From an uncultured Bacteroidota bacterium (GTDB lineage: Bacteria; Bacteroidota; Bacteroidia; Chitinophagales; Chitinophagaceae): 44,639 nucleotides of DNA. Positions 1 to 44,639 of the stretch are shown one piece after another. The position numbers and the translations under genes are program-made. Where the stretch lies: contig CAIVKC010000062.1 of assembly GCA_903906365.1 (NCBI GenBank), forward strand, positions 1 to 44,639, written 5' to 3'. Under the pieces are notes generated by a model. That model did not search any database and had not been told where the DNA came from. It worked only from the letters and a program-made list of their open reading frames with translations. Positions within the stretch are counted from its first letter, which is position 1, and every line of letters starts with the position of its first letter.

Positions 1-1
1 C

Positions 2-841
2 CTGGTGTCCAAGGCCATCCGCAAACACGGAATGACCGTGGCTCTTTCCGGTGTGGGAGGGGATGAATTATTTGCGGGCTATCCCATCTTTTCCCAATAC
101 CTCCAGCTCCAGCAAAACCGATGGCTCTGGAAGATCCCGGCTGCCCTGCGGGCAGGAATTTCCGGGGTTACCCTGCCTGGTTCCGGGGGCAATAAAAAAG
201 GCAGGATGCGGCAGATCCTCAATGCACCCGGCTGCAGTATTGACCAGGTTTACCCGGTCCTGCGTCAGATATTTTCAAACCGGCAGATTCAGCAGCTCAC
301 CCGGCTGGGTGAAAAAGGCCCTCTGACAAATACCCTTCAGCAGGAACTGCTGTCAAAAAAAGAATATATCGACCGGCTTCCCTATTTAAGCCAGCTGTCT
401 GTAGCTGAATACTTAGGATATACCCAGCATACCCTGCTCAAGGATACCGACCAGATGAGCATGGCCGTTTCCCTGGAAGTCAGGGAGCCCTTCTTTGACC
501 AGGACCTGGTGGAATATGTACTGGGGGTACCGGACCGGATCAAAAAACCGGTTTATCCCAAAAGCCTGCTGGTGGAATCGCTCAAACCCCTGCTGCCCCA
601 TGAAGTGGTCTTTCGTAAAAAGAAAGGTTTTCTGTTTCCCTGGAGTAACTGGCTTAAAAATGAACTCTTTTCGTTTTGCGACAGCCATATCCGCAGTATG
701 GCCGGCCGGCCTTTCATAAAGGGAAATGAACTGATCTCCTGCTGGGAGCGTTTTGTGAAAGGAGATGAAAACGTCCGCTGGACAGAGGTCTGGCTTTTTA
801 TCGTGCTTGATTACTGGATGGAAAAAAATAACATCGAATAA
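2..841 (+). CDS. asnB: Asparagine synthetase (glutamine-hydrolysing)-like protein, C-terminal part, 5' truncated
   Basis: Only the C-terminal ~279 residues of the synthetase domain lie in the window; the reading frame is open at the left edge, so the N-terminal glutaminase domain and the true start are upstream. The segment SGVGGDELFAGYP near the left end matches the conserved AsnB synthetase segment (LSGxGxDELFxGY), and the later stretch TLLKDTDQMSMAVSLEVREPFFD is the typical family block around the active site. AsnB-type enzymes use glutamine nitrogen and ATP to amidate a carboxylate. In polysaccharide clusters they are often thought to amidate a uronic acid rather than aspartate, and that fits the sugar-acid type genes directly downstream (inference). 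The next gene begins 13 bases after the stop. The family is certain; the substrate is not. Confidence 0.9.
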   Translation: MVSKAIRKHGMTVALSGVGGDELFAGYPIFSQYLQLQQNRWLWKIPAALRAGISGVTLPGSGGNKKGRMRQILNAPGCSIDQVYPVLRQIFSNRQIQQLTRLGEKGPLTNTLQQELLSKKEYIDRLPYLSQLSVAEYLGYTQHTLLKDTDQMSMAVSLEVREPFFDQDLVEYVLGVPDRIKKPVYPKSLLVESLKPLLPHEVVFRKKKGFLFPWSNWLKNELFSFCDSHIRSMAGRPFIKGNELISCWERFVKGDENVRWTEVWLFIVLDYWMEKNNIE

Positions 842-854
842 CCCGGATCCCCCG

Positions 855-1880
855 TTGAACTACCCTGCACTTCAATTTGCAATTATTGGCTGCGGCCGCA
901 TCGCCGAACGGCATGCCCGGCAGATTTCGGCCCTGGGCTCAAAGCTTGTTGCCGTCTGTGACCGGGATCCGCAACGGGCACTGGATTTCGGTTTGGCCCA
1001 TGGCGCCAGGCCATACCCGGAAATCGGTCTGCTGCTGGATGGGGAAAAGGAGTTGGATATTGTAGTGGTCTGTACGCCCAACGGCCTTCATGCAGAACAC
1101 AGCATCCGGGCTTTGCAGGCGGGATTCCACGTAATTTGTGAAAAACCCATGGCCCTGCATGTTTCAGACTGCCGCGACATGCTGGAGGCTGCGCGCCTGG
1201 CCCGAAGGCAGCTCTTTGTCGTCAAACAAAACCGGTTCAATCCTCCCGTGAAGGCCCTCAAAGGCCTGCTTGTAGCAGGCAGGCTGGGCCGGATCTACAG
1301 CGTGCATGTCAACTGCCTGTGGAACCGCAATGCTGACTATTACAGCAATTCCTGGAAGGGAACCATGGACCTGGATGGCGGTATTCTGTATACCCAGTTC
1401 AGTCATTTTATCGATCTGCTCTACTGGATGATCGGGGATATCACTGACGTAAAGGCCTTTACAGCCAACCTGTGTCACCAAGGCTTCATTGAGTTTGAAG
1501 ATACGGGCGTGGCATGCTTTCAATTTGAAAACGGCGCCCTGGGGACCCTGCATGTCAGCATCAACGCGTATCTCAAAAACATGGAAGGATCCCTGACTAT
1601 ACTGGCCGAGAAAGGATCCGTCAAGGTGGGCGGTGAGTATCTAAACCTGCTGGAATACCAGTTACTGGAAGGGACGCAGATCCCGGAACTTTCCTCCGGC
1701 AACAGCGCCAATGACTATGGCACTTACCGGGGCTCCATGTCCAACCACGATAAAGTGTATGCCCATGTCCGGGAAGTCATTGCCGCCGGCGCGCCTAACC
1801 GGATGGATGGCCAGGAAGGACTGAAAACAGTGGAGATCATTGAAAAAATTTACGCAGCAGCCCATGGATCCCATCATTAA
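855..1880 (+). CDS. Gfo/Idh/MocA-family sugar dehydrogenase, WbpB/WlbA-like
   Basis: This is an NAD(P)-dependent oxidoreductase of about 341 residues. The Rossmann fold starts at once (FAIIGCGRIAERHA), followed by CTPNGLHAEH, the family signature CEKPMAL with its catalytic-type lysine, and the C-terminal block LDGGILYTQFSHFIDLLYW. These blocks resemble the WbpB/WlbA group, which oxidises UDP-N-acetylglucosaminuronic acid at C3 ahead of amination and N-acylation. I place the start at a TTG at 855, 13 bases after the asnB stop, because a longer frame opening at ATG 765 would lie inside asnB and add non-family sequence. The gene overlaps the next start by 17 bases. No WbpE-type aminotransferase is visible, so it may lie upstream or be elsewhere. 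The exact substrate is inferred. Confidence 0.82.
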   Translation: MNYPALQFAIIGCGRIAERHARQISALGSKLVAVCDRDPQRALDFGLAHGARPYPEIGLLLDGEKELDIVVVCTPNGLHAEHSIRALQAGFHVICEKPMALHVSDCRDMLEAARLARRQLFVVKQNRFNPPVKALKGLLVAGRLGRIYSVHVNCLWNRNADYYSNSWKGTMDLDGGILYTQFSHFIDLLYWMIGDITDVKAFTANLCHQGFIEFEDTGVACFQFENGALGTLHVSINAYLKNMEGSLTILAEKGSVKVGGEYLNLLEYQLLEGTQIPELSSGNSANDYGTYRGSMSNHDKVYAHVREVIAAGAPNRMDGQEGLKTVEIIEKIYAAAHGSHH

Positions 1881-2328
1881 TCAAATAGGCATCAAAGACG
1901 TGGAATTCGGCACCGATGTGCAGATCGTCCAGCCCGTAAACCTGTATGGATGCCGCATTGGCAGCCATGTATTCATCGGCCCCTTTGTGGAGATCCAGCG
2001 GAATTCCCGAATCGGTGACCATACGCGCATCCAGTCCCACAGTTTCATCTGTGAACTGGTCTCCATCGGGGAGAGCTGTTTCATTGCCCATGGTGTGATG
2101 TTTATCAACGACACTTTTTCAACCGGAGGGCCGGCCGGCCGCCAGGGACAGGCTTGGAAACCCACAGTGGTTGGCAGCCATGTATCCATCGGCTCCAATG
2201 CAACCATTCTGCCGGTCAGCATCTGCGATCATGTGGTGATCGGTGCCGGAGCGGTTGTTACCAAAGATATTACCCTGCCGGGCTATTACGCGGGTAACCC
2301 TGCCCGGTTGATTAAAGAAAAGCCCTGA
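1864..2328 (+). CDS. WbpD/WlbB-like sugar N-acyltransferase (left-handed beta-helix)
   Basis: This ~154-residue protein is built almost entirely of hexapeptide repeats (for example VQPVNLYGCRIGSHVFIGPF and TVVGSHVSIGSNATILP). It carries the segment HGVMFINDTFS, similar to the FTND segment of WbpD-type enzymes, and ends in GAGAVVTKDITLPGYYAGNPARLI, the usual terminus of nucleotide-sugar N-acetyltransferases. Such trimeric enzymes acylate a 3-amino group on a UDP-sugar, classically from acetyl-CoA. I chose ATG 1864 because the family N-terminus begins there; an upstream in-frame ATG at 1840 lies deeper inside the preceding gene. It is translationally coupled to the WbpB-like gene, supporting consecutive steps. 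Given the acyl-carrier genes downstream, its donor may be something other than acetyl-CoA (inference). Confidence 0.8.
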   Translation: MDPIINQIGIKDVEFGTDVQIVQPVNLYGCRIGSHVFIGPFVEIQRNSRIGDHTRIQSHSFICELVSIGESCFIAHGVMFINDTFSTGGPAGRQGQAWKPTVVGSHVSIGSNATILPVSICDHVVIGAGAVVTKDITLPGYYAGNPARLIKEKP

Positions 2329-2349
2329 AAACAAAGGCGCTCCTTTTCA

Positions 2350-3495
2350 ATGGATAACAAAAAAAAGATATTGGTACTGGTGGATTGGTTTGCACCCGGA
2401 TACAGGGCCGGAGGGCCCATCCAGTCCTGCGTTAATTTTGCCTTTGCCCTCAAGGAGCATTTTGAGATCCTGGTGCTTTCCACCGATACGGACCATGGGG
2501 AATCCGAGCCATATCCGGGCATTGTTGCCAATGAATGGACCCGTTCCCTGGACCCTGATATCGGGGTCTATTATGCGGCCAAAAAGACCCTGACCCTTTC
2601 GCAGCTTCGCCGGGTCATGCTGGAATCTAAAGCGGATTATATCTATCTCAATCACCTGTTTTCCCCCCGTTTTGTGGTATATCCCCTCTGGCTGGCATTC
2701 AGGGGAAAACTGGCCAGCCGGTTGGTGCTTTGCCCCCGGGGCGCCCTCTATGAAAGTGCGCTGGCGGTAAAGCCCTACAAAAAACGTCCATTCATCAGGC
2801 TGTTTAACTGGATGGGCATACACCGCAAGATCACTTTCCATGCGACCAATGACCGGGAAAGAGCAGCGATCCTGGCGTATTTTCCGGGAAGCCGTGTGCT
2901 GGTCGCAGATAACCTGCCCAATGCCAAACAGCCTCCTTTTAAGGGAATTGAAAAAAAAGCCGGCTCCCTTTCCTGCATCTTCATTGCCCGGATCGTACCG
3001 ATCAAGAACCTGCTTTACCTGCTGGAGACCCTGGAAAACCAGGCTGCTACCATCCAATTGACGATCGTGGGCCCAGCCGAGGACGAGGCTTACTGGAGCC
3101 TTTGCGCGCAAAAAATAAAGGCCTTGCCTTCCAATATTACGGTCAATTACCTGGGAGCCATCGACAACAAGGAACTGATTGCTTTATTGCAGTTGCATCA
3201 CCTCTTTATACTGCCTACCGAAGGGGAGAATTTTGGACATTCCATTTTTGAGGCCCTGCTGGCCGGCCGGCCGGTACTGATCAGTGACCAGACCCCCTGG
3301 CAGGGTCTGGCAGCCAAAAAAGCCGGATGGGACTTACCTTTGGGAAATCCCTCCTCCTTTGGGGACGTGATCGCCCAAACGGCAGGCTGGGATCAGCAGG
3401 CCTTTGACCAGTGGGCAAGGGCCAGCTGGCAGTATGCCCGGGACTTCATTCAAAACCCCGAACTTATCAAACAATACCTGGACCTGTTCATATGA
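2350..3495 (+). CDS. GT4-type (GT-B fold) glycosyltransferase
   Basis: The 381-residue protein begins with KKILVLVDWFAPGYRAGG, the acceptor-side Rossmann domain with a glycine-rich loop. The donor domain follows: ARIVPIKNLLYLLETL and then the diagnostic EX7E-type block in PTEGENFGHSIFEALLAGRPVLIS. This is a retaining glycosyltransferase of group 1 (GT4), which transfers a sugar from a nucleotide donor to the growing lipid-linked repeat unit on the cytoplasmic face of the membrane. No membrane segment is obvious. The stop overlaps the start of the next gene in an ATGA arrangement, so the two are probably translated together. Donor and linkage cannot be read from the sequence. Confidence 0.9.
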   Translation: MDNKKKILVLVDWFAPGYRAGGPIQSCVNFAFALKEHFEILVLSTDTDHGESEPYPGIVANEWTRSLDPDIGVYYAAKKTLTLSQLRRVMLESKADYIYLNHLFSPRFVVYPLWLAFRGKLASRLVLCPRGALYESALAVKPYKKRPFIRLFNWMGIHRKITFHATNDRERAAILAYFPGSRVLVADNLPNAKQPPFKGIEKKAGSLSCIFIARIVPIKNLLYLLETLENQAATIQLTIVGPAEDEAYWSLCAQKIKALPSNITVNYLGAIDNKELIALLQLHHLFILPTEGENFGHSIFEALLAGRPVLISDQTPWQGLAAKKAGWDLPLGNPSSFGDVIAQTAGWDQQAFDQWARASWQYARDFIQNPELIKQYLDLFI

Positions 3496-4046
3496 ATCCA
3501 AAACAAGTAAACAACGCAGCCTACCAGACCACCATCGCCATCGGGGCTTCCAGGTTCACCCAGACCAGCTGGTATTTTATCAATATCCTGTTCTTCAAGA
3601 ACCCCCTGAATGTATTTTCTTCCCTGAAGGTCTTCCTGCTTAAACTCTACGGAGCCAAACTGGGAAAAGGCGTGGTCGTTAAACCTTCGGTGAATATTAA
3701 ATTCCCCTGGAAACTCCGCATGGGAGACCATTGCTGGATCGGGGAAGAAGTATGGATTGATAACCTGTCGGAGGTAACCACCGGCTCCCATGTGACGCTC
3801 TCCCAGGGAGCCCTGCTGCTGACCGGAAGCCATGATCACACCAAGACCACGTTTGATTTTAATTCCCAGCCCATTGCGCTGGAAGACGGGGTATGGATCG
3901 GGGCCAGGGCCGTGGTATTCGGGGGGGTAACCTGCCGCTCACACAGCATCCTGGGAATTGCATCGGTAGCAGAAAGGGACCTGGAAGCCTATACCATTTA
4001 CAAGGGCAACCCGGCTACGGCGGTGATAAAAAGAATCATCCACTAA
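3492..4046 (+). CDS. WcaF-like polysaccharide O-acyltransferase
   Basis: This 184-residue hexapeptide-repeat protein has the size and layout of colanic acid acetyltransferase WcaF. An N-terminal stretch (FFKNPLNVFSSLKVFLLKLYGAKLG) leads into the beta-helix with WKLRMGDHCWIGEEVWID, the active-site segment GSHDHTKTTFDF containing the likely catalytic histidine, and VWIGARAVVFGGV. The family transfers an acetyl group from acetyl-CoA to a sugar hydroxyl. ATG 3492 is chosen because it overlaps the preceding stop by four bases (ATGA) and gives the family length; an earlier in-frame start at 3411 would lie inside the glycosyltransferase. It sits directly upstream of the E1/E2/carrier genes, which makes it the other candidate acceptor of their acyl group. 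Confidence 0.85.
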   Translation: MNPKQVNNAAYQTTIAIGASRFTQTSWYFINILFFKNPLNVFSSLKVFLLKLYGAKLGKGVVVKPSVNIKFPWKLRMGDHCWIGEEVWIDNLSEVTTGSHVTLSQGALLLTGSHDHTKTTFDFNSQPIALEDGVWIGARAVVFGGVTCRSHSILGIASVAERDLEAYTIYKGNPATAVIKRIIH

Positions 4047-4094
4047 AACCCTGGCACGAAATTGACCGTTCATTCGTTTTAATCTCACCAAAGC

Positions 4095-6035
4095 ATGATG
4101 CAGGCTATAAAAATAAACCATCGAATCATCAAAGAAGCCCTTCGGATCCGCAAGGTGGAGGAAAAATTTCTGCAATTGTTCTCCCAGGGGAAACTCAACG
4201 GGACAGTGCATACCTGCGTTGGACAGGAGTTTTCGGCGGTCGCTTTTGCAGGCCAGCTGAAAAAAAAGGATTTTATTTTTTCCAACCACCGCTGTCATGG
4301 TCACTATATCGCCTTTACGGGCGATGTAAGGGGCCTGCTTGCCGAATTGCTGGGCAAGGCTTCCGGGACCAGCGGGGGCATAGGCAGCAGTCAGCATCTT
4401 TGCCACCATAATTTTTTTTCCAACGGAATCCAGGGAGGCATTGTCCCGGTGGCAGCGGGCTATGCCCTGGCGGGAAAACTAAAAAACAACGGCGCCATCG
4501 GGATTGTCTTTATCGGGGACGGCACCCTGGGAGAAGGGGTGCTCTATGAGACCATGAATATCCTGTCCAAATGGGAGATTCCCCTGCTCATCGTCTGCGA
4601 AAACAATTTCTACGCCCAGTCCACCCCGCAGCATATTAACCTGGCCGGTGATATCCAGGCAAGGGCCCGGGCATTTGGCATCAGGACCTTCAAAGGGAAC
4701 ACCTGGGAGCCGGAACTGCTCATGGAGCAGTCCGCTGAAGCCATTGCCTTTGTCAGGGACCAGCAGAAACCCTGCTTTTTCCAGGTGGATACCTACCGGC
4801 TAAATGCGCATTCCAAGGGCGATGATGACCGCGACCCCGAAGATGTCGCCCTGCACCGCCAGAAGGACTACCTGCATATTTTCCAGCAGCAGTCCCCCTC
4901 CTATTACCAGATGTATGAAGAGGCCATCAACCAGGAAATCGATGCCATGGTCGAGGAAATATTCAAAGAATCGGACCTGCCGATAGAAAAATATTTCCAG
5001 CCCTCCACCAGGACCGACGACAGGGAATGGAAGACGCTGGAGCCGGTCAACAAACGCCAGGTAGAACTGATCAATACTTTTTTTCAGGAAAAACTGGTCT
5101 CGGATGAACGCACCGTATTTCTGGGGGAGGATATCCATTCACCCTACGGGGGAGCCTTCAAAGTCACCAAGGAACTGTCTTTTCTGCGTCCGGAGCGTGT
5201 ATTTACCACCCCGATTTCAGAAGCTGCCGTAGTGGGTATATCCAACGGACTGGCGCTGAACGGCTTTCGGCCGATTACCGAAATCATGTTCGGGGATTTC
5301 ATGACGCTGGCCATGGACCAGATCATCAATCATGCCTCTAAGTTTCACCATATGTTCAACCGGAAAGTGAACTGTCCGGTTGTCATCAGAACGCCCATGG
5401 GCGGCAGGCGGGGATATGGTCCCACCCATTCCCAGACACTCGACAAATTCCTGGTGGGCATTGACAACGTGAAGACCGTTGCCCTCAATACCTTCATAGA
5501 CCCGGCCCTTATTTACCGGTCGGTTTCATCCGAAGAACATCCGGTGATTGTCATAGAAAACAAAACGGATTACGGCAAGAAGCTCCTGCATACCCGGCCG
5601 CGCAATTTCACCTGCCAGGCCAATGGCGACCCCTATCCGGTGGTCAGGATCAGTCCCGCTGTATCGGCACCCACCCTTACGCTGGTTGCCTACGGCGGCA
5701 TGGCGGATATGGCCGCCTCCCTGCTGGAAACTATTTTTTCGGAAACCGACCTGCTGGCGGAGCTCATCATACCTTCCCTGATATCGGACCTGCCCCTGGA
5801 CATTCTCACCGAGTCTGCCTCCAGGACCGGCAGGCTGGTGGTCTTGGAGGAAGGCAGCCCCTTTGGTGGCATCGGGGGAGAATTGATTGCGGGGGTAACT
5901 GAAAAGGCGGATGTTAAAATAAGGGTTCGTCGCATTGCGGCATTGCCGGTTCCCATACCTTCGGTCAAATCACTGGAACACCTGGTGCTGCCCGAAAAAA
6001 ACCGTATTATTCAGGAATTAAAGGAAAGCTTTTAG
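4095..6035 (+). CDS. Fused E1 alpha/beta subunit of a thiamine diphosphate-dependent 2-oxoacid dehydrogenase-like complex
   Basis: The 646-residue protein joins an E1-alpha domain (about 1-300) to an E1-beta domain (about 318-646). The alpha half has SNHRCHGHYIAFTGD, GTSGGIGSSQHL and the thiamine diphosphate motif GDG (141-143) ending in ENN (169-171). The beta half has LGEDIHSPYGGAF near 343-354 and RTPMGGRRGYGPTHSQT. E1 enzymes decarboxylate a 2-oxoacid (or, in some relatives, cleave a ketose) and pass the acyl group to the lipoyl arm of E2. It starts 48 bases after the WcaF-like gene (ATG 4095, or the adjacent ATG 4098) and is followed by its E2 after four bases. There is no E3 in the window. 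Its position inside a polysaccharide operon is unusual for a catabolic complex. The acyl substrate is unknown. Confidence 0.88.
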   Translation: MMQAIKINHRIIKEALRIRKVEEKFLQLFSQGKLNGTVHTCVGQEFSAVAFAGQLKKKDFIFSNHRCHGHYIAFTGDVRGLLAELLGKASGTSGGIGSSQHLCHHNFFSNGIQGGIVPVAAGYALAGKLKNNGAIGIVFIGDGTLGEGVLYETMNILSKWEIPLLIVCENNFYAQSTPQHINLAGDIQARARAFGIRTFKGNTWEPELLMEQSAEAIAFVRDQQKPCFFQVDTYRLNAHSKGDDDRDPEDVALHRQKDYLHIFQQQSPSYYQMYEEAINQEIDAMVEEIFKESDLPIEKYFQPSTRTDDREWKTLEPVNKRQVELINTFFQEKLVSDERTVFLGEDIHSPYGGAFKVTKELSFLRPERVFTTPISEAAVVGISNGLALNGFRPITEIMFGDFMTLAMDQIINHASKFHHMFNRKVNCPVVIRTPMGGRRGYGPTHSQTLDKFLVGIDNVKTVALNTFIDPALIYRSVSSEEHPVIVIENKTDYGKKLLHTRPRNFTCQANGDPYPVVRISPAVSAPTLTLVAYGGMADMAASLLETIFSETDLLAELIIPSLISDLPLDILTESASRTGRLVVLEEGSPFGGIGGELIAGVTEKADVKIRVRRIAALPVPIPSVKSLEHLVLPEKNRIIQELKESF

Positions 6036-6039
6036 ATAA

Positions 6040-7365
6040 ATGGCACTATTACAACAGATACCAGTTCCCTTACTGGCCGTCAATGACACCACCCTGACGG
6101 TGGTTGAAATCACCCGCCGCAGCGGAGAGCCCGTCCGCAAAGGTGACCAGCTGATGGTATTTGAAACCTCGAAGACCACTTATGAGGTAGTGGCTGAGGC
6201 GGATGGTTTTGTGGAATTCCTCTGTGAGGTGGATGGTGATTATGAGGTGGGTGCGGTGGTGGCCCGAATTTTCAGTGAGGCGGCTGAAGTTGCGACAAGG
6301 CAGGCCCCCGCCCAGCCCGGACGTTCTGAACAGCCTGTTCCGCCGGCCTCCAAAGACATCGCTCTCGCAGTCTGGGAAGGGGAGACTCTTTTTTCACAGG
6401 CCGCCTTGCAAATGATGGAGGCGCGGGCCATAGCAAGAGGCTCTTTTGCCGGAAGGGACTTTGTCAGCGCACGTGATGTCGAGGCGCTGGAAGCCGGTTT
6501 GAAAAAACCGGCCACTTCTGCCGGGAATCCTTCCGGTGATGGACCTGCCCGCAGGCAGCGGCCTGTATTGCCGGCAGACCCCTCCCGGGTGATCATCGAA
6601 AAACTCACTTCGGGCAAGCGCCGTGAAATTGAATACTTAAGTGAGGTGCAGTCCACCGGACTGACCAGCACCCTCCATACTTTTTTTGAAACCCGGGGTA
6701 TTTTTGGACATATCAACCATTCCATGCAGTACCTGAAAAATTCGCTGCTGCCGGTTATTTGTTATGAAACCAGCCGGCTGCTGCGCAAATACCCTGCACT
6801 CAATGGATATTTCACCGGGGAAGCCGTGGCCTATTACAGGGAGGTAAACCTGGGCTTTGCCATAGATATTGACAAAGGGCTTAAAGTGCTCAAACTGGGC
6901 GCTGCCGACAGCCTTTCGCTGCCGGAGATTGAACAGGAAATCATGCGGCTCTCCAACCAGTACCTGGACGACAAGCTAGACATCGGCGATCTCACGGATA
7001 TTACTTTTACCATCACCGATCTGTCAGGCGAGGGGGTTTCCTTTTTTAAGCCGCTGGTAAATAAGATGAACAGCGCCATACTCGGGGTATCGTCGATCGA
7101 CGAACAGTTAAAGCGTTGCACCCTGTCTGTGACCTTTGACCACCGGGTATCGGAGGGAAAGATGGTGGCCCGGTTCCTATCAGATCTTAAAGGACGGCTC
7201 GAGTCCTACCAGTCCAGGTTCCATCCTGCCGTCCACAAGGAGATCACCTGTTTTAAATGTTTTAAATCCCTGCAGGAGGACCTGGGGGATACGGGCTTTG
7301 TGCAGTGCATCACTCCCCAGGGGCAGGAAGCCTATATTTGCCAGAGTTGTTTAAAAGGATTTTAG
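6040..7365 (+). CDS. Atypical dihydrolipoyl acyltransferase (E2) with C-terminal Cys4 motif
   Basis: The 441-residue protein has an N-terminal lipoyl domain (about 1-80) with lysine 45 in ETSKTT as the likely lipoylation site. A weak peripheral subunit-binding region follows (FSQAALQMM to SARDVEAL, roughly 123-160), then an Ala/Pro-rich linker and a catalytic domain from about 195. The usual catalytic signature HRxxDG reads HRVSEG at 368-373: the histidine is kept, the aspartate is glutamate. After the catalytic domain comes a ~40-residue tail not usual for E2 proteins, with CxxC at 404-407 and 434-437 plus Cys423, which looks like a small zinc ribbon. The catalytic core looks somewhat divergent. 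It sits four bases after E1 and four bases before the carrier-protein gene, so the three are surely cotranscribed. E2 assignment is firm; the acyl acceptor may be the neighbouring carrier domain rather than CoA. Confidence 0.85.
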   Translation: MALLQQIPVPLLAVNDTTLTVVEITRRSGEPVRKGDQLMVFETSKTTYEVVAEADGFVEFLCEVDGDYEVGAVVARIFSEAAEVATRQAPAQPGRSEQPVPPASKDIALAVWEGETLFSQAALQMMEARAIARGSFAGRDFVSARDVEALEAGLKKPATSAGNPSGDGPARRQRPVLPADPSRVIIEKLTSGKRREIEYLSEVQSTGLTSTLHTFFETRGIFGHINHSMQYLKNSLLPVICYETSRLLRKYPALNGYFTGEAVAYYREVNLGFAIDIDKGLKVLKLGAADSLSLPEIEQEIMRLSNQYLDDKLDIGDLTDITFTITDLSGEGVSFFKPLVNKMNSAILGVSSIDEQLKRCTLSVTFDHRVSEGKMVARFLSDLKGRLESYQSRFHPAVHKEITCFKCFKSLQEDLGDTGFVQCITPQGQEAYICQSCLKGF

Positions 7366-7369
7366 CCAT

Positions 7370-8119
7370 ATGGAAGAAAAGATTAAAGAGGTATTGGCTG
7401 TCTATATTAATGTCCCGGCTGACAGGATCGGGCCTTCCACGGCCATTGACCGTTCTGCGGTGAACAGCTCCATCATGCTGCACAGGATGTATGCCAGGCT
7501 GGCCGGCCTTGGATATGTGGTGGAAAACTACCAGGAACTGTCCCGGTTCAGTGACCTGATGGAGCGCCTCCATCCGGCAGGCTCACCGGGCGCTGTGGAA
7601 TTGTCCAACCAGCCGGAAATGGCAACGGCCGCCCATAAGGAGGCCGGTATTGCCCCGGAACAGTCCATCGGCATAGACCTGGAACAGGTGAGCGCCCTGC
7701 CGAAATCAACCGATTTCCGGGAGGATCCTTTTTATACCATGAATTTCAGCCCCGCTGAAATGGCGTATTGCATCCTGCAACCAGACCCCTACAGTTCCTT
7801 TGCCGGACTGTTTGCGGCCAAGGAGGCCATGGTAAAGGCCGATAACGGGTTTAAAAAGCGCCCCTTCAGCGAACTGGTCATTGACCACGAGCCGGGCGGT
7901 AAACCCATCCACCCCGATTTCAGCCTTTCCATTTCCCATGCCGGTGAATGGGCCATAGCCGTGGCGGTCAGGCAGGTTCCGCCAGCCAGGACCACCCCAG
8001 CGGTCCCGGCGCAGGCCAGGGAGGTTTCCCCCGCCAAAATGAACAGGACGGCCCTGCTGCTTTTTATTGCAGCGGCCCTGCTTTGTCTGGGATCAATAAT
8101 TATATCGCTGAAACATTAA
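7370..8119 (+). CDS. Fusion of acyl carrier protein-like domain and AcpS-type phosphopantetheinyl transferase with C-terminal membrane anchor
   Basis: Residues 1-70 have the helical pattern of an acyl carrier protein. Serine 34 (in NSSIMLHRMYARL) aligns with the phosphopantetheine serine of the ACP motif, although the usual DSL is replaced. Residues 98-200 match holo-ACP synthase: IGIDLEQV with Asp103, AAKEAMVKA with Glu152 (the two metal ligands of AcpS), and LSISHAGEWAIAVAV. After a Pro/Ala-rich linker the last ~25 residues form one hydrophobic helix (ALLLFIAAALLCLGSIIISL) ending in LKH, a tail anchor. The protein may therefore prime its own carrier domain and hold it at the membrane where polysaccharide is made. 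The gene is four bases after the E2 gene and 19 bases before a glycosyltransferase. The PPTase call is strong; the ACP call rests on pattern only and is less sure. Confidence 0.75.
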   Translation: MEEKIKEVLAVYINVPADRIGPSTAIDRSAVNSSIMLHRMYARLAGLGYVVENYQELSRFSDLMERLHPAGSPGAVELSNQPEMATAAHKEAGIAPEQSIGIDLEQVSALPKSTDFREDPFYTMNFSPAEMAYCILQPDPYSSFAGLFAAKEAMVKADNGFKKRPFSELVIDHEPGGKPIHPDFSLSISHAGEWAIAVAVRQVPPARTTPAVPAQAREVSPAKMNRTALLLFIAAALLCLGSIIISLKH

Positions 8120-8138
8120 AAATAACGCGCCCTCTCTC

Positions 8139-8885
8139 ATGAAGGTCTCCATCATCACCGCTACTTTTAACAGCGCCGGTACCATTCGGGATACCCTGGC
8201 CTGTGTGCAGTCGCAGGAGCATCCCGATATAGAGCATATCATCATCGACGGGCAATCAGGAGACCAGACCCTCTCCATTGTGTCTGAATTTCCCCATGTG
8301 GCTGCCGTGGTGAGTGAAAAGGACCATGGAATCTATGATGCCATGAACAAGGGCATTGCCCGGGCGACCGGGGAGGTCATCGGGATACTGAACTCCGACG
8401 ACCTCTATGTGGACCAGCGGGTCATTGCCGAGGTGGCCGCGGAATTTGAGGATCCCGCAGTGGAAGCCACCTATGCCGACCTGCAGTACGTGCATCAGGA
8501 AGATATTTCCAAAGTGGTCCGGACCTGGAAGACCGGATTATACAACAAAAAGAAGTTCTATTACGGCTGGATGCCTCCCCATCCCACTTTTTTTGTCCGA
8601 AGAAAGGTCTATGAACGGGTCGGGCTCTTTGATACCAGCCTTCGTTCTGCTGCCGACTATGAGATGATGCTGCGGATACTGCTCAAGCATGAGGCCCATA
8701 CCCGTTACATCCCCCGGGTGATCGTAAAGATGCGATCAGGCGGCATGAGCAATGCTTCTTTCCGCAACCGGCTCAAGGCCAACCAGGAAGACCGGATTGC
8801 CTGGAAGCTCAATGAATTGAAACCTTATTTTTTTACGTTGTATGCCAAACCGATTCGAAAAATTTCACAATTTATAATCAAATAG
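8139..8885 (+). CDS. GT2-family glycosyltransferase, WcaA-like
   Basis: The 248-residue protein opens with [20 protein letters not shown], the GT-A nucleotide-binding start of family 2, followed by [11 protein letters not shown] and the metal-binding DXD-like segment [30 protein letters not shown] is the acceptor-side block typical of colanic acid WcaA/WcaE-like transferases. It is an inverting, cytoplasmic, peripheral enzyme adding one sugar to the repeat unit. It stands four bases before gmd, so GDP-fucose or GDP-mannose is a plausible donor, but the sequence does not decide this. Confidence 0.88.
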
Positions 8886-8889
8886 TATT

Positions 8890-10005
8890 ATGGCCAAAGT
8901 TGCACTAATTACAGGCGTTACCGGACAGGACGGGGCTTATTTAAGTGAATTGCTGCTCAGCAAGGGTTATGTCGTTCACGGCATCAAAAGGAGGACCTCC
9001 CTGTTTAATACCGACCGGATCGATCATCTCTACCAGGACCCCCATGAGTCCAACGTGCATTTCAGGCTACATTACGGAGATCTGACCGACTCCACCAACC
9101 TCATCCGCATCATACAGGAAGTGCAGCCCGACGAGATTTATAATCTGGCGGCCATGAGCCACGTGCAGGTCAGTTTTGAAACACCCGAATATACGGCCAA
9201 CGCAGATGGCATCGGCACTTTAAGGATATTGGAGGCAGTCAGGCTCCTTGGCTTAACGGCTAAAACCCGTGTATACCAGGCCTCCACCTCCGAACTCTAT
9301 GGCCTGGTGCAGGCGGTCCCGCAGTCCGAGACCACGCCTTTTTATCCCAGGTCCCCTTATGCCGTGGCGAAGTTATACGCCTACTGGATAACGGTAAACT
9401 ACCGGGAAGCCTATAAAATGTATGCCACCAACGGTATCCTGTTCAACCACGAATCCCCGCTTCGCGGGGAGACCTTTGTTACCAGGAAGATCACCCGGGG
9501 AGTGGCAAAAATTGCCCTGGGGCTCCAGCAAAAGATCTACCTGGGTAACCTGGACGCCAAACGGGACTGGGGACATGCAAAGGATTACGTGGAAGCCATG
9601 TGGCGGATCCTGCAGCAGCCTGAACCGGAGGACTATGTTATCGCCACCGGGATCACCACCTCGATCCGGGATTTTGTGCGAATGGCTTTCCGGGAGATCG
9701 GCGTGGAACTGGAATTTAAGGGCAGCGGGGAACATGAAGTCGGCATCGTCCGATCTGCTGTCAATCCGGATTATCCGGTGGAGACAGGACGGGAAGTGAT
9801 TGCCGTTGACAGGAAGTATTACCGGCCCACGGAAGTGGACCTGCTCATCGGGGATGCCAGTAAGGCCCAGCTCAAACTGGGCTGGACTCCCAAATATGAC
9901 CTGCCGATGCTGGTTACCGAGATGGTGCAGGCCGACCTGGAGTGCTTCAAAAAAGAAAAAATACTCAAAGAATCAGGTTTCAACATCAAAAACCAGTACG
10001 AATAA
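8890..10005 (+). CDS. gmd: GDP-mannose 4,6-dehydratase
   Basis: This 371-residue extended SDR enzyme converts GDP-D-mannose to GDP-4-dehydro-6-deoxy-D-mannose, the first step to GDP-L-fucose. The NADP-binding loop [11 protein letters not shown] (8-18) and the following KRRTS segment are characteristic of Gmd. The catalytic set is visible as Thr133 and Glu135 in STSELYG, and Tyr157 and Lys161 in [25 protein letters not shown] is the conserved substrate-binding stretch. Length is normal. It is followed 33 bases later by GDP-fucose synthase, the next enzyme of the pathway. Confidence 0.97.
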
Positions 10006-10038
10006 TCCCTTTTCACCATTTCATCCCTAATACGACCC

Positions 10039-10968
10039 ATGAACAAAGAAGCTAAGGTATATGTAGCAGGCCACCGGGGCATGGTGGGATCTGCCATCCT
10101 GCGAAAACTCCAGTCTGAAGGATTTACCAACCTCGTGTTGAGGACATCTGCAGAACTGGACCTGCGGGACCAGCAGGCCACCCTGTCTTTTATGGAGACT
10201 GAACGCCCCGATTACGTGTTGTTGGCCGCTGCCAAAGTGGGGGGTATCCTCGCCAATAATATCTACCGGGCCGATTTCCTCTATGACAACCTGATGATCC
10301 AAAACAATGTCATACACAGCGCTTATCGCACGGGCGTTAAGAAGCTCCTGTTCCTGGGATCTTCCTGCATCTATCCCAAATTGGCCCCCCAGCCCCTTAA
10401 GGAAGAATACCTGCTCACCGGGGAACTGGAGCCCACCAATGAGCCCTATGCCATTGCCAAGATTGCCGGAATTAAACTCTGTGATGCATACCGCTCCCAG
10501 TATGGGTGTAATTTCATCTCAGCCATGCCCACCAACCTCTACGGCCCCAACGACAATTATGATCCAAGTAGTTCCCATGTCCTTCCGGCACTGATCCGGA
10601 AATTCCATGAGGCCAGCAGGGACAAGGCCCCTTCGGTGACCCTCTGGGGATCGGGAAAACCCAGGCGGGAATTTCTGCATGCCGATGACCTGGCGGATGC
10701 CTGTTATTTCCTGATGCAGCATTATGATGAAGCGGGATATGTAAATATTGGCTGGGGCGAGGACATTGAAATAAAAGAACTGGCCCAGCTCATTAAGAAA
10801 ATATCCGGTTACACAGGAGACATTATCCATGACACCTCCAAACCGGACGGCACCCCCAGGAAGCTGATGGATGTAACCAAATTAAGGAATATGGGCTGGC
10901 AGGCCTCCATCAGCCTGGAAGAAGGCATTAGAAAAGTATATCAGGATTATATAAAAGTTAATAACTAA
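10039..10968 (+). CDS. fcl: GDP-L-fucose synthase
   Basis: The 309-residue SDR enzyme carries out the epimerase/reductase step from GDP-4-dehydro-6-deoxy-mannose to GDP-L-fucose using NADPH. The coenzyme loop is [10 protein letters not shown] (11-20). The catalytic residues are in GSSCIYP (Ser108/Ser109, Cys110) and PYAIAK (Tyr137, Lys141), in the spacing known from the E. coli enzyme. Length and order match the family throughout, including [19 protein letters not shown]. With gmd it shows that the polymer contains L-fucose or a sugar derived from the same intermediate. It is also called wcaG. Confidence 0.97.
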
Positions 10969-11012
10969 TTTGGGAATCCCAAACCAAAACCAACTTATTT
11001 ATATTAGTGTCT

Positions 11013-11747
11013 ATGTTCTCTATTTTCAGGAAAGCGAAGGAAGAAAGGCTCGATTACAGTGCGCTCTATTGCGACATGCATTCACACCTGATACCGGGTA
11101 TTGATGATGGTTCACCCAGCCTGGAAGCGAGCATGCAGCTCATCGGCGGCATGATGGACCTGGGTTACAGGAAAATCATCACCACACCCCATATCATGTG
11201 GGATATGTATAAGAACACCAATGAAATCATAGAGCGGGGATGGGAGACGGTGAAAAAGGAACTGGCCAGCAGAAAGATGCAGGTGGAATTCCATGCCGCT
11301 GCGGAATATTTCATGGATGACCATTTTTCCCAGCTGCTCAATGAGGATAAGCCGCTGCTCACACTGAAGGATAATCTGGTATTGGTCGAATTTTCCTTCA
11401 TTAAAGCACCCATGGATTTCAAGCAAATGCTTTTTAACCTGCAAATAAAAGGCTATCAGCCCGTGATTGCCCACCCGGAGCGATACCTGTATTTTTCCAA
11501 TGATAAGACGCTCTACGATGAAATGAAGGATACGGGCTGCCTGTTTCAGCTCAATTTGCTTTCATTAAGCGGCTTTTACGGCAAGGGACCCCTTGAGCTG
11601 GCCCAATACCTGATTAAACAAAAATATGTCAACCTGCTTGGCACAGACCTCCACAACCCGCGTCACCTCCAGGCGCTTGGGGCGGCCTCCATGGATATGG
11701 TCAAGCGGCTCCTGGATTCAGGAATGATCCAGAATGCGCAGCTCTAG
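11013..11747 (+). CDS. PHP-domain tyrosine-protein phosphatase, CpsB/YwqE family
   Basis: The 244-residue protein has the metal-binding PHP motifs DMHSHLIPGIDDGS, TTPHIM, the AAAEYFMDD block, AHPERY and GTDLHNP. The family (Wzh/CpsB/YwqE) dephosphorylates the tyrosine-rich tail of the Wzc/CapB kinase that controls chain length and export of capsule or exopolysaccharide. ATG 11013 is preferred over a GTG two codons upstream. It is the last gene of the polysaccharide operon on this side, 44 bases after fcl. The partner tyrosine kinase is not in the window and should be upstream. Confidence 0.88.
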   Translation: MFSIFRKAKEERLDYSALYCDMHSHLIPGIDDGSPSLEASMQLIGGMMDLGYRKIITTPHIMWDMYKNTNEIIERGWETVKKELASRKMQVEFHAAAEYFMDDHFSQLLNEDKPLLTLKDNLVLVEFSFIKAPMDFKQMLFNLQIKGYQPVIAHPERYLYFSNDKTLYDEMKDTGCLFQLNLLSLSGFYGKGPLELAQYLIKQKYVNLLGTDLHNPRHLQALGAASMDMVKRLLDSGMIQNAQL

Positions 11748-11883
11748 TACCCTGCCTCCCCGGCAATTCCCCTGTCTGCCCCGCTCCCCCCTGATTTTTC
11801 CCCGGATTTGTTGATTAACCAAAAAAGTTTAAAATTTACAGGGTAAATATTAAACAAATCTAAGGCTGTTTTGTAATAACGCT
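11748..11883 (+). promoter_or_regulatory. Intergenic region upstream of carH with one TTAAACA element
   Basis: A GC-rich end (11748-11805) gives way to an A/T-rich stretch (11806-11883), typical of a promoter. TTAAACA lies at 11850-11856, 27 bases before the carH start, and is the same heptamer found upstream of the sigma gene and of crtB, which suggests autoregulation. A TTTG at 11807-11810 could serve as a -33 box, but I see no good TAnnTTTG at the right distance. No hairpin terminator for the polysaccharide operon is evident. Confidence 0.4.
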
Positions 11884-12762
11884 ATGAACCTGTTTACCAT
11901 CAAAGACCTGGAAAATCTTTCGGGAATCAAAGCACATACCATTCGCATCTGGGAACAGCGGTATTCTTTTCTAAAACCGCAGCGGACTGAAACCAATATC
12001 CGCTATTATACGAACCGCGAATTAAAGACCATCCTCAATATTGCCCTGCTCAATAAATACGGGTATAAGATTTCCCATATTGACCGGATGAATGAACAGG
12101 AGCTACAAAACAAACTCATTACCCTATCCCAATCAGAGGCCTACCAGGAAAGAATTGTCAATGAGCTGATCCATCACATGATTGACCTGGACATAGAGTC
12201 CTTCGAAAACGTGATGGACAATTACATTATAGCCAAAGGGATCGATAAGACAATCAACCAGGTTATTTTCCCCTTCCTGGAGCGCATAGGCATCCTGTGG
12301 CTGACCAACCATATTCACCCGGTACAGGAACACCTGGTCACCAACATCATCCGCCAAAAACTCATGGTGGGCATTGAAGGGGTGGTAACCCATATTCACA
12401 CCGAAAAGACCATCCTGCTGTTTTTACCGGAAAGCGAGCACCATGAGCTGGGACTGCTCTATACGTATTACCTGCTCAAAAAGCGGGGCGCCCGGGTACT
12501 TTATCTTGGGGCAAATGTTCCCCTGAAGGACCTTGAATACATCTGCCAGCATAAGAAACCGGATTTCCTCTATACCCATCTGACCTGCATGACGGGTAAT
12601 TTCAGCTTCACCAAGTTCATTTCCCTCAAGAACCAGTATGTCAAAGACATTCCGCTGGTTATCTCCGGCCAGCTTGCCCAAACCCAGGGTAAAAAAATCA
12701 TCCCGAACGTCCATTTCAAAAAATCCATTCCCGAAGTCCTGGAATTTATTTCCACACTCTAA
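11884..12762 (+). CDS. carH: CarH/LitR-type MerR-family photoreceptor repressor with cobalamin-binding domain
   Basis: The 292-residue protein has a MerR winged-helix domain (4-72; TIKDLENLSGIKAHTIRIWEQRY), a four-helix bundle (about 85-165) and a Rossmann-like cobalamin domain (about 170-290). Two signatures mark a B12 photoreceptor. Trp139, Glu149 and His150 form the W-x9-EH motif of the helix bundle. Glu185, His187 and Gly190 form ExHxxG, His187 being the expected lower cobalt ligand. CarH proteins bind adenosylcobalamin in the dark, tetramerise on DNA and repress carotenoid genes; light breaks the Co-C bond and releases them. The residue after Trp139 is Leu, whereas Thermus CarH has the His that binds cobalt after light. 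Its place directly before the crt genes supports the role. Confidence 0.87.
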   Translation: MNLFTIKDLENLSGIKAHTIRIWEQRYSFLKPQRTETNIRYYTNRELKTILNIALLNKYGYKISHIDRMNEQELQNKLITLSQSEAYQERIVNELIHHMIDLDIESFENVMDNYIIAKGIDKTINQVIFPFLERIGILWLTNHIHPVQEHLVTNIIRQKLMVGIEGVVTHIHTEKTILLFLPESEHHELGLLYTYYLLKKRGARVLYLGANVPLKDLEYICQHKKPDFLYTHLTCMTGNFSFTKFISLKNQYVKDIPLVISGQLAQTQGKKIIPNVHFKKSIPEVLEFISTL

Positions 12763-12842
12763 ACCCTGGCCCGGTTTTTCTCGTATTTAATCCAGGCCGC
12801 TTAACCGGCTGATTTTGTTTGTTTTATTTTTTTTAGTAAAAC

Positions 12843-12912
12843 TTTAAACAAAAAAATGTTTTTTAATACAATTTGTGTTTAAATTTGTGGCATAAATAGT
12901 TAAACATTTTTA
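12843..12912 (+). promoter_or_regulatory. Operator-promoter region of the sigma/crt operon: three TTAAACA/TGTTTAA elements
   Basis: The heptamer TTAAACA occurs at 12844-12850 and 12900-12906 and its reverse complement TGTTTAA at 12876-12882, all within 63 bases ahead of the sigma gene. The third copy is part of GTTAAACATTTT (12899-12910), whose reverse complement recurs exactly upstream of crtB. The middle copy overlaps the -7 box, so a bound repressor would block the promoter. I infer that these are CarH-binding half-sites. The region is A/T-rich, which raises the chance of coincidence. Confidence 0.5.
12880..12887 (+). promoter_or_regulatory. Bacteroidota -7 promoter box TAAATTTG before the ECF sigma gene
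   Basis: TAAATTTG matches the Bacteroidota -7 consensus TAnnTTTG exactly. It would start transcription about 20 bases ahead of the ATG at 12914. No good -33 TTTG is found at the usual 19-21 base distance, only a T-rich stretch near 12856-12864. Confidence 0.5.
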
Positions 12913-12913
12913 T

Positions 12914-13414
12914 ATGTCTACCTTGGAATTTAACCAGCTCCTCGTAAATAATGCCGAATTCCTGAAGCCCTTTGCCATCACCCTGACCAAAGATTCAGAG
13001 GCAGCCAAAGACCTGTTCCAGGAAACGCTCTACCGTGCCCTGGCCAACCGGGACAAGTATAATGTAGGCACTAACATTAAAGCATGGCTCTATACGATCA
13101 TGCGCAACATTTTCATCAACAATTACCGCCGCAAAGCCAAGCAGAATACCATATTTGACAGCAGCCCCAATGATTTTCTGCTGAACCGCAACCAGGCCGT
13201 CATTCCCAATGCAGCTGAAGGGAACCTGCGTATCAAAGATATCCAGATGGCCATCCATAACCTTCCGGAAATCTTCCGTAACCCTTTTTTGCTTTATTTT
13301 GATGGTTTCAAATACCACGAAATTGCAGATATGCTCTCCGAACCCCTGGGAACCATTAAAAGCAGGATTCACTTCGCCCGCAAATTGCTTAAATCACAGA
13401 TACAGGCTTTTTAA
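12914..13414 (+). CDS. ECF-type RNA polymerase sigma factor, probably for carotenoid genes
   Basis: The 166-residue protein has sigma region 2 (about 15-75; DSEAAKDLFQETLYRAL and LYTIMRNIFINNYRRK) and region 4 (about 110-165; LPEIFRNPFLLYFDGFKYHEIADML then GTIKSRIHFARKLL). It is short, as expected for the ECF class, and no anti-sigma gene is next to it. It stands 12 bases before crtI and behind the presumed CarH operators. This resembles the Streptomyces LitR-LitS arrangement, in which a CarH-like regulator controls an ECF sigma factor that transcribes crt genes. That role is inferred from position. Confidence 0.9.
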   Translation: MSTLEFNQLLVNNAEFLKPFAITLTKDSEAAKDLFQETLYRALANRDKYNVGTNIKAWLYTIMRNIFINNYRRKAKQNTIFDSSPNDFLLNRNQAVIPNAAEGNLRIKDIQMAIHNLPEIFRNPFLLYFDGFKYHEIADMLSEPLGTIKSRIHFARKLLKSQIQAF

Positions 13415-13426
13415 TCTCAGTATACT

Positions 13427-14899
13427 TTGGCTAAACGCGTACTTGTAATCGGAAGCGGATTTTCAGGTCTTTCCGCCGCCTCCTTTATGGCCCAGGCAGG
13501 CTGGCAGGTAACCCTGTTGGAAAAACATGCCACCCCGGGCGGAAGAGCACGTCAGCTGGTGGAAGATGGCTTTACCTTCGACATGGGTCCCAGCTGGTAC
13601 TGGATGCCTGATGTTTTTGAGCGATATTTCGGTCAGTTTTCCAAAAAAGTATCCGATTATTATACCCTGTCCCGGCTCGATCCTTCCTACCGGGTCTATA
13701 CCCCACAGGCCCCGGTGGATATACCCGCGGACTATGGCCGCCTGGAGGAGCTCTTTGAAAGCCTGGAGCCCGGTTCCCCGGACAAACTACAGGAGTTTAT
13801 CCGGGAAGCGGCCTATAAATACCGGGTGGGTGTGGGAAAACTGGTTTTCAAGCCCGGGCTTTCCTTGAGAGAGTTTCTTGACATGGAGGTGATCCGCGGA
13901 ACCCTCCGGCTGGATGTATTCACCTCGGTAAAAAAACATGTACATAAATATTTCAGCCACCCCCTGCTCAGGCAGCTCCTGGAGTTCCCCGTGCTGTTTT
14001 TGGGCGCACTGGCAGAAAATACGCCAGCCCTCTACAGCCTGATGAACTATGCAGATATCATCGGCGGCACCTGGTATCCCCAGGGCGGGATGTACCGGAT
14101 TGTCGAAGGCATGTATACGCTGGCCCGGGAGCTGGGTGTGACCTTTCATTTCAATGAGGATGTAAGTGGAATACAGGTGGAAAACGGGAAAGCCGTTTCG
14201 GTAAAGAGCAGTTCCGGGATCTTTCAAACAGATGTGGTCATAGGCTCGGCCGATTACCATTTTATCGAAAGCAGCCTGCTGGAAAAGCAATACCGCAGTT
14301 ATACGGAAAGCTACTGGGATAAGCGCTCCATGGCGCCGTCCTGCCTGCTCTATTACGTGGGCTTGAACAAAAGACTGGAAAATATCCGGCATCACTCCCT
14401 GTTTTTCGATGTCCCCTTTGAAGCGCATGCCCGGGAGATATACACCACCCGGACCTGGCCCGCTGACCCGCTTTTTTACGTCAGTGCCCCTTGCGTAAGC
14501 GATGATACGGTCGCGCCGCCGGGTTGTGAGAATCTGTTCATACTAATCCCTGTGGCGGCGGGACTGCAGGGGGATACCCAGGAGGTGCGTGACCATTATT
14601 TTGAGCGCGTGATCAGGCGCATGGAAAAGCATACGGGCCAGTCCATTCTGGATGCGGTGATTTATAAAAAATCATTTGCCCAGAGTGATTTCATCAGCCA
14701 GTACAATTCCTACAAGGGCAATGCATACGGACTGGCCAACACCCTGATGCAGACGGCCGTGCTGAAACCCTCCATGCACAGCCGCAAAGTCAGCAACCTG
14801 TTTTATACCGGTCAACTGACCGTACCGGGTCCCGGCGTGCCGCCCAGCCTGATCAGCGGGGAAGTGGTGGCCAGGGAAGTGCTGAAAAGATTTATATGA
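13427..14899 (+). CDS. crtI: Phytoene desaturase
   Basis: The 490-residue FAD enzyme removes hydrogens from phytoene in four steps to give lycopene (other CrtI types stop earlier). The dinucleotide-binding fold is at the N-terminus (VLVIGSGFSGLSAASFMAQAG, then LLEKHATPGGRARQL), and the C-terminal FAD-contact block is FYTGQLTVPGPGVPPSLISGEVVA. The length is that of bacterial CrtI. Translation appears to begin at TTG 13427, because the glycine-rich loop follows within ten residues and no upstream ATG exists in frame. It is 12 bases after the sigma gene stop, so the two share a transcript. Confidence 0.95.
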   Translation: MAKRVLVIGSGFSGLSAASFMAQAGWQVTLLEKHATPGGRARQLVEDGFTFDMGPSWYWMPDVFERYFGQFSKKVSDYYTLSRLDPSYRVYTPQAPVDIPADYGRLEELFESLEPGSPDKLQEFIREAAYKYRVGVGKLVFKPGLSLREFLDMEVIRGTLRLDVFTSVKKHVHKYFSHPLLRQLLEFPVLFLGALAENTPALYSLMNYADIIGGTWYPQGGMYRIVEGMYTLARELGVTFHFNEDVSGIQVENGKAVSVKSSSGIFQTDVVIGSADYHFIESSLLEKQYRSYTESYWDKRSMAPSCLLYYVGLNKRLENIRHHSLFFDVPFEAHAREIYTTRTWPADPLFYVSAPCVSDDTVAPPGCENLFILIPVAAGLQGDTQEVRDHYFERVIRRMEKHTGQSILDAVIYKKSFAQSDFISQYNSYKGNAYGLANTLMQTAVLKPSMHSRKVSNLFYTGQLTVPGPGVPPSLISGEVVAREVLKRFI

Positions 14900-14928
14900 G
14901 CTGTTTTGAAATTTGAATTGTCGGACGG

Positions 14929-14940
14929 AAAATGTTTAAC
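14929..14940 (+). promoter_or_regulatory. Candidate CarH element upstream of crtB
   Basis: AAAATGTTTAAC in the 110-base crtI-crtB gap is the exact reverse complement of GTTAAACATTTT at 12899-12910 ahead of the sigma gene. A 12-base match at two crt intergenic sites suggests a shared operator and a second promoter for crtB and the genes that follow. No convincing TAnnTTTG box is seen here. Confidence 0.4.
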
Positions 14941-15009
14941 AAAAGAGACCGGGTATTGAAATCTGGGTTATTTTCAGGGGTCCGGTCCATTACAGCAAAT
15001 TGAACCATT

Positions 15010-15846
15010 ATGATGGAATTATTTCACCAGGTCAGCCAGCAGTGCAGCCAGATAACCACCCGGCGGTACAGCACCTCATTTTCTTCGGCCATTCAGCTCC
15101 TGCATAAGGACATTCGCCAGCCTGTCTACAACATATACGGTTTTGTCCGTTTTGCAGATGAGATTGTCGACACTTTTCATGAATTTGACAAAAAAGCCCT
15201 GCTGGAACAGTTCCGCCAGGAAACCTACCAGGCCATTGAACGCAGGCTGAGCCTCAATCCCATCCTGCACAGTTTCCAGCGGACCGTGCATGAATATAAA
15301 ATCGACCTGGCCCTGGTGGATTCCTTTTTCCGGAGCATGGAAATGGATCTGAGTCCCCAGCAATACGGCCGGGACCGCTACCAGGAATACATTTACGGGA
15401 GTGCCGAGGTGGTAGGCCTGATGTGCCTGTATGTGTTCTGCGAAGGCAATAAATCCCAGTATGAAAAACTCAAACCCCATGCCCAGTCCCTGGGGGCGGC
15501 CTTCCAGAAAGTCAATTTTCTAAGAGATGTCCGCGCCGATTACCAGGAACTCAACCGGATTTATTTTCCGGGCGTGGATTTCAGTAACTTTACGCCTGGT
15601 ATGAAGGCTGGTATCGAGCAGGACATTGCCCGGGATTTCCATCATGGCTATGAAGGGATCATGCACCTGCCCCTCAAAGCCCGGTTCGGGGTATATGTCG
15701 CCTATAAATACTACGTATCCCTTTTTAAAAAAATCAGGAAAACCCATCCGGCGCGTATTTTGGAGGAAAGAATCAGAATACCCAATTACCGTAAGATGAT
15801 GATCATACTCAGGGCTGGACTGAAAAACCAGCTGAATCTAATATAG
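15010..15846 (+). CDS. crtB: Phytoene synthase
   Basis: The 278-residue enzyme condenses two geranylgeranyl diphosphates to phytoene. The two metal-binding aspartate motifs are visible: ADEIVDTF near residue 50 and RDVRADYQELNRIYFP near 175-190. RRYSTSFSSAIQLL and YGFVRFADE are the typical N-terminal blocks of squalene/phytoene synthases. The start is ATG 15010 (a second ATG follows directly). It lies downstream of crtI and only nine bases before idi. Confidence 0.95.
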   Translation: MMELFHQVSQQCSQITTRRYSTSFSSAIQLLHKDIRQPVYNIYGFVRFADEIVDTFHEFDKKALLEQFRQETYQAIERRLSLNPILHSFQRTVHEYKIDLALVDSFFRSMEMDLSPQQYGRDRYQEYIYGSAEVVGLMCLYVFCEGNKSQYEKLKPHAQSLGAAFQKVNFLRDVRADYQELNRIYFPGVDFSNFTPGMKAGIEQDIARDFHHGYEGIMHLPLKARFGVYVAYKYYVSLFKKIRKTHPARILEERIRIPNYRKMMIILRAGLKNQLNLI

Positions 15847-15855
15847 AATTAAATC

Positions 15856-16380
15856 ATGGTGACGCAGGAAGTGATCTTGGTCAATGAAAATGACGAGGCC
15901 ATCGGAAGGATGGAAAAAATGGAGGCCCACCGCAAGGCGCTTCTACACCGGGCATTCAGCGTTTTCATATTCAACGGGCAGGGGGATATGCTGCTCCAGC
16001 AGCGGGCCCTGGACAAATACCACAGCGCGGGTCTGTGGACCAACGCATGCTGCAGCCATCCCAAGCCGGGAGAGGCCACCGTTACCGGAGCCCTGCGCCG
16101 GCTGCAGGAGGAACTCGGATTTACCACCGAACTGGAGAAAGTGTTTGACTTTGTGTATAAATCGGCTTTCGATAACGGATTGACCGAATATGAATTCGAC
16201 CATGTCTTTGTCGGGTATTACGAGGGTGAAATGTCCCCGGACCCCAGGGAGGTCTCTCAGGTTTCCTACCTGTCCATGGAAGACATCGAAGAGGCGATGC
16301 GGGAGAACCCCGGGCAGTTTACGGCCTGGTTCCATATTGCCATGCCCATGATAAAGAACTGGCTTTGCCGGCGGGCCTGA
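15856..16380 (+). CDS. idi: Isopentenyl-diphosphate delta-isomerase, type I
   Basis: The 174-residue Nudix-fold enzyme interconverts IPP and DMAPP, feeding the prenyl precursor pool. The catalytic cysteine is in TNACCSHP, the Nudix-like helix in GALRRLQEELGF, and the second catalytic block with glutamate in EYEFDHVFVGYYEGE. HRAFSVFIFNGQGDMLLQQRA is also diagnostic. It is placed inside the carotenoid operon, raising precursor supply when pigment is made. Confidence 0.95.
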   Translation: MVTQEVILVNENDEAIGRMEKMEAHRKALLHRAFSVFIFNGQGDMLLQQRALDKYHSAGLWTNACCSHPKPGEATVTGALRRLQEELGFTTELEKVFDFVYKSAFDNGLTEYEFDHVFVGYYEGEMSPDPREVSQVSYLSMEDIEEAMRENPGQFTAWFHIAMPMIKNWLCRRA

Positions 16381-16419
16381 CGGGCGGTTTTTTGGTTAAT
16401 TAAATAAATCTGGATCATC

Positions 16420-16905
16420 ATGCATTTGCTACTATATTTTGGATTATTTCTGATCACTTTTATTACCATGGAAGCCATCACCTGGGCGACGCACCGCTAT
16501 ATCATGCACGGTCTCCTCTGGGTTCTCCACGAGGACCATCACCAGCCCAGGCCCGGTTTTTTTGAAAAGAACGATGCCTTCTTCATCATATTTGCGGTAC
16601 CGACTTTTTTCAGCCTCCTGTTTGGTACCATTTACCATGTCTATTGGGTGATGGCCATCGGTTTTGGCGTTATGGCTTACGGCTTTGCCTATTTTATGGT
16701 GCATGACGTGATCATACACCAGCGCTTCAAGTGGTTCAGCCGCTCGGATAACTCCTATGTCAGGGCCATCCGCTGGGCCCATAAAATGCATCATAAGCAC
16801 TTGGGAAAGGAAGACGGGGAATCATTTGGGATGTTGTGGGTGCACAAAAAATACTGGGAGAAAGTCAGAAAGGACCGTGAAATCAAAAATTCCCCGGCTG
16901 CATGA
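16420..16905 (+). CDS. crtZ: Beta-carotene 3-hydroxylase
   Basis: The 161-residue membrane diiron enzyme hydroxylates both beta rings, giving zeaxanthin from beta-carotene. The histidine clusters are complete: HRYIMHG, HEDHH, HDVIIHQR and HKMHHKH. Hydrophobic segments lie at about 2-25 and 45-90. Length and motif order are those of bacterial CrtZ. A ketolase (crtW) is not present nearby, so the window alone predicts zeaxanthin as the end product. Confidence 0.94.
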   Translation: MHLLLYFGLFLITFITMEAITWATHRYIMHGLLWVLHEDHHQPRPGFFEKNDAFFIIFAVPTFFSLLFGTIYHVYWVMAIGFGVMAYGFAYFMVHDVIIHQRFKWFSRSDNSYVRAIRWAHKMHHKHLGKEDGESFGMLWVHKKYWEKVRKDREIKNSPAA

Positions 16906-16969
16906 AGCCCTCCATCACCAGCCCCCGGCACCCGGTCACCTTCCAGCGGGCAGCTTGCTAAAATGACTT

Positions 16970-18106
16970 ATGGATTCATATGATTATATCATTGCTGGCG
17001 GGGGATGCGCAGGCCTGAGCCTGGTCATGCACCTCATCCAGACCGGTGCGGCCACCTCCGGCAACATACTGCTGATTGACAAGGCGCCTAAAACCGTCAA
17101 TGACCGTACCTGGTGCTTCTGGGAAAAAGGGGAGGGGCTCTTTGAACCGGTTGTATCCCACCGGTGGGAAAGACTCTGGTTTTACGGAACCGGTTATGCG
17201 GATTGCAAGCAAATCCTTCCCTATCGATACAAAATGATCCGCAGCCTTGATTTTTATAATTATTGCCATGAGCATATCCGTGCGCAGGATCATATCACCG
17301 TTTTATACGGGGAAATAGAGCAGATCAACAGCGAACCCCTCCAGGATGCTTCGGTCGTGGTTAACGGGCAGACCTATCAGGGCCGGTATATTTTCAGCAG
17401 CATCCTTCCCGAAAACCCGGTGCTGGGTAAAAAGGATTTTTACCTGCTGCAGCATTTCAAAGGCTGGATCATTGAAACGCCCGGCAGCGTGTTCTCCCCG
17501 GGGGAAGCCACCCTGATGGATTTCAGGGTCGACCAGCAGCGGGGCACCAGCTTTGTGTACGTCATGCCTTTTTCACCCATGCGGGCCCTGGTGGAGTATA
17601 CCCTGTTTACCGAATCCCTGCTGGAGCAGCAGGATTATGAACAGGGCCTCAAAAACTATATTTCAGACATACTGCATATTTCCGACTACCAGGTCCACGA
17701 GGAGGAGTTTGGCATCATTCCCATGACCAATTTTCATTTCCGCTCCCGGGAAAACCAGGTGTATTATATAGGGACGGCCGGGGGACAGACAAAGGCTTCC
17801 AGCGGCTATACCTTCCAGTTCATTCAAAAGCAGTCACGGCAGATTGCGGCGTCCCTGCTGGAGACGGGCGTACCCCCCGCCGCAGTTTCCGGGAGTAAGT
17901 ACCAGTTTTACGATTCGGTGCTCCTCAATGTGCTGGCTACCGGCAAATTACCGGGGGACCGGGTTTTTACCGAAATGTTCCGGCGCAATCCAATGGACCG
18001 GATCTTCCGCTTCCTGGACAATGAAAGCAGCCTGCTGGAGGACCTGCAGGTAATCAGCACCCTGCCCACCATGCCTTTTTTGAAGGCCGGTTGGCAACAG
18101 ATATAA
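16970..18106 (+). CDS. crtY: Lycopene beta-cyclase
   Basis: The 378-residue flavoprotein closes both ends of lycopene to beta-carotene. The N-terminal FAD-binding loop is DYIIAGGGCAGLSLVMHLI, followed by the CrtY block NDRTWCFWEKG; YYIGTAGGQTKASSGYTFQ is the C-terminal conserved region. Size and motifs fit CrtY-type, not CrtL or the small heterodimeric cyclases. It is the last gene of the operon. A strong intrinsic terminator is not evident after it. Confidence 0.94.
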   Translation: MDSYDYIIAGGGCAGLSLVMHLIQTGAATSGNILLIDKAPKTVNDRTWCFWEKGEGLFEPVVSHRWERLWFYGTGYADCKQILPYRYKMIRSLDFYNYCHEHIRAQDHITVLYGEIEQINSEPLQDASVVVNGQTYQGRYIFSSILPENPVLGKKDFYLLQHFKGWIIETPGSVFSPGEATLMDFRVDQQRGTSFVYVMPFSPMRALVEYTLFTESLLEQQDYEQGLKNYISDILHISDYQVHEEEFGIIPMTNFHFRSRENQVYYIGTAGGQTKASSGYTFQFIQKQSRQIAASLLETGVPPAAVSGSKYQFYDSVLLNVLATGKLPGDRVFTEMFRRNPMDRIFRFLDNESSLLEDLQVISTLPTMPFLKAGWQQI

Positions 18107-18411
18107 TCACCCGCCTTCTGAGACAAGAGTACACTACTATAACGGACCTGATGCGGGGATATCTGCGCGTCCCTCCCGGGATGGTGTCCCATCATGGACC
18201 ATCCGCCCGGATAAGGACCAACCCGGTATGGGCCGGGTAAACCCCCGGATATCCAAAAAAGCATGAACCGCCAGGCGCAGGGCGGAAGCAGGTATCATCT
18301 GCCGGCTTGGGGGAATGGCAGGAGGCTTCCATCCTTTATTAACCGGTACCTACCCGGCAGGGTAGGGAAAACCGGGGAAGAGACGAAAGCTGCTATTTTA
18401 ATTTAGGGAGA
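18107..18411. other. Noncoding gap between convergent crtY and the DUF4337 gene
   Basis: No credible gene was found in these 305 bases. The stretch 18155-18254 is rich in inverted repeats: GGATATC and GATATCC arms enclose CCCGG/CCGGG pairs such as CCCGGTATGGGCCGGG. It may fold in RNA and act in ending transcription, but no T-run follows. Confidence 0.4.
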
Positions 18412-18957
18412 TCAGTGGAGTATGCCCAGTAATAAAAACACAGCTCCTGCCAGGGTCAGTGCAATGCTTCCATACCAGAGCGGTTTTTTTCGGGTGAGGA
18501 TGGCAATGGCAGAAATGGCAATGGCTATCTGAAATATGGTGACTGCTTTGGCCAGCGTCACATGTTTTTCCAGGTGTTCTTCCGAAGCCTTCTGGTGTTC
18601 TTCGGCAGTGGCTTTGATCTCCTCTTTTTCCTTTTCATAGCGGGCAACGGCTTCCTTCAGTTCGGCCGTTGGTACTACCTTAGATCCCGGGATCGCCTCT
18701 AGTATTTTATCGGCCGAAGCTGAAATCTCGCGCTTGATGCCCTTGGCCTGGTAATAGGCCCACTGGTCGGAAGCCTTGATCTGGTCAATAAGGGCCTCGT
18801 TGACATGGTGCCCCCCCATCAGGCCCGCAATGGCGGCCAGCACGGCCATAAAGGCGGTGGAGAGGGCTACCCACATTACCCATTTTTCCTTTTCTTCCTC
18901 TGCTTTTTCATGAATAGCCTCCTGGAGGTGTTCGGTGGGGATTTCCATTTCTTCCAT
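18412..18957 (-). CDS. DUF4337 family membrane protein
   Basis: This 181-residue protein starts MEEMEIPTEHLQEAIHEKAEEEKEKWV, the charged N-terminus typical of DUF4337. A membrane helix (VMWVALSTAFMAVLAAIAGLMGG) follows, then a long charged, probably coiled-coil region (about 55-125), and two C-terminal membrane helices. ATG 18957 is chosen because the family begins there; an in-frame start at 19011 adds an unrelated hydrophobic leader. It is transcribed alone, convergent with crtY. The function of the family is not known. Confidence 0.85.
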   Translation of the reverse strand: MEEMEIPTEHLQEAIHEKAEEEKEKWVMWVALSTAFMAVLAAIAGLMGGHHVNEALIDQIKASDQWAYYQAKGIKREISASADKILEAIPGSKVVPTAELKEAVARYEKEKEEIKATAEEHQKASEEHLEKHVTLAKAVTIFQIAIAISAIAILTRKKPLWYGSIALTLAGAVFLLLGILH

Positions 18958-19284
18958 GATCGTTGTGTATTTTAATATTAAAAGAAAGGGATTGCCGGCG
19001 ATTGGAAACATCCGGTAGGGGCAATAACATTTCGTTAACCCAAATATGATATTTATTCCGGGACTGGCATATTTTTTCGGCTGAATTAATAGTTATTGAC
19101 AGCTTATCCACACCCCGTTGATATCATTTCCTTTTTTGACCAGTGGTTTCTGCGAATCTTTGAAAGATATTCCGGGTAGTGACCAAAGATGTTGATACCT
19201 GTGAATCAATCCAAAACAACCGATCCAATCTTCCTGTGGCAATCCGCTTACCGATCAATCTAACCCAATAATTTAAGTTCGTTT
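18958..19284. other. Intergenic region between divergent DUF4337 and FG-GAP genes
   Basis: These 327 bases are A/T-rich and must hold the promoters of both neighbours. I found no exact TAnnTTTG box on either strand and no gene or RNA. Confidence 0.35.
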
Positions 19285-22200
19285 ATGGAAAAAGCCTTAC
19301 CAACCTTACTACAAAAAAATGCTTTTCGACTGGCCGGAAAATGGATCCCGGTATTGCTGGTGACTGCTTTACTTACGGCACTGCCCGGCGTACTGAGAAA
19401 GGATCATTTCAGGGATCCCGTGGCCATAGCCGCAGCCTCCCGCCAATCACTCCGGTTAGGTTCTTTTGTACAAGGGATTACCCGCACAGGGCTTTCTTCC
19501 CAAAGGGTTAACCAGATTGGCAGGCAGCCGGTAACTGCCCCCGTCCAATCGTCGGATCTAAAGGCAAGCGACTGGTTCAAGACCGTGAAAAAGGACTTAG
19601 ATCAGCGGATCTATTCCATAGCTTCCCTGGGGGACGGAAAGACTTTTTCCAGCATCAACCCGGCCCAGGGTGTGGAAGCACATTATCAGGCATCTTCCCT
19701 TTTGCTGGAGCCTGCCTCCAGAACCAACAAAGACTGGAAACTGACCCTTCAGCTCAAAGGCGTATATGCGGATAACCAGCCATTGAAACAGGGCAGCCAG
19801 ACTGCCAGGGTGGCCGGCAGCAGGGACCTGGAATACCAGAGCGGGGATGCCTATAGCGTTCAATACCACAACGACGAAAAAGGGGTTCGCGAGAACTTTA
19901 TCATACTCAAACAGCCTTCGGCCCATACCCATGAATTGAAAGTAGGCATGCATGTGGAGGGAGACTGGATTATTAACAAGGTTCATGACCGGGAACTTCA
20001 TTTTGCCCGGACCGCCGGACAGGGCACATTGGACAATAAGATTACCTATAGTGACCTGCGGGTCTGGGATGCCACCGGTAGAGCCCTTCCCGCCCGGATG
20101 ATGCTTGACGGCGACCATAATTTTGACATCATAGCCCAGGCTGACCATGCCGTATATCCTGTAACCATCGATCCGTTGGCCACTTCCCCTTCCACCAGCC
20201 TCACCGGGGGTGCCAGTTTCGGGGTAACAACGGCCAGTGCAGGGGACGTGAACGGGGACGGTTTTTCGGATGTCATCGTGGGCGACGGAGTCGGAAACGT
20301 GACCATCTACCTGGGCAGCGCTTCCGGCCTATCCAGTACACCGGCTACCACCCTGACCGGTTTAACGCTGCATTTTGGTATTTCGGTTGCAGGTGCGGGT
20401 GATGTCAATGGGGACGGATTCAGTGATGTGGTCATAGGAGATGGCGGAGGCAACGTATATGTTTTTAACGGGTCAAATACCGGTATTGCTTCCGGTACGG
20501 CGGCGGGCGCTTCGGCCACGCTGACCGGGGTGGGCTTCTTTGGAGGCACCGTGGCCGGTGCTGGCAATGTAAACGGCGATAACTACAGTGATATCATAGT
20601 GGGTGACGGATTCGGTGATGCCTTCATTTTTACGGGCAGCGGATCTGGCATCGTTTCGGGTACGAGCGCGACGGCAGCCACCGTGCTGACAGGCAGCGGC
20701 AATTTCGGCGCCACTGTGGCCAGCGCGGGCGATGTCAATGCGGATGGATTCGGTGATGTGATCATCGGAGATGCCGGTGGAAACGCATTTGTTTTTAACG
20801 GATCTGGATCCGGCATCGCCAGCGGCACCAGTGCTTCAGCCAGTGCCACCCTGACCGGGGCCGGCAATTTCGGTTTCAGCGTGTCGGGCGCAGGGGACGT
20901 CAACGGGGATGGCTACACGGATGTGGTGGTCGGTGATAAAAGCGGCAATGCCTATGAATACAATGGGTCGGCCGGTGGCATCAGCTCCGGCAATACCGCC
21001 ACGGCTTCCACCCATCTCTCCGACGCAAGCATTCATTACGGGGTGAGCGTGGCCTCGGCCGGTGATGTGAACGGCGACGGGTTCAGCGACGTGATCGTAG
21101 GAAATGGCGGTGGTAACGCCTTTGTATATTTTGGCAGCGTAACCGGGCTGGCCACCGTGGCAAGCCCTTCCCTGTCGAATTCCGGCACTTTTGGAGCCAG
21201 TGTCGCCAGTGCGGGAGACATCAACGGGGATGGTTACAGCGATGTGGTGGTAGGGGATGCCGGCGGCAATGCCTATACTTATGTGGGTTCTCCCACCGGT
21301 TCCATTACGGTCGCCACCGTGACCCTCAACGGGCAGAATGCCGGCGACCAGTTTGGGTACAGCGTATCCAGCGCAGGGGATGTCAACGGGGACGGCTACA
21401 GTGATGTGATTGTGGGAGCCAACGGCTATGTAGGCGGTCTTGCGGGCACCAACCTGGGTGCTTTTTATATCTACAACGGCGGCCCCACAGGCCTTTCCAC
21501 CACTCCTTCCGGCACGCCGATCAGCGGTCCTGCCTTTGACGACAATTTCGGCATCAGCGTGGCTTCAGCCGGCGATGTGGATGGAGATGGTTACGGGGAT
21601 GTCATTATCGGCGGCATCGGCTACAGCACGCCCAGCCAGTACCAGGGCATCGCATATTTCTACCGGGGCAGTGCGGGCGGTATCATCAATACCCCCACCG
21701 TGATCAGCGATCCCAACAACAGCAATTACGACCAGTTTGGATACAGTGTTTCCTCAGCGGGGGATGTCAACGGGGACGGCTATGCCGACGTCATCATCGG
21801 TGCCATCGGCGCGGGTGCCAACGACCAGGGATTCGCCTATATTTATATGGGCAGCGCTTCCGGGTTGAACCTGACCCCCATTTCATTGACCAGTGCCACC
21901 AGTTATGCCTTCTTTGGCACCAGCGTGGCCAACGCAGGGGATGTCAACGGGGATGGATACAGTGATGTCATCGTGGGTACCCTCGGTGGCGGTGGTGAAT
22001 CCGCCTATATTTATTTTGGCAGCAAGACCGGCATCGCCGATGCTGCTCTGCCCAGCGTAACCCTCACGGGTTCCTACGGCAACCAGACCCGGGGTTCCTT
22101 CGGGGCCAGCGTTTCCTCAGCCGGCGATGTCAACGGGGATGGCTTCAGTGATGTCCTGGTAGGTGCCCCCAGCGCCAACGGATCGGGTACCGCAGCCCTT

Positions 22201-23526
22201 TTCCTGGGCAGCAATTCCGGGACCAATACGACGGCTGCCTCCGTGTTCTACGGAGTGGCCGGTGGTGATCAGTTCGGCATCAATGTGGCAACCGCAGGGG
22301 ATGTCAACGGGGACGGATACAGTGATATCCTGATCAAATCAGCCCGGGGTCCGGTGTACCTTTACCAGGGCAGTTCATCCGGCTTCCCGGGATCGGTATT
22401 GACCACCGCGGCCAATACGACCTATACTGACGGGGTGGATGCCACCGGAGATACTGAATTTACCACCCACCAGTCTGTGGCCAGTGCGGGGGATGTCAAC
22501 GGGGACGGATATAGTGACGTGATCTCCGGGGTCTATGAGACCTCTACCAAGACGGGTACCTCCTATGTATATTATGGTAACGGGGCTGTAGGCCACAACG
22601 CCAGCAACGTGCTCCGGTTATATAATACGGACCTCTCTACTCCCATACAGGAAATCAACCTGTTCCAGACTGTGTTCGGCCTGGGTCTTTTTGTACAATC
22701 ACCCTATGGAAAGGTCAATGGACGTCTGGTATGGGAAGAAGAGCCCAACGGCACTCCTTTTACCGGAAACCCGATTACCAACAGCGCGGGATCGACTTCG
22801 ATGCAGGCAGCCTATGGCACCATACAGACCGGTGGACATGAATTCAAGAACCTGATCAATAAGGTCAATGCCAAGGCCACCAAGATCAGGGCCAGGATAC
22901 AGTATCAGCCCACTTCGGTTACCTTCGGTCAGGTATACAGCCCCTGGATCTATTCCCAAACCTACCTGCTCGGATCCACCCCTGGGGTATTGCCGATCAG
23001 CCTGCTTAGTTTCACGGCCACTGCCGTGGGCAAGGATATCGATCTGAAATGGAAGACAGCCCAGGAGGAAAATTCCAGGAACTTCATCATTGAGCACAGC
23101 CTGGACGGCAACAAATTTACCCCGCTGGATTCAGTCAATGCGAAGGGAAATACCTCGAGCACCAGCACCTATGCCTATACCCATTTGCATCCCGCTCCCG
23201 GGGTACATTTCTATAAGCTGAAGGAAATGGACCTCGATGGCAATCCAACCTACAGCAAGATTGTGTCAGCTACCATACTGGCTGACGGACCGGAGTTCTC
23301 CGTTTATCCCAATCCGACCTCCGACCAACTGGTCATCACCTATAACGGGGTAAGTCAGAATAACCTGGTCCGGATCATGGATGGGGCAGGTAATGTGGTC
23401 AGGCAATACAACCTGAATCTGGGAAGCACCCAGACCACCGTCTCCTTAAAGGGCCTGGCGAAGGGCACCTATTTTGTACAGCTGGTCAACAGCAGTTTTT
23501 CACCTAAAATGGTTACCGTCAATTAA
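19285..23526 (+). CDS. Large secreted FG-GAP repeat protein with type IX secretion sorting domain
   Basis: The 1413-residue protein begins with a short basic stretch and a hydrophobic segment (WIPVLLVTALLTALPGVL) acting as a signal or anchor. Residues ~50-300 are not recognised. From ~310 to ~1085 come 14 FG-GAP repeats, each with a core like SAGDVNGDGYSDVIVG. The DxNGDG loops bind calcium in this family and the repeats form a beta-propeller or propeller series. After an unassigned region (~1100-1235), a beta-sandwich segment (LLSFTATAVGKDIDLKWKT) leads to a C-terminal T9SS type A sorting domain (FSVYPNPTSDQLVI to the end, ~1335-1413), which directs export across the outer membrane and attachment at the cell surface. 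Such proteins are usually adhesins or matrix components. The gene stands alone and ends at a strong terminator. Confidence 0.9.
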   Translation: MEKALPTLLQKNAFRLAGKWIPVLLVTALLTALPGVLRKDHFRDPVAIAAASRQSLRLGSFVQGITRTGLSSQRVNQIGRQPVTAPVQSSDLKASDWFKTVKKDLDQRIYSIASLGDGKTFSSINPAQGVEAHYQASSLLLEPASRTNKDWKLTLQLKGVYADNQPLKQGSQTARVAGSRDLEYQSGDAYSVQYHNDEKGVRENFIILKQPSAHTHELKVGMHVEGDWIINKVHDRELHFARTAGQGTLDNKITYSDLRVWDATGRALPARMMLDGDHNFDIIAQADHAVYPVTIDPLATSPSTSLTGGASFGVTTASAGDVNGDGFSDVIVGDGVGNVTIYLGSASGLSSTPATTLTGLTLHFGISVAGAGDVNGDGFSDVVIGDGGGNVYVFNGSNTGIASGTAAGASATLTGVGFFGGTVAGAGNVNGDNYSDIIVGDGFGDAFIFTGSGSGIVSGTSATAATVLTGSGNFGATVASAGDVNADGFGDVIIGDAGGNAFVFNGSGSGIASGTSASASATLTGAGNFGFSVSGAGDVNGDGYTDVVVGDKSGNAYEYNGSAGGISSGNTATASTHLSDASIHYGVSVASAGDVNGDGFSDVIVGNGGGNAFVYFGSVTGLATVASPSLSNSGTFGASVASAGDINGDGYSDVVVGDAGGNAYTYVGSPTGSITVATVTLNGQNAGDQFGYSVSSAGDVNGDGYSDVIVGANGYVGGLAGTNLGAFYIYNGGPTGLSTTPSGTPISGPAFDDNFGISVASAGDVDGDGYGDVIIGGIGYSTPSQYQGIAYFYRGSAGGIINTPTVISDPNNSNYDQFGYSVSSAGDVNGDGYADVIIGAIGAGANDQGFAYIYMGSASGLNLTPISLTSATSYAFFGTSVANAGDVNGDGYSDVIVGTLGGGGESAYIYFGSKTGIADAALPSVTLTGSYGNQTRGSFGASVSSAGDVNGDGFSDVLVGAPSANGSGTAALFLGSNSGTNTTAASVFYGVAGGDQFGINVATAGDVNGDGYSDILIKSARGPVYLYQGSSSGFPGSVLTTAANTTYTDGVDATGDTEFTTHQSVASAGDVNGDGYSDVISGVYETSTKTGTSYVYYGNGAVGHNASNVLRLYNTDLSTPIQEINLFQTVFGLGLFVQSPYGKVNGRLVWEEEPNGTPFTGNPITNSAGSTSMQAAYGTIQTGGHEFKNLINKVNAKATKIRARIQYQPTSVTFGQVYSPWIYSQTYLLGSTPGVLPISLLSFTATAVGKDIDLKWKTAQEENSRNFIIEHSLDGNKFTPLDSVNAKGNTSSTSTYAYTHLHPAPGVHFYKLKEMDLDGNPTYSKIVSATILADGPEFSVYPNPTSDQLVITYNGVSQNNLVRIMDGAGNVVRQYNLNLGSTQTTVSLKGLAKGTYFVQLVNSSFSPKMVTVN
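20221..22540 (+). repeat. Fourteen tandem FG-GAP coding repeats
   Basis: Repeats of about 120-220 bases share a near-constant core such as GATGTCAACGGGGACGG, visible for example at 21379, 21769, 22129, 22309 and 22495. The first seven copies are shorter and end in GGN-type loops; the last seven have longer, varied inserts. Such DNA similarity allows copy-number change by recombination. Confidence 0.85.
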
Positions 23527-23599
23527 TATAAACTAAAATGTTATCCACCCTTTAAGACCGGTCAGATTCTAGATTTAGTACCTCTTGTAAAATGAAATC

Positions 23600-23632
23600 A
23601 GCCGTGCAGTTTTAAAAGCTGCACGGCTTTTT
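23600..23632 (+). terminator. Rho-independent terminator after the FG-GAP gene
   Basis: AGCCGTGCAG (23600-23609) and CTGCACGGCT (23619-23628) form a perfect 10-base-pair stem with a nine-base loop, followed by a T-run. Confidence 0.92.
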
Positions 23633-23744
23633 GTTTTTCCCCTTCCCGGAAATACCCGGAAAAGCCGTAGCTTAGGAAGTCAAACAGGGTTCCCGGCCGG
23701 TTGTCCCCAGCCGGTTCAAAGTCAATACATTAAATAAAATAATT

Positions 23745-25136
23745 ATGAGATTTCTTATTATAGGTTGCCTGATTTTTTCTTTCTGCCGGGCCGGGCTTTG
23801 CCAAATTGACCCCAGGCTGAAGAAGGCCTCCCGGGAAGACAGGGCGGGCTGGGTGTATATACACCTGGAAGGCACTCCCCATACCATTGGTTTTCAGCAC
23901 GGCTACCTGCTGGCAACTGAAATAGAAGATAACATGGAGGCCATGCGGTATTTTATGGAGGGAAATACCGGCAAGGAATGGTCTTTTTACCGCCAGGCGG
24001 TTAAAAAGATGTTCTGGAATAAAATTGATCCCGAATACCAGCAGGAACTCTCCGGTATTGTGGAAGGCCTACGGGCCCGGGGCAAGGACTATGATGTCTA
24101 TGACCTGGTGGCCCTCAACGGCAATATTGAACTGGGACAGTATTATGTTCCCTGGCTGGCCGACAAAATAAAAAAGGGCTCGGCCAATAATAAGGCCCCT
24201 GGCAACTGCAGTGGTTTTGTGGCGACGGGAAGCTATACCTCCGACGGGAAAATAGCCATCGGGCATAATAACTGGACCGATTATATCATCGGGGAGCGCT
24301 GGAATATAATCGCTGATATCTCTCCTGAAAAAGGCAGCCATATGCTCATGGACATGATGCCCGGATTCATCCACAGCGGGGATGATTTTGTGATCACCGA
24401 CGCGGGCATCCTCATCACCGAAACCACCATTACCCAGTTCAAGGGATTTGATGAAAAAGGGATACCCGAATTTGTCCGGGCCCGCAAAGCAGCGCAGTAT
24501 GCCCGCAGCATAGATGATTTTGTGAAGATCATGACCACGGGCAACAACGGCGGTTACGCCAACGACTGGCTGGTGGGAGATACCAAGACCAATGAAATAG
24601 CCCGCCTGGAGCTGGGCCTGAAAAACTTCCGCGTCTGGCGCACCACCGACGGAATCTACGTAGGATCCAATTTTGCCAGCGACCCCAAACTCATCCGTGA
24701 AGAAACGACCTTCGATCCCATGGATTCCACCAGTTCGCCCAACAGCCGCCGAAAACGCTGGGAGAAGCTCTCCGAGCAGTTCAAGGGTAAAATAGATGCC
24801 GAAACGGGCAAGACCATCGAAGGCGACTCCTACAGTGAGCTGGTCAAAGCGCGCGATGCGAGCCGCTGTGTGATTGCCGGCCGGGTGGACACCGATCCCA
24901 AAGGCTGCCCCGAATGGGACTGGAAACCCTTTTACCCGGGGGGCACCGTGCAGGCCAAAGTGACAACCGCTGCCCTGGCCAAAGACATGAAGTTCTGGGC
25001 CCATATGGGGAACCCCAGCGGGGAGGATTTTCTGGCGGAACCTTTTTTCGCCCTCCATCCCCAATATCAGTGGCAGGCCAAGTTCCTCCATGACATGAAG
25101 GCCTATCCGTGGACCCTGTTTGAATCCAGGAAGTGA
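23745..25136 (+). CDS. Secreted phospholipase B-like / C45-type Ntn hydrolase
   Basis: The 463-residue protein has a signal peptide (about 1-20, ending AGLCQ). Its HTIGFQHGYLLA motif and the block APGNCSGFVATGSYTSDGK put it with the phospholipase B-like and acyl-CoA:6-aminopenicillanate acyltransferase (C45) families. These are N-terminal nucleophile hydrolases activated by cleavage before a cysteine, here Cys155. IGHNNWTDY and DAGILITETTI follow in the usual order. It probably cleaves an amide or ester bond outside the cytoplasm; the substrate cannot be told. It is a single gene with its promoter in the A/T-rich bases just before the ATG. Confidence 0.8.
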   Translation: MRFLIIGCLIFSFCRAGLCQIDPRLKKASREDRAGWVYIHLEGTPHTIGFQHGYLLATEIEDNMEAMRYFMEGNTGKEWSFYRQAVKKMFWNKIDPEYQQELSGIVEGLRARGKDYDVYDLVALNGNIELGQYYVPWLADKIKKGSANNKAPGNCSGFVATGSYTSDGKIAIGHNNWTDYIIGERWNIIADISPEKGSHMLMDMMPGFIHSGDDFVITDAGILITETTITQFKGFDEKGIPEFVRARKAAQYARSIDDFVKIMTTGNNGGYANDWLVGDTKTNEIARLELGLKNFRVWRTTDGIYVGSNFASDPKLIREETTFDPMDSTSSPNSRRKRWEKLSEQFKGKIDAETGKTIEGDSYSELVKARDASRCVIAGRVDTDPKGCPEWDWKPFYPGGTVQAKVTTAALAKDMKFWAHMGNPSGEDFLAEPFFALHPQYQWQAKFLHDMKAYPWTLFESRK

Positions 25137-25473
25137 TTTTGAAAAAAGCTATGGTAAGCCGCAACAAAAGGATTGCAGCGCTGCGGAGGTATACTGTTGC
25201 GTTTGCTTTTGAGCCTCAGATCCATCTGTGGGAATTCGCCTCCTGTCTCCCGGGCTCCCTGTCCTTTGCGCATGGCGCAGGGATGAATGGCAGCTAAAAA
25301 AACGGGTTACCTAATAATTTGTTTGGATACCGGCTAAGCCATTTGAACTTAAAAACCGGTATGTTTCCAGAGTTCATATAGGATCAGCCGGGGATGCCCT
25401 GGCGCGGGCTTTGGCAAATATAAACCAGGCCGCATGCATAGGGCCGACAGTATATATCACCTACCCATCCGGG
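25137..25473. other. Noncoding gap between convergent hydrolase gene and uvrC
   Basis: No supported gene was found in these 337 bases. An inverted repeat ATACCGG (25327-25333) / CCGGTAT (25356-25362) with a 22-base loop is present, but no T-run follows. A 49-codon open frame at 25151-25297 has no family features. Confidence 0.4.
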
Positions 25474-27297
25474 TTAATTCGTATTTGGATCTGCCTTCCG
25501 GGCAAAGTGATTCCAGATCAATCTCGCTTTTGAATCCCCAATTGCCTTAGTGAGTTCTTCCTCGGTGAGTTTTTTGATATTGCCCACTGAGCGGAATTCA
25601 CGGAGCAGCTGGTCAATGGTCGACCGGCCGATGCCTTTGATTTGTTCCAGCTCGTTGGTAAAGGTGCCCTTGCTTCTTTTTTCCCGGTGGAAGGTGATGC
25701 CAAAACGGTGTACCTCGTCGCGAATGCGCCGGATCAGGTGCAGGCTTTCGCTGTTATAGGGCAGTTTCACCGATTCGGAATCCCCCGGGAAAAAGAGTTC
25801 CTCCTCATTTTTGGCCAGGCCCGCGACCACCATTTTACCTTCCAGCCCCAGCTTTCTGATGCTTTCCATAGCCGAACCCAGTTGTCCTTTGCCCCCGTCA
25901 ATGATAACCAGCTGGGGCAGGGGCTGGCCCTCTTCGGTAAGGCGCTTATATCTCCTGTACACCACTTCGGCCATGGTGGCGAAGTCATTGATGCCCTCTA
26001 CGGTCTTTACATTGAAACGGCGGTAATCCTTTTTGCTTTCCACCCCGCCCCGGAAGCATACCATGGCGCTCACCGGGTAGGACCCCTGGAAATTGGAATT
26101 ATCAAAGCATTCGATGTGCATGGGCAGCTCCGGAAGGCTCAGATCCTCCTGCAGCTGTCTGAGCACGCCGATGTGTTCATCCTCGGTCCTGGTCTGGATC
26201 TGCAGGGTCTTTTTCTTTTTGAGCTCCTCCATATAGTAGGAGACATTGGTCTGGGAGAGCTCCAGGAGTTTTTTCTTATCGCCTGCTTTGGGGACGGTGA
26301 CCAGGATGCCCTGCTGGGGAAAGGGAATGTCAAATGGGACGATGAGTTCGGTGCCTTCGCTGTTGAAACGCTCACGCAGCTGGGCCACACCAAAGGCCAG
26401 GACTTCCTCATCGGTTTCACCCAGGCGCGTTTCCAGCTGGGTATTATGGGTCTGGACGATGGTTCCATTGCTTACCATCAGGTAATTTACGAAGGCCGTA
26501 TCTCCCTGCCGGGTCATGGAGAACACATCGGCATTGGTGACATATCGGTTGACGATGACCGAGCGTGCCTGGTAATTTTCGAGGTGCTCGATTTTTTTGC
26601 GGATGACTTCTGCCTTTTCAAACTGTAGGTTTTCTGCGGCCTCCTTCATTTCTTTTTTATAGCCCTGGATGAGCGGGCCCAGGTTGCCTTTCAGGATATT
26701 GCGGATCTGCTGCAGGCCTTCCTGGTACTCTTCGGGCGTCTCCAGTCCCTCGCAGGGGCCCTTGCAGTTGCCCAGGTGGTATTCCAGGCATACTTTGAAC
26801 TTGCCTTTCCTGATATTGGCATCACTCAGGTTGAGCTTGCAGTTGCGCAGCTGTACATTGGTACGCACAAAATCGAGCAATTCCCGGACCCTGCCCACGG
26901 AAGTGAAGGGGCCCAGGTATTCAGAGCCGTCCGGTATCTTTCGCCGGGTCAGGAAGACCCTGGGGAAAGGCTCGTTGCGGATGACGATATAGGGATAGGT
27001 CTTATCGTCTTTGAGGTTGATATTATAGCGGGGCTGGAATTGCTTGATCAGGGCGTTTTCCAGCAGGAAGGCATCCTGCTCGGAATTGACCACCGTGAAT
27101 TCCATGTGGTGGATGCGCTGCACCAGTTCATGGGTCTTGAAGGTGGTAAATGTTTTTGAAAAATAGGAGCTCACTCTTTTTCGCAGGTGCTTGGCCTTGC
27201 CTACGTAAATGAGTTCGTTTTTTTCATCGAAATATTTATAGATCCCCGCCTGCCCGGGGATCGTGGGAGCTATCTGCTGGAATTGCTGCTGTGTCAT
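25474..27297 (-). CDS. uvrC: Excinuclease ABC subunit C
   Basis: The 607-residue protein makes both incisions around a DNA lesion in nucleotide excision repair, acting with UvrA and UvrB. The order is standard: a GIY-YIG nuclease domain at the N-terminus (GIYKYFDEKNELIYVGKAK), a cysteine-containing region (KVCLEYHLGNCKGPCEG), a UVR motif (about 205-240), the RNase H-like nuclease domain (HIECFDNSNFQGSYPVSAMV and IDGGKGQL) and C-terminal helix-hairpin-helix motifs (ELEQIKGIGRSTIDQLLREF). It follows a lipoprotein gene by only 15 bases and may be in the same transcript. Confidence 0.97.
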   Translation of the reverse strand: MTQQQFQQIAPTIPGQAGIYKYFDEKNELIYVGKAKHLRKRVSSYFSKTFTTFKTHELVQRIHHMEFTVVNSEQDAFLLENALIKQFQPRYNINLKDDKTYPYIVIRNEPFPRVFLTRRKIPDGSEYLGPFTSVGRVRELLDFVRTNVQLRNCKLNLSDANIRKGKFKVCLEYHLGNCKGPCEGLETPEEYQEGLQQIRNILKGNLGPLIQGYKKEMKEAAENLQFEKAEVIRKKIEHLENYQARSVIVNRYVTNADVFSMTRQGDTAFVNYLMVSNGTIVQTHNTQLETRLGETDEEVLAFGVAQLRERFNSEGTELIVPFDIPFPQQGILVTVPKAGDKKKLLELSQTNVSYYMEELKKKKTLQIQTRTEDEHIGVLRQLQEDLSLPELPMHIECFDNSNFQGSYPVSAMVCFRGGVESKKDYRRFNVKTVEGINDFATMAEVVYRRYKRLTEEGQPLPQLVIIDGGKGQLGSAMESIRKLGLEGKMVVAGLAKNEEELFFPGDSESVKLPYNSESLHLIRRIRDEVHRFGITFHREKRSKGTFTNELEQIKGIGRSTIDQLLREFRSVGNIKKLTEEELTKAIGDSKARLIWNHFARKADPNTN

Positions 27298-27312
27298 AGA
27301 TGAATGGGTTAA

Positions 27313-27894
27313 TCACTCCTCCCCCCAGCGCACCCTGAGCTGTTGGGTTAACGGCGGGGAACCGGGTGTCTGTATGCTGCTCATGACCTGGAAGCTCCGT
27401 CGGGGAAACCAGGACATTTTCTCGGTGATGGAAGTGTCGCCCCGGCGCAGCTGTTTTTCCAGGTATATGCTTTTTACCTGGTCGGTTCCCTCCACCGGTT
27501 TGGCCAGGACATCCACCCTGCGCAGTTCCTGGTCCTGGCTCCTGGTGGCATAGGTGAAAACCACCGACTGGGTGGTTTCATCCATAAAGGAGGTTTCGGT
27601 AAAATCCCTTTCAAAACTGCCATTGGAAAATGCCTCGGACTCAAATACGCGGGCAAGCTGTCTGAAGGCAGCAGGGGTGATGAAAACCGAGTCGGTTCGC
27701 TGGCCCTGGGTGGTGTATTTGATCAGTGCCAGGGGTATGGAGTCCACATACCTCATCTCACTTTCCAAAAAATCGCCCACCGGAAAATAATTCTTTTTTT
27801 CGGTTGCCGGTTCGCCTGCTGGTTTCTTTGCCCGGCTATGACAGCCGGCGGCCAGCAGCAACAGGCCTGCAAATAGCAAGGTGCAATGTTTCAT
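27313..27894 (-). CDS. Hypothetical lipoprotein
   Basis: The 193-residue protein has a lipoprotein signal with lipobox LLAAGC (Cys18) and then a basic, charged linker. The rest is a predicted alpha/beta domain without a family I recognise; FERDFTETSFMDETTQSVVFTYATRS is its most distinctive stretch. It lies between a membrane protein gene and uvrC on the same strand, 15 bases from uvrC. Function unknown. Confidence 0.75.
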   Translation of the reverse strand: MKHCTLLFAGLLLLAAGCHSRAKKPAGEPATEKKNYFPVGDFLESEMRYVDSIPLALIKYTTQGQRTDSVFITPAAFRQLARVFESEAFSNGSFERDFTETSFMDETTQSVVFTYATRSQDQELRRVDVLAKPVEGTDQVKSIYLEKQLRRGDTSITEKMSWFPRRSFQVMSSIQTPGSPPLTQQLRVRWGEE

Positions 27895-27993
27895 TTTTTA
27901 AAATTACTGATTAACACGATACTCCAAATAGAATGCTGCCCGGAAATTCGGGGTTTTCTGCCAGGGGTGATGGCAGCAGGGAGGCTGAAGGCT

Positions 27994-29448
27994 TTACCAA
28001 ATGGTCTTGCTCACCCCGATCTTGATGCCGTATTCCTTCAGGTTTTCCCGTATGGGATACTGGTCAGAGTAAGTAGACAGGAACTGGTAGCGCAACTGGG
28101 GACCGATCTGCCAGCGCAGTCCGCCGACCCGGTAGGACAGGAAGGCTTCCACGGCACCGTTGACATTCCACCTGCGGAACAAAGAGGGCTCCCTGGTGTA
28201 GTCCGAATAATCCGTTGTAAGCAGGTAGGAATTGCGGTTCAGCAGATAGGTGGGCTGGACCGTGGCCGCTACATGCAGCTGGAGGCGGTTGTTGCCCATG
28301 ATCCGCATTTCAAAGCCAAGCGGCGCGGACAACTGAAAATACCGGTTGTACAGATCCTTCTGCGAATTGCCGCCGAAGTTCTGGATATTGCTGTAGGCTG
28401 TGATGGTATTGCCATAATAACCCAAAAAAGAGTTCAGGGCAATGGTCGCCTGCTGGGATCTGGAAGAGGAATAGGCCCTGATGCTGTAGCTGCTGTAATT
28501 GAACTGCAGCCCTGCCTTCAGCGTCAGGTTGCGGGTGACCCGGTAGAGCATGCTGCCCCCGGCCTCATAACCCATGGCCGGTTTGTGGTTGACGTAATCA
28601 TTGGGATTGCCCAGGTGGGTAAGGGCGATGGGTACGTACTGGATACCGGTCTTGGGTGTGCCGGAATTATCGACCGCAGACAGGGACCGGTAATTGACGG
28701 TAGGTGAGAAATAGGCCTGCCAGTTGTAGCGGCCTCTTTTCACCGGCTTTTTCAGTTCAAAGCTGGCATTGGACTGAAGCCAGTTGCGGTTTTTTTTGTC
28801 CTCGATGGTTTCTTTGTTCAGGAGCAGTTCGGGGGCAATTTCCACATTATTTTCCGATCCGTTGGGTGCCGTGGCGATACCTGCAATATCGGCACTGCCG
28901 TGATCGGCAGCGCTGACCAGCGGAATATTTTCAACGAGCCTGATACCCCGTTCGCCGGCTGTGGAGCCCTGTGGACCCGTAATGGCGGAATTGGCTGCAA
29001 TGGAGGCCGAATAGACTGCAGCATCGGTCAGGGGATCAAGGGCGACGGCAGGGGCGATGGTAATGAATTTGGGAGCCAGGTTGCCTGAAAAGGCATTTTC
29101 TTCTTCGGGCAGTACCAGCTGCTGGGGAGGGGAGGGGATCTTGAGCTCCTTCAGCGCAGGCTCTGCCTGGGTGATTTCACCGGCCTGATTCCTGATATCT
29201 GACAGGGCCAGTCCGAAGCCCTTGCGCACAGGGGCCGGCTGGGGGGAAGGCATCAGCAGTTCCTTACCTGCCAGCAGTACAATACCGGTGATGAGCACGG
29301 ACATGCCGACAATAAACCTTTTTCTGCGTGTGTGAACCGAATTGTAGATACCCTTCCATACCTTTTCTGAGGGGTACATTTTATATTGGTCTGTCTTCTG
29401 TTTAAGAAGCTCCTCAAATTCATCGTTATAGAAATCTCTTTCCATCAT
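27994..29448 (-). CDS. Membrane protein with cytoplasmic N-terminus and beta-barrel-like C-terminal region, next to ECF sigma gene
   Basis: The ~484-residue protein starts MMERDFYNDEFEELLKQKTDQYK; the segment MYPSEKVWKGIYNSVHTRRKRF is common at the N-terminus of Bacteroidota proteins encoded beside ECF sigma factors. One membrane helix follows (FIVGMSVLITGIVLLAGKELL), then a long low-complexity linker (~65-260), and a C-terminal region (~260-484) of alternating aromatic beta strands ending in W (GVSKTIW), like outer membrane beta-barrel proteins. ATG 29448 is chosen; an in-frame TTG at 29454 adds two residues. It lies 62 bases downstream of the sigma gene and may act as its regulator (inference). 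Confidence 0.7.
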   Translation of the reverse strand: MMERDFYNDEFEELLKQKTDQYKMYPSEKVWKGIYNSVHTRRKRFIVGMSVLITGIVLLAGKELLMPSPQPAPVRKGFGLALSDIRNQAGEITQAEPALKELKIPSPPQQLVLPEEENAFSGNLAPKFITIAPAVALDPLTDAAVYSASIAANSAITGPQGSTAGERGIRLVENIPLVSAADHGSADIAGIATAPNGSENNVEIAPELLLNKETIEDKKNRNWLQSNASFELKKPVKRGRYNWQAYFSPTVNYRSLSAVDNSGTPKTGIQYVPIALTHLGNPNDYVNHKPAMGYEAGGSMLYRVTRNLTLKAGLQFNYSSYSIRAYSSSRSQQATIALNSFLGYYGNTITAYSNIQNFGGNSQKDLYNRYFQLSAPLGFEMRIMGNNRLQLHVAATVQPTYLLNRNSYLLTTDYSDYTREPSLFRRWNVNGAVEAFLSYRVGGLRWQIGPQLRYQFLSTYSDQYPIRENLKEYGIKIGVSKTIW

Positions 29449-29510
29449 TGTCAATCGTTTTTAGGGGGTAGTTTCATAAGATTTATATAGGGTCGGATTG
29501 GTATGTATGG

Positions 29511-30119
29511 TTACCTGACAGCAGTAAGCCAGGGTGTTTTCTCTTTGGGTTTCTGTATGATTTTCTTTTTAATCAGAATTTCTTCGAGCATTTGTTTGGC
29601 CCTGGTATATTGGGAACGGCTGGTACTCTCTTCAATGTCGAGCATATCCGCTATTTCCTTATGAGAGTATCCCTCTATGGCATACAGGTTCAGTACGGTT
29701 CGGTAGCCGATGGGTAAGAGCCGGATACATTCCACCACCTGCTTGGCCTGTACGATGGAGGGAACCGATTCCTCCCGCACCTGGATACTGTTGGCGTATG
29801 CAATGTCCACACTCTCATTGAAGCGCTTGTTTTTCTTTAAGTTGTTGATGCAGGTATGCACCATAATCCGGCGGATCCATCCCTCAAAGGCACCCTTGTT
29901 CTGAAAGGTGTGCATCTGGGAAAAGACCTTAATAAACCCTTCCTGCATCATGTCTTCGGCATCCTCCCTTTTATGGGCGAACCTATAACATACCGCAAGC
30001 ATTTTGGGAGAGTACCTGTTGTACAGTTCCCGCTGGGCAGTGGCCTGATTTTTTAAACAGCCTTGAAAAATGGCTTCTTCGGTCATATTAACCGTTTGGT
30101 TGCCCTGTAATTTAGACAA
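29511..30119 (-). CDS. ECF-type RNA polymerase sigma factor
   Basis: The 202-residue protein has region 2 (LYNRYSPKMLAVCYRFAHKREDAEDMMQEGFIKVF then WIRRIMVHTCINNLKKNKR) and region 4 (LPIGYRTVLNLYAIEGYSHKEIADMLDIEESTSRSQYTRAKQML). This is the common Bacteroidota ECF type located ahead of a membrane protein gene. The start may be 30119 or the internal ATG at 30086. It heads the minus-strand group with the membrane protein, lipoprotein and uvrC. A terminator separates it from gpmI upstream. Confidence 0.92.
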   Translation of the reverse strand: MSKLQGNQTVNMTEEAIFQGCLKNQATAQRELYNRYSPKMLAVCYRFAHKREDAEDMMQEGFIKVFSQMHTFQNKGAFEGWIRRIMVHTCINNLKKNKRFNESVDIAYANSIQVREESVPSIVQAKQVVECIRLLPIGYRTVLNLYAIEGYSHKEIADMLDIEESTSRSQYTRAKQMLEEILIKKKIIQKPKEKTPWLTAVR

Positions 30120-30170
30120 TTTTCAGAAGTTAAAGCTGCTTTGTTCATAAAATTGATTTTTTGTCCGGGC

Positions 30171-30202
30171 AAAAAAAAGCAGCCCGGAGGGCTGCCTTTT
30201 TT
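30171..30202 (-). terminator. Intrinsic terminator of gpmI (symmetrical)
   Basis: GCAGCCC (30179-30185) and GGGCTGC (30189-30195) form a seven-base-pair stem with a GGA loop. It is flanked by A and T runs on both sides, so it can act in both directions; here it ends the minus-strand gpmI transcript. Confidence 0.9.
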
Positions 30203-30213
30203 GACAAATATAA

Positions 30214-30224
30214 GGGGGGGGGGG
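30214..30224. repeat. Homopolymer of eleven G directly after the gpmI stop
   Basis: Eleven G (C on the gpmI strand) touch the TGA stop at 30225-30227. Length change here would not alter the protein. It may vary between cells or be a sequencing artefact. Confidence 0.85.
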
Positions 30225-31757
30225 TCAGGAGCCGATCAGCACCTGCCCGGTCATTTCCCTGGGAATGGCAAGTCCCATCATGGTCAGGATGGTAGGGGCG
30301 ATATCTCCCAGCTTGCCTGGTTTTATGGTACCCCTCCAATCCTTATCAATGATGAAAAGGGGAACCAGGTTCAGGGTATGGGCCGTATTGGGGCTTCCGT
30401 CCTCGTTGATCATATAATCCGCATTGCCATGGTCTGCGGTTAAAAAGACTGTGTAGCCGTTTTTCAGGGCAGCGGTGACCACCTTTTCCACGCATCCGTC
30501 CACGGTCTCCACGGCTTTGATCACGGCGTCCCAGACTCCGGTATGGCCTACCATATCGGCGTTCGCGAAATTCAGGCAGATAAATTCGGCTGACTGGCGT
30601 TCTATTTCCGGAACGATGGCCTCGGTCAGGTCCCTGGCGCTCATCTCGGGCTGCAGGTCATAGGTGGCAACCTTGGGAGATGGCTTCATGATCCTGGTTT
30701 CCCCTTCGAAGGGAACTTCCCGGCCGCCGCTGAAAAAGAAGGTTACATGCGGGTATTTTTCTGTTTCCGCAATGCGGATTTGCCGCAGTCCCGCCCGGGA
30801 AATGATTTCCCCCAGGGTGTTTTTCAGATCATCATTTTCGAAAATGACATGAACGTCCTTAAAACTGTGGTCATATTGGGTCATCGTGGTATAATACAGG
30901 GAGCACTTTTTCATCCCCTGCTCGGGTATATCGGTCTGTGTCAGCACTTCGGTGATTTCCCGACAGCGGTCCGTCCTGAAATTAAAACACAGGACCGCAT
31001 CGCCGTCGCTGATTTTGGCTACAGGCCTGCCGGAGGCATCCACCATCACGGTGGGTTTGATGAATTCGTCGGTGACATTGGCCGCATAGGCGGCTTCCAT
31101 CGCGCTGATGGCGTCTGTGGCCTGCGGTCCCTTTGATTCCACCAGGGCTTCATAGGCCAGGCGCACCCTTTCCCAACGCTTGTCGCGGTCCATGGCATAA
31201 TATCGGCCGGAGATGGTGGCGATTTTGCCGGTGCCCGATTCCAGGTGATGCTGCAGGTCTTTGATAAAACCCAGGCCGCTTTTGGGATCGGTGTCCCTGC
31301 CATCGGTGAAGGCATGGATATAAACTTCCCGCAGTCCCTGGGAGGTGCATATATCCAGCAGGGCTTTGAGATGCAGTATATGGGAATGTACTCCCCCGTC
31401 ACTGACCAGGCCCAGGAGATGGAGGGGTTTTTGGTTGTCTTTTGCATACCGGATGGTTTCCTGCAGGACGGGGTTGCTGGCGAAGGAACCATCCCGGACG
31501 GCCACATTGATGCGCTGGAGTTCCTGATAAACCACCCGGCCCGCACCCAGGTTCAGGTGACCCACTTCGGAATTGCCCATCTGACCCTCAGGCAGACCCA
31601 CGGCTTCTCCGCAGGTAACCAGGGTGGTGTGGGGGTATTGGGCATACAGGGAGCTGACAAAGGGGACGCGGGCATGCTGGATGGCATCGGAAGAGGGGAC
31701 TTTGCCCAGCCCCCAGCCGTCCATGATGATCAGTATGGCTTTTTTATTGTTTGACAT
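30225..31757 (-). CDS. gpmI: 2,3-bisphosphoglycerate-independent phosphoglycerate mutase
   Basis: The 510-residue manganese enzyme interconverts 3- and 2-phosphoglycerate in glycolysis. The N-terminal metal motif is IIMDGWGLG, the phosphotransfer serine lies in GQMGNSEVGHLNLGAGR, and later metal ligands are in NFANADMVGHTG and TADHGNADYM. ATG 31757 gives the family N-terminus (MSNNKKAILIIMDG); the open frame extends to 31796 without family similarity. It is monocistronic, with its own terminator. Confidence 0.96.
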   Translation of the reverse strand: MSNNKKAILIIMDGWGLGKVPSSDAIQHARVPFVSSLYAQYPHTTLVTCGEAVGLPEGQMGNSEVGHLNLGAGRVVYQELQRINVAVRDGSFASNPVLQETIRYAKDNQKPLHLLGLVSDGGVHSHILHLKALLDICTSQGLREVYIHAFTDGRDTDPKSGLGFIKDLQHHLESGTGKIATISGRYYAMDRDKRWERVRLAYEALVESKGPQATDAISAMEAAYAANVTDEFIKPTVMVDASGRPVAKISDGDAVLCFNFRTDRCREITEVLTQTDIPEQGMKKCSLYYTTMTQYDHSFKDVHVIFENDDLKNTLGEIISRAGLRQIRIAETEKYPHVTFFFSGGREVPFEGETRIMKPSPKVATYDLQPEMSARDLTEAIVPEIERQSAEFICLNFANADMVGHTGVWDAVIKAVETVDGCVEKVVTAALKNGYTVFLTADHGNADYMINEDGSPNTAHTLNLVPLFIIDKDWRGTIKPGKLGDIAPTILTMMGLAIPREMTGQVLIGS

Positions 31758-31852
31758 ATTGCTAGAAGGTCTTTTGGGTTGTTTTTTGAAGGGCAAAGGT
31801 AGTAAGTATTGCCCTGTTTATGCCTAATTTTCCCCCGGAAGGCAGTTTGGCA

Positions 31853-31860
31853 TATTTTTG
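31853..31860 (+). promoter_or_regulatory. Candidate -7 box TATTTTTG for the DUF4783 gene
   Basis: TATTTTTG fits the TAnnTTTG consensus, 31 bases before the ATG at 31892. No well-spaced -33 TTTG is seen, so support is partial. Confidence 0.4.
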
Positions 31861-31891
31861 GGACTGGGTGTGGTATGAAAAACCACAAACG

Positions 31892-32281
31892 ATGAAAAAT
31901 TTTAGGGGACTGGCGGTGATTGGCGTCGCGCTCGTCCTGTTATCATTCAAAACGCTCTTCAATATAGATGAGGTTGCCCTGGCCATGCGGTCGGGAAATG
32001 TGAGCCAGTTATCCGGCTATTTTGACAACAGCGTGGATATTTCCATGCCCGATATCAGCGATACCTATTCGAAGACCCAGGCCGAACTGATCATCCGCGA
32101 TTTTTTCACCACCAACAGGGTCCAGAATTTCCAGGTAAAGCACAAGGGAGAAAACGGCGGATCCCAGTTCTGCATCGGCATATTAAAAACCAGTAACGGT
32201 GATTTTAGGACAACCCTGTTCATGAAGATGAAGGGAGACCGGCAGATGTTGCAGGAACTGCGCTTTCAGCGAGTCGAATAA
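31892..32281 (+). CDS. DUF4783 family protein
   Basis: This 129-residue protein has a hydrophobic N-terminus (LAVIGVALVLLSF) likely to be a signal peptide. A compact alpha/beta domain follows (IDEVALAMRSGNVSQLSGYFDNSVDISMPD and ELIIRDFFTTNRVQNFQVKHKG), which matches the small DUF4783 family common in Bacteroidota and looks NTF2-like. ATG 31892 is chosen because the signal begins there; the frame is open from 31820. It is divergent from gpmI and followed by a terminator. No function is known. Confidence 0.8.
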   Translation: MKNFRGLAVIGVALVLLSFKTLFNIDEVALAMRSGNVSQLSGYFDNSVDISMPDISDTYSKTQAELIIRDFFTTNRVQNFQVKHKGENGGSQFCIGILKTSNGDFRTTLFMKMKGDRQMLQELRFQRVE

Positions 32282-32303
32282 AACCTCTTCCATTACATAG
32301 GAC

Positions 32304-32334
32304 AGACCCCGCCGCAAGGCCGGGGTCTTTTTTT
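32304..32334 (+). terminator. Rho-independent terminator after the DUF4783 gene
   Basis: AGACCCC (32304-32310) pairs with GGGGTCT (32322-32328) around a GC-rich inner stem and a GCAA loop, followed by seven T. Confidence 0.88.
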
Positions 32335-32380
32335 ATGTTCCACCTTGGAGCTTAACGGGCTTATTCTGTAGTTTTGCCCC

Positions 32381-33235
32381 ATGTCAAACCAGACCGATCC
32401 TTTTGATATCCTGGTGGAAGCCGCCCTCATGGAAGATGTCGGGGACGGGGACCATTCCACCCTTTGCTGCATTCCCCCCGGGGTCCTGGGCCGGGCCATC
32501 CTGAAAATCAAGCAGGCGGGTATTTTGGCCGGTATGGAAACCGCCCGCCGGATCTTTGAAGGGCAGGATCCTGATTGCCTGTTTATCCCTTTCAAGCAGG
32601 ACGGGGATCCCATGGAACCGGGCCAGGTTGCCTTTGAGGTGGAAGCCCGGGTCAGCACCATCCTGACCTGTGAGCGGCTCGTGCTCAACTGCATGCAGCG
32701 CATGAGCGGGATTGCCACCCTCACCCGGCAGTACGTCGATAAGATAGCCGGTTTCCACAGCCGTATACTGGACACCCGAAAGACCACCCCTAATTTCAGG
32801 CTGCTGGAAAAACAGGCCGTGCGGATCGGAGGCGGGATAAATCACCGGTTCGGGCTCTATGATATGATCATGCTCAAAGACAATCACATCGACTACTGCG
32901 GGGGCATTGAAAAGGCCATCCAAAAAGCACGGCAGTATGTGCAGCATCAAAAACCGGGACTGTCCATTGAAGTGGAGACCAGGAGCCTGGAGGATGTCAG
33001 GCGGGTCATGGCTGCCGGACCGGTTGACCGCATCATGCTCGATAATTTCAGCCCGGAGCAGATAACGGCGGCATTGGATATGATCAAGGGCTCGGCTGAG
33101 ACAGAGGCCAGCGGCGGAATCAGTTTGGATAATATAGTTGAATACGCCCGCACGGGCGTTGATTTTATCAGCATAGGAGCCCTGATCCACCAGGCAAGGA
33201 GCCTGGATCTGAGCCTGAAAGCTGTCATTGGCTGA
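32381..33235 (+). CDS. nadC: Nicotinate-nucleotide pyrophosphorylase (quinolinate phosphoribosyltransferase)
   Basis: The 284-residue enzyme makes nicotinate mononucleotide from quinolinate and PRPP in NAD synthesis. The motifs are DTRKTTPNFRLLEKQAVRIGG, HRFGLYDMIMLKDNHI, VETRSLEDV, IMLDNFSPEQ and ASGGISLDNI, in family order and length. It is the first gene after a terminator and is followed 24 bases later by a SUI1 gene. Tryptophan 2,3-dioxygenase at 38.9 kb suggests that quinolinate may come from tryptophan. Confidence 0.97.
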   Translation: MSNQTDPFDILVEAALMEDVGDGDHSTLCCIPPGVLGRAILKIKQAGILAGMETARRIFEGQDPDCLFIPFKQDGDPMEPGQVAFEVEARVSTILTCERLVLNCMQRMSGIATLTRQYVDKIAGFHSRILDTRKTTPNFRLLEKQAVRIGGGINHRFGLYDMIMLKDNHIDYCGGIEKAIQKARQYVQHQKPGLSIEVETRSLEDVRRVMAAGPVDRIMLDNFSPEQITAALDMIKGSAETEASGGISLDNIVEYARTGVDFISIGALIHQARSLDLSLKAVIG

Positions 33236-33259
33236 ATCATCTTTTATTTATAATCTGCC

Positions 33260-33601
33260 ATGAGCAAAAAAAAAGCAGGCCGCGACGGCATCATCTATTC
33301 CACTGATCCGAATTTTGGGCTACACTCCGAAGGGGAAGCCCGGGCACAGGCAACCCCGGCAAAGCTTCAGCCTTTAAGGATCAGGCTCGATTCCAGGCAA
33401 CGGGCGGGTAAGTCGGTTACCCTGGTGGAGGGTTTTTCGGGCAGCACGGAGGACAGGGAAACCCTGGGCAAACAGCTCAAGACCTTCTGTGGTACGGGAG
33501 GCGCCGTCAAAGACGGCCAGATCATCGTGCAGGGAGACCAGCGGGATAAGGTACTGGCATGGCTTTTAAAAAACGGCTATACGGCGGCAAAAAAAATCTG
33601 A
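33260..33601 (+). CDS. SUI1/eIF1-like translation initiation factor (YciH family)
   Basis: The 113-residue protein has an unstructured lysine-rich N-terminus and a C-terminal SUI1 domain: SVTLVEGFSGSTEDRETLGKQLKTFCGTGGAVKDGQIIVQGDQ and the final helix KVLAWLLKNGY. The family occurs in many bacteria and resembles eukaryotic eIF1, but its bacterial role is poorly defined. It follows nadC closely, probably in one transcript. Confidence 0.92.
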   Translation: MSKKKAGRDGIIYSTDPNFGLHSEGEARAQATPAKLQPLRIRLDSRQRAGKSVTLVEGFSGSTEDRETLGKQLKTFCGTGGAVKDGQIIVQGDQRDKVLAWLLKNGYTAAKKI

Positions 33602-33602
33602 T

Positions 33603-33803
33603 TTGATATTTCACGCGGTCCTTTATCTGGCCATGGTTACTGCCGCTGTTTCGGTAGTGAGTTTCCTATTATATGCCAGGGCAAGAATGCAGGAAAACGA
33701 AAAGCTGGAGCTCAGGTGCCGAAGCATCCATTACTTTTCCCTGCTGCTCTTTGTAACCCTGGGGGTCATTTTGCTGGTCATGCTGAGCAATATGAATCTG
33801 TAA
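33603..33803 (+). CDS. Small two-helix membrane protein, hypothetical
   Basis: The frame codes for up to 66 residues with two clear membrane helices (VLYLAMVTAAVSVVSFLLYA and YFSLLLFVTLGVILLVML) separated by a charged loop (RARMQENEKLELRCRSIH). It would start at TTG 33603, one base after the SUI1 stop, or at ATG 33633. The regular hydrophobic and charged pattern and tight spacing argue for a real gene. No family recognised. Confidence 0.55.
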   Translation: MIFHAVLYLAMVTAAVSVVSFLLYARARMQENEKLELRCRSIHYFSLLLFVTLGVILLVMLSNMNL

Positions 33804-33815
33804 ATAAAGGAGAGG

Positions 33816-35264
33816 CTACTGTCCCTGCGCCAGCGAGTAGGCTTTTTTATCCCCCCACATATTGAGCAGCTCCGAGGAGCATATTTTAAAATCGCCGCTC
33901 AGGCTGACATACAGCCCGATGACATCCTGCTGGTTGAGCGGGCCGTCGATGCTTTCAAAACGCACATTGTACTCGTTGACCAGGTTGGTGTAAACCGATC
34001 CGGTGGGCCAGACCTGGGTACCGCGGTTGGAGATGGACACCAGGTTGAATTTCACGCCTGCATGCCGCTGGCATTTTTTGGCTATGTATTCGGGCTGCTC
34101 GGAACTGGCGATGAACATATCAACCCCCACAATTTTTTCATCCTTGATCCCCTGGGATACCATCATGGCATTCTGGTCCAGTTTGAACATGGTGGGAGTC
34201 ACCGGCATATTGGGCAGCAGGGGTTTGGCCCCGTGTTCGGGCGTCTTTCCGAAATGGCTGATGATGGCACTGGCAAATTCGGTGGTATTGGAAGCCGGGA
34301 TGGACTTGTCCCCGAAATCCCCGGTATGCACCCCGCTTTCCAGCGTATAGAGCAGGGCATTTTCGATGATGGCGGCATTTTCCATCAGGCCCAGGTGCCG
34401 GAGCATGGCGATGCCGCTCAGCAGCAGGGCGGTGGGATTGGCGATATTTTTGCCCGCGATATCGGGGGCTGTGCCGTGTACGGCTTCGAAAATGGAGATA
34501 TGGTCGCCGATATTGGCAGAGGGGGCAAAGCCCAATCCGCCCACCAGCCCCGCACACAGGTCGGAAACGATGTCCCCCTGCAGGTTGGTCAGCACCACCA
34601 CGTCAAAAGTATCCGGGCGGGTCACCAGTTTCATGCAGAGATCATCGACGATCACGTCGTCGGCCTTCAGCTCGGGGTATTCCCTGGCCACTTCATGGAA
34701 GCAGTCCAAAAAAAGGCCGTCGGTGAGTTTCATGATATTGGCCTTATGGCCGCAGGTGATTCGCCTGGTTCCCTTTTTTTTGGCCATTTCAAAGGCGTAT
34801 TTGATCACCTGCAGGCTTCCGGGTCTGGTGATGAAGCGGCGGCTCAGCGCGACATCATGGGTAGGCATATGTTCAATGCCGCCGTAGGTATCCTCTATAT
34901 TTTCCCTGACGATGGTGATATCTATGGGAATGCCGGCCTTTGAAAAGACCGTATCCACCCCGTGCAGGGTCTGAAAGACCCTTTTGTTGGCATAGGTATT
35001 CCAGGTTTTGCGGGCCGTTACATTCACGCTCTTCACCCCCTTGCCTTTCGGGGTTTCCATGGGGCCTTTAAATAGCAGGCCAAGTTCCTCAATGGTATGC
35101 TGGGCCTCCGGGGTCATACCATTGGAAAAGCCCTTGTCAAATACCCACTTACCCATATCGACGTACTCATATTCCAGGGGCACTTGGTTGGCATTGAATA
35201 TATCCAGGACCGACTGCATGATCTCCGGACCAGTGCCGTCACCTTTGGCTACAGCTATCTTCAT
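33816..35264 (-). CDS. icd: Isocitrate dehydrogenase, Thermus-like type with C-terminal extension
   Basis: The 482-residue enzyme oxidatively decarboxylates isocitrate to 2-oxoglutarate. The N-terminal part holds MKIAVAKGDGTGPEIM, the substrate-binding block TIVRENIEDTYGG, and the metal-binding VVLTNLQGDIVSDLCAGLVGGLG; AVHGTAPDIAGKNIANPTA is the coenzyme region. About 140 residues beyond the usual end form an extra domain, as in the Thermus-type isocitrate dehydrogenases. It may use NADP or NAD; I cannot decide this from sequence alone. It is a single gene, divergent from apaG. Confidence 0.9.
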   Translation of the reverse strand: MKIAVAKGDGTGPEIMQSVLDIFNANQVPLEYEYVDMGKWVFDKGFSNGMTPEAQHTIEELGLLFKGPMETPKGKGVKSVNVTARKTWNTYANKRVFQTLHGVDTVFSKAGIPIDITIVRENIEDTYGGIEHMPTHDVALSRRFITRPGSLQVIKYAFEMAKKKGTRRITCGHKANIMKLTDGLFLDCFHEVAREYPELKADDVIVDDLCMKLVTRPDTFDVVVLTNLQGDIVSDLCAGLVGGLGFAPSANIGDHISIFEAVHGTAPDIAGKNIANPTALLLSGIAMLRHLGLMENAAIIENALLYTLESGVHTGDFGDKSIPASNTTEFASAIISHFGKTPEHGAKPLLPNMPVTPTMFKLDQNAMMVSQGIKDEKIVGVDMFIASSEQPEYIAKKCQRHAGVKFNLVSISNRGTQVWPTGSVYTNLVNEYNVRFESIDGPLNQQDVIGLYVSLSGDFKICSSELLNMWGDKKAYSLAQGQ

Positions 35265-35395
35265 ACATGTTGTTTTAGTAGGCTTAGTTGATATTCAAGG
35301 GATTCAGCATCAGGCTGCGGGACCGGCCTGCCCTTTTTTCGTCCGGTAAAAATAGGATAGAAACCCCATTGTGGGATTAAATTGTCACAAATCCT

Positions 35396-35425
35396 TTTGA
35401 CCGCACGCGAATTTGATTAATTTTA
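35396..35425 (+). promoter_or_regulatory. Candidate apaG promoter (TTTG and TAATTTTA)
   Basis: TTTG at 35396-35399 and TAATTTTA at 35418-35425 are 18 bases apart, close to the Bacteroidota -33/-7 layout. The -7 box has one mismatch (A for the final G). Confidence 0.35.
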
Positions 35426-35439
35426 GCAAAATTTGTTTC

Positions 35440-35826
35440 ATGGCAAACAAAATTTCAGAAGGTGTTGAAGTCAGTGTGGAGACGTTTTACCAGCCCGACT
35501 ACAGCAACCCCATGTCCGGGGAATTCATGTTTGCCTACCGCATCACCATCGATAACCACAATAATTTCCCCGTTAAGCTCCACCGCAGGCACTGGCATAT
35601 TTTTGATTCCAACGGCTCCTACCGGGAAGTGGAAGGAGAGGGCGTTGTCGGTGTACAGCCAACTTTGAGTCCAGGAGAGCGGTACCAGTATGTCAGCGGC
35701 TGCAACCTGCGCACCGAACTTGGCAAAATGTATGGCACCTACAATATGGAAAACCTCCACACCAAAGAAATCTTCGAGGTCAATATCCCCATCTTCGAAA
35801 TGATCGTGCCCTTCAAAATGAATTAG
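35440..35826 (+). CDS. apaG: ApaG domain protein (Co2+/Mg2+ efflux-associated name)
   Basis: The 128-residue protein is a single ApaG immunoglobulin-like domain: VSVETFYQPDYS, FAYRITIDNHNNFPVKLHRRHWHIFDSNG, EGVVGVQPTLSPGERYQYVSGC and GTYNMEN are the family blocks. ATG 35440 gives the usual N-terminus; the open frame from 35413 has no upstream ATG. Its biochemical function is unsettled. It faces the peptide transporter gene on the other strand. Confidence 0.95.
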   Translation: MANKISEGVEVSVETFYQPDYSNPMSGEFMFAYRITIDNHNNFPVKLHRRHWHIFDSNGSYREVEGEGVVGVQPTLSPGERYQYVSGCNLRTELGKMYGTYNMENLHTKEIFEVNIPIFEMIVPFKMN

Positions 35827-35855
35827 GACCGCCTTCCCTCAGGCACACCCCCTCA

Positions 35856-37361
35856 TCAGGCATTCATCATCCGCTGCAGTTTACGGGTCAGCGTAAACAG
35901 GATCAGGGAGGCCAGTCCCGCCATAAATACAAAGAGCATGAAAAACTCATAGGAATTACTCATCGAGTAACCCAGAAAGGAGGTGGTCCGGCCGTTTTCC
36001 GGGAGCAGCGAGCTGAGCAGTCCGGCAAACTTGTTGGCAAAGGCATTGGCCGTAAACCAGACGGCCATCAGCAGGGACGCGAATTTAAAGGGAGAGAGTT
36101 TGTTGACCAGGGACAGGCCAATGGGAGACAAACAGAGTTCCCCGCAGGTATGCATGGCATACATGCCGGTCAGCCATATCATGCTGACTTTGATCCCGGG
36201 CCGCACATCCTTTACCCCAAATGCAATCCACAGGTAACCCAAGGCCAGCAGGAAAAGACCCAGGGCCATCTTGGTCGGTGCGGAAGGCTCCCTTTTTCCG
36301 AGCCTGATCCACAGCCAGGCAAACAGGGGGGCAAAACAGACCACGAAAGTCGAATTGAGGGACTGGAAGAAACTGGCCGGTACGGTATGGGATCCGATCT
36401 TCCGCTGGGTTTGTTCCTCTGCAAAAAAAGTGAGGGAGGCACCCGCCTGTTCAAAGGCGCTCCAGAAAAAAATCACAAAAAATGATACGATGAATATGAC
36501 GCCTACCCGGCTGATCTCTGCCTTGGTGAGGGATTTATCGGTAAAGACCACATAGGCGATGAACAGAATGCAGGCGATGAGCAGATAAAACAGGTAATTG
36601 AAGACCTTGGCATCCAGGTAGATCAGCCCGATGGTGATGCAGGAAAGCAGGACAAGGGCGACTGTCATGACCAGGGGGTTGGTGGCTGCCCTGGGGGAGC
36701 CCTCCGGGGTAAGTCCCAGGATTTTTTTATCCGGATCGACGATGTACTTGTGATGGTACAGGAGCTGAACCACCACGCTGATGACCATCCCTATCCCCCC
36801 TGCCAGAAAGGCCCACCTGAAATCAGCGGGGTCGCCGGTATCCCCGACCAGCCCGCATACAAAGGGCCCCAGGGCGCCCCCGACATTGATACCCATATAA
36901 AATATGGTATAGGCAGCATCCTTGCGAATGTCTTTGGCCGGATAGAGCTGCCCCACCAGGGATGAAATATTGGGTTTGAAAAAGCCGTTTCCGGCAATCA
37001 TCAGCCCCAGACCGCTGAAAAACAGCAGGGAGGAAAGCTGCGGGGCACTCTGGTAGAGGCTGCCGCAGAAAAAAAGGATAAATTCCCCCACGGCCATCAC
37101 AATACCGCCCATAATAATGGAACGGTGGTTGCCCCAGAAACGGTCTGCGATGAAGCCGCCCAGCAGGGGCGTGAGGTAAATCAGACCGGTATAACTGCCA
37201 TAGAGATTGGAGGCAAAGGCGTGATCAAACAGGAGGGCCTTGGTCATGAACAGGATCAGGATGGCCCGCATCCCATAATAGTTGAATCGTTCCCACATTT
37301 CCGTCGCAAACAGAACATACAATCCCCTTGGGTGGCCCTTGCTTGGCAGATCCTGGCTCAT
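35856..37361 (-). CDS. Proton-dependent oligopeptide transporter (POT/PTR2 family)
   Basis: The 501-residue inner membrane protein takes up di- and tripeptides with protons. The family signature ATEMWERFNYYGMRAILILFM (ExxERFxYYG) is in the first helix, and NVGGALGPFVCGLVGD and GELCLSPIGLSLVNKL are further conserved blocks. At least 12 hydrophobic helices can be traced. ATG 37361 (MSQDLPSKG) is preferred; the frame stays open to 37457. It is a single gene, divergent from purD. Confidence 0.95.
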   Translation of the reverse strand: MSQDLPSKGHPRGLYVLFATEMWERFNYYGMRAILILFMTKALLFDHAFASNLYGSYTGLIYLTPLLGGFIADRFWGNHRSIIMGGIVMAVGEFILFFCGSLYQSAPQLSSLLFFSGLGLMIAGNGFFKPNISSLVGQLYPAKDIRKDAAYTIFYMGINVGGALGPFVCGLVGDTGDPADFRWAFLAGGIGMVISVVVQLLYHHKYIVDPDKKILGLTPEGSPRAATNPLVMTVALVLLSCITIGLIYLDAKVFNYLFYLLIACILFIAYVVFTDKSLTKAEISRVGVIFIVSFFVIFFWSAFEQAGASLTFFAEEQTQRKIGSHTVPASFFQSLNSTFVVCFAPLFAWLWIRLGKREPSAPTKMALGLFLLALGYLWIAFGVKDVRPGIKVSMIWLTGMYAMHTCGELCLSPIGLSLVNKLSPFKFASLLMAVWFTANAFANKFAGLLSSLLPENGRTTSFLGYSMSNSYEFFMLFVFMAGLASLILFTLTRKLQRMMNA

Positions 37362-37518
37362 AACAGCTGGTTTTAATAATGGACGGTGAATCAAACAGTC
37401 ACGTAAAATACTGATTAAATGTAAAACAAAATCCCAAATGCTTTTTTGATTTACCATTTATAAAATTCTTTTCCGAATTTGCCGATGAAATGTGAATTTC
37501 GGCCCTGAAATCGTTGCA

Positions 37519-38799
37519 ATGAACATATTATTACTAGGATCGGGGGGAAGAGAGCATGCACTGGCATGGAAACTCAACCAGAGTGTATGGACCAACCCGC
37601 TTTATATCGCACCGGGCAATGCCGGCACCTCGCAATGCGGCATCAATGTGCCCCTTGATATCAATGATTTCGAGGCTGTGGGCAAATTCTGCGTGGACAA
37701 GAAAATAGAAATGGTGGTGGTCGGCCCGGAGGAACCCCTGGTAAAGGGACTGGCCGATTATTTCAAGGCAAGACCGGATCTGGAGAAGATTTACTTTATC
37801 GGACCTTCCCAGGAGGGTGCCCGCCTGGAGGGCAGCAAGGCCTTTGCCAAATCCTTCATGAACCGCCACGGCATACCCACGGCGGCCTACCGGGAGTTTA
37901 CACTGGAAAATTATACCGAGGGCGTCAAATACCTCCAGCAGCATGAACTGCCCATTGTGCTCAAAGCCGACGGGCTGGCCGGGGGCAAAGGGGTGGTCAT
38001 CTGCCAGAATTATGTGGAGGCCATGGCCGAATTCGAACTCATGATCCAGCAATCCAAATTCGGGGACGCCGGCAAAAAGGTCGTCGTGGAGGAATTCCTG
38101 GATGGCATAGAAGTGAGTGTCTTTGTGCTTACCGATGGCAAGAACTACCTGATACTCCCGGAGGCAAAGGATTATAAAAGAATTTACGAGGGAGACAAAG
38201 GTCCCAATACCGGGGGAATGGGAGCTGTCAGCCCGGTCCCTTTCGCAACGCCTTCCTACATGCAAAAAGTGGAGGACCGCATCATCCGTCCCACCATCGA
38301 GGGACTACAGCAGGATGGCATAGATTACCGGGGTTTCATTTTCATCGGACTCATCAATGTTCAGGGTGAGCCTTTTGTCATTGAATACAACTGCCGGCTG
38401 GGTGATCCGGAAACCGAAGTGGTGATCCCCCGGCTGGAAAACGACCTGGTGGGACTGTTTATTAGCACCTGCAAGCAGGAACTGGATACCGTGCAGCTCA
38501 AAGTGGACGAGCGGACTGCCATTACCATTGTGGCGGTATCACGGGCCTATCCGGGCAGTTATGAAAAGGGATACCCCATTGACGGGCTAGACAATAGCGT
38601 GCCCAGGGACAGCCTGGTGTTTCATGCCGGCACCCTGCAAAAAGACAGCCAGGTGGTGACCAACGGGGGCCGGGTACTTTGCGTGACCTCCTTTGCCGAT
38701 ACGGTATATGAGGCGGTCAATAAGTCCCGCGATGTGCTCGAACAAATTGATTATGACGGCATATTTTACCGCCGCGATATTGGCTATGAGTTCCTCTAA
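37519..38799 (+). CDS. purD: Phosphoribosylamine-glycine ligase
   Basis: The 426-residue ATP-grasp enzyme makes glycinamide ribonucleotide in purine synthesis. NILLLGSGGREHALAWKL is the N-terminal signature, KADGLAGGKGVVIC the ATP-binding loop, and NCRLGDPETEVVIPRL the metal-binding PurD signature. ATG 37519 is chosen as it begins the family N-terminus; the frame is open from 37492. It precedes kynA by 66 bases without a functional link. Confidence 0.97.
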   Translation: MNILLLGSGGREHALAWKLNQSVWTNPLYIAPGNAGTSQCGINVPLDINDFEAVGKFCVDKKIEMVVVGPEEPLVKGLADYFKARPDLEKIYFIGPSQEGARLEGSKAFAKSFMNRHGIPTAAYREFTLENYTEGVKYLQQHELPIVLKADGLAGGKGVVICQNYVEAMAEFELMIQQSKFGDAGKKVVVEEFLDGIEVSVFVLTDGKNYLILPEAKDYKRIYEGDKGPNTGGMGAVSPVPFATPSYMQKVEDRIIRPTIEGLQQDGIDYRGFIFIGLINVQGEPFVIEYNCRLGDPETEVVIPRLENDLVGLFISTCKQELDTVQLKVDERTAITIVAVSRAYPGSYEKGYPIDGLDNSVPRDSLVFHAGTLQKDSQVVTNGGRVLCVTSFADTVYEAVNKSRDVLEQIDYDGIFYRRDIGYEFL

Positions 38800-38865
38800 G
38801 GGGCGGCTTTTTACCAAGGCGGAAAAAGACACCGGGGGGCCAGGGTCAAAACCATTGTTTGGCTT

Positions 38866-39918
38866 ATGAAAGAGGAAGTGAATTATTCTGATTACCTGCA
38901 ACTGGACCGCCTGCTGGGGTCCCAGTCCCTGCAGAGTGAAAAGCTCCTGCAGCCCGCCCATGATGAAATGCTTTTCATTGTCATCCACCAGTCCTATGAG
39001 CTTTGGTTCAAACAACTGCTCTTCGAGGTGGATTCCGTGGCCGCCATCCTGCGCAAACCTTCGGTCAATGACAATTCCCCGGAACTGCAGACCATTGTCC
39101 ACCGACTCTCCCGCTGCACCACCATCCTGAAGGTACTGGTCCACCAGATAGATATCATGGAGACCATGACCCCTATGGATTTCCTGGACTTTCGCAATAT
39201 GCTGCGCCCGGCTTCAGGCTTTCAGAGCTGGCAGTTCAAAATACTGGAGGCCAGACTGGGCCTCACCTTCGAGAACCGCTACGGAGCCCAATACTATACC
39301 TCCCAGCTTAGGCCCGAACAGGTTGAACTGATCCGTTCGGCTGAAAAGGAACCCTCCATCCTGGTGCTGACCACCCAATGGCTGGAGCGTATGCCTTTTT
39401 TCAGCGATGCCGCCCTCTGGGAGGGATTTTCGCAAGCCGGGCCTTCCGGCAGCCTGCATCCCTTCTGGGCTGCCTACCGCCGGCTCTACCACCAAAGCCT
39501 GGCCGACCCGGAAAGGGCCAACGAAGGCCTGTTTGATGCCGTATTCCTGGCTGAACCAGCCGGGCAGCCAGGGAGTGAAAAGCGGGCACTGGGCCTGGCC
39601 TCCTGCCGGGCGGCCCTGTTTATCATGCTCTACCGGGGATACCCCGTGCTTCAGCTTCCTTTCCAGCTCCTCAGCCAGCTGCTGGAAATCGACGAACAGC
39701 TCAGCACCTGGCGCTACCGCCATATGTCCATGGTCCATCGCATGATCGGCACGCGCATCGGCACGGGCGGAAGTTCGGGAAAAGAATACCTGAAGGCCGC
39801 GCTGGATAAACACTATATTTTTAAGGAACTGGCCCAGCTGACCTCCTTTCTGATCGAACGCAGGGCACTGCCGGCCCTTACGCCGCAGATGGAGCAAAAA
39901 CTGGGCTTTGCCCTCTGA
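38866..39918 (+). CDS. kynA: Tryptophan 2,3-dioxygenase
   Basis: The 350-residue heme enzyme opens the indole ring of tryptophan to give N-formylkynurenine, the first kynurenine-pathway step. The substrate-site helix is FIVIHQSYELWFKQLLFEVD, with RPASGFQSWQFKILEARLG next, and the heme histidine is in MVHRMIGTRIGTGGSSGKEYL. It is somewhat longer than the ~280-residue proteobacterial enzyme, as in other Bacteroidota and animals. With nadC in the same window, it supports NAD synthesis from tryptophan in this organism. Confidence 0.95.
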   Translation: MKEEVNYSDYLQLDRLLGSQSLQSEKLLQPAHDEMLFIVIHQSYELWFKQLLFEVDSVAAILRKPSVNDNSPELQTIVHRLSRCTTILKVLVHQIDIMETMTPMDFLDFRNMLRPASGFQSWQFKILEARLGLTFENRYGAQYYTSQLRPEQVELIRSAEKEPSILVLTTQWLERMPFFSDAALWEGFSQAGPSGSLHPFWAAYRRLYHQSLADPERANEGLFDAVFLAEPAGQPGSEKRALGLASCRAALFIMLYRGYPVLQLPFQLLSQLLEIDEQLSTWRYRHMSMVHRMIGTRIGTGGSSGKEYLKAALDKHYIFKELAQLTSFLIERRALPALTPQMEQKLGFAL

Positions 39919-40146
39919 GTCCGCCTCCCTTAACAAAAAGCGCCGGCGCCTGCAGCCCAATTAGGATAACCCTGATCCCTATGCGCCATCTTACCGGGTT
40001 GTTTTTTTTATATCCGAAGGCAGGCTATGCAAACTGCGGGGATGGCAGCCCGGGAGCCAAAGAGGCCCTTTTGGACCCCGGCCGCTGAAATGGGAGGAGT
40101 GGTTTGGGTCAGCCGGGAAAAATACTTATAAATCAAGGATTTTCGC

Positions 40147-40178
40147 TTTGTTAATTCGAATTATTTGCATCAATTTTG
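40147..40178 (+). promoter_or_regulatory. Candidate mreB promoter (TTTG, 20-base spacer, CAATTTTG) in the kynA-mreB gap
   Basis: In the 300-base gap 39919-40218, TTTG at 40147-40150 and CAATTTTG at 40171-40178 are 20 bases apart, the Bacteroidota -33/-7 layout with one mismatch. The remainder of the gap is GC-rich and shows no gene. Confidence 0.5.
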
Positions 40179-40218
40179 CATGCATTATCGCTGAACCTAA
40201 AAAATCTGGTCATTCCTC

Positions 40219-41244
40219 ATGGGATTATTCAACTTCCTCACACAAGAGATAGCTATGGACCTGGGTACCGCAAATACCCTGATCATACACAATGATGAAA
40301 TAGTGGTGAATGAACCGAGTATTGTTGCCCTTGACCGAAATAATCCCAAAACCGTACTGGCCGTAGGTAAGCGGGCGCTCATGATGCATGAAAAGACCCA
40401 TGAAAGCATCCGGACCGTTCGTCCCCTCAAAGACGGGGTCATCGCAGATTTCAATGCAGCCGAACTGATGATCCGGGAGATGATCAAAATGATTTATCCC
40501 AAAAAACCCCTGTTTCCCCCCAGCTGGAGAATGATGATCTGCATCCCTTCCAGCATCACCGAGGTGGAAAAAAGGGCCGTCCGGGACAGCGCCGAACAGG
40601 CAGGGGCCAAAGAAGTATACCTCATTCATGAACCCATGGCTGCCGCCCTGGGGATAGGAATAGACGTGGAGGAGCCCGTGGGGAACATGATCATTGATAT
40701 CGGGGGAGGTACCACCGGCATCACCGTGATCGCCCTGGCCGGCATCGTTTGCGACCAGTCCATCCGTATTGCAGGCGATGAATTCACCGCCGACATCATG
40801 GAGGCCCTGCGCCGCTATCACAGCCTGCTGATCGGTGAAAGAACCGCCGAACAAATCAAAATCCAGATAGGTGCCGCCATGAAGGACCTGGACAATCCCC
40901 CCGATGACATGCCGGTAAACGGCCGTGATCTGGTGACCGGGATTCCCAAACAGATCATGGTGAGCTACCAGGAGATCGCCGAGGCCCTGGACAAAAGCAT
41001 TTTCAAAATCGAGGAGGCCATCCTCAAGGCCCTGGAGACCACCCCGCCCGAGCTGGCCGGGGATATTTACCGCCGGGGGCTTTACCTTACCGGCGGCGGC
41101 GCCCTGCTCCGCGGCCTGGACAAACGCCTCAGCCAGAAAATCAAGCTGCCCGTTCATATTGCCGACGATCCCCTCAAAAGTGTGGTGCGGGGTACGGGGA
41201 TTGCCCTGAAGAACTATTCCCGTTATCCCTTTGTCATGAGATAA
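40219..41244 (+). CDS. mreB: Rod shape-determining protein MreB
   Basis: The 341-residue actin homologue forms membrane-bound filaments that guide cell-wall synthesis along the cell. The N-terminal membrane-binding helix and phosphate-1 loop are in MGLFNFLTQEIAMDLGTANT; IDIGGGTTGITVIAL is phosphate-2, and YLTGGGALLRGLDKRLS the adenosine motif. The length is normal. It begins the conserved elongasome series mreB-mreC-mreD-mrdA. Confidence 0.97.
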   Translation: MGLFNFLTQEIAMDLGTANTLIIHNDEIVVNEPSIVALDRNNPKTVLAVGKRALMMHEKTHESIRTVRPLKDGVIADFNAAELMIREMIKMIYPKKPLFPPSWRMMICIPSSITEVEKRAVRDSAEQAGAKEVYLIHEPMAAALGIGIDVEEPVGNMIIDIGGGTTGITVIALAGIVCDQSIRIAGDEFTADIMEALRRYHSLLIGERTAEQIKIQIGAAMKDLDNPPDDMPVNGRDLVTGIPKQIMVSYQEIAEALDKSIFKIEEAILKALETTPPELAGDIYRRGLYLTGGGALLRGLDKRLSQKIKLPVHIADDPLKSVVRGTGIALKNYSRYPFVMR

Positions 41245-41257
41245 TGATCAAAACCCA

Positions 41258-41306
41258 ATAATCAGCATCCAATAGCCATCTTGTTGGATATTGGATTTGG
41301 AATTTT
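41258..41306. repeat. ATCCAATA/TATTGGAT inverted-repeat element between mreB and mreC
   Basis: ATCCAATA (41267-41274) and TATTGGAT (41289-41296) can pair around a 14-base loop, amid further CCAAT/ATTGG units. Similar ATCCAA-rich intergenic elements are scattered in many Bacteroidota genomes, so this may be one copy of a dispersed element (inference). Confidence 0.5.
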
Positions 41307-41320
41307 AAACTTATTCTCCG

Positions 41321-42175
41321 GTGCGTAATGTTTTTCTCTTCATCAGAAGGTATTTCAATTTTCTGTTCTTCCTGGTGATGCAGATAGTGGCGCTGTCTTT
41401 CCTGTTCCGCTATAATAAATTTCATGAGGCGGCCTTCCTGGGGGTGGCTACCGAGGTCACCGGTCGTTTCCACGAAAGATACAATAACGTGGAGTATTAT
41501 TTCCAGCTCAAAAAGACCAACGATTCCCTGGCTAAGGACAATGTACGGATGCACCAGCTGCTCCGTCAGAACTTTGAAGCCCCCGATTCGGGCAAAAAAC
41601 TCATCATCGATACCCTGCGCCAGGATTCGATGAAATCCATTCAGAAATATTATTTCCTGGACGCCAAAGTGGTGGGCAGCACCACCTCCCTGCAATCCAA
41701 TTTTATTACCATCCACCGCGGATCGGCCCAGCAGGTCCGGCCCAATATGGGGGTGGTCAGCTCCCAGGGCATCGTGGGTACGGTGGTTAATGTCAGTCCC
41801 AACTACGCCACGGTCATGAGCCTGCTGCACCGCCTGTACAAGGTCGTCGTTAAGCTCAAAAACAACAATGACCGGGGTACTCTGGAATGGGACGGGCTGA
41901 GCCCACTGTACGTGACCCTCAAAGACATTCCCAAGAGCGTAAAGGTCAGCAGGGGCGATACGGTTTTGACCAGCCAGACCTCCTCTTTGTTCCCGGCCGA
42001 TTTTATGGTGGGCACCGTCAGCGAGGTTGTGGATGACAAATCCAGTAATTTTTATACCCTGAAGGTCAAGCCTGCCACCAACTTTTTCAACCTGGAGTAT
42101 GTCTATGTAATAGAAAACACCCAATTTGAGGAGCAAAAACGTTTAGAAGATTCCACGAGAAAAAAATTCCAATGA
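41321..42175 (+). CDS. mreC: Rod shape-determining protein MreC
   Basis: The 284-residue protein starts at GTG 41321 with a membrane helix (FNFLFFLVMQIVALSFLF), a coiled-coil segment (about 50-85) and a periplasmic double beta-barrel domain (VVGSTTSLQSNFITIHRGSAQQVRPNMGVVSSQGIVG and RGTLEWDG). It links MreB with the periplasmic synthases PBP2 and RodA. It overlaps mreD by four bases (ATGA), so the two are translationally coupled. Confidence 0.95.
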   Translation: MRNVFLFIRRYFNFLFFLVMQIVALSFLFRYNKFHEAAFLGVATEVTGRFHERYNNVEYYFQLKKTNDSLAKDNVRMHQLLRQNFEAPDSGKKLIIDTLRQDSMKSIQKYYFLDAKVVGSTTSLQSNFITIHRGSAQQVRPNMGVVSSQGIVGTVVNVSPNYATVMSLLHRLYKVVVKLKNNNDRGTLEWDGLSPLYVTLKDIPKSVKVSRGDTVLTSQTSSLFPADFMVGTVSEVVDDKSSNFYTLKVKPATNFFNLEYVYVIENTQFEEQKRLEDSTRKKFQ

Positions 42176-42705
42176 GTGTGCTGCTGAAAAATATCATCCG
42201 TTTTGCGCTGTTCATCCTCATACAGGTATTTGTGCTGATGAAGGTTCCGCCCCTGCACCGCTTCATCACACCCTATTTGTATTTTCTGTTCATCCTCTGG
42301 CTTCCCTTTAACCTACCCCGTTTCTGGCTGACTTTTACCGGTTTTATCTTTGGGCTGACGCTGGACTATTTTACCAATACCCCCGGACTGCATGCCGCGG
42401 CCTGTACGCTGATAGCCTATGTAAGGCCCTTTGTGGTGAACCTGCTGATTTCCCAGGAAGGAACGGATAAAAACTATACTTCCCCTTCGGTCACTTCCAT
42501 GGGCTGGGCCCCCTATGCCACCTATGTGTTTGTACTGACCCTGCTGCACCATACCTACCTGGTTTTTTTGGAGTGGATGAGTTTTGGCACCCTCTGGTAT
42601 TTTCTGGGAAAAGTGGTCGCCACAACCGGTGTCAGCCTGCTGTTGATTTTTGTGACCGAACTGCTATTTTACCGCAACGAAAAATTCCGGACCAACACCG
42701 CCTAG
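42172..42705 (+). CDS. mreD: Rod shape-determining protein MreD
   Basis: The 177-residue integral membrane protein has about five hydrophobic helices. The segment FILWLPFNLPRFWLTFTGFIFGLTLDYFTNTPGLHAAACTLIAYVRPF is typical of MreD in Bacteroidota. It completes the MreBCD set. The identification rests on hydrophobic pattern plus the conserved gene order. Confidence 0.93.
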   Translation: MSVLLKNIIRFALFILIQVFVLMKVPPLHRFITPYLYFLFILWLPFNLPRFWLTFTGFIFGLTLDYFTNTPGLHAAACTLIAYVRPFVVNLLISQEGTDKNYTSPSVTSMGWAPYATYVFVLTLLHHTYLVFLEWMSFGTLWYFLGKVVATTGVSLLLIFVTELLFYRNEKFRTNTA

Positions 42706-42809
42706 CCGGCGCCTTAAAAAATGCCGGGAATTCCAAAAAAAACATATCAGCCCTGTTCATTTCAACGTTTCTTATACGTACTTCGTAAATTGTAGACAGT
42801 ACAACCCAT

Positions 42810-44639
42810 ATGCCTGTATTCAATCAATCGCGCAGCAATATCATAAGGCTTATCTTCTCTGCAATGTTCCTGGTCATCACGGCGCAGTTATTCAATTTAC
42901 AGATCGTCTCCAATAAATATAAAAGACTGGCCCAGGAAAATGCCCTTTTCCAAAAAAGGATTTACCCCAACCGGGGCATCATTTTTGACCGCAACGGCAA
43001 AGCAATCCTGAACAACGCCATCCTCTATGACCTGATGGTGACCCCTTCTCAGGTCAAAAACGTGGATACAGCCTATTTCTGCCAGCTGCTCGGTATCGAT
43101 ACCGCAGATTTCAGGGAACGTATCCTGGATGCCCGGTTTAAAAACGGGCCCTTTCGTCCCACCATATTTGAGGATCTGCTGCCACCCGATATCTATGCCA
43201 AGTTCCAGGAAAATATCTGGAAATTTCCCGGCTTCAACCTCCAGGAACGCCCCGTGAGGATCTATCCCTTCCATGCGGCTGCCCATATCATGGGCTATGT
43301 CGGTGAGGTGGACTCGGCCATTCTAAAGCGGACCGGAAACTCCTACCAGCTCGGGGATTATGTGGGCCGCAGCGGCCTGGAGCAATACTATGAAAAGCAG
43401 CTCATGGGCCAGCGGGGCATTGAATTCTGGATCAAGGACAACAAAAACCGCCTGGTCGGTCACTATGAGAACAAGACCCTGGATACGGCCGCGGTTGCCG
43501 GAAAGAACCTGCGTACCTATATGGATATCAGTTTGCAGCAGATGGCGGAAAAACTCCTGAAAAACAAGGTGGGCGCCATTGTGGCCATCGAACCCAAAAC
43601 CGGGGGGATCATTGCCATGGCTTCCAGCCCCGATTTTGACCCCAATGACCTGACGGGTCCCGACAAGCAGGTCAATTACGCCAAACTGTCCCTGGACGTA
43701 AAAGCCCCCCTGCTCAACAGGGCAATCAAGGGCCAGTATCCGGCCGGCTCCACCTATAAGCCACTCGGGGCCCTCATCGCCCTGGATGAAGGCATCATTA
43801 CTCCCTCCAGCGGCTATGACTGCCACGGGGTATACCTGGGATGCAACCGCCCGGTCAAATGCGATGAAAAATTTGCCGGCCACGCAGCCACCCTGAGGCT
43901 GGCCATTGCCCACTCCTGTAATTCCTTTTTCTGCAATACCTTCCGGCTGACCCTGGATAACCCCGAATACCACAGCCCCCGCAGGGGCCTGATGAAATGG
44001 AAGGAGTATGTCAACGCCTTCGGGCTGGGTCACCGCATCGGAGTGGATCTGCCCAGCGAAGACGGGGGTAATATCCCCGATACCAGTTCCTATGACAAGG
44101 ACTATAACCATTCCTGGAATTCCTGTACCATGGTCACCATGGGGATCGGGCAGGATAAGATGACGGTCACCCCGCTGCAGATGGCCAATGCCATGTGTAT
44201 CGTGGCCAACAGGGGATTTTTTTATGTGCCGCATTTCGTGGAAAAAGTGGACGGGGAAAACGCTGAAGACACCCTGCTGTCCAGGTTCCGCAAAAAGCAT
44301 GAGGTACTTACCCATATTCCCGATGATGTCTATGAAGTGGTGACCAGCGGGATGCAGGATGTGACCGAGATCGGGACGGCCCGGGTAGCCAGGATACCCG
44401 GCATCAACATGTGCGCCAAAACGGGAACGGCCGAAAATTACCTGGTCATCGAACACCGCCGCACCAAATTGAAAAACAACGCGATGTTTGTTTGCTTCGC
44501 GCCCCGGGAAAACCCGAAAATCGCACTGGCCGTTGTCGTCCAGAATGCCGGTTACGGTGCCACCTGGGCAGCACCCATCGGAAGCCTGCTGGTGGAAAAA
44601 TACCTCAACGATACCCTTCGGACAGAAAGGGTGCAGGAA
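42810..44639 (+). CDS. mrdA: Penicillin-binding protein 2, 3' truncated
   Basis: A continuous frame of 610 codons runs from ATG 42810 to the window edge with no stop. An N-terminal membrane helix (LIFSAMFLVITAQLFNLQIV) is followed by RGIIFDRNGKAILNN, the start of the dimerisation domain. The transpeptidase domain carries Ser314 and Lys317 in AGSTYKP, Ser369-Cys370-Asn371, and Lys537-Thr538-Gly539 in AKTGTAENY. It cross-links peptidoglycan during cell elongation and is the target of mecillinam in other bacteria. It follows mreD after 104 bases; rodA usually comes next but is outside the window. The missing part is short. Confidence 0.95.
   Translation, partial: MPVFNQSRSNIIRLIFSAMFLVITAQLFNLQIVSNKYKRLAQENALFQKRIYPNRGIIFDRNGKAILNNAILYDLMVTPSQVKNVDTAYFCQLLGIDTADFRERILDARFKNGPFRPTIFEDLLPPDIYAKFQENIWKFPGFNLQERPVRIYPFHAAAHIMGYVGEVDSAILKRTGNSYQLGDYVGRSGLEQYYEKQLMGQRGIEFWIKDNKNRLVGHYENKTLDTAAVAGKNLRTYMDISLQQMAEKLLKNKVGAIVAIEPKTGGIIAMASSPDFDPNDLTGPDKQVNYAKLSLDVKAPLLNRAIKGQYPAGSTYKPLGALIALDEGIITPSSGYDCHGVYLGCNRPVKCDEKFAGHAATLRLAIAHSCNSFFCNTFRLTLDNPEYHSPRRGLMKWKEYVNAFGLGHRIGVDLPSEDGGNIPDTSSYDKDYNHSWNSCTMVTMGIGQDKMTVTPLQMANAMCIVANRGFFYVPHFVEKVDGENAEDTLLSRFRKKHEVLTHIPDDVYEVVTSGMQDVTEIGTARVARIPGINMCAKTGTAENYLVIEHRRTKLKNNAMFVCFAPRENPKIALAVVVQNAGYGATWAAPIGSLLVEKYLNDTLRTERVQE

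Follow-up and report, generated by a model that had tools for sequence, protein, structure and literature searches.

The window, a stretch of 44,639 nucleotides from an uncultured bacterium of the Chitinophagaceae, carries between positions 4095 and 8119 three genes, separated by gaps of 4 bases, for a fused thiamine-dependent E1, a lipoyl E2, and a 249-residue protein in which an ACP-like domain is joined to an AcpS-type PPTase domain and a hydrophobic tail (Table 1). Both gene content and spacing agree with what the earlier note had read from this DNA. The trio sits in a fucose-type polysaccharide locus; a Pfam scan of the ten window proteins at 765-10968 returned no NRPS or PKS gene, and all ten are glycan genes or members of the trio. 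The epimerase that ends this series presumably is a GDP-fucose synthase. The open reading frame of the small hexapeptide (LbH) acyltransferase begins with TTG at position 1840, and its real start is probably more internal.

Table 1. Features of the trio and of the polysaccharide genes around it.
Feature	Positions	Strand	Evidence or remark
GFO/IDH/MocA oxidoreductase	765..1880	+	Pfam PF01408, PF02894; same operon, outside the conserved module
Small hexapeptide (LbH) sugar acyltransferase	1840..2328	+	Hexapep 1.1e-17
GT4 glycosyltransferase	2350..3495	+	PF00534; tree, 2 changes by trio presence
WcaF-like acyltransferase	3492..4046	+	NF007797, 208 bits against a cut-off of 192
Fused thiamine-dependent E1 (alpha+beta)	4095..6035	+	Pfam; trees; residues
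E2: lipoyl domain, acyltransferase domain, C-terminal CxxC...CxxC	6040..7365	+	Pfam; 28-row alignment; motif survey
ACP-like domain (Ser34 codon 7469-7471)	7370..7579	+	Predicted fold; alignment
AcpS-type PPTase domain	7664..7963	+	ACPS family match
C-terminal hydrophobic helix, probable membrane anchor	8045..8113	+	AlphaFold2 helix 226-248
GT2 glycosyltransferase	8139..8885	+	PF00535; locus core with or without the trio
GDP-mannose 4,6-dehydratase (GMD)	8890..10005	+	PF16363, 8.4e-151
Epimerase, taken as GDP-fucose synthase	10039..10968	+	PF01370, 3.7e-67

The three genes are kept together elsewhere. The trio is complete in 15 of the 17 loci that encode the ACP-PPTase protein, the remaining two being on contigs that stop within it, and the earlier note's expectation of a conserved unit is thus borne out. 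Its distribution is patchy: judged by E2, it was found in 12 of 394 family genomes, several of the G genomes being the same records as the named loci, so that the two sets are not independent.

We propose, with a probability of roughly 0.7, that the trio is a dedicated source of acyl-ACP at the membrane, used to decorate the fucose-type surface polysaccharide. E1 would convert a small donor, either a ketose phosphate or a 2-oxoacid, to a thiamine-bound carbanion, and the acyl group, oxidised en route, would then pass to the lipoyl arm of E2, whose acyltransferase domain, with its changed DHRxxDG motif, would load it onto the phosphopantetheine arm that the anchored ACP carries, not onto CoA. 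The fused PPTase would prime the ACP, a WcaF-type acyltransferase would move the acyl group onto the sugar, in some relatives perhaps with an Acyl_transf_3 protein, and the single E3 of the genome with a score above the cut-off might re-oxidise dihydrolipoyl. WcaF is generally taken to draw on acetyl-CoA, which counts against this proposal; the WcaF-like protein of the window is the likely consumer of the acyl group considered here. Our first guess for this group would be glycolyl derived from a ketose, its main rival being an acyl group derived from a 2-oxoacid.

Considering E1, numbered from the ATG at 4098, H38, R65, H238, E344 and H444 are kept, with the roles that we presume for them, and so are all PDH-type catalytic residues that were checked. 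Searched against the plasmid collection, it matches RenH best (46% over 99% of E1), a protein of the renieramycin NRPS cluster that adjoins the NRPS proteins RenE and RenF. Renieramycin is of the same alkaloid class as quinocarcin and naphthyridinomycin, and its structure presumably includes a glycolyl unit. In the first of two trees the window E1 groups at 100/100 with RenH, with the E1s of L046 and L049, and with two unannotated actinobacterial E1-E2 sets; the clade takes in E1s beside ACPs in one Streptomyces NRPS cluster and one Paenibacillus PKS-type cluster. One set in the clade has the order ACP-E1-E2, as in SclQ. Beside these outside E1 sets, an ACP is annotated in L046 and L049 and matches weakly in L048 (E 4e-4); in L047 it was looked for and not found. 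The window E1 falls outside the PDH, acetoin and BCKDH groups, represented by 15 reference rows in the first tree and by 13 in the second, from which six rows of the family and two on long branches had been removed beforehand; one reference row, in both trees and in the residue survey, joins alpha and beta genes from different contigs of genome G000, and an 802-aa match (L007) was set aside. Judged by sequence, the protein belongs to none of these three E1 types. A lysine close to His444, Lys450, occurs in every row of the clade and in none of the 15 other E1 rows; it could bind a sugar phosphate.

The earlier note had drawn an analogy to QncN/QncL and NapB/NapD, which move a two-carbon unit of a ketose to give glycolyl-ACP; it holds by proxy, through the match to RenH and through an E1 clade linked to NRPS and PKS genes. 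Compared by description, SclQ1-4, QncN/QncL/QncM and NapB/NapD likewise bring E1 halves, a lipoyl E2 and an ACP together in a single cluster, which for scleric acid also encodes a PPTase. They serve NRPS lines, whereas the window trio has glycan genes as neighbours; the window E1 is one fused chain, its ACP is fused to a PPTase and a hydrophobic tail, and its E2 carries a Cys4 tail. RenI is an E2 by Pfam; when five antibiotic-type loci were searched with the window E2, it gave the best match (31.6% over 427 aa). It has DHRxxTG and lacks the Cys4 tail; like RenH it belongs to an NRPS alkaloid cluster, and the 22 kb of renieramycin cluster DNA searched gave no match to the window ACP-PPTase protein. 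As reported for scleric acid, deletion of SclQ1-4 leaves residual scleric acid production, and added glycolic acid restores it (PMC6335953).

That the same module uses a 2-oxoacid, and would thus carry an acetyl, propionyl or branched acyl load instead of glycolyl, appears to us less likely than not. The retained PDH-type catalytic residues of E1 are consistent with such a donor, and so is the pepteridine system of Photorhabdus, in which, as reported, E1 is PDH-like, E2 is fused to a carrier (E2-T-C), the two are proposed to load that carrier and not CoA, and production follows the supply of 2-oxoacids (PMC5384830). The comparison with pepteridine is by description, and that system differs in its 2-oxoacid donor, its pterin acceptor and its NRPS C domain. 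RenH as the nearest E1 found, the set in SclQ order within the clade, and the clade-invariant Lys450 with its possible sugar-phosphate contact point toward a ketose instead.

Next to be considered is where the acyl group goes. Of the 15 ACP-PPTase loci that have E1, 14 show WcaF ahead of it, and in 14 of all 17 the ACP gene is followed by GT2. WcaF also exists apart from the trio, directly preceding the same GT2 in 8 of 26 trio-less loci, a small sample in which at most 1.5 kb of upstream DNA was examined. These 26 are what remains of 30 loci, drawn from 70 genomes with a match, after exclusion of G000 and of the trio loci L093, L095 and L101; none of their genomes is among the E2 matches. The WcaF tree splits by trio presence with a single change (SH-aLRT 86) and the GT4 tree follows the trio with two, while the GT2 and GMD trees are somewhat clustered by trio presence, far less than those of WcaF and GT4; the rows of L071 in these trees are doubtful, its WcaF being on the opposite strand and non-adjacent and its GT4 row having a branch length of 10. 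This comparative evidence suggests that the acyl group ends on the outer polysaccharide. We regard it as improbable that the acyl-ACP is destined for some other product, be it a lipid or a small metabolite, and is merely located among polysaccharide genes: the E1 relatives in NRPS and PKS-type clusters would fit such a role, but the frequent WcaF and GT2 neighbours, the two trees that follow the trio, and a set of scanned window proteins free of NRPS and PKS genes speak against it.

The carrier assignment rests on structure prediction more than on profiles. A helical ACP fold is predicted for the ACP-like domain, with the invariant Ser34 at the start of helix 34-46. Its sequence signal is weak: at E up to 0.01 Pfam reported no carrier domain and only ACPS for the protein, hhalign gave a probability of 8%, and Foldseek returned nothing with E below 0.001. 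Pfam likewise misses the two annotated ACPs of L049. Typical ACPs have an Asp before the phosphopantetheine Ser, and this Asp is not kept here. The PPTase domain matches the ACPS family at 38.2 bits against a cut-off of 25, has the predicted fold, and keeps its residues invariant in the family alignment. A fungal PPT is its best match by profile and by Foldseek, and ties for first place with AcpS in VIA-align. Fungal FAS alpha similarly combines carrier and built-in PPT in one chain, but it is a giant FAS, and the profile match stops short of the ACP part of the window protein. The C-terminal segment is hydrophobic in 119 of 120 relatives among the matches listed, and its predicted helix is a probable membrane anchor. 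The missing Asp and the silence of Pfam could also mean that the domain is never acylated and serves to scaffold or anchor the complex; considering the invariant Ser34, the fused PPTase with its invariant residues and the predicted ACP fold, we give this little credence.

E2 has its lipoyl Lys, K45, at 6172-6174. Its acyltransferase domain keeps H368 but reads DHRxxEG (DHRVSEG) in place of DHRxxDG. The Asp is replaced by Glu in the window and in every family E2 scanned, by Thr in RenI, L048, L123 and L124, and by Asn in L046, L047 and L049; five catabolic E2s in the motif survey retain it as the catalytic residue. PF02817, which we take to be the peripheral-subunit-binding domain, was not matched by the 28 E2 members at E up to 0.1, and we do not claim that domain. 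The operon has no E3, the single match in the genome above the cut-off being on another contig (C41), and E1s other than that of the window are present in the genome. An ordinary catabolic 2-oxoacid dehydrogenase placed here by chance, with which the domain content of E1 and E2 would agree, is rejected as very improbable on account of the E1 clade, the E2 motif, the ACP-PPTase partner, the other E1s and the lack of an operon E3; the earlier note, too, had thought a catabolic complex out of place here.

Five loci bring the E1 clade closer to sugars. In each of them, an E1 of the window clade precedes a fusion of a lipoyl domain with a sugar acyltransferase of the PglD/NeuD type, an arrangement newly found here, and the C-terminal half of these fusions matches perosamine N-acetyltransferase (3.4e-36). 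Chryseobacterium profundimaris and Rhodohalobacter supply examples of the fusion. Such fusions after same-clade E1s tie the clade to sugar acylation. This half resembles the sugar N-acetyltransferases PglD, NeuD, PerB and VioB, whose donor is acetyl-CoA; unlike these, the fusions come with a lipoyl arm of their own. Within the open-licence PMC literature, as covered by titles and the starts of abstracts, no description of E1/E2-driven glycan acylation or of a lipoyl-sugar-acyltransferase fusion was recognised.

Sugar acylation is normally attributed to acetyl-CoA-dependent enzymes. Tentatively, and at somewhat less than even odds, we suggest that thiamine E1 and lipoyl proteins constitute a separate route of glycan acylation, in which E1s of one clade supply either an anchored ACP, as in the window, or a lipoyl-PglD/NeuD-type fusion; the donor would be acyl-ACP or acyl-dihydrolipoyl, not acyl-CoA, and a central ketose would be the source of the acyl group, which is perhaps glycolyl. 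If so, some bacteria would send a carbon unit to their surface sugars by way of a private thiamine-lipoyl line, which would explain unusual acyl groups and give sugar acyltransferases a donor other than acyl-CoA, and a module of antibiotic clusters would be at work at the cell surface.

An Acyl_transf_3 gene lies just before E1, at full length, in 6 of the 15 E1-containing loci (L009, L012, L014, L017, L018 and L020; identified by Pfam in four and by BLAST in the other two). Together with a WcaF that follows the trio and the lipoyl-acyltransferase fusions next to same-clade E1s, these loci support the link to sugar acylation that the earlier note had suspected. L013 has only a remnant of the gene, and it was not seen in the window or in the remaining E1-containing loci; Acyl_transf_3 as the sole acyl consumer is therefore unsupported. 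G000 has Acyl_transf_3 matches elsewhere, six of which exceed the cut-off; of their long alignments with the proteins of these loci, the best is at 34.7%.

The element common to the trio and its relatives is, as judged from sequence, a clade of E1 proteins, the acyl group of which would have one of three outlets: a carrier protein of an NRPS or PKS, an ACP-PPTase fusion, or a sugar acyltransferase linked to a lipoyl domain. In the window, the trio (fused thiamine E1, lipoyl E2, and an ACP-like/AcpS-type PPTase fusion) is spaced by four bases between neighbouring genes, and NCBIfam models on all three proteins gave matches under the model cut-offs. A GFO/IDH/MocA oxidoreductase, a small hexapeptide acyltransferase, a GT4 and a WcaF-like acyltransferase (NF007797, above its cut-off) lie 5' of it, and a GT2, GMD and then an epimerase, taken as fucose synthase, lie 3' (Pfam, NCBIfam). 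The genome is of 4.66 Mb and the window is its entire contig C62, so the locus runs past the contig end. A large 1413-aa repeat protein elsewhere in the window has, by eye, an apparent C-terminal sorting-type tail.

Features of the trio, of the window and of related loci (coordinates are those of each sequence)
Feature	Coordinates	Strand	Domains or content
Window, trio gene 1 (E1)	4095-6035	+	E1_dh, Transket_pyr, Transketolase_C (Pfam)
Window, trio gene 2 (E2)	6040-7365	+	lipoyl and 2-oxoacid_dh acyltransferase domains (Pfam)
Window, E2 cysteine tail	7249-7350		CxxC...CxxC
Window, trio gene 3 (ACP-PPTase)	7370-8119	+	ACPS (Pfam)
Window, repeat protein	19285-23526
L013 (Pinibacter), acyltransferase remnant	~6536-6721		C-terminal part of Acyl_transf_3
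L049 (Paenibacillus plasmid), cluster	2450-7876		ketosynthase gene, two annotated ACPs, E2, E1 alpha, E1 beta
L123, gene 5' of E1	10077-11531	-	B12-binding radical SAM protein
L124, gene 3' of ACP-PPTase	3788-5542	-	Pyr_redox_2

Among plasmid records, the best match of the E1 is RenH (46% over 99%), from the renieramycin cluster, which also encodes the NRPS proteins RenE and RenF and an E2 by Pfam, RenI; the next matches are from Streptomyces, Nonomuraea and S. cattleyicolor. Streptomyces NBC_01136 has the order MbtH, ACP, E1 alpha, E1 beta, E2, adjoining an NRPS protein, and the same order is reported for the scleric acid genes SclQ1-4 (excerpt of PMC6335953). On the Paenibacillus plasmid the order is ACP, thioesterase, E2, methyltransferase, ACP, E1 alpha, E1 beta, with a ketosynthase gene alongside. 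E2 lies 3' of E1 in the unannotated Nonomuraea and S. cattleyicolor stretches; an ACP was matched weakly in the former (29.6% over 71, E 4e-4), and a search of the latter for an ACP gave no match.

In a 36-row IQ-TREE phylogeny, the window-family E1s and the five outside E1s just named form a single clade (100/100), with RenH adjoining the window family (98/97); the 15 rows outside it, three of them from the window's own genome, are PDH, acetoin, BCKDH or other E1s, by annotation or by our assignment. This carrier-loading clade persists in an enlarged tree (100/100), where RenH pairs with the E1 of L124, a locus from our E1-anchored searches (100/100), and therefore the polysaccharide E1 sets are not a single group. 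All 21 clade rows share eight invariant positions that are missing from the 15 others; six of these positions (N63, S108, Q112, T143, D243, K450) are kept in all eight later rows. The PDH-type catalytic residues checked are retained in the window E1.

By analogy, we favour glycolyl as the acyl group, since the precedents closest in gene order and in E1 sequence are known or presumed loaders of glycolyl; the renieramycin system is presumably one, judging from the renieramycin structure. The pepteridine case (excerpt of PMC5384830) shows that a 2-oxoacid donor is a realistic alternative.

Scanning named genomes for the ACP-PPTase turned up 17 loci, of which 16 carry the label of Bacteroidota or of a group inside that phylum and one that of Phycisphaerales; E1 and E2 precede the ACP-PPTase in 15, and the other two (L022 and L023) stop inside the E2 or ACP gene. 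Immediately 5' of E1 in the Phycisphaerales locus is a hexapeptide gene, and the ACP-PPTase frame there stops without a hydrophobic tail. The protein collection holds 371 matches to the ACP-PPTase at E up to 0.001. The module is uncommon among the sampled genomes: an E2-anchored search matched 12 of 394 family genomes, with the ACP-PPTase 3' of E2 in 11 and the E2 cut by a contig edge in the twelfth.

That the window-type trio acylates its polysaccharide, by way of the acyl-ACP supply proposed in the earlier note, we infer from its glycan-gene company and from shared inheritance. WcaF is 5' of E1 in 14 of the 15 scan loci having an E1, and 14 of the 17 loci have GT2 3' of the ACP gene. A GT2-anchored search matched 70 of 195 genomes, and WcaF is immediately 5' of GT2 in 8 of the 26 trio-less loci fetched. 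Trio and non-trio rows are split by one change in the WcaF tree (18 + 8 rows, SH-aLRT 86, shuffled mean 7.0) and two in the GT4 tree (18 + 7 rows, shuffled mean 6.3), against nine for GT2 (16 + 26 rows, shuffled mean 13.0) and seven for GMD (13 + 22 rows, shuffled mean 10.7). Because the first two trees need few changes and the others more, GT4 and WcaF appear to move as one set with the trio, the right-hand genes being the resident locus; GT2 and GMD are also weakly clustered by trio, 5 to 9 of 500 shuffles being equally low. Fixed positions distinguish the WcaF of the two groups, which may be drift, a single branch being involved. Between WcaF and E1, six loci carry a full-length Acyl_transf_3-type gene, and in L013 (Pinibacter) a C-terminal remnant alone remains just 5' of E1; the gene is intact in its close relative L012.

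The catalytic Asp of the E2 motif DHRxxDG is Glu in all family E2s scanned, Thr in RenI, L048, L123 and L124, and Asn in the outside sets L046, L047 and L049. Five catabolic E2s keep the Asp, four by the first scan and the fifth as DHQIIDG, and four other lipoyl/partner proteins scanned from outgroup loci showed no DHRxxDG-type motif. The replacement would be an adaptation to a carrier acceptor. Four C-terminal Cys are invariant in 28/28 family E2s; CxxC pairs are also found on the E2s of L025, L123 and L124, and RenI, inspected for this tail, does not have it.

The third outlet came from E1-anchored searches, which matched 14 of 394 genomes in the family (the 12 of the E2-anchored search and two with a different partner), 6 of 395 in the phylum and 2 of 217 in the class, each count including the window's own genome, and led to L121-L127. 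In L121, L122, L125, L126 and L127 (the last 87% identical to L126), the gene directly 3' of E1 encodes a single protein with both a lipoyl domain and a hexapeptide acyltransferase, and their E1s form one group (99/98) within the carrier-loading clade. Four fusions were scanned by Pfam: the lipoyl match is above cut-off in three and under it in L126 (E 0.003), and PglD_N was found in two. The N-terminal part matches an E2 lipoyl region, and the matches of the acyltransferase half are perosamine N-acetyltransferase, VioB and PglD-type structures; genes around these loci include DegT aminotransferases, FdtA, NeuB, a cytidylyltransferase and a Polysacc_synt_3 protein. Among the best 120 of 155 relatives by protein search, 105 are at least 330 aa, and among these matches 98 have the strict lipoyl-Lys motif, five a Lys-bearing variant and two none. 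On the simplest reading, E1 would charge the lipoyl arm and the acyltransferase domain fused to it would directly acylate an amino sugar. The union of a lipoyl domain with a PglD/NeuD-type hexapeptide may represent a novel type of sugar acyltransferase.

In L123 and L124, E1 and E2 occur together with an ACP-PPTase-like gene. Immediately 3' of the ACP-PPTase in L124 is a Pyr_redox_2 protein, which might be a dedicated E3, and in the trio-like locus L123 a B12-binding radical SAM protein is immediately 5' of E1.
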